This document shows, one piece after another, positions 1 through 64,000 of a stretch of DNA of 64,000 nucleotides (positions are counted from its first letter, which is position 1; every line of letters begins with the position of its first letter). The translations under genes and the position numbers were made by a program. The notes below the pieces were generated by a model. It made no database searches and was not told the origin of the DNA. It saw only the letters and a list, made by a program, of their open reading frames with translations. The DNA is from Sipunculus nudus (lineage: Eukaryota > Annelida > Sipuncula > Golfingiida > Sipunculidae): positions 27,589,401 through 27,653,400 of the forward strand of contig CM049317.1 in the NCBI GenBank assembly GCA_026874595.1. The letters run 5' to 3'.

Positions 1-196
1 TGACAGCTATAATATAATATTATACCTGAACTGATTGAATGGTTGTCACTCTGGACAATTTTACATAAGCAACAATGTAATTATTATAGGACAACATATT
101 AACCATATTAACGTTAAATTCTTAAACATATATGTTGAACCTGATAACACACAAATTTCGCGTTATCATGTAAGTAACCTTAATTGGTCACGTGAC

Positions 197-578
197 ATGG
201 ATGTTATAATTTGGTTTATTGTAGCTACTCCTGTATTTGATTTCTTAGTGATGAATACTACAGATACTCTAAGTAATATGAATAATAACGCTCTTCATTC
301 TTTACAAGCTAAAACCAGGTGTAATGACCTTGATGTACCCCCTGGTGACTGTGTCGAGACTGACGATAGGGTACTTGTATATGGATGTGATTCCAACAAC
401 TGGTACGACGCCCGCTTCAGATGCGCTCAGAAGTCCATGGATCTTGCTCTGATGAAAACAGAGTCTGTCATGGCCGTTTTGAGGCAGAAATGGTACAGGG
501 ACACGAGGCGTTCTTGTGAAAAGCTCTGGATGGGTTTACGGAGAGAAGATTGGGACTTTCCTGATGCACCCCAAAAAG
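197..578 (+). CDS. Exon 1: putative signal peptide and N-terminal half of C-type lectin domain
   Basis: The reading frame is open from 35, but coding character starts near 317. It shows the lectin-fold pattern Cys, then W-x-x-A-x-x-x-C (NNWYDARFRC), a Leu-rich helix and a W-M-G-L strand (KLWMGLRRED). The donor is AAAAAG/GTAGTT at 578/579, phase 1. A possible acceptor at 318/319 (AACCAG) would cut off the hydrophobic leader and imply an upstream leader exon outside the window, so the 5' limit is uncertain. Confidence 0.6.
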
Positions 579-1974
579 GTAGTTATCAGGATTAATTCAA
601 AGGGAGCCAGTTAGTTCTGATATAGCAAAATTTTGCAGGTAACCAAAAAAAATGCTGAATCAAACTGTACATTTTCATTTACATATATATCTGCTCAGAA
701 AAGATATGAACATTATTTTTCCGAATGACCTGAGGGGTACTGTTGATTGATCGAAATAAAAAGAATCAGAAGCTTTTCCATTGTTTGTGGTAGAGTCGAT
801 GGATATTCTCAAAATCGAACCGCCCTGCCTGTCTATTCGTTTATTACGGTTATCTCGTTATTTTCATCATTAGAAAAGACGATAATCATTTCACATCTTG
901 TTTTGGTGCTACATGTTGCAATTCAAATCAAAGGACATAGCGTAATGCAGAGCTACTGGAGACTCAATCAGCCAGGAGACACTGGGCATTGTGGCATCAT
1001 TTTAAAAGACCCAAACAGAGAGTCATATAGTTGGTCAACTACTTCTTGTGATTCTCGTCAGAATGCAATGTGCATGTCTCCTGAAGGTAACACAACTCAT
1101 ATTATAAATATTAGAACTTTAACTCCTTATGTTTATATTAAACTGACTTCCTATTATCATTTACGCGAGGTGAAAACCAAATAACTTATTGTATCATTAT
1201 TTATTTAGATTTTAGATTTATATAGATTTTTATTGCATTAACAACAAGCAACTAACGCGTGTGAGTAGAATCAACGGTGAAGTCTTTCTCTGATTATTAG
1301 TAAAATGATGTTATAGATATTTATCGGAATCTAAGTTCGAACTGTATGTCCATATGTTCCTCTTACAGAGGCAGTGACCACTGCGCCACCAATAATCACA
1401 AGTAAGAGGGTTGATACCCAGTCGGTTAGATCAACCGATATCCTGACTGCTATTCCTCAAGACGTTAATAATCCACACAAAGGTAAGGACCAACAGTTGA
1501 GTAAATTGAATAGGCGCAGTCGATTTTTAAATTCTTTATTATTGTTTGATCATATAACAGTTTTACTGTGAAAACATTAATAGAAGAAGCTTGATGTGCT
1601 AACATCTTGTTTATAACCTGACGGTACCTTCCTAGTAATCTCACTTTGATGACATTTATGTTTTCATTCACTACATCTGGAGTGCACTATTATGGCCGTC
1701 TCTTTCGTATCCACGTGAAGGCGAGAGCTTTAAAGAAAACATGTATACTAGCAAATTATAAAGGCTGGTTTCACCGGATGTTCTTTCATATTTTGTTATA
1801 GGGAGCGACACGTCTTCTGCTGCTGTAGTTGTTCCAATTGTTCTTTTGATAATTGGCATTGTGGTTGCCATAATCGTGTTTGCTGTGTGGCGTAGAAGGA
1901 AAGAAAAAAGATGCTCCGAAGAGGTATCTTTTGCCGTAATAATTTATTTTATTGTGTGTGATAGCACTTGAACC

Positions 1975-2048
<74 letters not shown>

Positions 2049-2877
2049 TAACACAAAATGAAGCGAATCAAGTATTTTCAGACATTTTACTGCTACATAG
2101 TTTCGTGCAACATGTTGTTGCACTCATCAGGTAAGGCTGTCTGACTGAAATGGACTAGATCATACATGTATATGTGTTACAGAGATATCGGTCCCTGAAT
2201 GTATATATATTGCTGGCCTGTTGTGTCAGGTGTAACCAAGACTGTTTATTGTAAATGTGCGCCCTGGGGCAAAGATACAAGCATCAGATAAAGTTGGTCG
2301 GGATACGGGAGTACTGGGGTCAAAGGTCGTTGTATGAGGGTAGCTGGTAAAAGGCTGTACTGAGATCAGTTAGTGACAATGCTTAAAGAAGACTATATGT
2401 CTATAAACACGGGACTCTCAAAGTGTTTTCTTGTGGCTGTTATTAAAGAAAGAAGGAAAGAAAAAATATAAAGAGGTCCTATAAACTATGTAATGAAATT
2501 CCTAAAAAAGAATTTGTTCGCCTGCCTACTGAGAGTGGCCAAATTTGAGTTGCAAATAATATAGTATTTTTTCCCATAAGCAGAGGTTACATCTGTTGGT
2601 AGTGCTGTCATAAGCCTTTGCCTGTTTCAGTATTTTCCATGTAATACTATAGTCTACACCTTTGTCTTTCATTTGCCATATATATTTGCTTATTTCTGTG
2701 TTAAATTTCTTAGATTTGTTCATGAAGGATGATTTGTGGTTTGCATAGCGTGACTTGAATGAGTTCTGTGTTAATCCTTTGTAAGTTTGTTTCGGCTCTT
2801 CATTTTGTAGTATTATAGAGCTCCGGGGAAATGCCATAGAACACTCTAGTAGTTGTTTATTGCAGAAAACCTGTAGA

Positions 2878-2931
<54 letters not shown>

Positions 2932-5900
2932 GATATGAATGCAAGAGCAATATTATATTTATTTCAACACATAAGCTCACAAGCTTGATAAACTAGGTGG
3001 TGCAAGGAATTGTTATTTACATTAGAAAAACTGTATTCAAATATGTTATTAATACATTAATTTGAAATCTATATTTTAAGCCTGCAGATGAAATAATGCT
3101 TCGAGAAGAAATGATACTGTTATCAGAGAACCAAGACGACAAGGTTAATATATAATGTCAATATATTTGGCTATTTATTATGTTATAGTTCAATATAAAT
3201 CTTGAGTGCTTCAGTCCTCTCGTAATATGTTAAATAAGTTACAAGGAATATAGTTATACAACACTGAAGTAACTAGTGATGCTTTAATAGTATTACAGTA
3301 TGTACCCGAGGTAAATCGTTTATAAAAAATGACATTTTACAACTTGATCTTCGTGTAACAAATCCCTAGCAAGTACCTCATTTAAATTTGGTTCATATTC
3401 GTTATAACATTAAGTCCGATCAAGGAGATAATGAAATATATTTTTTGTAAGACTGAAAATGAAATAAGTGCAGAAGAAATTGTCAATTTATTTTGCTATA
3501 TATTCTGTTATAGTTCAACAAATCTTCAGCGCTTAATTGCTCTCGTAATGTGTTAATTAAGTACCAAGGAATATAGTTAAAAATCACTCGAAATAACAGG
3601 TCATGTTAATTTTGATAGTATTACCGTGCATACCCAATGCTAATCATTCAGTAATAATGAAATTTTTACAAGTTGTTGTTCATGTAGCAACTCACTAGCA
3701 AGTAACTCAAGTAACCTTGATTCTTATTCGTTATAATATTCAGTCCAAACAAGGAGATAAAGAAAAGACGATAACGAACAACAATATATGCAATGAGAAG
3801 AAGGTGAGTTTGCTTCTTTTTTCCCATTCTCTGGAACGTCTTTCATACTATACATCATATCAGTAGGTCCATGGTGTGCATGTATGTTTCTTTGTAAAAT
3901 CATTTTATCATAGAAGACTGTCTCTGCTTGAAATATTCTTACTCCAAAATCAAATGTCGATTTGCCGACGTCCAGTTGCGTTTATCGTAATTTTGTTTGT
4001 AATACTTTTGATTATTGGCGTGCTTGGCCTGCATAATACTATAACGTCAGTACAATGGTATTTTATCGTAAGAGATAGAAAGACGCTCCCCAGAAAAGGT
4101 TTATTTGGTCAGATGAGTGCAAAGAGACAGATTCACTGCAATTCCTAAATTAATATAACATTCTGAAATAGAATCTCAGTCATTAGAAGGTCGTAGCTTA
4201 TGTTCCGACGAATCAATCCGTCAAACAATAGTAATAAATATTTAGCATTCCTTGGTCATCTGTATCTCTCAGACTTCCTTATTTGTGATAAAGCATCTTG
4301 TCCGAATGGACATCTGAGGCTTTTGTATTATCATGTTTTATTTTTATTGAGATTCATGAATTCCGTTAGCCCTAGATCCACGTTCCTGCAAACGTCTAAA
4401 ACTATTTTATCTGTTTATCGATTATACTGGTGTATTGAATAAATATTTATACGTATTTCACTTTGGCCCATGTCCATTTTCCCTCCATCATGGCCATATA
4501 TACTGGATGTCCCAGTTAACATGATGATGTGTTGAAAAATTCTATCAAACCTGAAACAAGGACACTCTGACCTCATTGCACTGAAATGTGGATCAACTTT
4601 TCCCTCTGAAGGCAATTTACAGTTATTTACCTTGTGAGAATTGTCTCTTTAACGGTAACATTTCTACTGCATTGTGTATGATGTAATAAATTTAGACCCT
4701 CACAACACATCACCCTATCGCCATGGAGGAATAACAGTAGTTGTTTGCTGAGTGTATTTTGTGGGATGGCTGAAAAGATTCTGAACAGTCAGACAATTTA
4801 AATACAAAGCTGTTGCATAAATAATTCGGTTGAAAAGGTACGGTTTGATGTAGGGGGAGATGGGGAACTGTCGGTTTTGCGGAATTTCGTGAACTAAAGT
4901 TTGTCATCACACATTGTCACAGAAAGATGTGCCTGTTACAGATATACGGTCACTAACCCTAACCCTTGAAAGACAGCAATCATTGTGCTTGTTACAGATG
5001 TATGGGTACTTACCCTAACCCTAGAAAGACAGCAGGTCATCACACTTTATCAATGTAAGGCAAGATTCAAATGGGAGAAAACGACAGTTCCCCACCAAAA
5101 TGGTCTTTTGTTTCACAGATTTGTTTGATAAGCTGAGCGATTAACTGTTTTTTTAAATACGCTCACTTTGGAGAGTTTGTTTCACTTATCGTGGTATCAT
5201 TAACCTGAAAATCGGCCCCAAGAACTGGGATGATTTATGTCTATTTTACAACACATTTACAGTTATTTCGTTAAAAGCAAAGATTCAAAGACTCTTAATG
5301 AATTCTTTTCATAGTCTTAGTTAACTATTCGGTACTAAATAAGTCCAAAAATAATCAAATACCCAATCAATATATCCAATTATTTTGCAGGAAGTAGGAG
5401 ACGTAGTCGAATTAAGTTCTACCAATAGTTCAAATGTTATACTGGAGGATGGTCGTTTCCATTTTACAAAGGATGGGGGATATTATGATGTGCCATATTC
5501 GGATGCAGTTATTTCATTCCCTAGAGATGCAATCGATGGTTTGAAGATGTGTTGTGGAACAATAGAAATCATAGCCGACATGGCCTTCGGATTTGGTAAA
5601 GAAACAAAGGTGATAACACCTCTTGTCATGTTTAATTTACACGAAGAACAGACCTTACTCAAACATGTGATGATTTCTCTTCCTCATGCAATACAAAAAT
5701 CGATGGACAATGCATTAAACCACATTAAGACCTACGAACGGTCAGAAGATGGCAAATGGGCTCTTGTTCCACAAAACTCTGAGACAGGAGAAATCTATTT
5801 CACTATTGAGGGAGGAAGAGTCTTGTTGTACACTAAACGCTCGACAAAGTTCCTCTGCACATGTGATGTCAGCATGTTGGGACCTACAAACTTATCCGCA

Positions 5901-6909
5901 GTTGTGATGGTAAAGTATGATGGGGATACGGATGGCACTGAAGAGCTCATGTTTTACGTATATATCTTGGATGCATTATATGACAGGAAGGAATGCATTA
6001 AAGTGAGTTTAACAGTTTTATGGGTTTTTATCATACCTTATATGTATAATGAGACATTTTTATAACACTTTTGGTTATACATTATTCCTAATATACCATG
6101 GTAAAATCCCAATGTAATAGTAATTTTAACAAGATATGTTGATTAACAGAAAAAGCTCGGGTTTGCTTCATATAGCTTTTTATTCCAGATGTTGCCAGAT
6201 GAAGTGATGGATAAATATGAGCATATTTCACTCCTCTCTTCGGCTTTACCACACGAAAGTCAGTATGGTAAATTCGATATAAAGGTGGAGTTACGGGTAA
6301 ACCAAGCATGGCAATTCGTTGAGTTGTCCGAAGAAAAAGAACAGCACTTTCAGGTAAAACTATGGGTTAAATGAAATCAGTCTAATACTAGTAATTAATC
6401 ATTTTTCTTCTCGAAGACTGAACCTTTTCCTCTTTGAAAATGCTGTTTTGTAGCTGATTTCTATTTTAAATGTCGTTCTATTCTTTATAGCGGAAGAAAT
6501 TTACCAGTATTTTGCCATCGAAGGACAGTCCTATAGGACAAGAAGCAGCAATGTTTATCATTCGAAGAGAGCTAGATAAACCTCGAACAGATAACTTCAG
6601 ATATTCAATCTTATTAACAGTGCATTGCAATGAGATTGACACTGGACAAATATCAAATATCATTGGGGAACATGAAGGTCGTCTCGATTTGAAGAGGGTG
6701 AGATTCACCATTATTGTTATTTTATTTAATATCTGCGCGTTACATTTAGAATAATTCAACGTGTATATCCATGCAACATCTTTGGTAATAATATAAACGA
6801 CCAACATACTCATAAAGCATTTGGAGTTCAATATTGGTTCATTCTTAAGACCCTGATATTAATACTTGTTTCTCCATTCCAGATGAACCAACGAGATCCT
6901 GATGAATGA
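197..6909 (+). CDS. C-type lectin / transmembrane / ZU5-UPA receptor-like gene (10 exons)
   Basis: Predicted exons: 197-578, 934-1086, 1369-1482, 1802-1923, 3081-3143, 3744-3803, 5391-6002, 6189-6353, 6491-6697, 6883-6909. Junctions after exons 1-3 are phase 1 and after exons 4-9 phase 0; every GT/AG join keeps frame to a TGA, giving about 634 aa. The Met at 197 starts a hydrophobic stretch (DVIIWFIVATPVF) that could be a signal peptide, but a further 5' exon is possible. Order: C-type lectin domain (about residues 45-178), Thr/Ser-rich stalk (179-216), transmembrane helix (223-246) followed by Arg/Lys residues, two short cytoplasmic exons, ZU5 (299-502), UPA-like region (503-626). Read as a type I surface receptor with a cytoplasmic ZU5 module; ligand and pathway are unknown. 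No death domain is seen. The first exon boundary and the weak acceptor at 933 are the least certain points. Confidence 0.72.
934..1086 (+). CDS. Exon 2: C-terminal half of C-type lectin domain
   Basis: Contains W-x-x-x-Q-P-G-D, then His-Cys-Gly, then W-S-T-T-S-C and a final A-M-C, matching the second half of a C-type lectin fold with its conserved cysteines. The sugar/calcium positions are atypical: QPG stands where family members carry EPN or QPD, and WST where WND is usual, so classical calcium-dependent sugar binding is doubtful. The acceptor after AATCAAAG has a weak pyrimidine tract but is the phase-compatible choice; the AG at 950 is out of phase. Confidence 0.68.
1369..1482 (+). CDS. 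Exon 3: Thr/Ser-rich extracellular stalk
   Basis: Acceptor CTCTTACAG and donor AAAG/GTAAGG, phase 1 on both sides. It encodes about 38 residues rich in Thr, Ser and Pro with no cysteine, as expected of a stalk between a lectin head and the membrane. Confidence 0.65.
1802..1923 (+). CDS. Exon 4: transmembrane helix and stop-transfer sequence
   Basis: Acceptor TTTTGTTATAG and donor GAAGAG/GTATCT. It encodes a 24-residue hydrophobic run (AAVVVPIVLLIIGIVVAIIV and four more residues to Trp246), then RRRKEKR. The basic flank predicts type I topology with the ZU5 part in the cytosol. The exon enters in phase 1 and leaves in phase 0, marking the boundary between the extracellular and intracellular parts of the gene. 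Confidence 0.75.
1979..2050. repeat. (TA)n microsatellite
   Basis: An uninterrupted TA tract that ends TACATATATA. It lies at the 3' end of the Penelope-like insertion and probably marks its target. Confidence 0.95.
2078..2144 (-). ncRNA. Hammerhead ribozyme motif, Penelope-associated, probably inactive
   Basis: On the minus strand the core CTGATGAG is followed by a perfect stem II (TGCAACA / TGTTGCA) and then CGAAAC. Stem I can form from TTAC with GTAA, then an internal loop, then TCAGACA with TGTCTGA. The base expected to be U just before the cleavage position reads as C (AGCA rather than AGTA), so cleavage is probably lost. It lies downstream of the polymerase fragment, as expected for the element's terminal region. 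Confidence 0.65.
2526..2875 (-). pseudogene. Penelope-like polymerase C-terminus (GIY-YIG endonuclease) fragment
   Basis: About 115 codons remain. GIY-YIG-type landmarks are a Tyr/Gly strand (TYKGLTQ), a candidate catalytic Arg in FKSRYANH, and a zinc-finger-like CNLC. The reverse transcriptase core is absent, so the copy is 5'-truncated. A frameshift near 2540 ends it early. Confidence 0.65.
3081..3143 (+). CDS. Exon 5: short cytoplasmic exon
   Basis: A phase-0 exon of 21 codons (starts PADEIMLREE) with acceptor ATATTTTAAG and donor AAG/GTTAAT. It is acidic and has no domain. It lies inside a tandem duplication of about 365 bp (3075-3810), and its second copy near 3455 looks degenerate. Confidence 0.5.
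3744..3803 (+). CDS. Exon 6: short cytoplasmic exon
   Basis: A phase-0 exon of 20 codons (starts SKQGDKEKTI) with acceptor ATAATATTCAG and a strong donor AAG/GTGAGT. A diverged duplicate near 3412-3450 keeps the acceptor region (TCCGATCAAGGAGATAA) but runs into a stop and has lost the donor. Confidence 0.5.
3970..4060 (+). pseudogene. Possible second transmembrane exon copy
   Basis: An open stretch encodes RRPVAFIVILFVILLIIGVL, a membrane-helix-like run that resembles the gene's transmembrane exon at 1802-1923 in both sequence and hydrophobicity. No phase-compatible acceptor/donor pair was found. It may be a decayed duplicate or an unused alternative exon. Confidence 0.25.
4922..5042. repeat. 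Tandem duplication of about 60 bp with CCCTAACCCT
   Basis: Two copies of a unit with TGTTACAGAT, a CCCTAACCCT core and GAAAGACAGCA. The short CCCTAA runs resemble telomere repeats but are only two units long, so no telomeric origin is claimed. The stretch lies in intron 6 of the lectin/ZU5 gene. Confidence 0.75.
5391..6002 (+). CDS. Exon 7: ZU5 domain
   Basis: Acceptor AATTATTTTGCAG and donor AA/GTGAGT; 204 codons in one exon, phase 0. ZU5 hallmarks are a Gly-Gly turn (KDGGYYDVPYSD), a strand with F-P-R-D-A-I, and a later VMISLPHA strand. The end has the VLLYTKRSTKFLCTCD motif, which is close to the VIIYTKHFTQFVCACG motif of the reverse-strand gene at 22442-23074. In netrin receptors, ankyrins and PIDD, ZU5 is a cytoplasmic beta-sandwich that packs on a UPA module. 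Confidence 0.8.
6189..6697 (+). CDS. Exons 8-9: UPA-like region
   Basis: Exons 6189-6353 (55 codons) and 6491-6697 (69 codons), both phase 0 with clean splice sites (TATTCCAG, CAG/GTAAAA, TCTTTATAG, AGG/GTGAGA). The paralogue on the other strand has exons of 57 and 63 codons in the same order after its ZU5 exon, with shared features such as an aromatic pair in AWQFVEL / GWHLRGS. UPA follows ZU5 in known ZU5 proteins. The call rests on position and exon layout more than on strong motif matches. Confidence 0.55.
6883..6909 (+). CDS. Exon 10: terminal exon with stop codon
   Basis: Acceptor TTTCTCCATTCCAG, then nine codons (MNQRDPDE, TGA). It is very short but in phase with the preceding exon. 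A poly(A) signal (AATAAA) occurs downstream near 7009 and again near 7278. Confidence 0.5.
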   Translation: MNQRDPDE

Positions 6910-8177
6910 TTACACACACACACACATAAATATATGCTATTTCTTTAAAGTTCATTCAACAAGCAACATTCCGTGATTTCACATTAATTTTAATTGGCTC
7001 CTTAAAAAATAAATGTATTATTAGCGATTACCTTCATACAGCATTTTTTTAATTCATTACAAAGTTCGTATTTTAAATGTTTGTTTTATTCACAATTCAT
7101 AGGCACACATCTCATGTACGTATATTCTGCACTGTTCGTTATAATGGTTTCTAATTTTGTGTAGATAGACATTGACAAATGTATGATCACACATATATCG
7201 TAACACCAAGTTACAAACAAAACTGACTGGCTGACTTTAACTTACGTGTGCCCATTATATATATTATGATGACCCGCAATAAATGTGTTTATATAATGGA
7301 ATTGTTTTCTAACTTCGCAAACCATTCTTAGATTGATGTGCACACAGGAATATTAATTATTCTGTTCATATATTATTTAAGCGACACTATCACAGAAAAC
7401 CGTTAGGACATGTCGGTCTTGTCCTAGAATGTGCTCAGCCTTCAAAGATGATATCTTGAGGAGTAGATTGATATATCAATTCTCTAGAATGTACTTGAGT
7501 ATACTGGTGATTGTTTCCAGACCTCGTTATAACTGTGTATTTTCCATTTCGGGGGAAGCAGTATTGAGTCTTGTTTTTAATGACGGTAGCGACAGAGCAG
7601 AAAGGAGATTCCTCTTCGTACTCTACAAAAAATGAAAATAATATTTATGACAATTAAAATTGCACATAATTACTTTTAATATGTAATTGGTATTTTATTG
7701 TGTTAAAGAAGTACTAATTCAAAATGCAAAATAATAATAAGTAGTATTTTTAGACAAAGGTTCGCTGAAATGCACAAAATGTTAGTCCGAAAGTGTAGAT
7801 GGGGCAAAATTATGTCGATTCGGAAAAAGGCAGACTTTGGCATTTATTACATCACGCCAATGTCAAATGCCTCCAGATACATGAGCATCCCCTTGAGAGC
7901 ACCACAACAAAATACTAAAACCTATAGTGTTTGATAACAGCGTGAAAGGGAAAGACTTTATTTATAAAATAAAATCAAAATGTTACAATGATCTATCTAG
8001 AAAGTAGTACCACATTAAATTCTGGAAATTCTGAGACGAATTAATTTTCCTCTCCCCCCGACATCCCGTCTTATCATATCTCTCAAACCATAACCGTAAG
8101 ATTCTAATCCACGTAAATGAGGTGACAGTTTTCATCACTGGTACAGATTCTTTTCGAGAAACACTGTAATGTATATA

Positions 8178-8266
<89 letters not shown>

Positions 8267-9117
8267 TAGAGAGATAGAGAGAGAGAGAGAGCGAGAGAGA
8301 GAGAGAAGGTAGAGTTATCCTCCGGTGTTAAATGCTCTATGCCCTTCAGACAAGGCCAGAGCGATGTAACACTGAAGATATCCAACAGTGTAAATTCACG
8401 ACCGACAGTTTCACGGGATGCCACCCGATCCTTAGGTGAATGTTGTGAAAACGAAGCTAACGGCATTGTTTGAAAAGAAGAGACTTTACGAGATTACGCG
8501 ATCATGCTTTGCGCGTATCGAGGAGAGCAAGTGAAAGACTGACACTGATCCTATTGTCCTCGGGGGCACAATAGGATTAGTCGGGGTACACGTGCTATGC
8601 TGGGACATAACGGGGAAAGAGGTTTGTTGCTGTTTATTTATTTATTACTTATTACAAAGATTATCCTACCAGTATGCCCATTCAGCATAGTATGCTGATT
8701 TTTAATAGGGTCCTCGGTACAGTGAACATTTTAGTTGTAAATACACAATATAAAATTCAATTGTACTACACTCATACCAAGTTGACTCGACTCGACAAAC
8801 TCACCAAAGGGTTAGTGGCAACGCTATATCTCTCCACACCGCAAAGCAATGAGAGGGCAACTACCTGAACAGGTTGGTTAGCAGAGCGGATCCTCCTGAG
8901 GGATGGGTGAGCGAGCACGTGAATTATTTGTATAAATGCTAGGTTTTAAAACATTTCAAAGTGAGACTTTTTTTTATTTATTTTTTTGTGTGGAGGTGAC
9001 CGCCTCCATTTTTTAATGCTGACTTTAATTCATAACCTGAGTATGTATATCTGCAGAGTTTCCATTTTGGTTTGGGACTATTTGACAGGGCGGTAGCACT
9101 CACTTCCTTTCATTCTT
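6910..9117. other. Intergenic region between convergent genes
   Basis: AT-rich. It holds AATAAA signals just after the + strand gene, a short open stretch at 7520-7635 with a possible acceptor but no supported partner, and the TA/GA microsatellite at 8182-8307. No domain-bearing gene is seen. Confidence 0.6.
8182..8307. repeat. Compound (TA)n-(GA)n microsatellite
   Basis: About 45 bases of TA pass directly into about 80 bases of GA, with a few GACA, GATA and GCGA interruptions. The open frame across it on the minus strand is a low-complexity artefact. Confidence 0.95.
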
Positions 9118-9406
9118 TTTTATTTTGTATCCTGGTGTCACACAGGCAAGGTGCCTACCGCACCTGTGGGTCCTGGGTGTGTAATCATCCCCATCGCTTG
9201 GTCATAACATCAAGGAACCCCCAAAAGACGCACTCGTATGTGAGTTATATACGGCTGTCGGGCACAGCCTTCCCATTAAGATTGCAGAGCGCTCACCCTG
9301 GGTAGGGGCCGACAGTGAAAATCCTAATCGCCTCGGCTGAGATTCGAACCCACGATCTCCCGGCTTTGAGTCCTGCGCTCTACCCCTGAGCCAGAGAAAC
9401 TGGTTA
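9118..9406 (-). mobile_element. tRNA-derived SINE, copy 1
   Basis: On the minus strand, a box A-like GGCTCAGGGGTAGAGCGC and a box B-like GGTTCGAATCTC sit at tRNA spacing, followed by about 200 bp of unrelated body and an A-rich tail (AAAATAAAAAAG). The body matches a second copy at 27439-27725, including ACACACCCAGGACCC and TGTTATGACC. The tRNA-like head plus a shared body defines a SINE family. Confidence 0.85.
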
Positions 9407-10373
9407 GTGAGATGGTGTTGATGTTGGAATTTCCGATCTTGAGTTCAACAGTGATCGGGGGGGGGGGGGGCATTTACTAGTAGTAGCTTTTCAGACAAAC
9501 AGAGATCACAATTACTAGTCCATCTTGGGACAGGGTCAGACTGCCCACATTTTAGAGGTACCCACTATATGGAGGTAATATCAGCAACTTCAAGTGCTGC
9601 CACCTACTATTAAATATTACTATATGGTAACTCGTGTTTGAAGAGTACTTCATTTAATAGTCGTATTTACTTCCTGTTTTTTAAACATAAAGGTTAACAA
9701 GTAAACATTTATAATTGTTTATATATATATTTATACACATATTATATACATGTATATAAATATATGTATGTTTGTGTTATAACATATGTTGATGAACATA
9801 ACCTACAAGCATTGATCCTTTTATTTAAATCTGCTAATATTTTGATAAGTTACCCTATGCATCCTTAGATATAACATTCTGTTTTACAAACCTTCTCTGA
9901 GACAAGCCAATCTCAGAATCTTTGAAAAGGTACTCATTTAGGTCTATGCCAAACCTTTATATTTCGTTTCGGGTTGATATTTTAAAAATGGAAAGCAACA
10001 GTGAATATGATACAGAATGCATGCGAATGATCAGGGCTTGGTGTTGATCATTAAGTGAAACTGCTAATTATCTAAACAGGAATCTAAACAGGCGATATTT
10101 TTCAGGGTTAAGTGTTAAAATTCTAAAAGCTTTGAAACCTCTGTTACTAACTCTCTAAATGCACAATAATTCTTTTCAAACTGCCTTTTTGTTTCAGATG
10201 CTACGATTATCTGGAAACTTGTAAAATTGGTCATATGAGAAGAATGTTTTCTGGCTTCCTTAGTCACTATGGCCGACCATGACCTCATCAGCCCAGAATA
10301 TTTAAATTCTTACAAAATATCAAGATTGTTAACATCTTTGATTCGCCTATTCATACATTTTATATATATATAC
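9407..10373. other. No exon recognised; poly(G) run
   Basis: Contains a 12-base G run near 9458-9470 and AT-rich unique sequence. Exons that would continue the C2-like gene downstream of 10374 are expected here or beyond but could not be identified. Confidence 0.5.
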
Positions 10374-11046
10374 CTCTGGTGGTTGCAACTCTAGTTCTAG
10401 ACAGGCTTCGAGGCCATCCTTCAACGGTTTGAGAGCAGATTTTGCTTCCCCGAGACGACCGTTTGGACCAATTCTTTTGCCATACTTAACTTGAAATCGT
10501 ATCTCTCCATGACTTAATTCCCTTTCCTTCACCTTATAAAAAAGAAAATGATGCATCCGTTTCAATATGGTATATTGCAAAATGCGCTTTAACTACACCT
10601 ACATGATTTATTTCTAGTTTTATCATTTGAAGAATATAATTTGTTTTCCCGGATTCTACCGAAAAAACATTAATTAGTATACACAATTGAAACAAACTTA
10701 TATATGCGTATTGGCGTATAATGATGTGAAGAATATCAAATAAACAAGTGCTTCATAATATAAATAATTTTAATATAAATTTCGGTATAATTTCATCTTA
10801 AATAATTTAGTTGATTTCGATACCGAATATGCCAAGGTCTTCGTCAGTAGCTCGGGGTTACTGGTTCCTTTCTTAACATGGGCCTTGAACTCATATTCCT
10901 TTCCCGCTTGGATAAAGAACTTGACATACGAATCTTGAGGTAACTTGAGACCCTCTACTTTCAATGATTCTACCTTAATCTTTAAAAAAAATGTGATTGG
11001 ATGGTGAGTAATGAATATCTACGTGATGTTTAAGCTGTATATTTCA

Positions 11047-11097
<51 letters not shown>

Positions 11098-11782
11098 CAT
11101 TTACATATAGGTCCTGGTCTAATATCTTAAACAGTAAGATGGGTTAGACCCAATATCCGGTCATGTTCTATCGATGAATCCATGCAAGAAAAAAATAATG
11201 CTCCTGTATGATCAATAATTATTATATATATATAATTATATATATATATTTTATAAATTAAATCAATTATCAATATCAGTATAAGAACAAGTACGGACGG
11301 GCCTGTGGCAAGTTCAATCCTAATTACCTGCTTTTCGGAATCGCTATAATTTTGCTGAACATTCTAAATATAATTCTAAACTAATAACCAATATCGGTTA
11401 TTTGGTCTTATTCATCTCGTCATTTCAAAACTTGATTGTGAGACTTGGAATCGATCTGACCCATTTAAAAATCTGTCATTAGGTCTGAACCATATAAAGA
11501 TGGGCAGCCCAATATGTAATGTAGGTTAATTGATTTATTATAAAATGTTAATTTATAATTTCTAGATAATATGATACTAAATGCATAACACAACTAAGAT
11601 ATATCATGCCTGATCAAATGACATATTATAAACATATTTGTATATAATATCATGAAACATAACTAATGACGTTACTTTCGTTGATATACCTGTGCAGTGG
11701 ATTTATCGAACCGCAGACACACAAGCAAGGTTCCATTTCCACTTGCAACATGACCAGCATCTTTTTTATCATATGTGTGGAC
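10374..11782 (-). CDS. C2-like domain encoded by three phase-0 exons
   Basis: Exons 11782-11690 (31 codons), 10979-10824 (52) and 10532-10374 (53). Joined in order they follow the C2 fold: G-N-G-T-L-L-V-C-L-R-F-D, then IKVESLKVEGLKL, D-S-Y-V-K-F-F, KAHVKKGTSNPEL, then a G-E-I-R-F-Q-V strand, GPNGRLGEA and a final LELELQPPE. Of the usual calcium-binding aspartates only part are evident, so calcium binding is uncertain. The donor after the middle exon (TCG/GTATCG) is weaker than the rest. Downstream exons were not found. Confidence 0.65.
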
Positions 11783-12554
11783 CTGTAGGAAGAATATGTA
11801 TAAGTTCTAATATTTGTAAGAACTAAAATTTGAAATGAGGAAACTGTTTTATGGTTTCTTGGATGTTACGAGACAAGAAATTGCTCATTTTACAAAATAG
11901 AGCCAGGTATATTCACTCCATGACTTGTTATGAGGTTAGAGGCAAAACAAACGTATCACGACAAACAAAGATTATTAACAAGACAACAAACAGCGTTTAA
12001 TAATATAACAAGGAATTTGATTTTCCTAATGGTCTCATATACATATTATCCAGTAGAGAACTCTGTAAATAAAACATTGTTTTTTTAGATTGATGTCATA
12101 ATTTTGGCTTAATTACATACGGTGTAATGAGGAACCTCTTATATACAACATTTTCCTGTTGTGTACTGGTATAGAATGGTTTGCAAAATTATATTTTTCT
12201 ATTGATTAAATTAATTTTACTATTCCTTTTGCTTAATTAATTTTCTTAATTAAATCGTGATCGATTATTTCAAACTGGCTGCATCGATGAACCGTCAAAG
12301 CTTCTTAAAATTTCATGTTCTGCCAATTTCATTCTTTTGAGTTATATGATTATAATATATCCCTGTATGCGAATATAGGAAAAGTTCACCTTTTCAGGTA
12401 ACGTCGGAGGAGAGGGAGCAACTGGACGAGTCCTCTTCGATGGAGACCTTAAATTTTCTTCGGACATCTTTTTATCTTTCTGGCTGTTTATCTAAATATC
12501 AAATGAATACAGATAACGTTTATTCCTATGCAGATACGATGAATAAATAAAACG

Positions 12555-12598
<44 letters not shown>

Positions 12599-13170
12599 CG
12601 TAGGTCAAGATAAAGAGTGACGCCTTTTAGATAGATAGATATGATATATGATGGAACGATAATGTAGAGAGTCCATGATGCCAGAAACAGTGTAATTATA
12701 TTTTGATTGGATATTAAGTAATATTATAACCATGATTCCCTGTTTGAGCGTGGTTCAGTGCGGAACGCATCGCTTAACGTAGGTCGACGGCCTATCATGG
12801 AACATCTAACGAGCCTGATAGTCGGGGCGGGAGAGAAAACTCCTGAGCAGGACAGAGCATTGGGAAATCTTACCTCCCCCTTCCTCACAGATGGAGTAGG
12901 GTTGGGTATCCGGCTCGTGGCACACCTTCGGACCGATTTGGGCATTCCACAGGCGGCTCGGGTAAGGACTACTATTGGAAATGGCGGGCTGTACCACGAA
13001 TGCGAGCAGTTTGGACCAAGCGACCCGGTCAACGTGACGTCATAATGTGGATGACGTGGACCTTCGAGCGGTTTCGCGGAATTCCCGAGTAAAGCGATGC
13101 GTACTGCACTGAACCACGCCCACACAGGGCATAATATTACTTAATATATAATCACATTATAAATACACTG

Positions 13171-13236
<66 letters not shown>

Positions 13237-13424
13237 CCAGTTTTAACAATAAAGAGAAAGAATTGCTGCACATTCTTCAATCTACTTAAATTATACGAAC
13301 CAATGTCTGTACTCACCGGTGTGGGTGGAACAAGTTTTGCTTGTGAAGACGTTGCTTCTGCGGTTCTTCTTTTTCCTTCATATTTACTCATATATTCTTC
13401 ATCCTATAACAAAAACACATTTGA

Positions 13425-13476
<52 letters not shown>

Positions 13477-16400
13477 GCAATATATTTCTTTCCATGGGAC
13501 ATCTCTCTCTTCGGAAATGTATTATTGATAGTACACTTATACAAAGTGTGTTCATACATGTTTCTTTTCATTTAACGTATTTAGAGTTCAACTTACCGAC
13601 TTGTGTATCCAATATATTGTTATAAATTTCTCAAAACCAGTTTTCAATTGAATTTCTGAACGAGAACACTGAGACCCACATGTTCATATTTTATAAGCAA
13701 AACATCGGTCTTTTAGTTATCATAAAAGCCTTACAGAGGTAAATATTCTGACTCACAGGAAGATTATAAATTCTTTGATGTTCAATCACGGTAAAAATTT
13801 CCTGATCACCCTCTTACAATAACAAACCCGCTGTATAAAAAAAAGTCAGTTGTTTGGATTCAAAGAGGCGTATGCCAGGGATCTCCTGTGCTCTGTCAGT
13901 TTCCCAAGGTGAACGAATTTTTCTATTTTATTGTTTGGCAACTTTATTCTAGTGCCATACCCTCCTGTGATTAGTTTTCGGCATATTTGGATCCGGACAA
14001 AATTCTGGAATTATGGGAGATTCTGTGTGGTGAATTCTATTAAATGAACCCTGAAGGCAAAATTGATGTTGTCTTTACTTGTTCATGCCTGCTATATACA
14101 TGTCCTATCACCGAACGCATCTGCATTGTTTGCATATGCATAAACATGTATAATACTGATGGTGGTAAAGAAAATAAATATGATAAATTTTGCCAATTTA
14201 TGACAGTACACCTCCATGACGTAATATTACTCTACCTTTATATATGCAATAAAATATGTAAAAATGTTAAATATATGCTAGCACCACAGAAAATAAATGT
14301 TAGTTTTTTTTAGGTGGCAAGAGATGAAGTGTCCTTCTGGAAGAATATTTAATCAATCTTCAGGTGATTAATGCATCATTTTTTCGTTTATGTGGTACAA
14401 ATATAGATCCTGTATAGGGTGATTTAGCATCATTCTTAGCATTCATCTCTTGCTGGGATATTTGCATTTTGTTATTCTCTTGGTGGAAAAAATGTTTGAA
14501 GGTACTGTTTCTTCATTAATAACCATAGTTTACATTACCAGGTGAATTATTTTCTTCCATTCTCAAGACTTGGCCATTCTGACTCTTAAGGTAGCATCTC
14601 TTTTTTTTCGAATGAAAACTCCAGTGCAAACAATCGCCTGTTTCTATCCGGTTTCTTTTTCCTTTTGTATCGTTGTTGTATAATTTATATTTTTGCATCG
14701 GTTTGGGAGTCTCTTATATGGCCTTTTAGGTGTGTTCTTTCTTTAAACTGTGTTACTAAGTTAAAATCTTTTCCAAATAAATGACCCCTGTACAGACAGA
14801 GCCTTGACCATCTTTTTTAGGGTTGGGCCGTTCTACTTCAGCACCCTTCCGGTTTGCATGACCGGCAGAATTACTTGAACATTTATATTGAAACACTGCA
14901 ATCAAATATCCCGTTTTACTAGTGTTTATTGTTGTTCAACATAATGCCATTATTCTAGAGATACATCAAATGTTTCTTGAGTATTTTTATCAATGATATT
15001 TCCATCCTTTGTGAAGTTTTTATTCATATACTCATTTCATTATTCCTTAGGTAATGTATCCGTCATTGAAATTCTTTCAAAGCAGGCGTATTTTATATGT
15101 ATATGTTCGACCATCAGATAATTAACATTTGTTCATTCTGCATCGTCCCCTACCAGATTAAGATGACACCTTTGAATACAAGGCAAAACCCCCGTCTCAA
15201 AAAATTGCAGGGGATGCTTAACAGATGCCTTGTATTCTCTACCATAAACAACCACATTATTTGCAATGGCTTTTAGTCCACCACTTTTCTCCAAGATAGT
15301 ATCCATTTTTGTTTGATTGTATACTAGCTCAGAGAGTTATAATGGAACTAGCTCTCTTCACAGTGTGTGATTCGATAGTACTCAGGTTTTCCGAAAGAAA
15401 TTTGTGATTCTCTTCTGCCGCAGGACTCCTTTGTGGGTCCCTTTCAATAATTTCTTTAGTCTGAATATATCTAGGCAGATTCTAGGAGACGCATCTAATG
15501 TGACAGCATACGCTTAATACGAATACGACTCTGTCGGATAGGTGATAGATGGAATTCCTCTGAAGTATCAGTCACTTTACTAAAATAATCAGGCTATGGT
15601 CTAGCATCTTCTTTGGGCGCAATATGGCCATGCCTGGAAAATCTCAGACTACCAACTCTATAATTTCTTTCTTTAGTCGTAAATATTCCTCATGCAGTTT
15701 TCTATCGTTTGAATCATTTGTTTAAGTAACACATTTAAACTGGAAGGATGATATCGCAAATATACCCCCCCCCCCCGGCCTCTCCCCATCCGACGGTCGG
15801 TCAAATTACATATCAGGCGTAACTCTGTTGCACAGACACGGAGAAAGGAATGGTAAAAAAAAAAGAATAAACGACAAAAATTTGATACTCTGCACACGGG
15901 GTTACCGCAGAAAGTTTACGTACAAATAATGGTATGGTAATGAATCTATCAATCCTATAAACATTCAAGTTTAATATTAATTTAGTATTAAGACAAACAC
16001 AATGAAAGGAATCATGATATATTCTCCAATATACATTTTTCATAAAAATGTTCTCTGAACGCAAATCATTTTGTCAAGTATTATCGTATAAACAAAATTC
16101 TTTTATGTAAAAGGAGATTAATTTCCCCTTTATTTGGCACCTGGGTTCTTGAGACCTTAAACATGAATTTCATATATTTTTTTGTGCACAGAGAACTGTA
16201 AACATAAATGTTTGAACTGCCGCACTGTTGAACTAAGCGACGTGTCAACATTTTTGTACATGTGCGGATTTTTACCATTTTATTCTTCTCGTCTTCCTCT
16301 GCGTCTTTTGTCTCTTTTGTTTTATTTTCGATGCTCTGATTCCGACGCATAATGGTTGTGGGTCTAACGTTCCTTTTCTGTAGTATTTCCGGAAAAGAAA

Positions 16401-19400
16401 ATTCCAGATACTGAGATATTAAGGGAAATGGGGGATATAAGGTTAACCTATTCCATGTGCGTTTGTTGTGTAATGGGAGGATTTCATCCAGATCCAAGAC
16501 TTTGTCCTGGTTTGTTTGGCTGGTACACATGTGACATCATGGACTGAATTTCATCAACAACTCAGATCTAGTGATGCATGTTGTTTTTATTCTCTGCTTA
16601 CAATTTTAGATTGACAGGGGCAGAAATACTGTGCTTTTACTGAAATCTAGAATTTTTAGTCACATATTATTTTATCTTATTTTATGTGACGTGTCGATTG
16701 TGCTCAAAGATGTGCCAATAGTTTTTAAACAAATCACACAACCTCATGTTTTTAGTAAAAAAAAATAGATAGAAAAAATGTTTCTGCTCCAAGAATTGGA
16801 CTTATTTTATGTAAAATCTATATTGATTCTTTTTTCATAGGTGATTATGTTATATGGTAATGTAATGGGATTTGGAATACGTTTGCTTGACCATAATTGC
16901 AACAGCCACGTTCATTACTGAAGTAAGACAAATATAACTGTGGCTTCTATCCTATAGTTTGAGTCTGGTTATGGGTCTTTCAAGGACCTTAAAAGTGCAA
17001 TTAAAAAATCTATACAATTTTCATATGATTTTCTTATTAACATTTGTAGTTTTTTTTACAGTTAAGAATATGTTTAATACAAGCCTTATCTGTCGGTTCT
17101 GAGGGGTTCTCAAAAGAAAGTTGTGTAGGTTTAATCGCTTCAGACGTATGTTCCTTGTTTTGAGCATGGACCTGAATACAGATACACATCGTATTAAAAA
17201 TTAGATTTTGAAAAAAGAACATCAAATAAGGAACAATCAATAGTACGATATTTTGGTAACAGCCATATTGCATATCCACAACACGCAAATATAGAAGTTA
17301 GAGATAATGGAAAATCCGCCAAATTATATTTATCTTAGGGATTTATATTCTTATATAAATTCAATATTTTAGACAAACAATATGAATGGAAAGATGATAT
17401 ACTTTTCAATTTACATTTATAATAAAAATATTCTCTGTGCTCTGTTCTCTGCTACGAGACGTCTGCAAATCTGTATGTCCAGTTATTTTGTATTAGAGAT
17501 GTCCATGTATGCAAAAAGAAACGAAGTTCACCTCTTTTGTAAATATTGAAGGACTTTATGAAACTAAACCCCTCCTTTCTGTCGTTGGCTCTATATTTTC
17601 TACAGACACCTGTGTATCTTTCTGGTTGCTTATCTAAGTAACAGTTGAATACAGCTTACGGTTATATTTATTTCATGCTGTTATAATGCTTTAAGTATCA
17701 TGATGTTGTAATAATAAAATACACAAGAATTCAGTATTGTATTTCCTCCCAGCATTTTACTAATAAATGTACTGACCGTCTTAGATGCAACTGTTTCTGC
17801 AGAAAAATGAGCTCCTAGATTTCTCTTCATTTCTTCCTCATTACTTGTGGTTCTTGAACCCTTAAACAGGAATATTGATTATTGTTTAAACTAAGTGATT
17901 TTTAATGCTAATATTTATTCTATATTATGATATGTGAACAAGATGAATGCAAATATTTACTATCGTCCACCAGGCTGATGATAGCTATGTTTGATAAATA
18001 TAATTGTGACACCGTCCTATCATTTAAATATCAGTATGCGTCTTTTAGGTACCTTTCGATTGTATAATCTTAGACACTTATCATGCGATACTCCTTAAAG
18101 TATTTTGTAAAGGTTTGAGGATAGAGTATGTTCAATACAAGCCTTATCTGTTGATTCTTTTACTTTTTCACAATGAAGTTGTGTAGGTTCAATTATTTTA
18201 GAAGAATCTTCTTTCTTTTCGTTCTGGTACTTAAAAAAAGAGAAAGACTTACTGGAAGAAATGTTAGATTTGAAACATCTAACTTTGAACAAACATAATG
18301 AAAATTTAAATTTTCAAACTTAGAGGTGCAGAGAGTGATACATTAAGTGATTTTTAATGCTGGTATTTATTCTATATCATGATCTGTGAACATGATGAAT
18401 GCGAATGTATACTACTGTCCACCAGGCTGTTGAAATAAGAAACTTAAAAAAAATGGAATGTAAATGCATGGATTTTTACCATGTTATTATTCTCCTCTTT
18501 CTTCATATGTTGTGTTTCTTTTGGTTTGCTTTCGGTGCTATTATTCGGATGTTTCATGGCTGCGGGTCCTACATCCCCTTCCTTAGCGGTTTTCAGGACA
18601 GATCAGTCAATACAATGAACCATGGAAGGAAGAGAGGTCGATAACATTGTGACATTTACGTTCCTTAGATATGTTTGATAAACATTATTGAGACATCGTC
18701 CTATCATTTAAATATCAGTATGCGTCTTCTAAGTACCTTTCGATTGTATAATCTTACACACTTATCATGCGATTCTCCTTAAGGTATTTGGCAAAGTTTT
18801 TAGGATAGAATGTGTTCAATACAAGCCTTATCTGTCGATTCTTTTATTTTTTCAACAAGAAGTTGTGAAGGATCAATCCTTTCAGAAGAATCTTCTTTCT
18901 TTTCGTTCTGGTACTAAAAAAAGAGAACGACTTACTGGAAGAAATGTTAGATTTTGAACACCTAACTTTGAACAAGCAAAATGAAAATTTAAGTTTTCAA
19001 ACTTAGAGGTGCCGAAGTAATACATTACGATTTGATTTTAAGGTTCGTCATGACCAAGTTGTTTTTTTAATCATTTGAAAAAAAAGCCTAAAGCCCTTTC
19101 TGTCATTGTTTTGTGTGGTCTATATATGAAACCAGGTTAAATGTTTAAATCTTTTAGAAACCCTTTGGATGTGGTTTTCATAATCGATTTAATAATTCCT
19201 TAACGCCGTTTAAATTTTATAAAATTGATCTACATTATTATATAGTTAGAAAAACGTACATTAGTACTCACCTGCTTTAATAAGCAGCAACAACATTGTT
19301 TTTACCCTTTATCACTCATTTCTTTGAAAGTTTTGAAGTATTGATTTTCGTTTATGCAAGCAATCACGACATCAGATAATGTACCATGAAATTACCTCTG

Positions 19401-22400
19401 GCAAACTGCTCTTGGCTTAAATACCAATCTGGTCAATAAACTCACCTGGTATTCTGCTTGATACAGATTAATTTATTGCTCTCCCATTTAGCTTTCAAGC
19501 ACACACAAATTTACTCACTGGAAAATGTTGGGCCTGAATTTCTTCGGGAGGTATATACAGGAGACCTCCTTCCTTTGTGCCAGGATCGGCCGGCGTCTCC
19601 TGTAGGGAAAATATGAATAGCAACAGTTGGCAAATATTGATTGATCTATTAAAAATATGTTCTTTTACGCTACGAACAATCAACTGTAGTTATTCCATTG
19701 ATGTTTTTAAAACATGCTTAAGTTTCAAGATCCTCACGTTTTGGCCGGGTTCTGTCATTCCAGTTAAGTGTGTCTCTGCTTGATGCCTATAATGAACATC
19801 TTCGGTTCGGTTTTCTTTTGATTTTATTTCCTGGTCCTGTAATGCGTAAGAGTATAAATATAATTTAGCGTGATGTAATGTGTTGAAATATTGTATAAAT
19901 TTTGTTTTCCACTTATTATAGAGTCATAACGATGAGGCTCCTAGATAAGAAAAAAACAACACAACCATTTTATTCACGAATAAAAGTAAAATTGCAAAAA
20001 CATGCTTTGATTACCTCGACAAACGCTAAATGTATAAACACAATTTCACTGATGCGAAGAAGCACGGTGTCTATCAATTATAAAAAAAATGGTATTCTTC
20101 TGGACTCGATTCTATTTACCATACCTTTTAAAACTTTGGTCGCAAAGGAAATAGTATTTTAATTGTACTGCATTCGGGCAGTACAGTTCAATGTTTTTTT
20201 ACGCTGAGAAGTAACTGTTGATTCAAATGCTATGTTTCGTTATTACATATTCCAGCAAACTGAAAAGTTCATATTGTAATACAAAACTCATATATACGAA
20301 ATCATATTTTCAATTTATATTTACATATTTAAGCAATTTTATGATCAGAAACGTCATAGTTTCCATTTATAATGGCCTCACCAGATGATCATCTTCCTTA
20401 TTTGCATTTGCTTTTTTCGGGACACGATTTTCTACTAAAGCTGTTTCATTTGTATCGCTTTCCTGTAAAACGGATGAAGCTTTATTTTGTTATCTCAAAT
20501 GAGTTTTATTCCTTAAAACACACATATACTCATTTTATTTTCAATAAACAGACTTGATGTCATAAAATTAATAACCCTCACAATAAACAAATCGCCCTTT
20601 ACAATTTATGTTTAGGCGCAGGTAACATTATTTCTATAACGGAAATATAACAACTCGTAGATTGCTGCATTTGAATTGTATTTACTTTTTATGAACTTGT
20701 AATGCATGAATGGGATTTCTGATGAAGAAAAGAAATCTTGAATATGTTATTCATCATATTGCTGTTAAGGTTAATGGTATTGCTCAATATCTCATGTCTG
20801 GTTATGATATTATAAGAAACAGTAATTGTAATATTACTTTTTTCTTTGGCTGTGTGTGCTCTAGTTTCTTAGATCTTGACGACCGTTTGCTGCTCGTATC
20901 CTTTCCCTGAAATATATTTATTTATTTATTCATTCAATGTGTCTTTTTTTTAATTTTAGAATGGCTACTGACAGCGTGTCCTAATATAGACATATGAATA
21001 TAAAGTCATTCCTTTTATCGGTCTAGATATATTAAACAAAATGTTTTGTTTTGTAACAAAAATCTTTTTGTAAAAGAAACTATATTTAAAGCCTCTCTGG
21101 ACTGTAATATAGTCCCTTTAAATAATAACGTTTACTGGGGCCCATGCTGCATTCCCCGAAAGAGCTTGTTATTGTCGTTATTTATTTAAGTTTGGTTCAT
21201 GTGAAGACTGGACGTAATATGATATATTGTTTTTTAAGAGTGGAACTTATAAAGCTTGAATTTGATTGCCGCCGTGCAGCACCTGTTAAAGGTATTTATT
21301 GCATTGATCCTATGTGTTAAATGTACAACACCATATTAACTAAATAATACTTGAATATGGTGATTCTATGTTCCATAGATTAGAACACTGTTGTTAGACA
21401 AAACTGATGCCCAAAAAATACGCACCTTGAAGATTTTGACAGATCGTCTTGACAGTGCATTGTCTACATCGATATCTTCTCCCTCTTGTCGCCTGACGAG
21501 AAGTTCCCTCAACTATAAACAGAGATTATCAACCGTAAAAGCACATTTTAATGTGATACATGTTATGCAAGTCTTTAATCTGAGAGTCACTTAAGGTAAT
21601 AGAAAAATGTCACTGGTATTAGGAGCGTAGTGATTTACTGTAGTGCAGATTATATGATAACCTTGTAAACTAACTCCAAGAACATACCTGTTTAAGCACA
21701 ATTTTCTTTGTCCAAGTATGGACCTGCTCCTGCTCCGTCCCACTCTTCACAAAGAATCGCAGCTGAGCTAAAACCTTTTCTTTCTTGGTCTGAGAGTTTG
21801 ATTGGAAGAAAAAGGTAGCCCTCATGTCATTCGGATCCTGTGAATGGCAGCGGACAATGTCACTGAACAGTGGACTCTGGAAAAAAAGTGGAATACTATG
21901 ACTAAATTTCTCGTCTGTCGTTTTCTTGTTTACTTTTTTACTATGATCCTGCTGTTTAAGCTATTACTAATGGGTATGCTCATATACCTTTGTAACAGAG
22001 GTTTCACTTTCATTGGATCCACGAAGATGCCAGCCCGAATCTGTTATGACGCACTTCACTTCCAGTCGAGCATCATTCTCAACATATTTCCAAGATAGCT
22101 CTCTCGTGATATCATGGGCAACTCCACATGGAATCGCCTTGTGCCTTTTTCGAAGTGACTAAATTAATAAAGCGATAAGGTCATTTTACCTACATGTTGA
22201 TCAGAAACTTCATATTATATAATGTAAGGTAAAATATCTCATAAAACTGTCATCGGTGTTTACATCCTACGATTTAACCCCGGCCATCACTGACAGATAT
22301 ACAACATATTTGGCGTAACGATTTGGACAAATAGAAATATAAAATAACATATTGAAATAATGAAAAGGGTATTGTCACATGATATAACTTATGTAAGCAT

Positions 22401-23299
22401 GCTTGACTTTAAGGAATTGGAGGAATTATGTAAAAGCTGACCTCAAAATGGTCTTCAGGGCGCACAGATTGGTGTACTATAAAAGCATCAAGCTGCATCT
22501 CTTGCTCGCTTTCATCTTCATACAAAGAGGCAAACATGTAGGCGGAGAGCTTGATGTTCTTCTCACCACATGCACATACAAACTGAGTAAAATGTTTGGT
22601 ATAAATGATGACACTGTCCTTCTTTAAAATATAGTATATATCACTGGTTGGCTGATTCTGCTGTATGTTGGTCCAGGGGTCATTGTTAGTGTTTCTATAA
22701 AAAGCTGCAGCAGTATGTCTATCAGATTTCTTTGGGAACACTATTTGTACAAAATCATTAAAGTTCCCTGTTGAGGTAAATTCCGCGACAGGTGTGATCC
22801 CCTGTGATGCGATTGAAGCACCAGTTGCAATACATATTATGTTCATAGAAATTTCAAAATATCTTCCCTGTGGTACTGCATTCCTTGGAATTGTAAGCGT
22901 CACGCCATATTTGCCTCTCAATATGACACCTCTGTCTCCCACACGGAAAGTTCGTAGACATTTCTTTCCGTCCATGGAAGATTGATGTCCAAACATAGAA
23001 CATAAGCGTCCAAAGGGTACAGAAATGTCTTTGCTCTTGTTCTGGGGAACAGTCATTGTTCTTGCATAGTTTAACTACAATCAAGATTCACCAGCAATTT
23101 TTTTTTATCTCAACAAATCAACACTTAAAGACAAATAAGAAAGTTTCCCGGTCGCCATGCTTAAGTAACCATGGTATCATTTATTCCCCCATTGTCACTA
23201 TTTAATACTTACGTAGTATCTTAGAACGGTGAGCAGAAGAAGAAACACCATTGGCCAACTCCGCAAGCATGCATACATATATTGTATTACCGATTCCAT
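10374..23299 (-). CDS. ZU5-UPA gene with duplicated tail exons, possibly continuing into a C2 domain
   Basis: Minus-strand exons in transcript order: 23299-23213, 23074-22442, 22158-21988, 21876-21688, 20906-20838, 20462-20382, 19836-19738, 19599-19519, then either terminal exon A (18913-18800) or further exons 18581-18480, 17860-17777, 16377-16276, 13403-13317, 12491-12390, 11782-11690, 10979-10824, 10532-10374, with alternative terminal exons at 18229-18095 and 17171-17037. Every exon is phase 0 at both ends, so nearly any combination keeps frame. Ending at terminal exon A gives about 507 aa: short hydrophobic N-terminus, ZU5, UPA-like, disordered tail. Whether the C2 exons belong to the same transcript is not shown by the sequence; a second gene starting within 13-18 kb is the alternative. 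Confidence 0.6.
12390..12491 (-). CDS. Exon upstream of the C2 module (34 codons, Pro-rich)
   Basis: Acceptor ATATTTAG and donor AAAG/GTGAAC, phase 0. Reads INSQKDKKMSEENLRSPSKR, then TRPVAPSPPTLPEK, a basic and proline-rich linker. A decayed copy lies at 17548-17633, tying the C2 end to the tail-exon array. Confidence 0.55.
12684..13174. mobile_element. GC-rich MITE-like element with terminal inverted repeats of about 90 bp
   Basis: 12684-12776 and 13090-13174 are inverted copies: the ends read GAAACAGTG and CACTGTTTC, followed by TTAAGTAATATTAT, CCCTGT, and GCGTGGTTCAGTGC, with one 8-base indel between arms. The core between them is about 310 bp and much richer in G+C than anything around it. 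No transposase is encoded; open frames on both strands in the core share no family features. Its right end abuts a TA tract at 13175. No clear target-site duplication was seen. Confidence 0.8.
13175..13234. repeat. (TA)n microsatellite
   Basis: An uninterrupted TA tract directly adjoining the right end of the MITE-like element. Confidence 0.95.
13317..13403 (-). CDS. Tail exon F2 (29 codons)
   Basis: Acceptor AGGATGAAG preceded by TTGTTATAG, donor CCG/GTGAGT, phase 0. Reads DEEYMSKYEGKRRTAEATSS and onward, ending in Pro-rich VPPTP. Possible relative of exon F1. Confidence 0.5.
13862..13905 (+). pseudogene. Possible LINE reverse transcriptase scrap
   Basis: A short frame reads RGVCQGSPVL, close to the G-V-x-Q-G-x-P-L motif of LINE-type reverse transcriptases. 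There is too little context to call a family. Confidence 0.25.
14044..15153. other. No gene recognised
   Basis: AT-rich intronic or intergenic sequence of the minus-strand array. It probably includes more decayed retroelement DNA next to the gypsy-like fragment, but no readable domain was found. Confidence 0.4.
15154..15300 (-). pseudogene. Ty3/gypsy-like reverse transcriptase remnant
   Basis: 49 open codons on the minus strand contain LEKSGGLKAIANNVVVYG, which aligns with the catalytic strand of Ty3/gypsy-type polymerases, where I-A-D-D is normal. Both catalytic aspartates are replaced by asparagine here, and stops flank the segment, so this is a dead fragment within the intron region of the tail-exon array. 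Confidence 0.5.
16276..16377 (-). CDS. Tail exon E2 (34 codons)
   Basis: Acceptor AATACTACAG and donor ATG/GTAAAA, phase 0. Reads KRNVRPTTIMRRNQSIENKT and onward, Lys/Glu-rich. Paralogue of exon E1 at 18480-18581. Confidence 0.5.
17037..17171 (-). CDS. Terminal exon C
   Basis: 44 codons and TAA, acceptor CTGTATTCAG, phase 0. Starts VHAQNKEHTSEAIKPTQL and carries PTDKACIKHIL. Third and most diverged member of the terminal-exon set. Confidence 0.6.
   Translation of the reverse strand, partial: VHAQNKEHTSEAIKPTQLSFENPSEPTDKACIKHILNCKKNYKC
17548..17633 (-). pseudogene. Decayed duplicate of the exon at 12390-12491
   Basis: Acceptor GTTACTTAG followed by ISNQKDTQVSVENIEP, parallel to INSQKDKKMSEEN at 12491. 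The copy reaches an in-frame TAA near 17559, while the old donor (GAG/GTGAAC) is still visible near 17530. It is either a broken cassette or an additional short terminal exon. Confidence 0.45.
17777..17860 (-). CDS. Tail exon F1 (28 codons)
   Basis: Acceptor CTGTTTAAG and donor ACG/GTCAGT, phase 0. Reads GSRTTSNEEEMKRNLGAHFS and onward. Possibly related to the 29-codon exon at 13317-13403. Confidence 0.5.
18095..18229 (-). CDS. Terminal exon B
   Basis: 44 codons and TAA, acceptor TTTTTTTAAG, phase 0. Starts YQNEKKEDSSKIIEPTQL and carries STDKACIEHTLS. Close duplicate of terminal exon A, with a longer end. Confidence 0.6.
   Translation of the reverse strand, partial: YQNEKKEDSSKIIEPTQLHCEKVKESTDKACIEHTLSSNLYKIL
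18480..18581 (-). CDS. Tail exon E1 (34 codons)
   Basis: Phase-0 exon with acceptor CCGCTAAG (weak) and donor ATG/GTAAAA. Reads EGDVGPAAMKHPNNSTESKP and onward. Exactly the same length (102 bp) as, and clearly homologous to, 16276-16377, including the donor and flanking GTAAAAATCC. Confidence 0.5.
18800..18913 (-). CDS. Terminal exon A
   Basis: 37 codons and TAA after acceptor TTTTTTTAG, phase 0. Starts YQNEKKEDSSERI and ends with STDKACIEHILS. The STDKACIEH core and a preceding P-x-Q-L are shared with terminal exons B and C, so these ends are under protein-level constraint rather than being chance stops. Confidence 0.65.
   Translation of the reverse strand, partial: YQNEKKEDSSERIDPSQLLVEKIKESTDKACIEHILS
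19519..19599 (-). CDS. Exon 8: Pro/Gly-containing tail exon
   Basis: 27 codons (ETPADPGTKEGGLLYIPPEE and seven more), acceptor TTTCCCTACAG and donor CCA/GTGAGT, phase 0. The LLYIPPEE segment could be a short linear motif; function unknown. Confidence 0.55.
19738..19836 (-). CDS. Exon 7: disordered tail exon
   Basis: 33 codons (starts DQEIKSKENRTEDV), acceptor GCATTACAG and donor AAC/GTGAGG, phase 0. No domain. Confidence 0.5.
20382..20462 (-). CDS. Exon 6: disordered tail exon
   Basis: 27 codons (starts ESDTNETALVENRV), acceptor CGTTTTACAG and donor CTG/GTGAGG, phase 0. Charged and without a recognisable domain. Confidence 0.5.
20838..20906 (-). CDS. Exon 5: Ser/Lys-rich tail exon
   Basis: 23 codons (GKDTSSKRSSRSKKLEHTQP plus KKK), acceptor ATATTTCAG and donor AAA/GTAATA, phase 0. 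The clustered basic residues suggest a nuclear-localisation-like or phospholipid-binding tract; no domain. Confidence 0.5.
21688..21876 (-). CDS. Exon 4: UPA-like, second part
   Basis: 63 codons, acceptor TTTTTTTCCAG and donor CAG/GTATGT, phase 0. Contains ATFFFQSNSQ and VLAQLRFFVKSG, a strand pattern parallel to MFIIRRELDK and YSILLTVHC in the 69-codon exon at 6491-6697. Confidence 0.65.
21988..22158 (-). CDS. Exon 3: UPA-like, first part
   Basis: 57 codons, acceptor TTAATTTAG and donor AAAG/GTATAT, phase 0. Starts SLRKRHKAIP and contains LEVKCVITDSGWHLRGS. It matches the 55-codon exon at 6189-6353 in position, size and phase. Confidence 0.65.
22442..23074 (-). CDS. Exon 2: ZU5 domain
   Basis: 211 codons, phase 0, acceptor ATTGTAG and donor GAG/GTCAGC. 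ZU5 features are a Gly-rich strand (DRGVILRGKYGVTLTIPRNA), a GITPVAEF strand, and the VIIYTKHFTQFVCACG segment that matches the + strand gene's VLLYTKRSTKFLCTCD. Same single-exon ZU5 layout as 5391-6002, so the two genes share ancestry. Confidence 0.82.
23213..23299 (-). CDS. Exon 1: start codon and hydrophobic N-terminus
   Basis: The ATG has a favourable context (A at -3, G at +4). It encodes 29 residues ending in a hydrophobic run (PMVFLLLLTVL), then TAC/GTAAGT, a strong donor in phase 0. The run is short: it could be a signal peptide or a signal anchor. ZU5 domains are cytosolic in known proteins, so an anchor or lost ectodomain is plausible. Confidence 0.6.
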
Positions 23300-24381
23300 C
23301 CTGGTCTGATTATCTTTAAGAAAAGACGTGTTTTGGTTAAATTTAATACGATTGTAGTGAAGGTAAAATAGTGTACCGATTATGTGTAATGTTCCAATCT
23401 GACTCCATTAGGTTTACGGTTTATTTCTCAAACTAAAGATTTTAAATTTTATGAGAGCGCTTGCATTCATATTTTTAAAACAACGTCTGTGAGTTAAGTA
23501 TAGTTATATATGGTTATCCATTCCCGTTTATGACAGTCCAGCTGGTGCGTCGTCTATTATACCTTTTAAGTTTTATTGTAAATATTTTATTATATACGTG
23601 TTCGTCTCAACATCATGTTTGTTCATAAGATAGAGCATGAATAAAGTAAAGGTTAAAATAATATCCTGTCAGGCTGCAACTTTACAACAATCTGTCTGTC
23701 TGTCCGTCTATATATCGATATTGTCAAAAATTCAACCTCAAGTCATTCACACAACCGAAAGTTCCTTGGCAATGCTGTTATCTACTTTTGTCATACTCTA
23801 GACTTGTAACTTTAAGTTATTGTATTAAGCTGGGTGTTCTTTTCCTTCCTTCCGGTGTGGTATTCCTGAAATAATCCGCTCACTCTCGCTTCTAAAGCAT
23901 GCTGTGGCCAATCATCGATTAAAATCAGGTCTCGATATTTCATTTTCCAGTCACAAGTCTATATACTGTGCTTTAACATATCAATGTGATATGAAGGAAC
24001 TAAGGTTGTGTGAATGAACTGATGTTAAATCCTAGACAGATATATGTATCCGTCGTACTGTCTGCCTGTCTATCTATCTATTAGGGCTGTACTCGGGCTG
24101 GAATTAAGCGCTCACGCCTATCCCTCCCCGCAGTTAGGAACACCCGAAGCCCACCACCTTGCACTTCTAAAATCCCGCCCACACGTAGCAAGGGAAAATA
24201 TCGACATGGACCCGCTCTATACATTAATCGTTAAGATCCCACCCGCCCGGCATTTAAAAAAAACAGAATCAACGCGCGTTCAACCCACAAATAAACTGAA
24301 ATATTATTAATGTATTTATGACAGTATTGACCATCCTTTCTGGTTTATGCTGTTATTTCGTATAACTAGTGCGTGTATTCA

Positions 24382-24486
24382 CCCTCTTATATTTGTACTT
24401 CAACTGACTAAATGCAACTAAATTAAGTCCCTTCCCTCTTATATTTGTACTTCACCTGACTAAATACAACTAAATTAAGTCCCTTC
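24382..24486. repeat. Tandem duplication, 52-bp unit
   Basis: Two copies of a unit with CCCTCTTATATTTGTACTTC and CTAAATTAAGTCCCTTC, differing at only a few bases. Confidence 0.9.
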
Positions 24487-24597
24487 TTTGACAAAAATCG
24501 TCGCAAAAAATAAATTGATATAACAAATAAAAATCAAATATTGCCTATATGAGATCAAGTTAAAAGTAATAAAAATATAACAACATAATGAGAATAG

Positions 24598-24720
24598 GTG
24601 CTATTATTATGTCTGTTAAGAGGTGTTTGATCTGTATTCTTTAGGAATTATGAAGAAGATGATTGTGAAATCAGGTGCTGTTATTATGTCTGTTAAGAGG
24701 TGCTTGATTTCTATTCTTGA
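24598..24720. repeat. Imperfect duplication, 77-bp spacing
   Basis: Two copies of GTGCTATTATTATGTCTG or its one-base variant, each followed by TTAAGAGGTG and a TTGAT segment. Confidence 0.8.
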
Positions 24721-26422
24721 GCAATATCTTATTTGACAAACGCAAGATATTAGCACCAAATCAGTAAATACTTTTACTGTACTAGTCAATATGTACTTGA
24801 TGATGTCCAAGTTTTAAATGAATAATAATACCATTAGTGTTCAAAACAAAGTGCATATATATTAAATATTATAACCTCATTAAAGCATTCTGCTTGGAAG
24901 ATGTAGAGCTTTATACTAGTAAGTGAACTTTGACATAGGGACAAACCTCAGTTTCGTAAAGAAGCTTTCCAAATGCCGACGGAGCCAGACGCAGCTAATG
25001 CAATTTTGATTAAAAGTTTAAATGTAGTTATACTCCTAGTTAAGTAATATCTATTATAATGATGATAGGTCATACCTGCGAATTTATGACTAGCCACAAA
25101 CAGGCCTATACAAGGGACGCGTTTAGATAATCTGTACAACACCGTGGTATTGCAACTTTTTCTAGTATCATTGTCAGTGGCCTCTGCTAGATAAACCTAT
25201 CAACAATTTCATAGAATATTTCTTGTGCAAAACTTTCATATGAGCAATTCTCCCTTTGACACTTAACTACTTCCTTTCCGAAATGGAATAACCGAATGGC
25301 AAACAGCATACACGTGCATTCTATGCATGTACTAAGTATGATATATGCCTACTGAAACTATTACTTGCTTTGGTTATAGCCCTGTAAAATACTACGGATC
25401 ACGTATGCATGAAATCGAGAAACCGAGTAAAATTTTCCATGATGATTAACATTTTACTTGGCTATAACTGATTTCTCACATGCTCCACCTCCACACCAAA
25501 TGAAATTCCTATCAGCTGTTTTGTTGTAATACTTTTAACTGGTCTAGCTTTTCGTGACTGCATATGTACGGCATAGGGTTCTGGATATCCTGGAATAGAA
25601 AGGTCGGGAAAACTCATGAGAATTGATATCGCTTGCCGGGAAAAGAATCACATATATTGAACTTTTGTGATATGACATGAAAACCTAGGTAATGTGAGAC
25701 CTCAGTAAAATATTCAAAGGGCTAATAAATTTAGCTAAATAGTGTTTATGAATTTAAAACTCTTGAACAAAACTTTGCGACCGCGTTGGGGTATTCGTGT
25801 TTTATAGCTGTATTCGTGTTTCTTTGTGTTTATTGCAAATATGTTGTGGCGTATACATGATTCATATATCCTTATATGTTAACATTCCTCCTCTGCATGT
25901 TTACATTATACACCGGCGAACTTTTTATATAATCAAGACTGAACTTTACAAACAACATCGACCGTGATCTTTATGTTATTATGTAAGCATATTAAATGAA
26001 GATTATTCATCTTTTTTCCTGAAGGACAGAGTATTAGATCGGATGTGATCCAGATAAAGAGCCTGATTCCCTACCTATATAATTCATATTGAACAGCGGA
26101 ATCCTTTTCGAACGGCCATTTTGAGTGACGCCCGGTCTTTATCTATGTTTGCACGGTACAGATATCTAGCGCTCACACAGGAACGATCAGTGCAGAGGCC
26201 GTGGAGCACTGTTTACAGGTATTTTTTTTTCGCCCAGGCGGGCACACTTGTTGGTGTTTGGTCTTGGAGATAAAGACACGCAGGCCTAGATCGTTGTAAC
26301 ACTTAATGTTATGGGATTGTATTATTAGAATATAAACAATTACAGAAATAACAACATTGAAAACTCAAACAACTTAGAAACATAGAAAGCAATAGCAAAT
26401 ATTTAGACTTTCTACAGAATGC

Positions 26423-26465
<43 letters not shown>

Positions 26466-26934
26466 TATATTAAAATATATATGTGTATATATATACATAT
26501 TTATATTCACACCCACCATCACAACATTACCGGTAGAAATATTCATTTTCAGACACCCTGGTAAGGATTTATATCAAATATTTAAATTATACGTACATGT
26601 ATACAGTGTATATATATCATATAATTATATATATATATATACTTTATAAGTATATATTTTAGATAAAGTATATTATAATTTATATCACACGATTAAATCA
26701 TCAATTACATGTCTTTATTATTAATCTAGCCTTAGAACTTTCAAATGTATAAAGACCGATCTCTGAATATTGACAACACACATCACCGGTTGCCTGAAGC
26801 CTTGTACATCTTGAAAAAAAGTCAAAATATATTGCCCACAATAGCATTGGAGAAGCATTTTTGTTGTGTTCCCTTTAAATTGCTCGTTTAATATCATACT
26901 TGGTAATTAATCCATTATGCTACAGCACAGGTAC

Positions 26935-27288
26935 TTTTATCAAGTAAGCTAGAGGCGGCGTACACGAACAGGTCATGACGGTCCCCATGTGCACTGTGAA
27001 CATAGATATTGATAAATGAATAGGTCAAGTAGGTGCCTACCTGAGAGCAAAGCCACCCCGGTAACCAAACTATGCAAACTGTTCTGATTTGCATAGAGGT
27101 CGTCCAGGGTCACTCTTTGACACAGTTGTCAGGGTTACGAGTACAATCCTGTGTCATAATACAAGGGTTGACGGTAAACACTCATGCATATGAAGAGAAG
27201 ACCTTTTGAGTCTATCCGACATAACGTTTAGTTTAAGGGCTTGAATGAATAAAACGCTTTGTCGTTGGCGCCATCTAGGAAATCGTAT

Positions 27289-27338
<50 letters not shown>

Positions 27339-28330
27339 CGCCAACAACAGTGTCTTTCGGCTCTCTCCTAACTATGCCCATACACCTGCCACTGCCCTCA
27401 TATCCCGTAGATAGATTGCATAACCTCCATGTGCTCTGAACCGGCTTCTGTTACATAGGGGAAGAGCGCATGTCCCAAAGCCTGGAGATCGTTGGTTCGA
27501 ATCTAAGCCGAGGCGGTGAGGTTTTTCACGGCCGGCCCCCGACCAAGCGCTCAGCGGGTTAAATAAAAAGGCTGTGCCCCACAGCTGTGTATCACTCAAA
27601 TATGAGTGCTTCTGTGGGAGGTTCCTCGGTGTTATGACCCAGCAATGGGGAAAGTTACACACCCAGGACCCGTAGGTGCGGTAGACACGTGGCCTAGGTA
27701 ACACAAGGATAAAAATAAAATAATGGGAGTAGTCAAGTAGTCTCAAACTAAAATGGCAGATGTACATACTTAGGTTAAGAATTACTTAAGTCATCATTGA
27801 AAAATAAAGCCGTTACAACTACCAAAACAATTTATATAAAAAAAGAAAATCAATCCACGCGCTCTTTTTAAACCCTGACATATGTATTAATTTGCGTTTA
27901 CATATTGGTATAACGCAGTTAAAAAAAAATTCTTGCACAAGCTTGTGGATAATAATCCATATATATCTATAATAGATCAATTAATATATTGACTGATCTG
28001 GTATTTGCAGTTCAGATTCATTATTCAGATGATACGTTAGATCCATGGCACACAAAAATACAAGAGATGTACCTTCCACATAGCACATGTCAATGCTGGA
28101 ATGGCGTGTATAGCTGTAATCATAGGTATATTGTCACACTATAAATGCTTATGCAGCCATGATAACCTAGCAAACTAGCATGTTCTTGTTACCTTTTTGA
28201 TTTGAATTTACTTTTTGTACCTAAATGCCAATAAGTAGTAGTGGCTGCTCACACATCTGTACCAACCAGTATTCAACTATGTATGGGAGCAAACCATTAT
28301 GTTTGATTTGATAACACTATAATCAGTTGT
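26935..28330. repeat. Copy of the unclassified repeat family, split by a SINE
   Basis: 26935-27425 matches the inverse of 40085-40440, and parts match 33440-33650 directly (TGCAAACTGTTCTGATTT, GTTGTCAG, ATAGATTGC). 27990-28150 matches 34240-34350. The SINE at 27439-27725 interrupts the copy, so this copy is older than that SINE insertion. Confidence 0.7.
27439..27725 (+). mobile_element. tRNA-derived SINE, copy 2
   Basis: Box B-like TGGTTCGAATCTA is well kept; the box A region (GGGGAAGAGCGC) is slightly changed. The body matches copy 1 at 9118-9406 (for example AAGGCTGTGCCC, ACACACCCAGGACCC, GGTGCGGTAG) and the tail is AAAATAAAATAA. An antisense open frame over it is a by-product. Confidence 0.85.
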
Positions 28331-31019
28331 ATAACGGGACAATCTTCAGACCCTGAAATAAAGACAACATACATTTATCTTAATCTTATTGTTACTATTT
28401 GGCATATACCGTCACATGTTACCTGTGAACACAGCTGGTTAATTGTGTCCATTTATCAAATATGTACAAAAATATATTTTTAAGGGCATATTTGTTGCAA
28501 TATATTTTAATTATTCGGTATCGCAAACGTTCAACGTTTCATTGTTGTTTACGGTTATGTCAGTTATAATACATGGTTTTAGCTACACCAGGGATTTTTG
28601 TAAACGTAGACAGTCCTCAAATGCATGCACTTGCACGACTGGGCATATTTTTAATAATCTTTGTGTATTAACGTATTTTGCGGTCACGTGACGTGACGAT
28701 TATATGTGAATCAGGCAATATATACGAATTAAACGATGTTACCATAGTCATTCTTTCGGACCGCTGCACCCCTTTTATGCTTTAGTTAGCAAGCTGTGAG
28801 CAAAAGTACCATCCTTTATTGTAAAGCCGTAATTTTCCAACCGTTTGTGTGATTACACATGCACAAACAATGCATACGGACTATGGTTTATACAATGTTC
28901 ATGTTGTGTAATTCCAAAGCAAATCTAAAAAGAAAATAAATCTCTGACGGATATAGGTGGCACGTTTTATTGAATGAACATTATCTTAACCTCATGGCTA
29001 GAATGAATTTATATTTTAACATTTGGATCTCAGATTTAACATGCACCGTGAAGTGAATTATCCAGGCATCAAAATCTGCCGTTAAGATGACCGACTGACT
29101 GACTGAGAAGTATTGTCCATTTTCAAGTCTTTTCCTGTAATCCACTGGCCGTGATAGAAGTCAGGCACGATACAAAAATAATGTAAAGCAACCCTCGTAT
29201 GCAATACTATCATCATAATAATTCATCATCTTGACTCTTCTGTGTTATGTCCTGGACAATCGATGGCTGAATAACTGTATGTCTCCAACCAATCTTTGTG
29301 CTAATTCAGATTGTTTTGTCTGGCAGTCAAGACACACAGGTTCAGCTAGAGGGTTTATTATTTGTAAACGTTTATACACAACGGTTGTAAGTTTGCATTT
29401 GTATACATTTCAAATGTGTTTTCATAATAAAATAATCATGAAACTTCCTCGCCTTATAATATCAGAAAACAAAAGGTGTTTTATTTAAATGACCACTCTG
29501 CATTCAAATTAAAAGTACTTATACAAAATGTTTTTCTTATAGAACAAATTGCTATTTACTTGGAAGTTATAAGATCACAATGGACAGTAGAGGTATTCAG
29601 TTCGATTGGGATGCATTTGGGTTACCGAGATCCTTAACGTAATGGATTGATATAACAATAACTATAGATTAATATAATAATAAATGAATAATTGCTGACT
29701 CAACTTAATATATGAATAATATGAATAACAATAATATCGTTAATAATAGAGCAGCACCCAACCAACACCTGCTGTATTATCACCAAACATTATTGACGTA
29801 TCGTCCAGAAATACACTGTAACCCATGTAGGCCCATTATCAAATGTGTTTACGACCATATTGTTTCCTGCTGCCCTGATAGATAACGCGCTCGTCATCAG
29901 TGGAGATATGTCCTCATGACCTTCGATGTACATAGGTAGTGTCAGCCAAAACGATCATGAATACCTATGACTAGATTTGCCAACCCGTGGATAAGTACTC
30001 CAAAGCACATCTGGAAGCACGATATAAGCACGCATACTCTAAAAAGACATTCTCGATATTTAATTACTGGTGACAATAATTCTTTTGGCCTTGCAGCCAA
30101 GGCAACATTAATTTATCTTAACCATTTTCAGATTAGTGTCACACATGTTCCGGGTATACGCAGTATATTTTATTGTGTCCTCACGCAAGCGGGTCATTGT
30201 AGATGCAGAGAAAAGAAACAGACAAATAAATACATTATCTGTGAACCATGAAACCAGAGTTTGATACATCGTGTTCATTTGAAAAATGTTAATTAAAGGG
30301 ACAATCGTCTAACACTGTGGTTAAGACATAAATTTATACTTATCTAATGTATCCTTATTATCTGGCCACCAGTGTCACATGAATAATTTATCGTCTGCCT
30401 ATCCCACCTTGAGTTAATATATGTTGTAGATTTACTTGAATGGATTTCTTTACGTTAGCTAAACGTCCTTCATTTGTTACAAAATAATGTATAAATAAAT
30501 TAAATTATTATTTTATACGAAACACTTATTAGTAATTATACATGTTTTTTTTTTAATTATTGCTATGCCGCGTACTCGCACTGTTTGAATTGCCCATAAA
30601 CACTGTTCACAAGACGGACTCAACCAATTCTGATACGTACATGGGATTATGTCACATAATACAGTGATACCGAACACCCCCTAAAGGTTATGCTGTGCAC
30701 TTTTATTCAAACTGATTCGTTGAAGCACCTTTTCTGTGTACGTTTATTTGTTTTAACGTATTATCCGTCATGGGACTTAACGTTCTAATTTGAATAAAGC
30801 CCTAATTAAATTAGGTAAGGCTACTCACGTATGATTGTTAGTTCGAATGTGTATGCATTTTAACTTTAGTTTTCTAATGTTTTATCTTCATAAATAAATT
30901 CCTATTCAATCTAAGAATAAATTTATTTAAATCTAATGAAATAAATAAATCTATCTCAACTGAAATATGACTCTTTTGCCTAGTATGTTGTTCATAATGG
31001 AGAACCACCATCGAAATCC

Positions 31020-31400
31020 TGCTGTATTATCACCATAAGTCTCTAAGTAGGTGTCCAATCACCCTTTGAACCCTACAGACCACTAATTAAAAGTGTTTAC
31101 GCCATATTTTCCCCTGCTTATCTAATAGTGCACGTGCCCGGCATGAGCAGAGATTGTCCACATTGTACAGAGATTTTCCAGATTGAAATCTAGTGAAATT
31201 TATAAATACATTTAAAATGTTATATGACTATTATGTCTAATTTGTTGTTTATAATGGAGAAGCACCATCGAAACCCTGCTGTATTATCACCGTAAGTCGA
31301 TGAATCGGTGTTCAAACGACCTTTGAACCCTACAGACGTTTAAGCCATATTTCAACAGCTTATCTGATAGTACACGTGTCCGGCATGAGCGGATATTGTC
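31020..31400. repeat. Direct duplication of about 240 bp inside the left arm
   Basis: 31020-31160 and 31260-31400 share CTGCTGTATTATCACC, TTTGAACCCTACAGAC and CCGGCATGAGC. A further, more diverged copy starts near 29768. The mirrored pair in the right arm is 42310-42450 and 42555-42700. Confidence 0.8.
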
Positions 31401-32164
31401 CACATGACAATATGCTAAAAGGTACGCATCTACTGTCAACAACTATCTTTAGTAGCGCAGTAATAAGAGTAGCCGACTCTTGGATATGTGGGACAAGCAT
31501 AGATACAAATAGCATTTTTGGTATGTTAAATGCTTTACAGGTAGCCCTGACACAATACACATTGCATTATATTGGATCGAGATAAAAGGTACAACCGTTT
31601 GCTGACACATGACTATACATACATGTCCGAATATATCATGGGTCATGTATTGCCATCCGATTTTCCTATAACTTATTTCAAGGCATATCAAACTGATATG
31701 CAAATGAAAATGCATAATGTACAGTACATGCATAAAAGACAGGATTGTATTCCTAGCCTTAGCAAAGAAGATTATAATATATGTCATAATATATAATATA
31801 TTCGAAGCTCTGTTAATACCATATACAAATAGGTCCAACGAGACCACACCAGACTAACTTTTACCCAACATGTTAATAAAAATTATGCATAAGATAAGCT
31901 AGCACATAAAATAACCTGACACATCTCACCATGATATATTGACAATATATTATTCTGCTTACGCTCCTACTACAAAAAACTTTTATCGCATATCTAATTC
32001 TATTCTTTATATCCTTTGTATATTAACATCTAGAAACCTTACAAATCATCGCAAATAAAATTATTGTAATAAACGGTTCTAGTAAAGAATGAACCAAATA
32101 ATTCATCTCGCACTCACACACACACTTTATATATATATATGTGTGTGTGTGTGTATACATAGTG

Positions 32165-32265
32165 TTGTGCCGATCCGTCGATTAAATCGATAATTGTTCA
32201 GTGTCTTTTAAAATCAATTAAATCGATTGCATTTTTGCATAATCGATTAAAAACGATTATGTATG
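32165..32265. repeat. Cluster of ATCGATTA-type inverted motifs
   Basis: Five or more copies of CGATTA, ATCGATTA or the complement TAATCGAT in about 100 bp, able to form alternative hairpins. This is probably part of a DNA-element end; family not recognised. Confidence 0.45.
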
Positions 32266-32418
32266 CACATGTAAAAAATCTAATAATGACAGAGATATAC
32301 ATACACGAAGTAACGAACAACATTAAAACGAAACCTTTCGCAGCCATCAAACGTCCGCTTGCAAGTCGACGGTGGATGCTGATGTATAAATTGTTTCATA
32401 TATATGAAACATATATTG

Positions 32419-32466
<48 letters not shown>

Positions 32467-32959
32467 TTTAACCTCGCCTAACAGCCACCTAAGTATACCA
32501 ATCACCTCAAAATTACGACCACATTTTCATGGTCTCGATGTTTTTGCTCTTTATATCATATATTTAAAAAGTTATCATTCTAAAAGTGAGATATTAAATG
32601 CTATATCCTATTAAATGCATGTTTAGAACTGCACAGATGTAGTATATGATTAACCTCGATTAAATTAAAATAAAATATGTTTCCTCCGTATTAATTTATG
32701 TTTCTTCCACTGTTACTTTTTATTTGATAGAAAGCGTCCCTTGTAATATCCGTGTTGAATAACAATCAAATGAGCGCATACCTCCGCCATCGTACAGGGT
32801 TCGCCCCTTTATCTTGACTTGCAGTAACATTTTATTATTGCTTTGCTGTTTCGGTGAAACAGGTTCACAAATTAGTCCAGCAGGGCATCCAATTAATGCC
32901 TGTAGAACCATTCCTGTTTTATTTTAAAGAATCTCAATAAGGCTTTTGCAAAGAACCCA

Positions 32960-33085
32960 AATGAATTAATTAGAACCATACAAGGTTCCTTACGGAACAT
33001 GTTTCGGTTCCTCAAGGAACCCAATACGTAGCTAAAGAACCGGATCGGATCCTCAAGGAAGCCCCTTTAAGGGTTTCAGCAGGAA
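32960..33085. repeat. GGAAC/GTTCC-rich hairpin cluster
   Basis: Many short alternating GGTTCC and GGAACC motifs (for example GGTTCCTTACGGAAC, GGTTCCTCAAGGAACC) make several perfect small hairpins. The inverse copy lies at about 41025-41160 in the right arm. Confidence 0.75.
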
Positions 33086-33886
33086 CCTTCATTTAGGGTT
33101 CGAATTTGTGACAAGCCAAAGGATCAAAAAGAGTTCCATTTAGAATCTTTTTTTTTATAAGCGTGTACATTCAAATCGTACATATAGGCTGATGATATAT
33201 GTTTATTATCAGGATTTGTAAATGGCGGATTTATAGCAATGTATAGAAGAAATGTCAATAGCATCCTAGGATATGTTTTTTGTAGCTTTCTTTCCTTAAC
33301 AGGGCGCAGTAGATGGGTGAGCATTAAATAATAAATTATGCGTGGAATAATAAAAGTCAGTGCAATATTGTAAACATGTATAAATTCCCCTAGGATTGAT
33401 TTTCCCCTAAAATTAGGCGAAAATATGGTATAGTAGGCATTTTAGCAGAGGCATGCAAACTGTTCTGATTTGGATGAAGGTCGTGCAGGTTCAACCTTTG
33501 AACCAGTTGTCAGAATAACGAGTACAACCATGTCATAACATATAATATATAAAATATATAGCGCAATTACCATAACAAAAGTGTCATTGTCCTCTAAACT
33601 GTGCCAATACACCTCCCAGAAATTCGCAGATAGATTGCGCAACATCTACGCGCCTTCTTATTAAAGCCATATTAAAGTTTCTGACCTTCATTGGGCTGCC
33701 ATTTTGTGAAGATACTAAATATTGGTATACCGCTAGTAAACAACGTTGTGTTTAGCAAAGGCTTATATATAAAATTCCAGATACTGATAAATTGAAAACC
33801 TATCTATAAGATCCATGGATTGTATGTTATGGCACAAACATAATAAATAACGCATCCAAATGAGTATGCAGTTATCAGAAAGTTCA

Positions 33887-33940
<54 letters not shown>

Positions 33941-35029
33941 TAGATAGATAGATAGATAAATAAATTGATAGATAGATAGATAGACAGATAATGTTATTTG
34001 CCGACTCATGGTCCAAATACATGCTGTGAAATATTTGAGTGAAAAATATAGATGTCTTGTACGGCTCAATATACAGACGGCCTATTATGCATATACTTTA
34101 AAAATACACAATAAATATAGATGCACACATATATACATGTTTATACATATATTTAAACATTTGTATATATGTATATGTATATATATATATGTGTGTGTGT
34201 GTGTATAAATATATATATGCATATATGTTTGATAAATTGTTTTGTTGACTGATCTGATCTCGGCAGTTTAATGCCATTATTCACTCAAATCATTAGGCTC
34301 ATGGCAGACAATATACAAGATATAGATATTTTAGACAGGACACATGAAGCTGAAATACACATATAAATATAGTACATGATATACAAATGCACACCCTACA
34401 ATGACATTTAAGTATTGATGAAAATCATTTAGTGGTGATTGGTAACCGGCGTATCTTGAAATAAATAAGCACCGGGCTTAATGTTCCTGCATATATTGCC
34501 ATCTGGTGTAGTGTAGTCATAACAGTCGCGGACCGGTGGATAGGTATGAAAGCACAAAACAAGCACTGTTTGTTCATTCATAATATACCAGGTTGTACGG
34601 ATAATCATTTACATAGAGGTCAGTTAAGGGCAATCTTATGGCTTTGTAGCAAAGGCAACATCGATTTATTTTAATCAGGTTCAGATTAATGTCAGAGTAT
34701 ACACAGTATATTTTATTGTTTCCATTCGCCAGCGGGTTAATATGTATACTGAGAAAAGTAAACGACAATGCGTGCATTACCATGAAACCAGGTTTCGATG
34801 GCTATGTGATGTTTAATCAAACTATATTATAAATTCTGGCTCACCCAACAGTGGTTTGTCTATTTTAATGAAAACAGTGGCCGTTTTTCATCATACTAAT
34901 TATGATTGAGAATAAACTTAAACATTATTTTAAGCAACACATTTAAAGGTTGAGAGAAGGCTGACTCACACTATTACCAAAACAGGGTTATTATACCCAG
35001 TAGGGATACATAAGGGATGAAGGATATTT

Positions 35030-36147
35030 ATGTATTTATGTTTACGTGTTAGCAAAAGGTCGTCGCGCTTTTATTTCAGTCCCGTATAATAACATATTTT
35101 GTGTGCCAGGACTACCTGCTAGGTAGTTAACATGCAGCAATCCCAGATATTTAATCTTTTATATGAGTGTATTATACCATTTTGAATTTTAAGTCCAACG
35201 CTTATATACTTAAGAACAGACTGGATACTGATCTGCACACGACAGTCACCAGTTACTAAACAACGAGAATATCATGGTGGAGCATGCATATTTATATCAC
35301 GTTCTTGCAGATCTTGTCCATGTGTTGTAAAACGTAGTCAGAGGTGTTTATAATATTTTTTACTACATTATGTACGTATAGCTAATGAAAGTAAAGAGGG
35401 CATATTTCCGCTTATATCGAGCGCGTGAAATACCAGGGCAGAGCTGAACAAAACGAAAGTAAATTGTTTGATAATTGGACTGCTCGGTTTATTTAAAGTG
35501 TTTAATCATATATTCATGGTGGTAATATACCCGGGGCTGTTTTGGAGATGCTTTATTATAGTCAATATTCGTTTTTGGCATATTAGTCATATATACAGTT
35601 GAGTTAGCAATTTTTTTTTTTATTTTTGAATTCCTCTTTAGATATTTATATATTAAACCCTCTAACGTAAGGATCTCTTTTACCCCTAACGCTTCCAAAC
35701 CGAACTGATTACCGTCACTTTTCATTGTTGTCTTTTCATTTTTACCATGAAATTATACAATAAGAAATACATTTCAACACATATACACATTAGAACTTAC
35801 AAACGTTGTTGGTAAACGTTTACAATAATCAATCATCTAACTGACCCTGCTTGTCTTGATTGCCAAACAAAATAATCAGAATTAGCACAAAAAAGGATAG
35901 GGACATTCACTGTGATAACACAGAAGGGTCAGCGTGATGATTAATTATGATGACAGTATTGCATACGAGGGTTCCGTCACATTGTTTTTTTGTATAATCT
36001 ATGACTTCTTTCCCGACCAGTGGCTCACAGGCTAAACCTTGAAATATCGACACAACTTCAAAGTCGGTGTGATAGCTTAACGGCAGATTAACGACACAGT
36101 GTTTAAATTCATTCAGGCCCTTAAACTAAACGTAATATCAGGGCGAA

Positions 36148-36211
<64 letters not shown>

Positions 36212-36958
36212 ATCTCCTAGCTTATTTGGCTCCTATTTACCATTTCTTCCCATAAGTTTGGGGATATCAATCAAGAATTTATACATATATAAAATATTGC
36301 ACTAACGTTTTCACACTATTTTTACACATAATTTTACCTCTGTTTAATGCTAAACATGTCGACCCAGGCCTGGTATGGGAAAAAATCTAAAGAAAACATG
36401 TATGTGGATGGGTTATAATAAACCTTATAATAAAAATATATCATCAGCCTATATGAGTGATTTGACTGCTGCATTTTTTACATAAATGTTAAGCTGCTTC
36501 AATTTTCTTTAAATACTAGAAAGCAAACAAAATGCAACCTGTCCACGATTATCTGTATGGGACCAGTGCTGCGTGTCCGAAACAATAAAAGCAGAGGTCC
36601 AGCACCTAGCGCAAACGCAGGTTATGTGGTTATGTGCACACTTAAGGACGGTGTGTTCTTCTTCACTATCGTTGAGTTCCTTTAGCAAAATACGACTTAG
36701 ACCAATGTTATGTCGGCGTATTGTGAAACAGCCAGAAAGATGTTAATAGATCGACATATTGTCATGAAGTTCCATGGCTCTGCATTAATCTGTTATAAGG
36801 GACAAGCAAATAACTTTGGTGAGCTGTTCTCACACGTATACAGGTGCTTAAATATTTTTATTATTTACACACAGGTCCATGTTGGTATGTTTGCAGATTA
36901 GGTTAACACACTGCAAGGCTCGTTATTTTTTCGTGACCTCGTGGCCTCTGATTTGGGA

Positions 36959-37015
<57 letters not shown>

Positions 37016-38770
37016 CTTACTAATGATACTCATGTCTTACTATGTAACAAAACAGAATGTAAAATAGAGGAGACATATTAGTCATATAATATGCTGTTTC
37101 AATTTGCACCTATTTTACGTATGTATTGTCTATGTATATATATGTTGACAGGTAAGAACGCACAAGTTTTATAGATTGTAAACTAAGTGCGATATGGTTG
37201 TTGTTCATTACTTTGCATCTGATGCCATATGTTGCCCCGTTTCCGCCTGTGTGCTAACGTACTCGTATTGTGTGCAAGAACAAATATATATATATATGAA
37301 TTAATCGGTTCGTTCTTTACTAGAACCGCCACAATGAGGTTAGGAATTCAGAAAGTTTATCATATGATATTTATTAGCACAATTTCAACCAAATGTTTAT
37401 TATAATACGTTTATTATCAAGGATTTGTAAGGTTTATAAATCCAAATATGCAGAGGATATAACCAATAAAATTAGCTACTCGGTAGAGCTTTAATAGGAG
37501 CGTGTACAGAATAATATATTTCAATATATCTTGGTGAGATGCGCTAGAATATATACGTATGTGCTAGCTTATTTTATGCAAAATTCATATAATTTAACAT
37601 ATGAGGAGGAGCTGGTATGGTTTGGTCGTATCGGACCTATAGGTATATCGTGTTTTACAGAGCTTTGAAGAAATTACAGTTGGGCATTCAAGTGATCTTA
37701 TATTTATTTATAAATTATTTCTGTGTACCATCCCATCTATTTTTTTACCGAAACAGTAAAATAGGGTGTTATGATATACATTTTAATTTGTCCTTTATGC
37801 ATGTAATGTATATTTTGCATTTGCATATCGTCTGAATATAAAAATTTTGGATTTGACGGAAGAAATGAGATCATGATAAAGAGAGACAAGGCTTGAAATA
37901 TGTTATATGCAAAGCAGATGGCAGCACATGACCTACGATATATGCAGGTATGTATTTATGTTCATATGTTAGCAAAAGATTGTCGATTTTATCTCAGTCA
38001 CATATAATACTACAGGCAGTGTGTCAGAGCTACCTGCTAGGTATTTAACATGCAGCCAACCCAGATATGTACTCTTTTACATCGGTGTATTATAATTAGG
38101 AATTTTAAACCCATATTTATATGTTAGCAAAAGATTGTCGATTTTATCTCAGTCACATATAATACTATAGGTAGTGTGTCAGAGCTACCTGCCAGGTATG
38201 TAACATGCAGCCAACCCAGATATGTACTCTTTTACATAGGGTATTATAATTTGGAATTTTAAACCCAACGCATATATACTAAAAAATAAACTGGTTACCG
38301 ATCTGCACCCGACAGTTATCCGTAACCAAACAACGAGAATATCATGATAGAGTATGCATATTTAGCTTATATGCTATTTGTATCTGTGCATATCATATTT
38401 ATCCACCCACGAGTCAGCGACTCTTATGACTGCGTTATTCAAGATAGTTGTTGTTGATACTAGCTGCGTACATTGTAGTATATGGTTATAGGGACCTCTT
38501 TTTCATATTTTGGCGCGTGTACTATCAGATCAGTGTCTGTCAATATGGCCGTAAACACGTTTGATAAGGAGTTCGTAGGGTACAAAGTGTTGAGGACGTC
38601 TCCTCATGGGTGTATGGTTATAATACAGCTGGGTTTTAAAGGTGGTTCTCCATTATAAACAACACATTTGGCATAATAGTTGAAATATAAGGTAAATTTC
38701 AGTTGAGATGGATTTATATATTTTCACCGGATTCCGATAAAGTTATTCTTAGATTAAATGCCTTTGCTTT
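35030..38770. repeat. Central spacer of the inverted repeat, with direct copies
   Basis: 35030-35305 matches 38114-38360 in the same orientation (TTAACATGCAGC, CAACGAGAATATCATG). 37560-38700 matches 41690-42480 in the same orientation. 36340-36460 is a diverged direct copy of 40840-40980. It also has TA tracts at 36173-36210 and 36959-37013. No gene is seen. Confidence 0.65.
37968..38270. repeat. Tandem duplication, 156-bp unit
   Basis: Two near-identical copies starting GTTAGCAAAAGATTGTCGAT at 37968 and 38124. Confidence 0.9.
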
Positions 38771-39618
38771 ATGATATCCTTCACCCCTTATGTATCCCTA
38801 CTAGATATAATAACCCGGTGTTGGTAATAGTGTGGGTCAGCCTTCTCTCATCCTTTAAACTTGTTGCTAAAATTATTTGTTTAAGTTCATTCTCAACCAT
38901 TATTAGTTCGATTAAAATGGCCACTGCTTTCAGTAAATAGACAAACAAATGTTGGGTGAGCCAGAATTTGTTATCTAGTTTGATTAAACATCACATGGCC
39001 ATAGAAACCTGGTTTCATAGTAATGCACACATTGTTGTTTACAATTCTCAGTATACATAATATTCAGTTGGCGTATGGAAACAATAAAATATACTGTGTA
39101 TACTGTGACATCAATCTGAACCTGATTAAGATAAATCGACGTTGTCTTTGCTAAAAAGCCATAAGGTTGCCCTTAATTGACCTCTAAGTAAAAGATAATC
39201 CGTACAACCTGGTATATTATGAATGAACAAACAGTGCTTGTTTTGTGCTTTTATACCTATCCACCGGTCTGCGACTGTTATGACTACACTACACCAGATG
39301 GCAATATATGCATGAACATTAAGCCCGAAGCTTATTTTTTCACAATACGCCGGTTACCAATCACCACTAAATGAAGGTCAAAAATAATTTAATATCATTG
39401 TAGGGTATGCATGTGTATATCCTGTACCATACTTATTTGTTTATTTCAGCCTTTCATGTGTGCTATCTAAATTATCTCTATCTTGTAAATTGTCTGCCAT
39501 TAGTCTAACGATTTGAGTGAATAATGGATTTAAGCTTCCAAGATCAGATCAGTCAACAAAACAATTTATCAAATATATATGTATATATATGTTTGTACAC
39601 ATATACATACATACAGAT

Positions 39619-39662
<44 letters not shown>

Positions 39663-40663
39663 GTGTATCTGTGTGTGCATTTATATTTATTATGTATTTT
39701 TAATGTATATGCATATTACGCGTCTGTATATTGAGTCGTACAAGACATCTATTTTTTCACTCAAATATTTCGCTGCATGTATATGGACCATGAGTCGGCA
39801 AATCACATTATCTATCTATCTTTTTATTTATAAATCTATCTAATTTTATATATAAGCCTTTGCTAAATACAACGTTGTTTACTAGCGGTTTACCAATATT
39901 GAGTATCTTCGAAAAATGGCCGCCCAATGCAGGGCAGAAACTTCGATAAGGCTTTGGTAAGAAGGCACGTAGATGTTACGTAATCTATCTGCGGATCTTT
40001 TGGTAGGTGTATCGTCACAGTTTAGAGCGGAATGACACTTTTATTGTGCTAATTGCTTTTTATATATTATATCGCAGATCGCGTCAATAACATTGTGTTT
40101 ATTATATTCATTTAAGCACTTAAACTATACGTCATTTCGGGGAGAGTCATAAGGGTATGTCATTATATGCATATATATACATATTATATAAGTGTAAACA
40201 GTCAAACCATGTTTCATGATTCATTGTTGTACTCGTTATTCTGACAACTGGGTCAAAGGTTGGACCTGTACGACCTCCATGCAAATCAGAAGAGTTTGCA
40301 CCGTGTGTTTACTTGGGTGGCTTTGCTTTCTTTAGGCGCCTACTTAAGCTATTCACCTATCAATATATGTTCAAAGTACACACGGAGACTCTAATGATCT
40401 TTCCCTTTACGCTGCTTCTAGCCTACTTGATGTGTTCAAACATGATATATTAATTACATAAATATGGTATTGGACGGATAATTTAAAAAAAGAACACACC
40501 AAAATTGACTCTAGCATTTCATGGTATCTTTTCCAGATGTACAAGGCTTCAAGCATGTTACCCGTGATGTGTGTTGTCTTCTAGGTTGCTTCGGCACGTA
40601 ATAATACAAGACACCGACTGTCCTTGAAAAGTTCACACGTGTTAATGTGTAAGTGTCAAAATT

Positions 40664-40712
<49 letters not shown>

Positions 40713-42870
40713 TGCATACTCTGCTTATTTCCCTAATATACCACATATCCGCCTAATTATAGGGGAAATCATTCCTATGGGAATTTATACATGTTTACAA
40801 TATTGCACTGATTTTTATTTTTCCACACATAATTTTTTGTTTAATGCTCACCCATCCACCACGCCCTGGTATGGGAAGAAAGCTACAAAAACATGTCCTA
40901 GGATGCTATTGACATTTCTTCTATACATTGCTATAAATCCGCCATTCACAAATCCTGATAATAAACATATATCATCAGCCCATATTCCTTTTTGATCAAT
41001 TGGCTTGTCACATATTTCGAACCCCTCAATGAAGGTTCCTCCTGAAATTCTAAAAGGGGGTTCTTTGAGGAACCGATTTGGTTCTTAAGATACGTACTGG
41101 GTTCCTTGAGGAACCCAAACAGGTTCCGTAAGGAACTTTGTATGGTTCTAATTACTTCCTTTGAGTTCTTTGAAAAAGCCTTAATAAGATTCTTTTTAAT
41201 AAACCAGGAATTTTTCTACAGGCATTAATTGGATGCCCTGCTGGACTAATTTGTGAACCTGTTTCACCGAAACAGCAAAGCAATAATAAAATCTTACTGC
41301 AGGTCAAGATAAAGGGGCGAATCTTGTACGATGGCGGAGGTATGCGCTCATTTGTTTGTTATTCAACATGGATATTAAAAGGGACGCTTTCTACCAAATA
41401 AAAAGATACTGTGGGAAAAAAATAAATTAATACGGGGGGGGGGGACACATTTTATTTTAATTTAATCAAGGTGAAGCATACACTGCATCTGTGCGGTTCA
41501 GAACATGCATTTAATAGGATATAGCATTTAATATCTCAATCTTAGAATAATAACTATTCACGGGTTGAAATATATGATATAAAGAGCAAAAACCTCGAGA
41601 CTATGAAATGTGGTCGTAATTTTTGGGGTGATTGGTATACTGAGGTGGCCGTAAGGCGAGGTTAAACTGTATATATATATTTTATGTGCCAGCTTATCTT
41701 ATGCATACATCATATTAATTAACATTTTAGGTAAAAGCTGGTCTGGTGTGGTCACATTTGACCAGTTTGTATAACAGAGCTTCGAAGAAATCACCCTGAT
41801 TCATTCGAGTTATCTTTATTTAGTTTCGTATTCCCAAAGGAAATATTGTGCTTGTGACATATATCATAATCTACTTTGCTTAGGCTAGGCATACAAACCT
41901 GTCTTTAATGCATGTACTGAACATTGTGCAACAATAAAATGTTACTGCAGGTCAAGATAAAGGGGCGAATCTTGTACGATCTTGTGCATTTTCATTTGCA
42001 TATTAATGTGATATGCCTTGAAATAAGTTATAGGAAAATCAGATGACAATAGATGACCCATGATATATTCGGATATGTATTTATGGTCATGTGTTAGCAA
42101 ATGTTTGTCCCTTTTATCTCGATCCTAAATAATGCGATGTGTAGTATGTCAGGGCTACTTGTAAGGCATTTAACATGCAAAAAAATGCTATTTGTATCTA
42201 TGCTCCTACTTATCCAAGAGTCGGCAACTCTTATTACTGCACTACTAAAGATAGTTGTTGACATTAGCTGCGTACCTTTTAGTAATTGTCTTGTGGACAA
42301 TATCCGCTTATGCCGGACACGTGTACTATCAGATGAGCAGGGGAAAATATGGCGTCAACACTTTTGATAAGGTGTCTATAGGGTTCAAAGGGTGTTGAAA
42401 CACTTACTCATACAATTAAGGTGATAATACAGCAGGGTTTTGATGGTGCTTTTCCATTATAAACAACATATTAGGCATAATAGTCATATTACAGTTGAAA
42501 TCTCTTTATTTATTTCACAGGATTTCAATATGGACAATCTCTGAACAATATGGACAATCTCTGCTCATGCCGGGCACGTGCACTATCAGATAAGCAGGGG
42601 AAATATGGCGTAAACACTTTTGAAGAGGGGTCTGTAGGGTTCAAAGGGTGTTTGAACAACTACTTATAGACTTATGGTGATAATACAGCAGGGCTTCGAT
42701 AATGCATACATATGTCTGTTTATTTTTTCTCTGCATCTACCATCACCCGCTGGCATCAGGACACAATAAAATACACTAGGTATACCCGGAGCATGTGTGA
42801 CACTAATCTGAAAATGGTTAAGATAAATAAATGTTGCCCTAGCTGCAAGGCTAAAAGGTTGCCTTTAAAT
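38770..42870. repeat. Right arm of the large inverted repeat
   Basis: Mirrors the left arm, with an extra block of about 430 bp at 40290-40720 that the left arm lacks at that point. Part of that extra block matches 26935-27160 in inverse orientation. Confidence 0.75.
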
Positions 42871-43379
42871 AACCTCTATGCAAATGCTTATCCGTACATA
42901 GTGTTATGTTATACGTTGACAAACTGCGAACCGATCCATCTATTTACTGCAGTAGACATTGCATTATTGAATACATATTAAATATATTATAATCTGCTTT
43001 GCATTAGTCTTTTATGCATTTACTTTAAATGTTGCGTTTGTATTTGTATTTTAGTTAAATATAAAATTAACGGCTATGAGATGGATTGATAGACGAAAAT
43101 GCATCATGGTAAAGACAAACAAATTGTGTTGTATGAAGCTTATTAGGAAATTTTTAATGAGCATGCTCACTCTCTACGTGTGTTGGTTTGAGATAATGCG
43201 TTATGTTGCATATTTAAAATTGAAACAAATGCAAAAGCCAAATGTTCAAACAGGTAATTTTAGAGTTTTACATTCATCATATGATACAATAAAAAGTGGT
43301 CTTCATTGTCGATATAACATCCAGTGTTCATCATTATCGGTAGGTGGCGTTATGTTTGTTGAACTTATCCAGCCTTAAT

Positions 43380-44340
43380 ATATAAATATAATTTCAGCAT
43401 CGTGTACTAGACTACCAACTGTAATTGGAGTAATTCCAAATATCATTTTGATAACAGCATGCTCTGTAATTAAATAAAGGCAACCGTTTGATTCTCTGAA
43501 AACAAAATCCATTCATCTTAATTAGGCTGAGATATTTTTGGCTGTTATGTAGCTCTTGAATATGCATTCAAGCCCCCTTAATGTTTACCAAAGTAATGAA
43601 TTATACACTATAATAGTCTCGTACCGTAAAATTTCCAAAATGTTGCAGGAAAACTAGAGGCGGGTTTACGGGGGACAGGATTTATTGCAGATACACCAGA
43701 GAGAACTTTCTTTATATCTTGCTTGTTACCTGTGATCTCAGATATGTAACCCAGTCTTTAAATAGAGCCTGATAACGCTGGCTCCTGTATGACACAGAGA
43801 ACAGTATCATATCATATCAGATCATATCTCATGCGTACAGGATAATCATCTCATTTACACGCACTACTATTTCGTGCGCATGCTATCTCTACCTTCCGTT
43901 GTGATTATGGTCGATTTATTTACATGACCAATATCTATATCCCCTGAAATTGTTTAATAGCGATTAGACCTACAAATGGTGATCGCTAAAGCCCGGATTA
44001 CTGAGAGTCAGCTGAACTGAGCTAAACATTACATTATGTGGAAGGTGGCCTGTTCTAAGGTGCGGTTAAAGTTATTTTCAAAGTTACGGTCGGTCAGTTT
44101 CTATGAAGTGTTGATATGGTACTTAATATACACATTATATTAAGTTGATAGTCTCATTTTGTAGATCTTGAGCAGAGGGTGGAATCACATACTTGCTATT
44201 TGCAACACCAAGTGTTGGTTTACTAACAGTCCTTGAGGCAGTATTCATATATAAAACTAGTGACCCAGGAGTCATGACGCTCAGCTAACCACCAGGCCAT
44301 TTTTGCCTAATATTAACAACAGGAATTTTATTATATAAAA
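43380..44340. other. No feature recognised
   Basis: AT-rich sequence between the inverted-repeat region and the dispersed repeat at 44340. No domain-bearing open frame on either strand. Confidence 0.5.
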
Positions 44341-45600
44341 GCCTTACTGATGCTAACTTCAGATGTGATCTTGATCTTTGACCTTCTGACACCACAGTCT
44401 ACGAGGTTTTTCCTTACGTCATGGGTCACACATATACAGACTGAACCCACTCATGACTGGTCTATACAGGTTGTACAAAAAATGAATAAAAGCAAAGTCA
44501 AGATCACCAGTTTTTACAAATTACACTGAGAACTGAATTGAAATATTTTGGCAATAAAAGTTCGTTACATAATATACATCATCACGTTAACAAGAAATCC
44601 TAAAGATGATGAACTTTATATCGGCTGACTTGGCCTTGAAAATCAAGGCAAAGATCACTAAATTTTCGAACACTTCTGGGAAAAAAGCAAACTCAAATGG
44701 TGTGTCAAAATTTGCTGAAAATATATTCTGTGATTCAAAAGTTATAGACCTAAAAATAATCGAAACATTCTGCAGGTTTGACGTTGATTTGAAACAATAT
44801 GTCAAAAATCAAGGCAAAGATCACTAAATTTTCGAACACTTCTGGGAAAAAAGCAAACTCAAATGGTGTGTCAAAATTTGCTGAAAATATATTCTGTGAT
44901 TCAAAAGTTATAGACCTAAAAATAATCGAAACATTCTGCAGGTTTGACGTTGATTTGAAACAATATGTCAAAAACAAAATGATACATATAAGGTTTCGAG
45001 AGAACAGATGAAACCAGAGCTGAGAAACTCATACCTTGCTTAGAATAAGGCAATCGTTATCAAGAAATGATAAAGAGTAATTTGGATCAATACACATTTG
45101 AGGTCTCAGGATACTAGATGAAACTACAGATGAGAACTTGACACCTTACTGTAAATACGCAGTCTATAAAAATAGGGAAAATAGCGTGAAAATAAAAAAA
45201 GAAAAGATTACACCACCAGTCTTAAGAAACTAAAAACTGATCAGTATCAATAATCGTAAGAGGGTTCAGGACAATAGATGAAATCATGGATCGGAAACTG
45301 ATACCTTGATGCATGTTGAGTCTAAAACAAAGGGAAACGCGTGAAAATAGTAAAAAAAAAATACTGATGGCGCCGCTAGTCTTCGGGAACTGATGAAACT
45401 ATTCATGATCAATAAACATATGAGGTATAGGAACACTAATGAAACCACAGATGAGAAACATTGCTGTAATTTAGTGTAATTTGTCAAGCCCATAAATTTT
45501 GAAAATAGGCGTGTACTATAGAGAAAATACAGATAGCACCACCAGTCTTCAGAAACTGATAAAACTGGTCATGTTCAATATTTAAAGCAATGTATGCATG
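44340..45600. repeat. Dispersed repeat, copy 1
   Basis: Shares ordered segments with 62930-63840: AGACTGAACCCACTCATGA / AGACTGAATCCAATCATGA, TATACAGGTTGTACAA, and repeated units with GATCAATAAACATATGAGGT, ACTAGATGAAAC and AGAAACTGACACCTTG. 49880-50030 carries one such unit. Within the copy the units repeat roughly every 170-190 bp. Non-coding. Confidence 0.75.
44641..44972. repeat. Perfect tandem duplication, 166-bp unit
   Basis: 44641-44806 and 44807-44972 appear identical base for base. Since 166 is not a multiple of three, the same peptide is open in two frames, which shows these frames are not a real gene. Confidence 0.95.
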
Positions 45601-48340
45601 GATTATTCATTTTCTTAATTATTCTGAGAGGGGGGCCATATAAGCCCCACATATAAAGAATGTAGGTCACAGTTACCTCACTTCAGAAGACCTTTGAGAC
45701 TCCTTATCAATCTCACTCTAGATCAAATAAGAAAAATCTAGTTTCAACCGTTTGTGTCTTGTTAAATAACACCCGGACGGAAGATTGATCGCTATAGCTC
45801 GCTCAGATAACTTCCGTCAGCTGAGCCAAAAGCTCCCATCAGTTGCATTGTTTATTAGTTAGTTAATAGCCTGTTTTAAAAATGTTTGCCTCAGATTGAG
45901 ACCATGAGTGCAGGAATAGCGCATATACTGGCTATTTTTTTCCTCCAGATGGCGCCTTTTTGGAAGGATGTATCTTCTGGAAACAGTTCGACAAAAAACA
46001 AACCCCAAGTGACATTGTTTATTAATTAACCATCGCTTTTACTTGATTACTGTATAACGGGAATTAGGGATTCGTATTTAAGCGAGTACAGACATGGCAG
46101 GTCTATGGTGTAAGTAGGCATGTGTCAGTTCATACCGGTACATTCATTTTTTGTCCTGTATTGAAAAAAACTATTGTTTGTTAGAAATGTTATTAAAACA
46201 TAAACTTCATCTCGCATCAAATATGTACAGTGTGTGGCCAACCGAAATAAACATAATAGACTTGTCATTAATAAAAAACTTTGTTGAAAAATGTATTCCA
46301 ACTTTCAACAATTTTGTGAAAATATTTATATAGATTTATAACCATTTTGCCTATATATTGATTAACCAATGTCATAGTCTCTTGACTTAGGGATGTACAC
46401 TTATGTTCCTTATGTTAAATAGCTAGAGTAAACTGGTTATACCCATATATATTAAACTATCGTACATTGTATTTTGGGACACGTGGTCAATTAACAAAAA
46501 AAAAACATAAGCTCCCTGCATGCTATAATATTCTAGGCCAAGTGAACAAAAGTTGTGCTTGCTTGACTGTCTGGATGCTTAAAACCATGCTTTCTGGTAC
46601 TTCAGGGAATATAGGTCAGCGTGGCCTTATTTCAGGTCTCCAGGGAGGTTTGCTTATGAACTCCATGACCTGCCAACCAGGATAGGGAAGAACTATCCTA
46701 AGTGTCCATGGGGCACATAGTCAATTAACGGAAAACCCCATAATACACATCCTTATGTTTATTGTTCGGTGTGTTGTCACAGAAACATGGCAAACGTTTT
46801 TGTATCGAACATATTTTATTTTTAAGATGATAGAATGCATGAATGAATAGTTTGTCTAACGAAATTCACCAAAAAACATATTCACACATCGCAATGCAAA
46901 ACATATATCCGGTTCAAACGGTTAAATATTTTGTTTCCAAGTGCAAACGCTTGTATCCTATATTATACAATGTAATGCTCGAACACTAATGTACAATATT
47001 AAAATGGTTTGATCTAACGGGAAGCAGGGTATGGTATAAAAGTGTAATCTAGCATTACACCGGATTAATTTCTATATGCTTTGATAGTTTTCGTTATCAG
47101 GTTGTCTTCAGTGTCAAATATATAAATGGTAATTTCTATGACAGAAACAATTTCAATTTAATACACAAATATGCAGCGAAAATGTGATAAGAGCAATTAC
47201 TCAAGTCGATCAAATGGAATTTTCTCAAAGAAAGGTGACATTATATATATTTTCTACAAGGACTTTTGAAACTGACTTGTAGTGGCTACCAACGCTGGTA
47301 TCAAATTATCTCTACAGCTAGGCTTTCCACAAGCAATTGTTCCATACGAAAATGTCATGATATTTTAAAAATTATTGTAAAATAGCTATTCCTTGATAGG
47401 CCAACGGGCCATACGTAGAAGTTTCAATTATACTTCTATTATCAATCATAACAAACGTTAGGGGAAACGAATTCACTTTGACAACAATTAAGGCATCTCT
47501 GTGTTGCTCAACTGATGCTTAGTCAGATCATACAAAACCGTGGCCAGGTCCTGCTCCTAGAAAAACAAAGCTGGCTTCGTAAAGACCAGGGGACAGTTAA
47601 CATGATCTTTACACCATGCCGACTGCGAGGGAATTACCAAGACCAATAAAGCTCTGTTTTAGGCAACTTTCTGTAGTAAGCTATTTTCAACACTATTATC
47701 TGATACAATCACATTTCGTGTGAGATGGCGGACCGTTCTTTAAATAATAAACGCCTCGTGTCCTTATTCTTTAGAAATGACAACATGATGATATTCTTTG
47801 TGTGCATAAATTATTCTATCGTAACAAGATAACTGAATGCGATATAAACAAATCCCTTTCAAATTTATTTATCAACTGCTGGTGGTAGGAAACTAGCCGA
47901 ACTTGCGCATACACATATCGAGACTCCAATTTGTTTTATGCTATCATAACTATCATAACCATAGCGTTTAATACTACCCTTTATTATCCGAAGTGAAACT
48001 TTCTGAATGTTATTTCAACTGTACTTTCGTAAACTATCATCTACCTATGCCGAAATCTTACATACCATAGCCTTTACAGTTATTATGGCTTTATACTATT
48101 CACAGGAACATGTATAAGTCATTATGGGTATTTCATCTCCACTGTTATCACAACGGGTCAATGGTATATGTGAGTAGTTATACCAACTATTGCTCATTCC
48201 TGTATCAAAATGATGATCTCCTGTTTAATAATTATTATAACAAACATTTTGTTTTCCCATTACGCATTGAGTAGGATATGAAACAGTACATAAGCTGTGT
48301 CTTTTAAGTATACTTGATATTTTACAAATAAGTAAAAACT
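45600..48340. other. No gene recognised
   Basis: AT-rich. Two related short segments (GTGGTCAATTAAC near 46483 and ATAGTCAATTAACGG near 46718) flank a piece of about 230 bp. Nothing else was identified. Confidence 0.45.
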
Positions 48341-49330
48341 TTGTTTGAGGAACCGGGTTAGTTTTGTTTATAGATCTTTTTAGAAATGATTGCACTGATT
48401 TAGAATTTTTAACAGAAAGGAAGGCGTCCAGTTAACATGTCAAATGGTATAATATGATCCCAATGGTTCAGATTAAATTTGTTTTATTTGTAGATTTATT
48501 TTATTTAACATACTGCAGGAATTTGTGAAGCTGGGACGAAGGAAAGTCTAACTACCGACCGGAGGAGATTAAAGAGAGAACGGAATTGTTTTGACTGCCT
48601 TATGTTCAACTGGAAACTTGTTGAAACTTGTCTCCCCGCCACTGGCGTATATGTGTTGATTTCGGCAACTGAAACATTGTACCTTGTATGAAATGTTGCT
48701 AAGGGTTATTGCAAGCTGGGCAATGTTTGGTAATTTCCGTGTGCTACTTGTGCTTTGAATTATAGAATGCTAATGTTTAACGATAATTAGTGCGTGTGAA
48801 CCGCTGGTTTAGTTTTATGTATGTAATTACGGAGATATTTGTGTTGATACATATGCAGTTCTCTTGATCCATTATTGGCTCAATTGACAGATGCGTGGTG
48901 AGATTATGGCTTTTGCCATTACTTATGCTTGAGTTTTCAGCAATATGTGCACGGCCGAGACTACATATATGAACCATTTTTAATTCAGTCATTAATTTGG
49001 CCAACCTGCCGTCATATACGGAGGAACGCCTGTATTAGATTAATTCTGCCAATTCAGACATACGCTAGAGGGAAGAGTATATGTAATAATTTCATGCCCG
49101 TCAGTTATCGCGTTTTTAAATATCCCCTCAGCTCTAGGTACGAATGAAAATTTTATAGATATGGACTCAACAGCGAGGGCTAAAATATACTCAAGGTTTC
49201 CGACACGTATTTATAAAAGACTTTTTTCTCTTAAATGTTATATGGATCACGGCACCACTGAACTAGACTACACTTTTACCAAAGAAAAAGAGGAATAACA
49301 ATTTAGATATTATCTCTTGGTATTATCTCA
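48340..49330. repeat. Dispersed repeat of about 1 kb, copy 1
   Basis: Ordered matches to 58850-59770 in the same orientation: a TTTATTTTATTTAACA segment, AACTGGAAAC then TTGTCTC, GTATATGTGTTGA / GTATTTGTGTTGA, GCACGGCCGAGACTA / GCACGGTCGAGACTA, ATATCCCCT, and ATTATCTCTTGGTAT / ATTATCTCTCGGTAT. No protein-coding signal is shared. Confidence 0.7.
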
Positions 49331-49378
49331 ATAAAGATGGTTCCTGTGAGCTTCTCCTTTAATTTTGTGAACTTAATG

Positions 49379-50030
49379 TCAACTGCCTTCGGCCCCTATC
49401 GGCAGGTGAGCTATATTTTCCAAATGGAAGGTTTTATAATGAAAATTTGTCTGATATTGTAAAAACAATCTTATTGAAAGAGGTGGATCTTTATGAACTT
49501 GACCTATAACCTCATGGCCCAGAGTTCTTGCTATAGATTTTGGCCATATACAAGTCCGGTTTGAAATCCGTATGTCATTCCTGATTAGAGTTACCATCAG
49601 AAAACGTATATGTACATAGATGGCCCCTGTAAACTTGACTTTTGACCGTGTGACCCATAAATCAACTTCTTTCCCTATTAGCAGGTGAGCCACATTTGGA
49701 AGATAGAAGGTTTTGGATGAATGGTTCGGCTTAAAATGCATCCACAATACGTTTTGAAGAAGTGGGTCCTGCGACCTTGAACTTGACAAAATATGTAAAG
49801 GGTTCTGCTTTTGAATTTTGCCATATAAAAGTAAAGTATGAAATCCATATGTATATTCAAACAGGGGGATATCGTCCGGAAACACAATTTAGGACGGACG
49901 TACTGGCGGACAAGGTGTTTCCTGTACAGCATCCGCTTATCCAAGCAGGCTCTAAACTAGATCAACAAACGTGTAAGGTGTCAGGACAATACATGAAATA
50001 CAGATGAGAGACTGAAACCTTATTGTACAA
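49379..50030. repeat. Dispersed repeat fragment (family of 62930-63840)
   Basis: Contains segments with GGACCTTGAACTTGAC-type phrases, GGCCATATAAAAG, TCCGGAAACACA and a closing ACATGAAATACAGATGAGA unit, parallel to 63130-63400. Confidence 0.6.
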
Positions 50031-50086
50031 AATATATAAAATTATAAAATTTATATATATATATATATAGATTAAGGTAAGTGATA

Positions 50087-50141
50087 GACCTGAGTCACTA
50101 CCGCCGGTTTCGCCTCATCGGCTCATCAGATAACTGAGGTT
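50087..50141 (-). ncRNA. Hammerhead ribozyme, apparently intact
   Basis: On the minus strand: CTGATGAG, stem II GCC-GATGA-GGC, then CGAAAC. Stem III is ACC-GGC-GGT, followed by A to complete the cleavage triplet GTA. Stem I pairs TCAGTTAT upstream with GTGACT downstream (including two G-U pairs), continuing past one mismatch with CCT/AGG-type pairs. All core bases are present. A TA tract (50052-50069) lies just downstream, the same arrangement as the Penelope-associated motif at 2078-2144. No polymerase fragment was recognised beside it. Confidence 0.78.
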
Positions 50142-50149
50142 CACCTTCT

Positions 50150-51772
50150 ATGGTTTCGGTTTTATCGCTTCTTTTTCGCACGGTTGGTTTTCAATGGCGA
50201 CAAGTTACCTTAATATACCATGCTCTGTTACTTAACATGGAGCTTTGTGTGACCTCGGAGGAAAGACGGCATTGTCGAAGATCATTTATATATATACTTC
50301 AAAGTTGCAGCAACACCACAATAATAATAAGAAGAAGAATGATATGAGATAATTAAATAATTTGGTCACAAAACAACGCAATATGATAAATGATAAGGAT
50401 AATATTAATATACCATTGATAATCATGAGACATGTAATGGAAAAAATTAAAGGCATACAGTAATAATGCCAGTTTCAAATAAGAATAAGAATATCAAACA
50501 TTATAACACCAGTGTGGTGAATGTTTTATATCTTCTTTTTGAATATATGAATAGGGATAAGTTACCTTGATTTGGCCATTCTCTAGTATATGAAAAATTT
50601 ATGGGTGATTTATGGAAAGAGCAGGTACATCCTAGCCCTCCTGGCATTTTATTTAAGCTGAATTAAATAATTTTAGCAATAATAATCACATTTTATTGGT
50701 TGTTTGTCTTTCAGGTAATCTCGCCTATCCTTTAAGAACCAGCATATCGTAACCGTTTAACCGCAACATTTTTAAACTCTTATTCATGGAAAAATCATCA
50801 GGGTAACATGAGAGTTTGTGCTACAGAGCAAAATATGGTTGGCACCACTTGTCTAGTGTCTTTTTTTATTTTATTTTAGCATCATTTCAATGTCCATCAG
50901 CATGTATCAATTGGATATAATTTCATTACAGAATCTGAGGAAGACTGTTTACAACAAATGACTTAGTATCACAAGAAAGTAAGTGAAAGTGAAAGGTGTC
51001 TTACATTTCTCTCCACAACTTTCCAACCACTCACTCATTAGTAAATTATATATGTTTCAAATAAGGCAATATATATGATTGATTGTGGCAGGCATCTAAT
51101 CCTTAGTATCTATTAGTATACCTATTACCGTATTCCTTGGCCATCTTTCCTGTGCTATGACAATTACGTTCGATAACTTAATGCACCAATTTGGTACATC
51201 TTCTTCGGGTCATACTTTGAATCTTTCAGTATTATGTGATAGTCTTTGTGATTTAATGTTCATTCCATGCTACTTTATTATGATTGCCTGAAAATTATAG
51301 GTGATGTTGCGGTCATCGTAGAATCCCTATTACCATATTACTTTGTTTTCCCATGATAAAAAGTATAGTATATCAGTTTGCAACTGCGGTTATCAATGAC
51401 TACTCTTCTTATCATATGTATAATGGTAATGTAAACTATACAAAAAGGTAAGACTCCCAGGGTGGAAAGATGGGGCAGGCCTAGTGAGCGACCTATAACC
51501 CTTGAGATATGTTCGAACACTTCTCTGTCTCAGCATGGATGAAAATGGGAATTTGATACGCGTTAACCCTTCGAGGTGCTTGGGTACATCAGGTTGAATT
51601 ATATGTTTGTATACGTCTTAACTGAAACGTTATAAGTTGCATTATGATTTATTGGCCATTGCAGCTCGTTAGTATGTTGCCCATTAAACAGATTGATTTA
51701 TATGCTGTCATTTCTCGGTAAACCCGTGTTTATATATCATATAACAAGGCTTACATCTTTTAACCTTCTAAT

Positions 51773-51823
<51 letters not shown>

Positions 51824-52122
51824 CTTAATGTGTATTCTTTTCACACTGGTAGAATCGGGCAACATATTACATATGATCCAAGGTAACGTACAGCATCAAT
51901 GTCGCCCAAAGTATAAATTTCTTAATTAACGTGTCATCGTCACTTTATCAACATGAATAATGGTGTGTTATCCGTTCTACTGCGTATATTTGGAAAGACA
52001 TTATAAATTAAGTTTATCCGTTCTACTGCGTTTATTTGTATAAACAGCATACGTAACATTATACATTAATTATAGACAAGTAAGGTACACAGTAAAACAT
52101 TTATTTTGCTGATATGTGCCCT

Positions 52123-52196
<74 letters not shown>

Positions 52197-53100
52197 AGTT
52201 GGTTTCTGTCATTCATTCTTCTCGTTCACAGAAATAGTCCCAAATCAGAGATTTCCCTTGGAAATATATTAACGAGCCTTGAAGTGTGATAAATAACTCT
52301 ACAAATATACATTCAGGAAAGTGTGTGTAAATAAGGAAAAAAAATAAATCACCTACATGGGATTAAACCTGAGTAAATCTTGTAAATTACCTGTCAGTTG
52401 ACTTGGTCCTGAAACGTTTATTTCCTTAAAAGATTAATGCAGAGCCACGGGGAGTAATGACAATATGTAGAAGTGTGCACTCTGTTTCTGTTTACTTTAC
52501 CAATGATGAGTTAGTATGCAATGAGACTGTATACCTAGTCCATTTCGTATTTTCCTCCATTTAAGGTCCAACAATAGTGAAAAAGTACACACCGCCACAA
52601 TGTGTGCACATAAACAGCGTTTGCGATGGGTGCCGGATCAGTGCTACCATGGTTTCCTGCACGCAGCACCGGTCCTACACAGGTCCAAGTGGACCTGCTG
52701 GATATTGATAGTTTTCAAATTTTTAACAATTCTGGAACATCTAAACATTTAAATAGAAATTCTCACATGATCCAGTGAAATCGCACATATAAGCTGATTT
52801 CTTTTGTTAATTTTAAGGACTTGTGGATGTTGGGTGTATGGCCCTACACACAGCAAATCCAAAACGCACCATCCAATCTGTTTACTTAAACTTTCTCCCC
52901 ATATCAGGGCGCATTAGATGATTTAAGCATTAAGCACAGGAAAAGTATGTGTAAAGAATTCTATATAAGTATAAATTGTTTCCCGCTGACATTATGTTAA
53001 TGAGTGATAAGTTTGCAGTTTCTTTATTGTAGCATGAACATTATTAAATTTATAATTTCCAAATGATAGGATTATAAGATACACCTATATAAAGAAGTTA
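50150..53100. other. No gene recognised; TA tracts
   Basis: AT-rich with long TA tracts at 51777-51820 and 52127-52190. 52880-52990 has a faint match to the 33290-33400 block of the inverted-repeat family (CAGGGCGCA, GAGCATTAA or AAGCATTAA). Nothing else was identified. Confidence 0.45.
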
Positions 53101-53114
53101 ATAAGCCTGGACAT

Positions 53115-53116
<2 letters not shown>

Positions 53117-53165
<49 letters not shown>
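53117..53165. repeat. (TA)n microsatellite
   Basis: An uninterrupted TA tract, next to the hammerhead-like motif at 53198-53246. Confidence 0.95.
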
Positions 53166-53168
<3 letters not shown>

Positions 53169-53197
53169 GAGAGTGGGGAGGGAATATATAACAAAAA

Positions 53198-53246
53198 CTG
53201 ACAGTTTCCATTAACACGTGTTTTAATGAAAGCCCAATCGTCAGGT
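53198..53246 (-). ncRNA. Degenerate hammerhead-like motif
   Basis: On the minus strand: CTGACGA, then a segment with an internal stem (CATTAA / TTAATG), then GAAAC and TGTCAG. The core differs from the consensus (CTGACGA for CTGATGA) and the stem II geometry is poor. Listed because it also lies directly upstream of a TA tract in the same orientation as the two better motifs. Confidence 0.35.
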
Positions 53247-53249
53247 GTG

Positions 53250-54800
53250 AAATATTGACGGATTGTTAATGTCATTATATTTTAAAGTGCTCAAGCACTC
53301 CAGAAGATAATGAACACCTCGTATTTAATCAGCTGGCCTCAACCGCAATCCTCGGAGAAAGATCCAGAGCGTAAGTTGTAGGAAGACATTGCCTTGAAGA
53401 AAAATTCCAAATCATAAAGTTCCCCAGGTCACAAATACTTAACAAAAGATTGGAGCTTTTTTTTAAATGCATTCATAATGCATCCCTAATCATACATTTC
53501 CACCTGATCATGGTCACTTGACATGCGTTTTACACCAAACAAGACGTCACTGACCTATTCATTCGCTGTTGTATACATAACACTTAATGAAAGGGTGATA
53601 TAAACATCGGTGGACTATATAGAAATTTATTCTGTAAAATGTTAAAGCAAATACTGATTTCTGAGAAGTAAGCTTTTATCTTTTGCTTTTAAGGTGGGCG
53701 TTACCCAGAATTGCTTTTGTGAGAACGTTGGAACACAGCGTACATAAAATAACTGCAAACATTCTGCGGTTAAAGAAAAACATTATATGCCATTAAACAT
53801 TCACTAGCTGGTTCCCCGTCAGTCAACAAGCTAACACTTATGGACATTATTTGAATATTTGTAGTGCCCTTTATATATATAGTTCGTTTGAAACGCAAAA
53901 AATACTCTTCACAAGATGGGCGTGGTTCACTTGGGTAAAAATTAAGCAGCATATTTGTTTAGCATTTTAATATATAAATACGCATTTCCCTTGTTGGGCT
54001 TATAAGATAAGATCTCTGTCAACTTCAGCTCTACCTGATGTAGCTATCTGGGCCGGTAAGTAGATTTGTTTATGTTATATGATTGGTCCATAACACCGTT
54101 TCTACATCATTAGCCATATGTTTGCTGATGAAGTCATAACTTCATAGTGTAGAGGTCTTAAACTGTTTCATCAAATCAAATTATTTCACATTGTATTTGT
54201 TTCGTCTCATACTTTTTTCTGGAATCTATGATCGCCCATCCTGGCGGGCTATTTTTAACATGAAGTTCGATAGCTTAAGGGTATCTGCTAAATTAAACAG
54301 CTCATGAAAACATGTTAAGATGAGACGATCTTAATCTATTTTAAAGTCACATTTCGCCAATGAATGATTATGACGATTTCAATAACTATAAAAGGAAGCA
54401 TATTTATCAAATGTACTAGGAGAAGAGATTTTGTTAACTAATTGTGCCCTCTAAATTGATTCATTAATATTTCATTTGATTAATATAACTAGATCATTAT
54501 TAATACATTTTTTCATGATAAATATTATATATTTAGACGCACCAAATATTCATTTATAACGAGAAGCAAGTCTGTCTATCACTGTCACTATTTGTTATAT
54601 CTATTAATAGTTATTCAAGGATACATCTTTAATCCCGATTCAAATATAAGTGAAAATCGACTCTCAATACTTTTCGATCATATAGAACGTGGCAGCTGTT
54701 TCTCATGAATTAAAGCAAAGATTCATGCGGAAATTTTCTCTCGTGAAAATAATCTAATCGTCTGCGGTTTATGTCGTTTTATTTCGATTTATTCTGAGTT
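53250..54800. other. Upstream region of the coiled-coil gene
   Basis: No exon with protein character. A possible 5' untranslated exon ends at AAGTGCAG/GTAATT (54809/54810), which would splice to the acceptor at 55045. No core promoter motif is clear. Confidence 0.4.
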
Positions 54801-54947
54801 AAAGTGCAGGTAATTAAAATGCTGATATCAAAGTAAGAAAACAGAATAGGTGGTTGAATACTTTGAACACCATGTTTCGACTTTTAACAATTACCACTAT
54901 CTAATATTTCAGGTAGAAGAGCATGTATTAAATAAATATCAGTCAAT

Positions 54948-54980
<33 letters not shown>

Positions 54981-55056
54981 TTGTGTGTATGTGTGTGTGT
55001 GTATCTGGCCGTTTATCTTATATATAGTCTCCCCGTTTTTTTTAGACTGGAAAGCA

Positions 55057-56013
55057 ATGGCTGGTACGACTAGACCGGATGAAAGATGCATTTATGAACT
55101 TAAAGTGGAAAACGAAAAACTCAGGCTTCGAATAATGCGGCTGGAAAAAGATGTTGAAGAACGTAATCGTATTCTTAGAAAAACACAATCGGAACTTGAA
55201 ATGTTGCATGAGGACTGCGACCATTACCTTAATTTGTTGCAGGAGATAAATAGACGCCAGGCCGATGCAAACCAGGAAGCTTTGGTTGAAGGGCCCATGA
55301 CAGAAAATAAAGATGTTGATTCATTAGAGAACGAGTTAGCAGAAATTAAAACTCGCCTTGAGGGGTACATCGCTGACCTCGAAAAAGCGGAAATGAAGGT
55401 AAAGAGTTTAACAGAGAAAGAGAAGGCATATAAAGAAAAACTTGGTATTGAGAAGGAAGAAAGTTCTGAGGCAATTGGGTATAAAATAGATAAACTTAAA
55501 AGTACCAACATGAAACTGTACGTAGAGAAGAAAAAGCTGCTAGATCGGTTGAGACAAATTGAACGAGAAAAGCAAGATACAGAAGCTGACATACATGCAA
55601 TCGGAAGAGAGAAAGATAGGCTTAGGTTCCTAATGAGACAGCAAGAGATGACCATAAAAAGAATGCAACGGGATATTAGAGTGCGACCCATAAGTAAAGG
55701 AAGACCGCCCTCTACACCGAGAAAAAAGAAGCCAGAACCACAACCCCATCTTTTAAGAGCTGGGCTTAGAGATCTCAGGAAGGAACGCCACGTATGCGTG
55801 ATATGTAAGAAAAGTTTTGTACCGGCACACTGTGGAACACCGTGCAGATTTCATCATGGGTTGATGGAAGGTAATCGATGGTCTTGCTGTAGGGAGACCA
55901 GCGACCGCAGTCCAGGCTGTCTTGAAATAAATCATTTGTACATTCAGTTCGATGATGACAAGAGGGCCCATTTAACTGACGGAGACAGAAACATGATGAT
56001 GTATAAGAACTGA
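55057..56013 (+). CDS. Coiled-coil protein with C-terminal CHORD-like Cys/His cluster
   Basis: 318 aa in one uninterrupted exon. A clear acceptor (CCCCGTTTTTTTTAG) ends at 55045 and the first ATG of the exon follows at 55057; the frame is open further upstream only through a TA/TG microsatellite, so that start is not used. Residues about 10-215 are charged and Leu-rich with heptad character (for example ELKVENEKLRLRIMRLEKDV), a long coiled coil. A basic, proline-rich linker follows. Residues 247-293 hold Cys247, Cys250, Cys259, Cys263, His266, His267, Cys277, Cys278, Cys288 and His293, arranged like a CHORD zinc module (C-x-x-C, C-x-x-H-H, W-S-C-C, G-C, H). Likely a scaffold or adaptor; function unknown. 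The intact frame and clustered ligands argue that it is real and under selection. Confidence 0.75.
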   Translation: MAGTTRPDERCIYELKVENEKLRLRIMRLEKDVEERNRILRKTQSELEMLHEDCDHYLNLLQEINRRQADANQEALVEGPMTENKDVDSLENELAEIKTRLEGYIADLEKAEMKVKSLTEKEKAYKEKLGIEKEESSEAIGYKIDKLKSTNMKLYVEKKKLLDRLRQIEREKQDTEADIHAIGREKDRLRFLMRQQEMTIKRMQRDIRVRPISKGRPPSTPRKKKPEPQPHLLRAGLRDLRKERHVCVICKKSFVPAHCGTPCRFHHGLMEGNRWSCCRETSDRSPGCLEINHLYIQFDDDKRAHLTDGDRNMMMYKN

Positions 56014-56092
56014 TAAAAGTCATGATATCAACGAATTTACTTGTTTTAGAGGAAATTCGTTCAATATATAATTATACACGTAAATATATGAT

Positions 56093-56152
<60 letters not shown>

Positions 56153-56243
56153 AACAATGAAATATAGAGTCTGAAGTACATTCTCACATCATTTATATAG
56201 GTGTGCCTTTATGTAATATGTGAACGCATTGAAAAAATGTATC

Positions 56244-56294
<51 letters not shown>

Positions 56295-58096
56295 CATATA
56301 TAGTCATAAAGGATATTATTGATTGCGTGTTGTATTTATAACTGACACTTAAATATGAGTAGATGATTTTAAATTCATTTGTTATATTATCAACCAGTCC
56401 GTACAGTGTTGCTTTTGTACTGGTTTGGGACAGTGTATGGACCCTAGGGCAGCGGAAAGGCAATACTGGAACAAGGTTGCCCATAATATTTCTTAAATGT
56501 CCATGCATGTTATCAATACAGCCGTGAAGAGTTACATTGTTTTCACAAAATACAAGGCAAACACTTCAACAGCTCACATACGCTTTCATTCTCATACACA
56601 TAGTTGTCACTTGCGGTGTCTCATTGAGCACAGTGCGTAACATGCCTTGTGACCTATGCAGATTTCATTCAGAATCGTCCTTGCACAGGTTACCTGCAAG
56701 GTTGACGTTATTCTGTTCATAGGATCGGCGAAGTTCACTGGTGTTAAAGCGTAAGGAACAACTTCATTCATAATTTAAGAATATAAATACGCATATTCAT
56801 CTTTTAGCCTTCAAGGTCACCACAAAAAACCGCAGCGATATGAAAAAGATATGCCGTGTCATACTGCTCTGGCCCGGTCCAAGCAATATGTTAATAACAT
56901 GCGTAGCGGTTTATCATTTTCAATATTTACATTTGTATTTATTTGTTTAATCGTGAATCCAAATTCAGAAGATTTGTGTTTATTATTAGCTTTCGAAGAC
57001 TATGGATTCTTAGTACAGATATACGATTTTAAAATATCTTTGTGTGTGTATGTACAGAAGAAAGAATCTTACAGATTGCTCTGATTTTTTTTGTATGTGG
57101 CAACAAGAGTGTTAGAGCTGTAAGACATATGTCGTTTTTCATGCTATGTGATGCAAGCTTTGGTTTATTTTCTTTTAAGCATATATTTTTGTCAAGTGTG
57201 CCACATTCTTTTATTAATGCGTGATAAATTTAATGATATACAACATCTGCAGCTTGATTTAGTGTGGTATATACGTTTTATAATTTGCTTGTGGTGTATC
57301 GTTTGATTCCTGTGTGAAATAAATGTTATGTAACATATGATGTATTTTAATAAGTTGTTTGTTACTGTGGAATGTGCGGAATATCCGTGTATGTTTAATT
57401 ATAACCCGCGGAAACTGTTTCTGGTTCCCCAGTTTATTGTTATGGGAGATACCTGATGAATGCTTTGTTATCGCGAACAAACCGTGTCCTGCTAGGGTAT
57501 TAATCCACGCTCAATCAACACAGTGGGCTTTGCTCTTAACTACATGCATGGTCGAAAGTAAATCTGTCTTGCACTTGGAGGATCCAGACTTAAAATATGC
57601 TAGAGGAATGATAAAATACGCGGCAGATTTAAAGAATTGCTGATTGAGCAATGCCCATTAATCTACTCCTTTACATTAAGTGATAGCCATTTCATGTTTA
57701 ATACTAAGGATTCATTGATATGCTATAAGTAATTGCAATTGTTACAATATGAATTTCAGATTATTGAATTAAAGTTAAACGCTGCTTTATTCAATTAACT
57801 TCCTTGTTAATAAATCTGTCATACAGGGCATTGTGACAGTTACGCTCTAAACAAAGTATCTGTATTATTATAATGACAAATTTAATACATACTGATGATC
57901 GTGCTCTACCATATATGAATGTCTATAGTAAATGTTCATTGACTTAACCCTTCCATATGGTTTATACCATAGAACTTTTTCTTATTTTTCTTTTTTTTGA
58001 GGTGGGGGGAGGGTTGCATTTTTAGAGTGTCCCACACTCTTCTTATAGAGGTACAGATTGGTGAAAACTGCTCCAAAGAAAGTGTCCTGTAACACA

Positions 58097-58146
<50 letters not shown>

Positions 58147-58850
58147 AGGGAGAGAGAGAGGGTCCAACAGTGTCTGCTTGATCATACCTACAGGTCTCCG
58201 GTACACTTTGGATTCAATCTGTCCAGCAAGATATTAGACATGAACGTATGCAAAATGGTCCCCTATTTGGTCTGAAAGTGAATCTGAGGCAAGGGCGACT
58301 TAAAGTAAACAGACTTTATCACATAACTTGAATAAGGTATAGCACTATACACTTCAAACATTTTGGATAGACGAATATTCGTTAAACATAATTGGAGAAG
58401 AGTTCTTTTGTGTTTAAGACATGATGCATTGTCCACAAATAAACTCTATAAATATGCGAAACAATTATCCCTTTACAGAAATTTCTGCCTGGTTTTTAAA
58501 TAATTCACAAATAATTTGATTAGTGTTTATGACGCCAACATGACAGAGGTCCTTAAAATTGTGGCAAAGTGTTTCTCTATCATCGATGAGTATAAAATCA
58601 GGTTGCGTTAGCTTCCCGATATTCCCCTGGATATGATTATATTGTTAGTATCAGTTTGAATAATGGTTTGTTTCGTTCAGTTGTTTAATGTCCATTTATA
58701 AGTCATTCAAGCCAGGGTGTATGGCATAGGATGTTTGCGAAGACACCCGCCATAAAGTTGATCAGAAGGTTGAGATGTTTGCTATTTCAGAGGGGTCAGT
58801 ATGGTCGGATCCTATGAGCAGATAATAATGTTGGTTTAGTAACCTGGTCA
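56014..58850. other. Gene-poor region downstream of the coiled-coil gene
   Basis: TA tracts at 56095-56146, 56249-56292 and 58100-58142. One open frame at 57359-57643 has a protein-like end (LKYARGMIKYAADLKNC) but no family match or splice partner was found. No other gene is seen. Confidence 0.45.
57359..57643 (+). CDS. Unrecognised open frame, possibly a terminal exon
   Basis: The last 50 codons before the TGA (from about VLIHAQSTQWALLLTTCMVE) have more balanced composition than neighbouring sequence and end with an Ala/Lys helix. No domain, no convincing acceptor and no partner exon were found. It may equally be a transposon remnant. Confidence 0.25.
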   Translation: MLLWNVRNIRVCLIITRGNCFWFPSLLLWEIPDECFVIANKPCPARVLIHAQSTQWALLLTTCMVESKSVLHLEDPDLKYARGMIKYAADLKNC

Positions 58851-59770
58851 GGGTTTTCAAATTTTGTCATAAAATCAGTGTACTGATTTAGGCGGGTGAT
58901 TTAAAGTGTCAAATTGTAAAATATGATCGACAATTGGGGTAGATCGCGGACTGTAGGTTTATTTTATTTAACAGAATGCACGCATATATGCAACTAAGAT
59001 GTAGAAAAGTTGTTGTGTTAAACTGGAAACGTGTTAACAATTGTCTCGCAGATACCGGGGTATTTGTGTTGAATTTAGAACCTGATTCTGTTTACTTTGT
59101 ATGAGTGTTGGAAATGCACGGTCGAGACTATGAATAGATGTCATAATCATCGTAAGATAATATGTGGATGAGTTCAGTTAGCCACACATATTTGTGGATA
59201 CACATGATAATTAACGAGCCACAAGGACCAGGGGCTCGCATATTATAACTGATCTTTGGATCTTACTGGATGCACAGATGTGATTGAACCCCGCATATTT
59301 ACACGCTATGCTGTCTGTCAATATTTGTAGTTTGTACAAGCTATATGACAATGAATAAACTAAACATTCCTTAGGGTCGTGTTACACTTACATGTATGAG
59401 AGATGGCATTAGGGGGAACATTAGTGATATGGATCAGTCTGTCGTCCATTATATTGACAGGGAGGGGCCTATTTACACATACTCTAGAGAGACGAATGTT
59501 TGTTATAATGACATTCCCGCCAGCCATCGCCTTTTTCATATATCCCCTAAGCTAAGTGAGACTGAGTCTCTAAGCTCAAATGAACATTTTGTTGAGTATG
59601 CACGCAACAGCGACGGCAATTGTTATCACTTTCTCAAGTTTCCGACACTCAATGACATTTTCCTCTGAAATGTCATATAGTCCACGGCAGGTCCGACCAC
59701 ATTTTCATCAAAGAAAAGGATAAATAGACAGGTCAGACATTATCTCTCGGTATCTCACGTGTACTGCCAG
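58850..59770. repeat. Dispersed repeat of about 1 kb, copy 2
   Basis: Direct copy of 48340-49330 with many substitutions and a few indels. The open frame at 59396-59668 lies within it and is not conserved in the other copy. Confidence 0.7.
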
Positions 59771-61590
59771 CATTGCCCTGAATCAACAATTATCATAGTA
59801 GGCGACGTTGTTTCTATTCAAGGCTACTAGCCCAATATGTTATAGTATGAGACATTTTTCTAAAAAAAATGAAAAAATAGAGTTATGGGTTTTGTTAAAA
59901 TGTTGCATTTTTGTTGCTCATTGATATAGAGCAAAATTCATAAGAATAATTATTTTATGTAAGTCTGTATTGTTATAATATCGCCCATATGTATATATAT
60001 ATAACAGTATAAACAGTACTAATATAATAAGAAGGAAAAAAATATAAATAGGTTATAATATTGTGATGTGTCAATGCATTATACAATATGTATATATTCC
60101 GTACAAATGAGTTTTAGTCGCTGTTTCATCTACATATAAGATATTGCAGTCATCGGCCTGACCTTCGCCAGACTTAGAATATCACTTAGAAATCTTGTAC
60201 CGTCAGCTATGTTTTCCACTTTAAGCCTTACTTTATTTTCATAATTAATATTTATATCCTCTACATTAAAACCAACTTTATTTTCTTATCCGTTCATCGA
60301 GTTGCCATTATCTCTATCACTTGCCCATCATACGTGCGAACATAAATGGAGATAGTGTATATTGTGTATATTGTGTGTTTTTTTTATAATCTCATGGAAT
60401 ACGAATATGCATTTCTTGATTCCGCAGCCTTGGTTTTATGAGATTTACCCACAAAAAAAGTTGCAGTTTTTTAGCCCCTCCCCCATTAGTTGCTCGGAAT
60501 ACTTAATCCGGTGTATATTTGTAATGCTTGATGGACATCCGTACATTTGTGGCTGAGACTTTGCATAAGGGTCGTAGCAAAGAAGTGAGTGGCTTGGGGA
60601 TTCGGACCCATGCCGTCCGAGTCAGTATGCTTTCATGTCTTCATAATTATATATTATCTAATTTTCTCTATTTTGTTAATTTATTGTTCATATCATAGGT
60701 GCCAAAAGATGGATTCATGAGTCAAGAATAAACCATTTAAAAGAACGTGTTTACTTTTAGATTAGTTTAACGTAGGATTATAAATTCATTGCAAGTATAA
60801 TTGAGGTTAAAGTGGGAGGGATTATTTCATTTATGTGTGAGTTCTCCATGTTCCATACCTCTGTGTCACTGACCTGTGGCACTACTACTACACTACTCTC
60901 TACAATACCCGCTGCAGTAATCGCTCCAGTACTATAGAAGTACCATCATTTAACCTAAACAACGGAAAGCTGATACAAGATGTAAACAGGTCCCTAAAAT
61001 ATGTCATTTCTGACTGTTATACCTAAATGTTAAAGTATTCTCATACTGATTGGTATTTCACTTGCCCTGTTTTGCATGAAATGCATTGAAAAGCCAATGT
61101 TATCACAAGTCATGTTACAAGTGTATAAATGAGCTATTTCCTGCATTTCCACAAAATTATAACTTCATATTCAGTGGTGATTTTGTTAAAAGTAATAATT
61201 CTTATTGTTGAATTTAAAATATTCTGCAGAGTGTACATTTTGATTTCACTGATTTTGTGGTCAGTCTTCTCTCTTTTGGTTTATTGATAACAATAGACAT
61301 TATGTACACAGTAAAACATACATAAAAACAAATAATCAATGGGTCATTTGGCATGTCATGAAAGCTAAATTGAGATAATTTTTAAGGTGGTCTCAACCTT
61401 TGTCCTTCTTAACGCACAGTCGACAGGTGTCACCCGGTAAAAGTTACCCTTTGTGGTACCCTTGGAAAAAAGACTGCCGTTATCAATTGACGGACAGGGT
61501 TGCCTTTGATTAAACGTGGAAAAGTAGAGATTGTGTGGTTTATGATGGCGCACGTATCTCAACTTAGGCTGTATATATAACTCGCTACTG
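59771..61590. other. No gene recognised
   Basis: AT-rich. No coding exon, structured RNA or repeat family was identified on either strand. Confidence 0.45.
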
Positions 61591-62540
61591 GCTACTGGGT
61601 TGAAGCACCTCTCTGGTCACTGGGATGCAGCACTTCTCTGGACATTGGGTAGCAGCTCCGCTCTAGACACCAATAATCAGTACCTCTCTGAACACTGGGT
61701 TACATTACAACTCTGGACATCTTGTAGGAGCACCTCTAGACAACAGTGGCTAAACAACAAGAGCATATATATATGAATATAAAAGATACAAAATTCAAAA
61801 CCACCTACAAGGTAGGGTTTTCAGCTTGTTACGTCTTATTACATTCACTGGTACATATATTAAAATAAAACTTTAATAAAAGTAGAATCCCAGCTTGCTG
61901 CACCTCTCTGGACTCCGGCTTGCGGCTCCTCTCTGAACCATTTCTCATATCTGGACCCAGATGGCAGCACATTACTCATCACCTGCTGGCTGGCCCTCAC
62001 CCGACAGCGGCCGGCAGCACCTCACTTGACATCGTCTGGCAGCACCTCACATGACACCGGTTGGCAGCACCTCACCAGACACCGGTTGGCAGCACCTCAC
62101 CAGACACCGGCTGGCAGCACCTCACTAGACACTGGCTGGCAACACCTCACTTGACCCCAGCTCGCAGCACCTAACTGGACACAGGTTGGCAGCACCTCTC
62201 TCGACAGCGGCTAATAGCACCTCTTCGGAAACCGTCTTGTAGCAACTCTCTAGACACTTGGTAGCAGCACCTCTCTAGACACTGGATAGCAAATTTCTCT
62301 GGACAATGGGTAGCAAAACCTCTCTGGACAAAGGGTAGTAGTACCTCTCTGGACACTGAGTACCAGCACCTCTGGACAACGCGTAGCAGCACCTCTTTAG
62401 TCACTGGGTAGCAGCACCTCTCCGGCCTTTTGGTAGTGGCACCTCTCTGGTCACTGGGTAGTGGCACCTCTGTGGTCTCTGAGTACCTCCACTTCTCTGG
62501 ACACTGGGGGTCATTACTTCTGGACTCTGGGGCTGCACAG
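61590..62540. repeat. Minisatellite with a unit of about 25 bp
   Basis: About 35 degenerate copies of a unit close to GGCAGCACCTCACCAGACAC plus CGGTT. Units around 62030-62130 are the most regular at 25 bp; flanking units drift (GCAGCACCTCTCTGGACACT and variants). The array is interrupted at about 61745-61895. The antisense open frame at 62171-62587 with repeated Arg-Cys-Cys is a product of the array. Confidence 0.9.
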
Positions 62541-62929
62541 ACTGTGTTACATAAGACTGCGTATGCAGTTTTTAAATACACTTCCACCCTGGAGGCTCAT
62601 TAATATTCATTAGACTAATACAAAGCGTGGTCTCCTTTTTCTACTACATCCCATATATATTAATGAGAACGCTGGATACTAAATAGGGTGGGAAAAAACA
62701 CGCTAACCCACAAAGCCATCACCATAACAATGGCATAACTGGACCTGCAGGGCACTCGGTTAGGCCTCTCTTCAATAACGCAAATGTCTGACAACACAAT
62801 ACTCTGACCGGCAACTCGATTTTCGTTCAGCAAATACACATGTACAGCAAATCCGATTCAACTAACAATAGAAATGAAAATAAAACATGATTAAGCAAAA
62901 TGAAACGATTCATAACGTGGCAACAGGTA

Positions 62930-63840
62930 TGCTCTGTGAGTGATGGGTCACACATGTGTAGACTGAATCCAATCATGATTTGTCTATACATGTTATACAA
63001 GAGAAGAATGAGGTAAAGGTCACAAATGTTCAAAATGTTCTGAGAACTTGGCTGAAACATTCCGTCTATCAAATTTGGAGAGAAAATGCAGAGAATGCAA
63101 GTTTTGCCTGAAATTGCATGAACAATCTTTCTTAAAGAAAGTTGGTCCTGTGACCTTGAACTCTAACCTCATAACCCCAAAATGAAAACGGTTCATGCTT
63201 TTGTTGTAGGCCATATCAAAATCAAGTTTAAAGTGCATATGTCAATCCAACTGATGATATAGTCCGGAACCACATTTGTGTTTGAGTCTTTCCTATAGGG
63301 TACCCGCTCATCCTAGCCGGGCCTTAACTAGTCACGATCAACAAACATGTGAGGTTTCTATACGCTAGATGAAAATGCGGTTTAGAAACTGACACCTTGT
63401 TGTTCTTAAACAAGTCTAAAAATTATAATAAAAAATAAATTGCAATAAAAAGAAAACAATACAGGTGTCGAACTGTTAGAACTAACCTGGATCAATAAAC
63501 ATATGACGTTTCAGGCCACTAACTGAAACCACGGCTGAGAAAATAACACCTAGATCCTAGATGTAATTTGGCAGTGTAAAATTTTAAGAAAACAAGGCCT
63601 GAAAAGTAGAAAAAAAATAAGGTGGCGCCAACAGTTTTGGTGACGTAAAAAATAGTCATGATCTATAAAGAAATGAGGTTTCAGGACACTAGATGAAAGC
63701 GCAGAGAAGAAACCATAACACCTTTGCTGTTATCTTTGAGTCTAAGAGTATAGAGGAAATTGCATGAAAATAGACAAAAATACAAGTGGCAACACCAGTG
63801 TTTTTTTAACTAATAAAAACAATTCATAGTTAATATTAGG
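62930..63840. repeat. Dispersed repeat, copy 2
   Basis: Same segment order as 44340-45600, including the ACATGTGTAGACTGAATCC start and later units with GATCAATAAACATATGA and ACTAGATGAAA. Contains the phrase CCTGTGACCTTGAACTCTAACC that also occurs in diverged form at 49760-49790. Confidence 0.75.
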
Positions 63841-64000
63841 GCAAGTTTCATGGCGATCCATACATCAGTTGTGTCTAATTAATGCATAGAAACAAAGTAT
63901 TATTTATTAACGTGTAGACATTATTGCATGTTAGAATAAAATCTCAGAACTTTCCGCTCTTATTGTTCATGTACGTGCAATACAGAAATATTAATATAAA

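Follow-up and report, generated by a model that had tools for sequence, protein, structure and literature searches.

The window, by which we mean the whole stretch of 64,000 nucleotides of Sipunculus nudus DNA that was analyzed, lies on contig C12 of a genome that was searched as 1.43 Gb in 153 contigs. On its minus strand, to which exon coordinates refer unless stated otherwise, the sequence reads as a gene with a ZU5(-UPA) module, followed by small tail exons and then by exons of a C2 domain. We infer that a first coding exon at 23213..23299, which has a phase-0 donor (gtaagt) and encodes a short hydrophobic segment, either a signal peptide or a signal anchor, belongs to this gene; its presumed topology would make the protein membrane-bound and the tail, hence, cytoplasmic. 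The ZU5 exon (22442..23074), identified by a profile, runs towards the UPA. E2 (21988..22158) and E3 (21688..21876) are called UPA parts 1 and 2 by position, with no Pfam UPA match in either, and have a homologous exon in locus L038 (43% over 49 aa) and a similar exon in L042 (25% over 67 aa, E 0.015), respectively; E4 (21426..21512) is an open phase-0 exon bounded by AG and GT. Beyond the small tail exons, C2a (11690..11782), C2b (10824..10979) and C2c (10374..10532) match PF00168 when joined (E 5.9e-5, 23.7 bits, above the cut-off of 22) and resemble the C2 domains of synaptotagmin-like 4 and rabphilin; a relative of C2c was found downstream of a ZU5 remnant in locus L039. An open frame with a stop at 7435..7620, containing YTVI and YTQV, is a possible last exon, and phase 0 also fits there with the chosen acceptor. 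From the donor of the first exon to C2c, all boundaries of the model are in phase 0, and its exons putatively belong to one mRNA. A comparison with Rfam matched nothing at the gathering threshold.

Taken alone, the ZU5 exon matches PF00791 weakly (E 0.014, below the cut-off). A profile built on ten ZU5-like exons, two of them in the window (22442..23074 and an exon of the plus-strand gene) and eight at other loci, matches ZO-1 (E 2.3e-11) and UNC5B (3g5b, E 1.8e-10), and the ankyrins more weakly (E 0.00033 to 0.54), and the donor of the exon, HFE/gtcagc, is found at the same place as the donors of sister genes. By this profile the protein counts among the ZU5 proteins, and it is probably a ZU5-UPA protein. 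The UNC5 netrin receptors have a ZU5-UPA-death domain layout, and ankyrins combine ZU5-UPA with a long C-terminal region. The likeness to UNC5 covers the ZU5 and the start of the part that follows (the match spans profile positions 34-203 and UNC5B chain positions 7-178 only), but here Pfam finds no death domain in the ZU5-to-E4 chain or the C2 chain, and small exons and a C2 domain are present instead. As to the ectodomain and transmembrane segment of UNC5 receptors, the part of the model that bears on them is the short hydrophobic first exon. In the case of the ankyrins the likeness, weaker than that to UNC5B, is to the ZU5, and no ankyrin repeats were found by Pfam in the same two chains.

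Elsewhere in the window, a convergent gene on the plus strand (1-6400) contains two weak C-type-lectin halves (PF00059, below the cut-off) and, near 1790-1890, a hydrophobic stretch. It also has small tail exons, at which two stretches are alike (3370-3447 and 3699-3863, 59% over 22 aa), and a second ZU5-like exon (5355-6062), which shares 34% with the first across 44 aa and has no Pfam match. Among the matches listed, many translated matches in opposite orientation between about 29-35 kb (plus strand) and 36-43 kb (minus strand) suggest a large inverted repeat. The window also holds an exact 166-bp tandem pair (44639-44974), a 155-bp tandem pair with 92% identity (37964-38277) and a 25-bp minisatellite (61594-62508).

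Nine internal cassettes were modelled in the tail (T1-T6 and T8-T10), and all nine are bounded by AG and GT, have a length divisible by three and are open in phase 0. The array begins with T1 (20838..20906, 69 bp, weak splice sites), T2 (20382..20462, 81 bp, strong splice sites), T3 (19738..19836, 99 bp) and T4 (19519..19599, 81 bp, strong splice sites). These are followed by the stop-bearing exon TermA (18800..18913), T5 (18480..18581, 102 bp, poor acceptor), the stop-bearing exon TermB (18095..18229), T6 (17777..17860, 84 bp), T7 (17532..17633, 102 bp), which is a copy of T10 that kept both splice sites and has an in-frame stop, and the third stop-bearing exon, TermC (17037..17171). Further downstream lie T8 (16276..16377, 102 bp), d6 (16080..16158), T9 (13317..13403, 87 bp, strong splice sites) and T10 (12390..12491, 102 bp). 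The element d6 appears to be a decayed copy of T6, with 2 to 3 gap events inside the exon; it was aligned by eye and by nhmmer with a model partly built from d6. The original prediction had listed at least ten small exons with phase 0 at both ends. This holds for the nine cassettes, but one listed exon, 17548-17633, is 86 bp long and not symmetric; the true homologue of 12390-12491 is the 102-bp T7 (17633-17532), with its stop.

Splice scores, taken from a generic matrix, exceed 6 in four of the nine cassettes (T2, T3, T4, T9) and range from -3.4 to 3.5 in the remaining five (T1, T5, T6, T8, T10). As domain exons also score low (E2 0.1, C2b -2.3, C2c 3.9), a low score is no ground for excluding a cassette. 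The residues K, R, E, D, Q, N, S, T, P or G make up 75% of the nine cassettes and TermA versus 56% of the ZU5 exon. Motifs for poly(A) signals 3' of the Term exons are uninformative, being too common in DNA that is AT-rich here. When the tail cassettes were compared with the genome, all 12 matches at E <=10 among the best 20 candidates scored were the window's own, and with 20 candidates scored distant copies elsewhere could escape.

Phase-0 exons in the tail exceed chance. The tail region has six phase-0 candidates at a splice score >6, two of which were absent from the original prediction; the background holds one in the 68 kb that the two strands of 27-61 kb make up, and one on the opposite strand of the tail. 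Phases 1 and 2 gave two and one candidates in the tail, respectively; in the seven-region count given below, the window alone has 6/1/2 in phases 0/1/2 (binomial p 0.04). Symmetry had been taken as a signature of alternative splicing, but since all introns of the modelled ZU5-to-C2 gene are in phase 0, as are all boundaries read in two sister genes, it is no special sign of regulated splicing.

Several members of the array are clearly related. T5 and T8, singled out for their equal length, are indeed both 102 bp, align without a gap in the exon with 31/102 differences, and share a protein likeness whose score was reached by none of 300 shuffles. The homology claimed for the three terminal exons is also confirmed: in the DNA self-comparison TermA and TermB lie in a region that is 89% identical, introns included (17982-18354 vs 18666-19039, 376 columns), with a continuation of the same copy at 88% (17892-17981 vs 18344-18433), and TermC is 76% identical to TermA and 75% to TermB over 97 columns. 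The stretch that bears T5 lies between both matching parts in copy A and is missing from copy B. The self-comparison further pairs T10 with T7 (80% over 74 bp) and 15974-16057 with 17353-17437 (80%). For T6 and T9, proposed as possible relatives, a weak likeness was recovered (shuffle p 0.006), but as one of 55 pairs tested they were rejected as a firm pair.

These relationships fit a module Term-T5-T6-T7 that was duplicated in tandem, and the units would be, with losses, TermA-T5, TermB-T6-T7, TermC-T8-d6 and T9-T10. The last unit is tentative, since T6/T9 is the least secure of the relationships and the stretch upstream of T9 showed no clear remnant of Term or T5. Judged by their sequence, TermA and TermB are the youngest pair and were duplicated together with their introns. 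A small element in the intron between T9 and T10 is probably mobile, with inverted ends (12684-12778 and 13089-13174) that are 79% alike across 95 columns.

The original prediction saw in such an array the basis of mutually exclusive or combinatorial splicing. Mutually exclusive choice is not suggested for T5/T8 or T7/T10, since the copies are not adjacent: T5 and T8 are kept apart by TermB, T6, T7 and TermC, and T7 and T10 are likewise separated. For TermA and TermB, T5 is the sole exon in between. Mutually exclusive splicing by way of very short introns was rejected, the introns that separate the modelled array exons being at least 138 bp long by their coordinates. Homologous symmetric exons, as in mutually exclusive arrays, are present here (T5/T8) and the Term exons are related but end in a stop; as adjacency of the alternatives was looked for and not found, we do not class the array among them. 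In Dscam1-type arrays the copies are clustered, encode parts of the ectodomain and are used in a mutually exclusive manner. Tandem duplication of exons within one gene is common to those arrays (compare PMC3364881 and PMC4835542) and the present one, but the copies here are few, interleaved, located in the tail and in some cases broken.

The broader version of the claim, that many cytoplasmic tails arise as regulated splicing selects from the duplicated cassettes and the three Term exons, draws on the open, symmetric exons and on the three homologous alternative ends. The separation of the related pairs by other exons, the length of the introns and the uninformative symmetry of an all-phase-0 gene speak against it, as does the divergence of the youngest pair. 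Between TermA and TermB, differences amount to 12/111 in the exon and 24/260 in the intron (Fisher p 0.83-0.85; 10/113 and 23/257 with other gap placement and limits), and pN is 0.107 and pS 0.114. Three further pairs were measured (TermA/C pN 0.295, pS 0.307; TermB/C 0.298, 0.341; T5/T8 0.294, 0.349), and pN/pS across the window pairs ranges from 0.84 to 0.96, but with about 18-23 synonymous sites per pair power is low and neutrality unproved. Within that low power, the divergence of TermA and TermB appears near-neutral. For TermA/C, TermB/C, T5/T8 and T10/T7, the exons differ at 30-38% and flanks of 120 bp at 45-55% (p 0.0023-0.015; with 60-bp flanks, p 0.0044-0.34); the lower exon divergence of these older pairs could reflect some constraint, though flanks this diverged are close to saturation. 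T6 and d6 show no difference between exon and flanks (p 0.29 and 1). Open frames alone are weak proof, because in simulations the chance of staying open was 0.12-0.58 for six pairs (T5/T8 0.40, TermA/B 0.58, TermA/C 0.30 and, in sister genes P1 and P2 described below, P2 copies 1 and 2 0.12, P2 copies 1 and 3 0.19, P1 block B2 0.29).

Neutral-rate substitution and stops in most cassettes in related species had been named in advance as refuting a combinatorial tail. Within the window this is borne out in part: the youngest pair does diverge as fast in the exon as in the intron and has nearly equal pN and pS, and T7 and d6 are broken, but most cassettes are open. The same observations bear on the possibility that the gene, as a whole or at its C2-bearing end, is losing its function and that the duplicated exons are debris. 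The stop in T7, the decay of d6, the poor splice sites of T1 and T5 and a sister locus (P3) that is itself broken would agree with this; we nevertheless consider it very unlikely, as an open frame is kept in ZU5, E2, E3, E4, every C2 exon and all nine modelled cassettes, and the C2 exons, when joined, match a C2 domain.

At least 24 ZU5 matches above the cut-off are present in the genome (40 candidates scored), 18 of the 24 on C12, and the ZU5 chain of the window finds 12 other loci on this contig (in 13 rows of matches). The stretch downstream of the ZU5 was taken for seven of the 12 (P1-P7; ten stretches of 10 kb). In P1 and P2, small phase-0 exons come after ZU5-E2-E3-like ones, and in these two sister genes all boundaries read are in phase 0. 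P6 has the same layout and two similar tail exons at a distance of 2.9 kb, and P4, P5 and P7 have few small tail-exon candidates. A count over seven regions with 84,951 bases in total (the tail of the window and the six sister loci other than P3) gave 62/12/21 symmetric candidates in phases 0/1/2 on the sense strand and 11/6/13 on the antisense strand (Fisher p 0.01 for phase 0 vs the rest, sense vs antisense); the list is mechanical, and its sense set includes some domain exons (the P4-P7 stretches contain the ZU5) or repeats. P7 is without a phase-0 excess (3/2/1 sense vs 4/2/0 antisense). That a ZU5 gene carries symmetric tail exons in duplicate is confirmed, with similar tails in several sister genes. 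In L040 and L041 (P1), the tail exons have, by eye, repeated LIDL-like endings and the tyrosine sites YENV and YDEV, and repeat arrays lie between the exons of P1. L044 (P4) carries on its reverse strand an 88% duplication of ~470 bp (3357-3825 and 6616-7065), downstream of the ZU5 and with no predicted tail exon.

The broken locus P3, in which a later part of the ZU5 was the only one found and a C2 exon has a stop, bears on whether the array belongs to one gene or two, the latter being a ZU5 gene whose end is a Term exon and an independent C2 gene that begins within or after the array. Three stop-bearing exons do precede the C2, and the C2 exons of the window, compared with 20 kb each of P1 and P2, gave a best E of 0.64. 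Two genes are nevertheless highly improbable, given that phase 0 continues into the C2 and that in P3 a distance of ~5.3 kb separates E2 from a relative of C2c, with order and strand as in the window, the C2c relative scoring 57 against at most 34 in six shuffles. C2a, C2b and the tail exons were not found in P3, where apart from C2c no tail exon was clearly above shuffles. Candidates for T2 (40 vs 32 shuffled; wrong strand) and for T5 (38 vs 33) and the last exon (43 vs 40), both of which cross a stop, were rejected.

Duplicated tail exons are also present in P1, P2 and P6. In P1, block A has 1/129 exon vs 48/546 intron differences (p 0.0005) and block B2 29/165 vs 97/252 (p 4e-6); copies 1 and 2 of P2 have 60/363 vs 230/1063 (p 0.04). 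P1 block B1 and P2 copies 1 and 3 show no difference between exon and intron (p 1), and the pN values of P2 (0.178 and 0.165) are no lower than its pS values (0.140 and 0.147). All eight second copies in sister genes have a length divisible by three and are free of stops, the first copies having been chosen as open. P1 blocks A and B2 and the two P2 comparisons (1 and 2; 1 and 3) together have no gap events in 840 exon sites vs 30 in 2144 intron sites, and block B1 has one exon gap of 3 bp. Since some duplicated exons of P1 are strongly conserved, drift is not the rule of the family; constraint acts on some tails, and in others, including the youngest pair of the window, it is absent or undetected.

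The intact second copies and the distribution of gaps are the points from the family that favor a combinatorial tail, and human tissue-specific exons often encode disordered, motif-bearing segments (PMC3437557). Like those exons, the cassettes here are short polar segments that could be included or omitted, with their alternative splicing a prediction; as a difference from those exons, no further cassette copies were found in the genome among the best 20 candidates scored. Combinatorial splicing of the tail is not shown by these data and, with the near-neutral TermA/TermB, the decay of two copies (T7, d6) and a chance of staying open that is not rare, we regard it as unlikely. A family-wide form, in which ZU5-UPA receptor-like genes have intracellular tails of interchangeable phase-0 motif cassettes that duplicate in frame and are mixed by skipping or alternative ends, as an intracellular counterpart of the Dscam type, we regard as decidedly unlikely. 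Our literature search, which covered few subscription journals, recognized among the papers listed none that describes a ZU5 family with such tails.

The array is real, somewhat unusual and wider than the original prediction could see. The explanation that we favor, and consider likely though by no means certain, is a member of a ZU5 (probably ZU5-UPA) family with a disordered tail of phase-0 exons that are born and die, with no special choosing mechanism needed. Because every modelled intron is in phase 0, copies of tail exons could be gained or lost, and enter or leave the transcript, with the frame intact, and the tail would lengthen or shorten through the birth and death of symmetric exons. 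The module Term-T5-T6-T7 would have gone through about three rounds of copying, with one further and more recent duplication of the Term unit, and some copies may drift or have decayed. Splicing to a Term exon would shorten the protein and remove the C2, and exon skipping or alternative ends would be possible. The tail would be flexible, possibly carrying short motifs, and would connect the ZU5-UPA to a synaptotagmin-type C2.

If the tails were truly mixed, a single gene could change which downstream partners its constant ZU5 core engages, and the family, whose copies differ in age, would serve as a set of natural replicates. Even without mixing, this is a clear case of an all-phase-0 gene whose disordered tail grows through exon birth and death, in a family where conserved (P1) and drifting (window) tail copies are both present.
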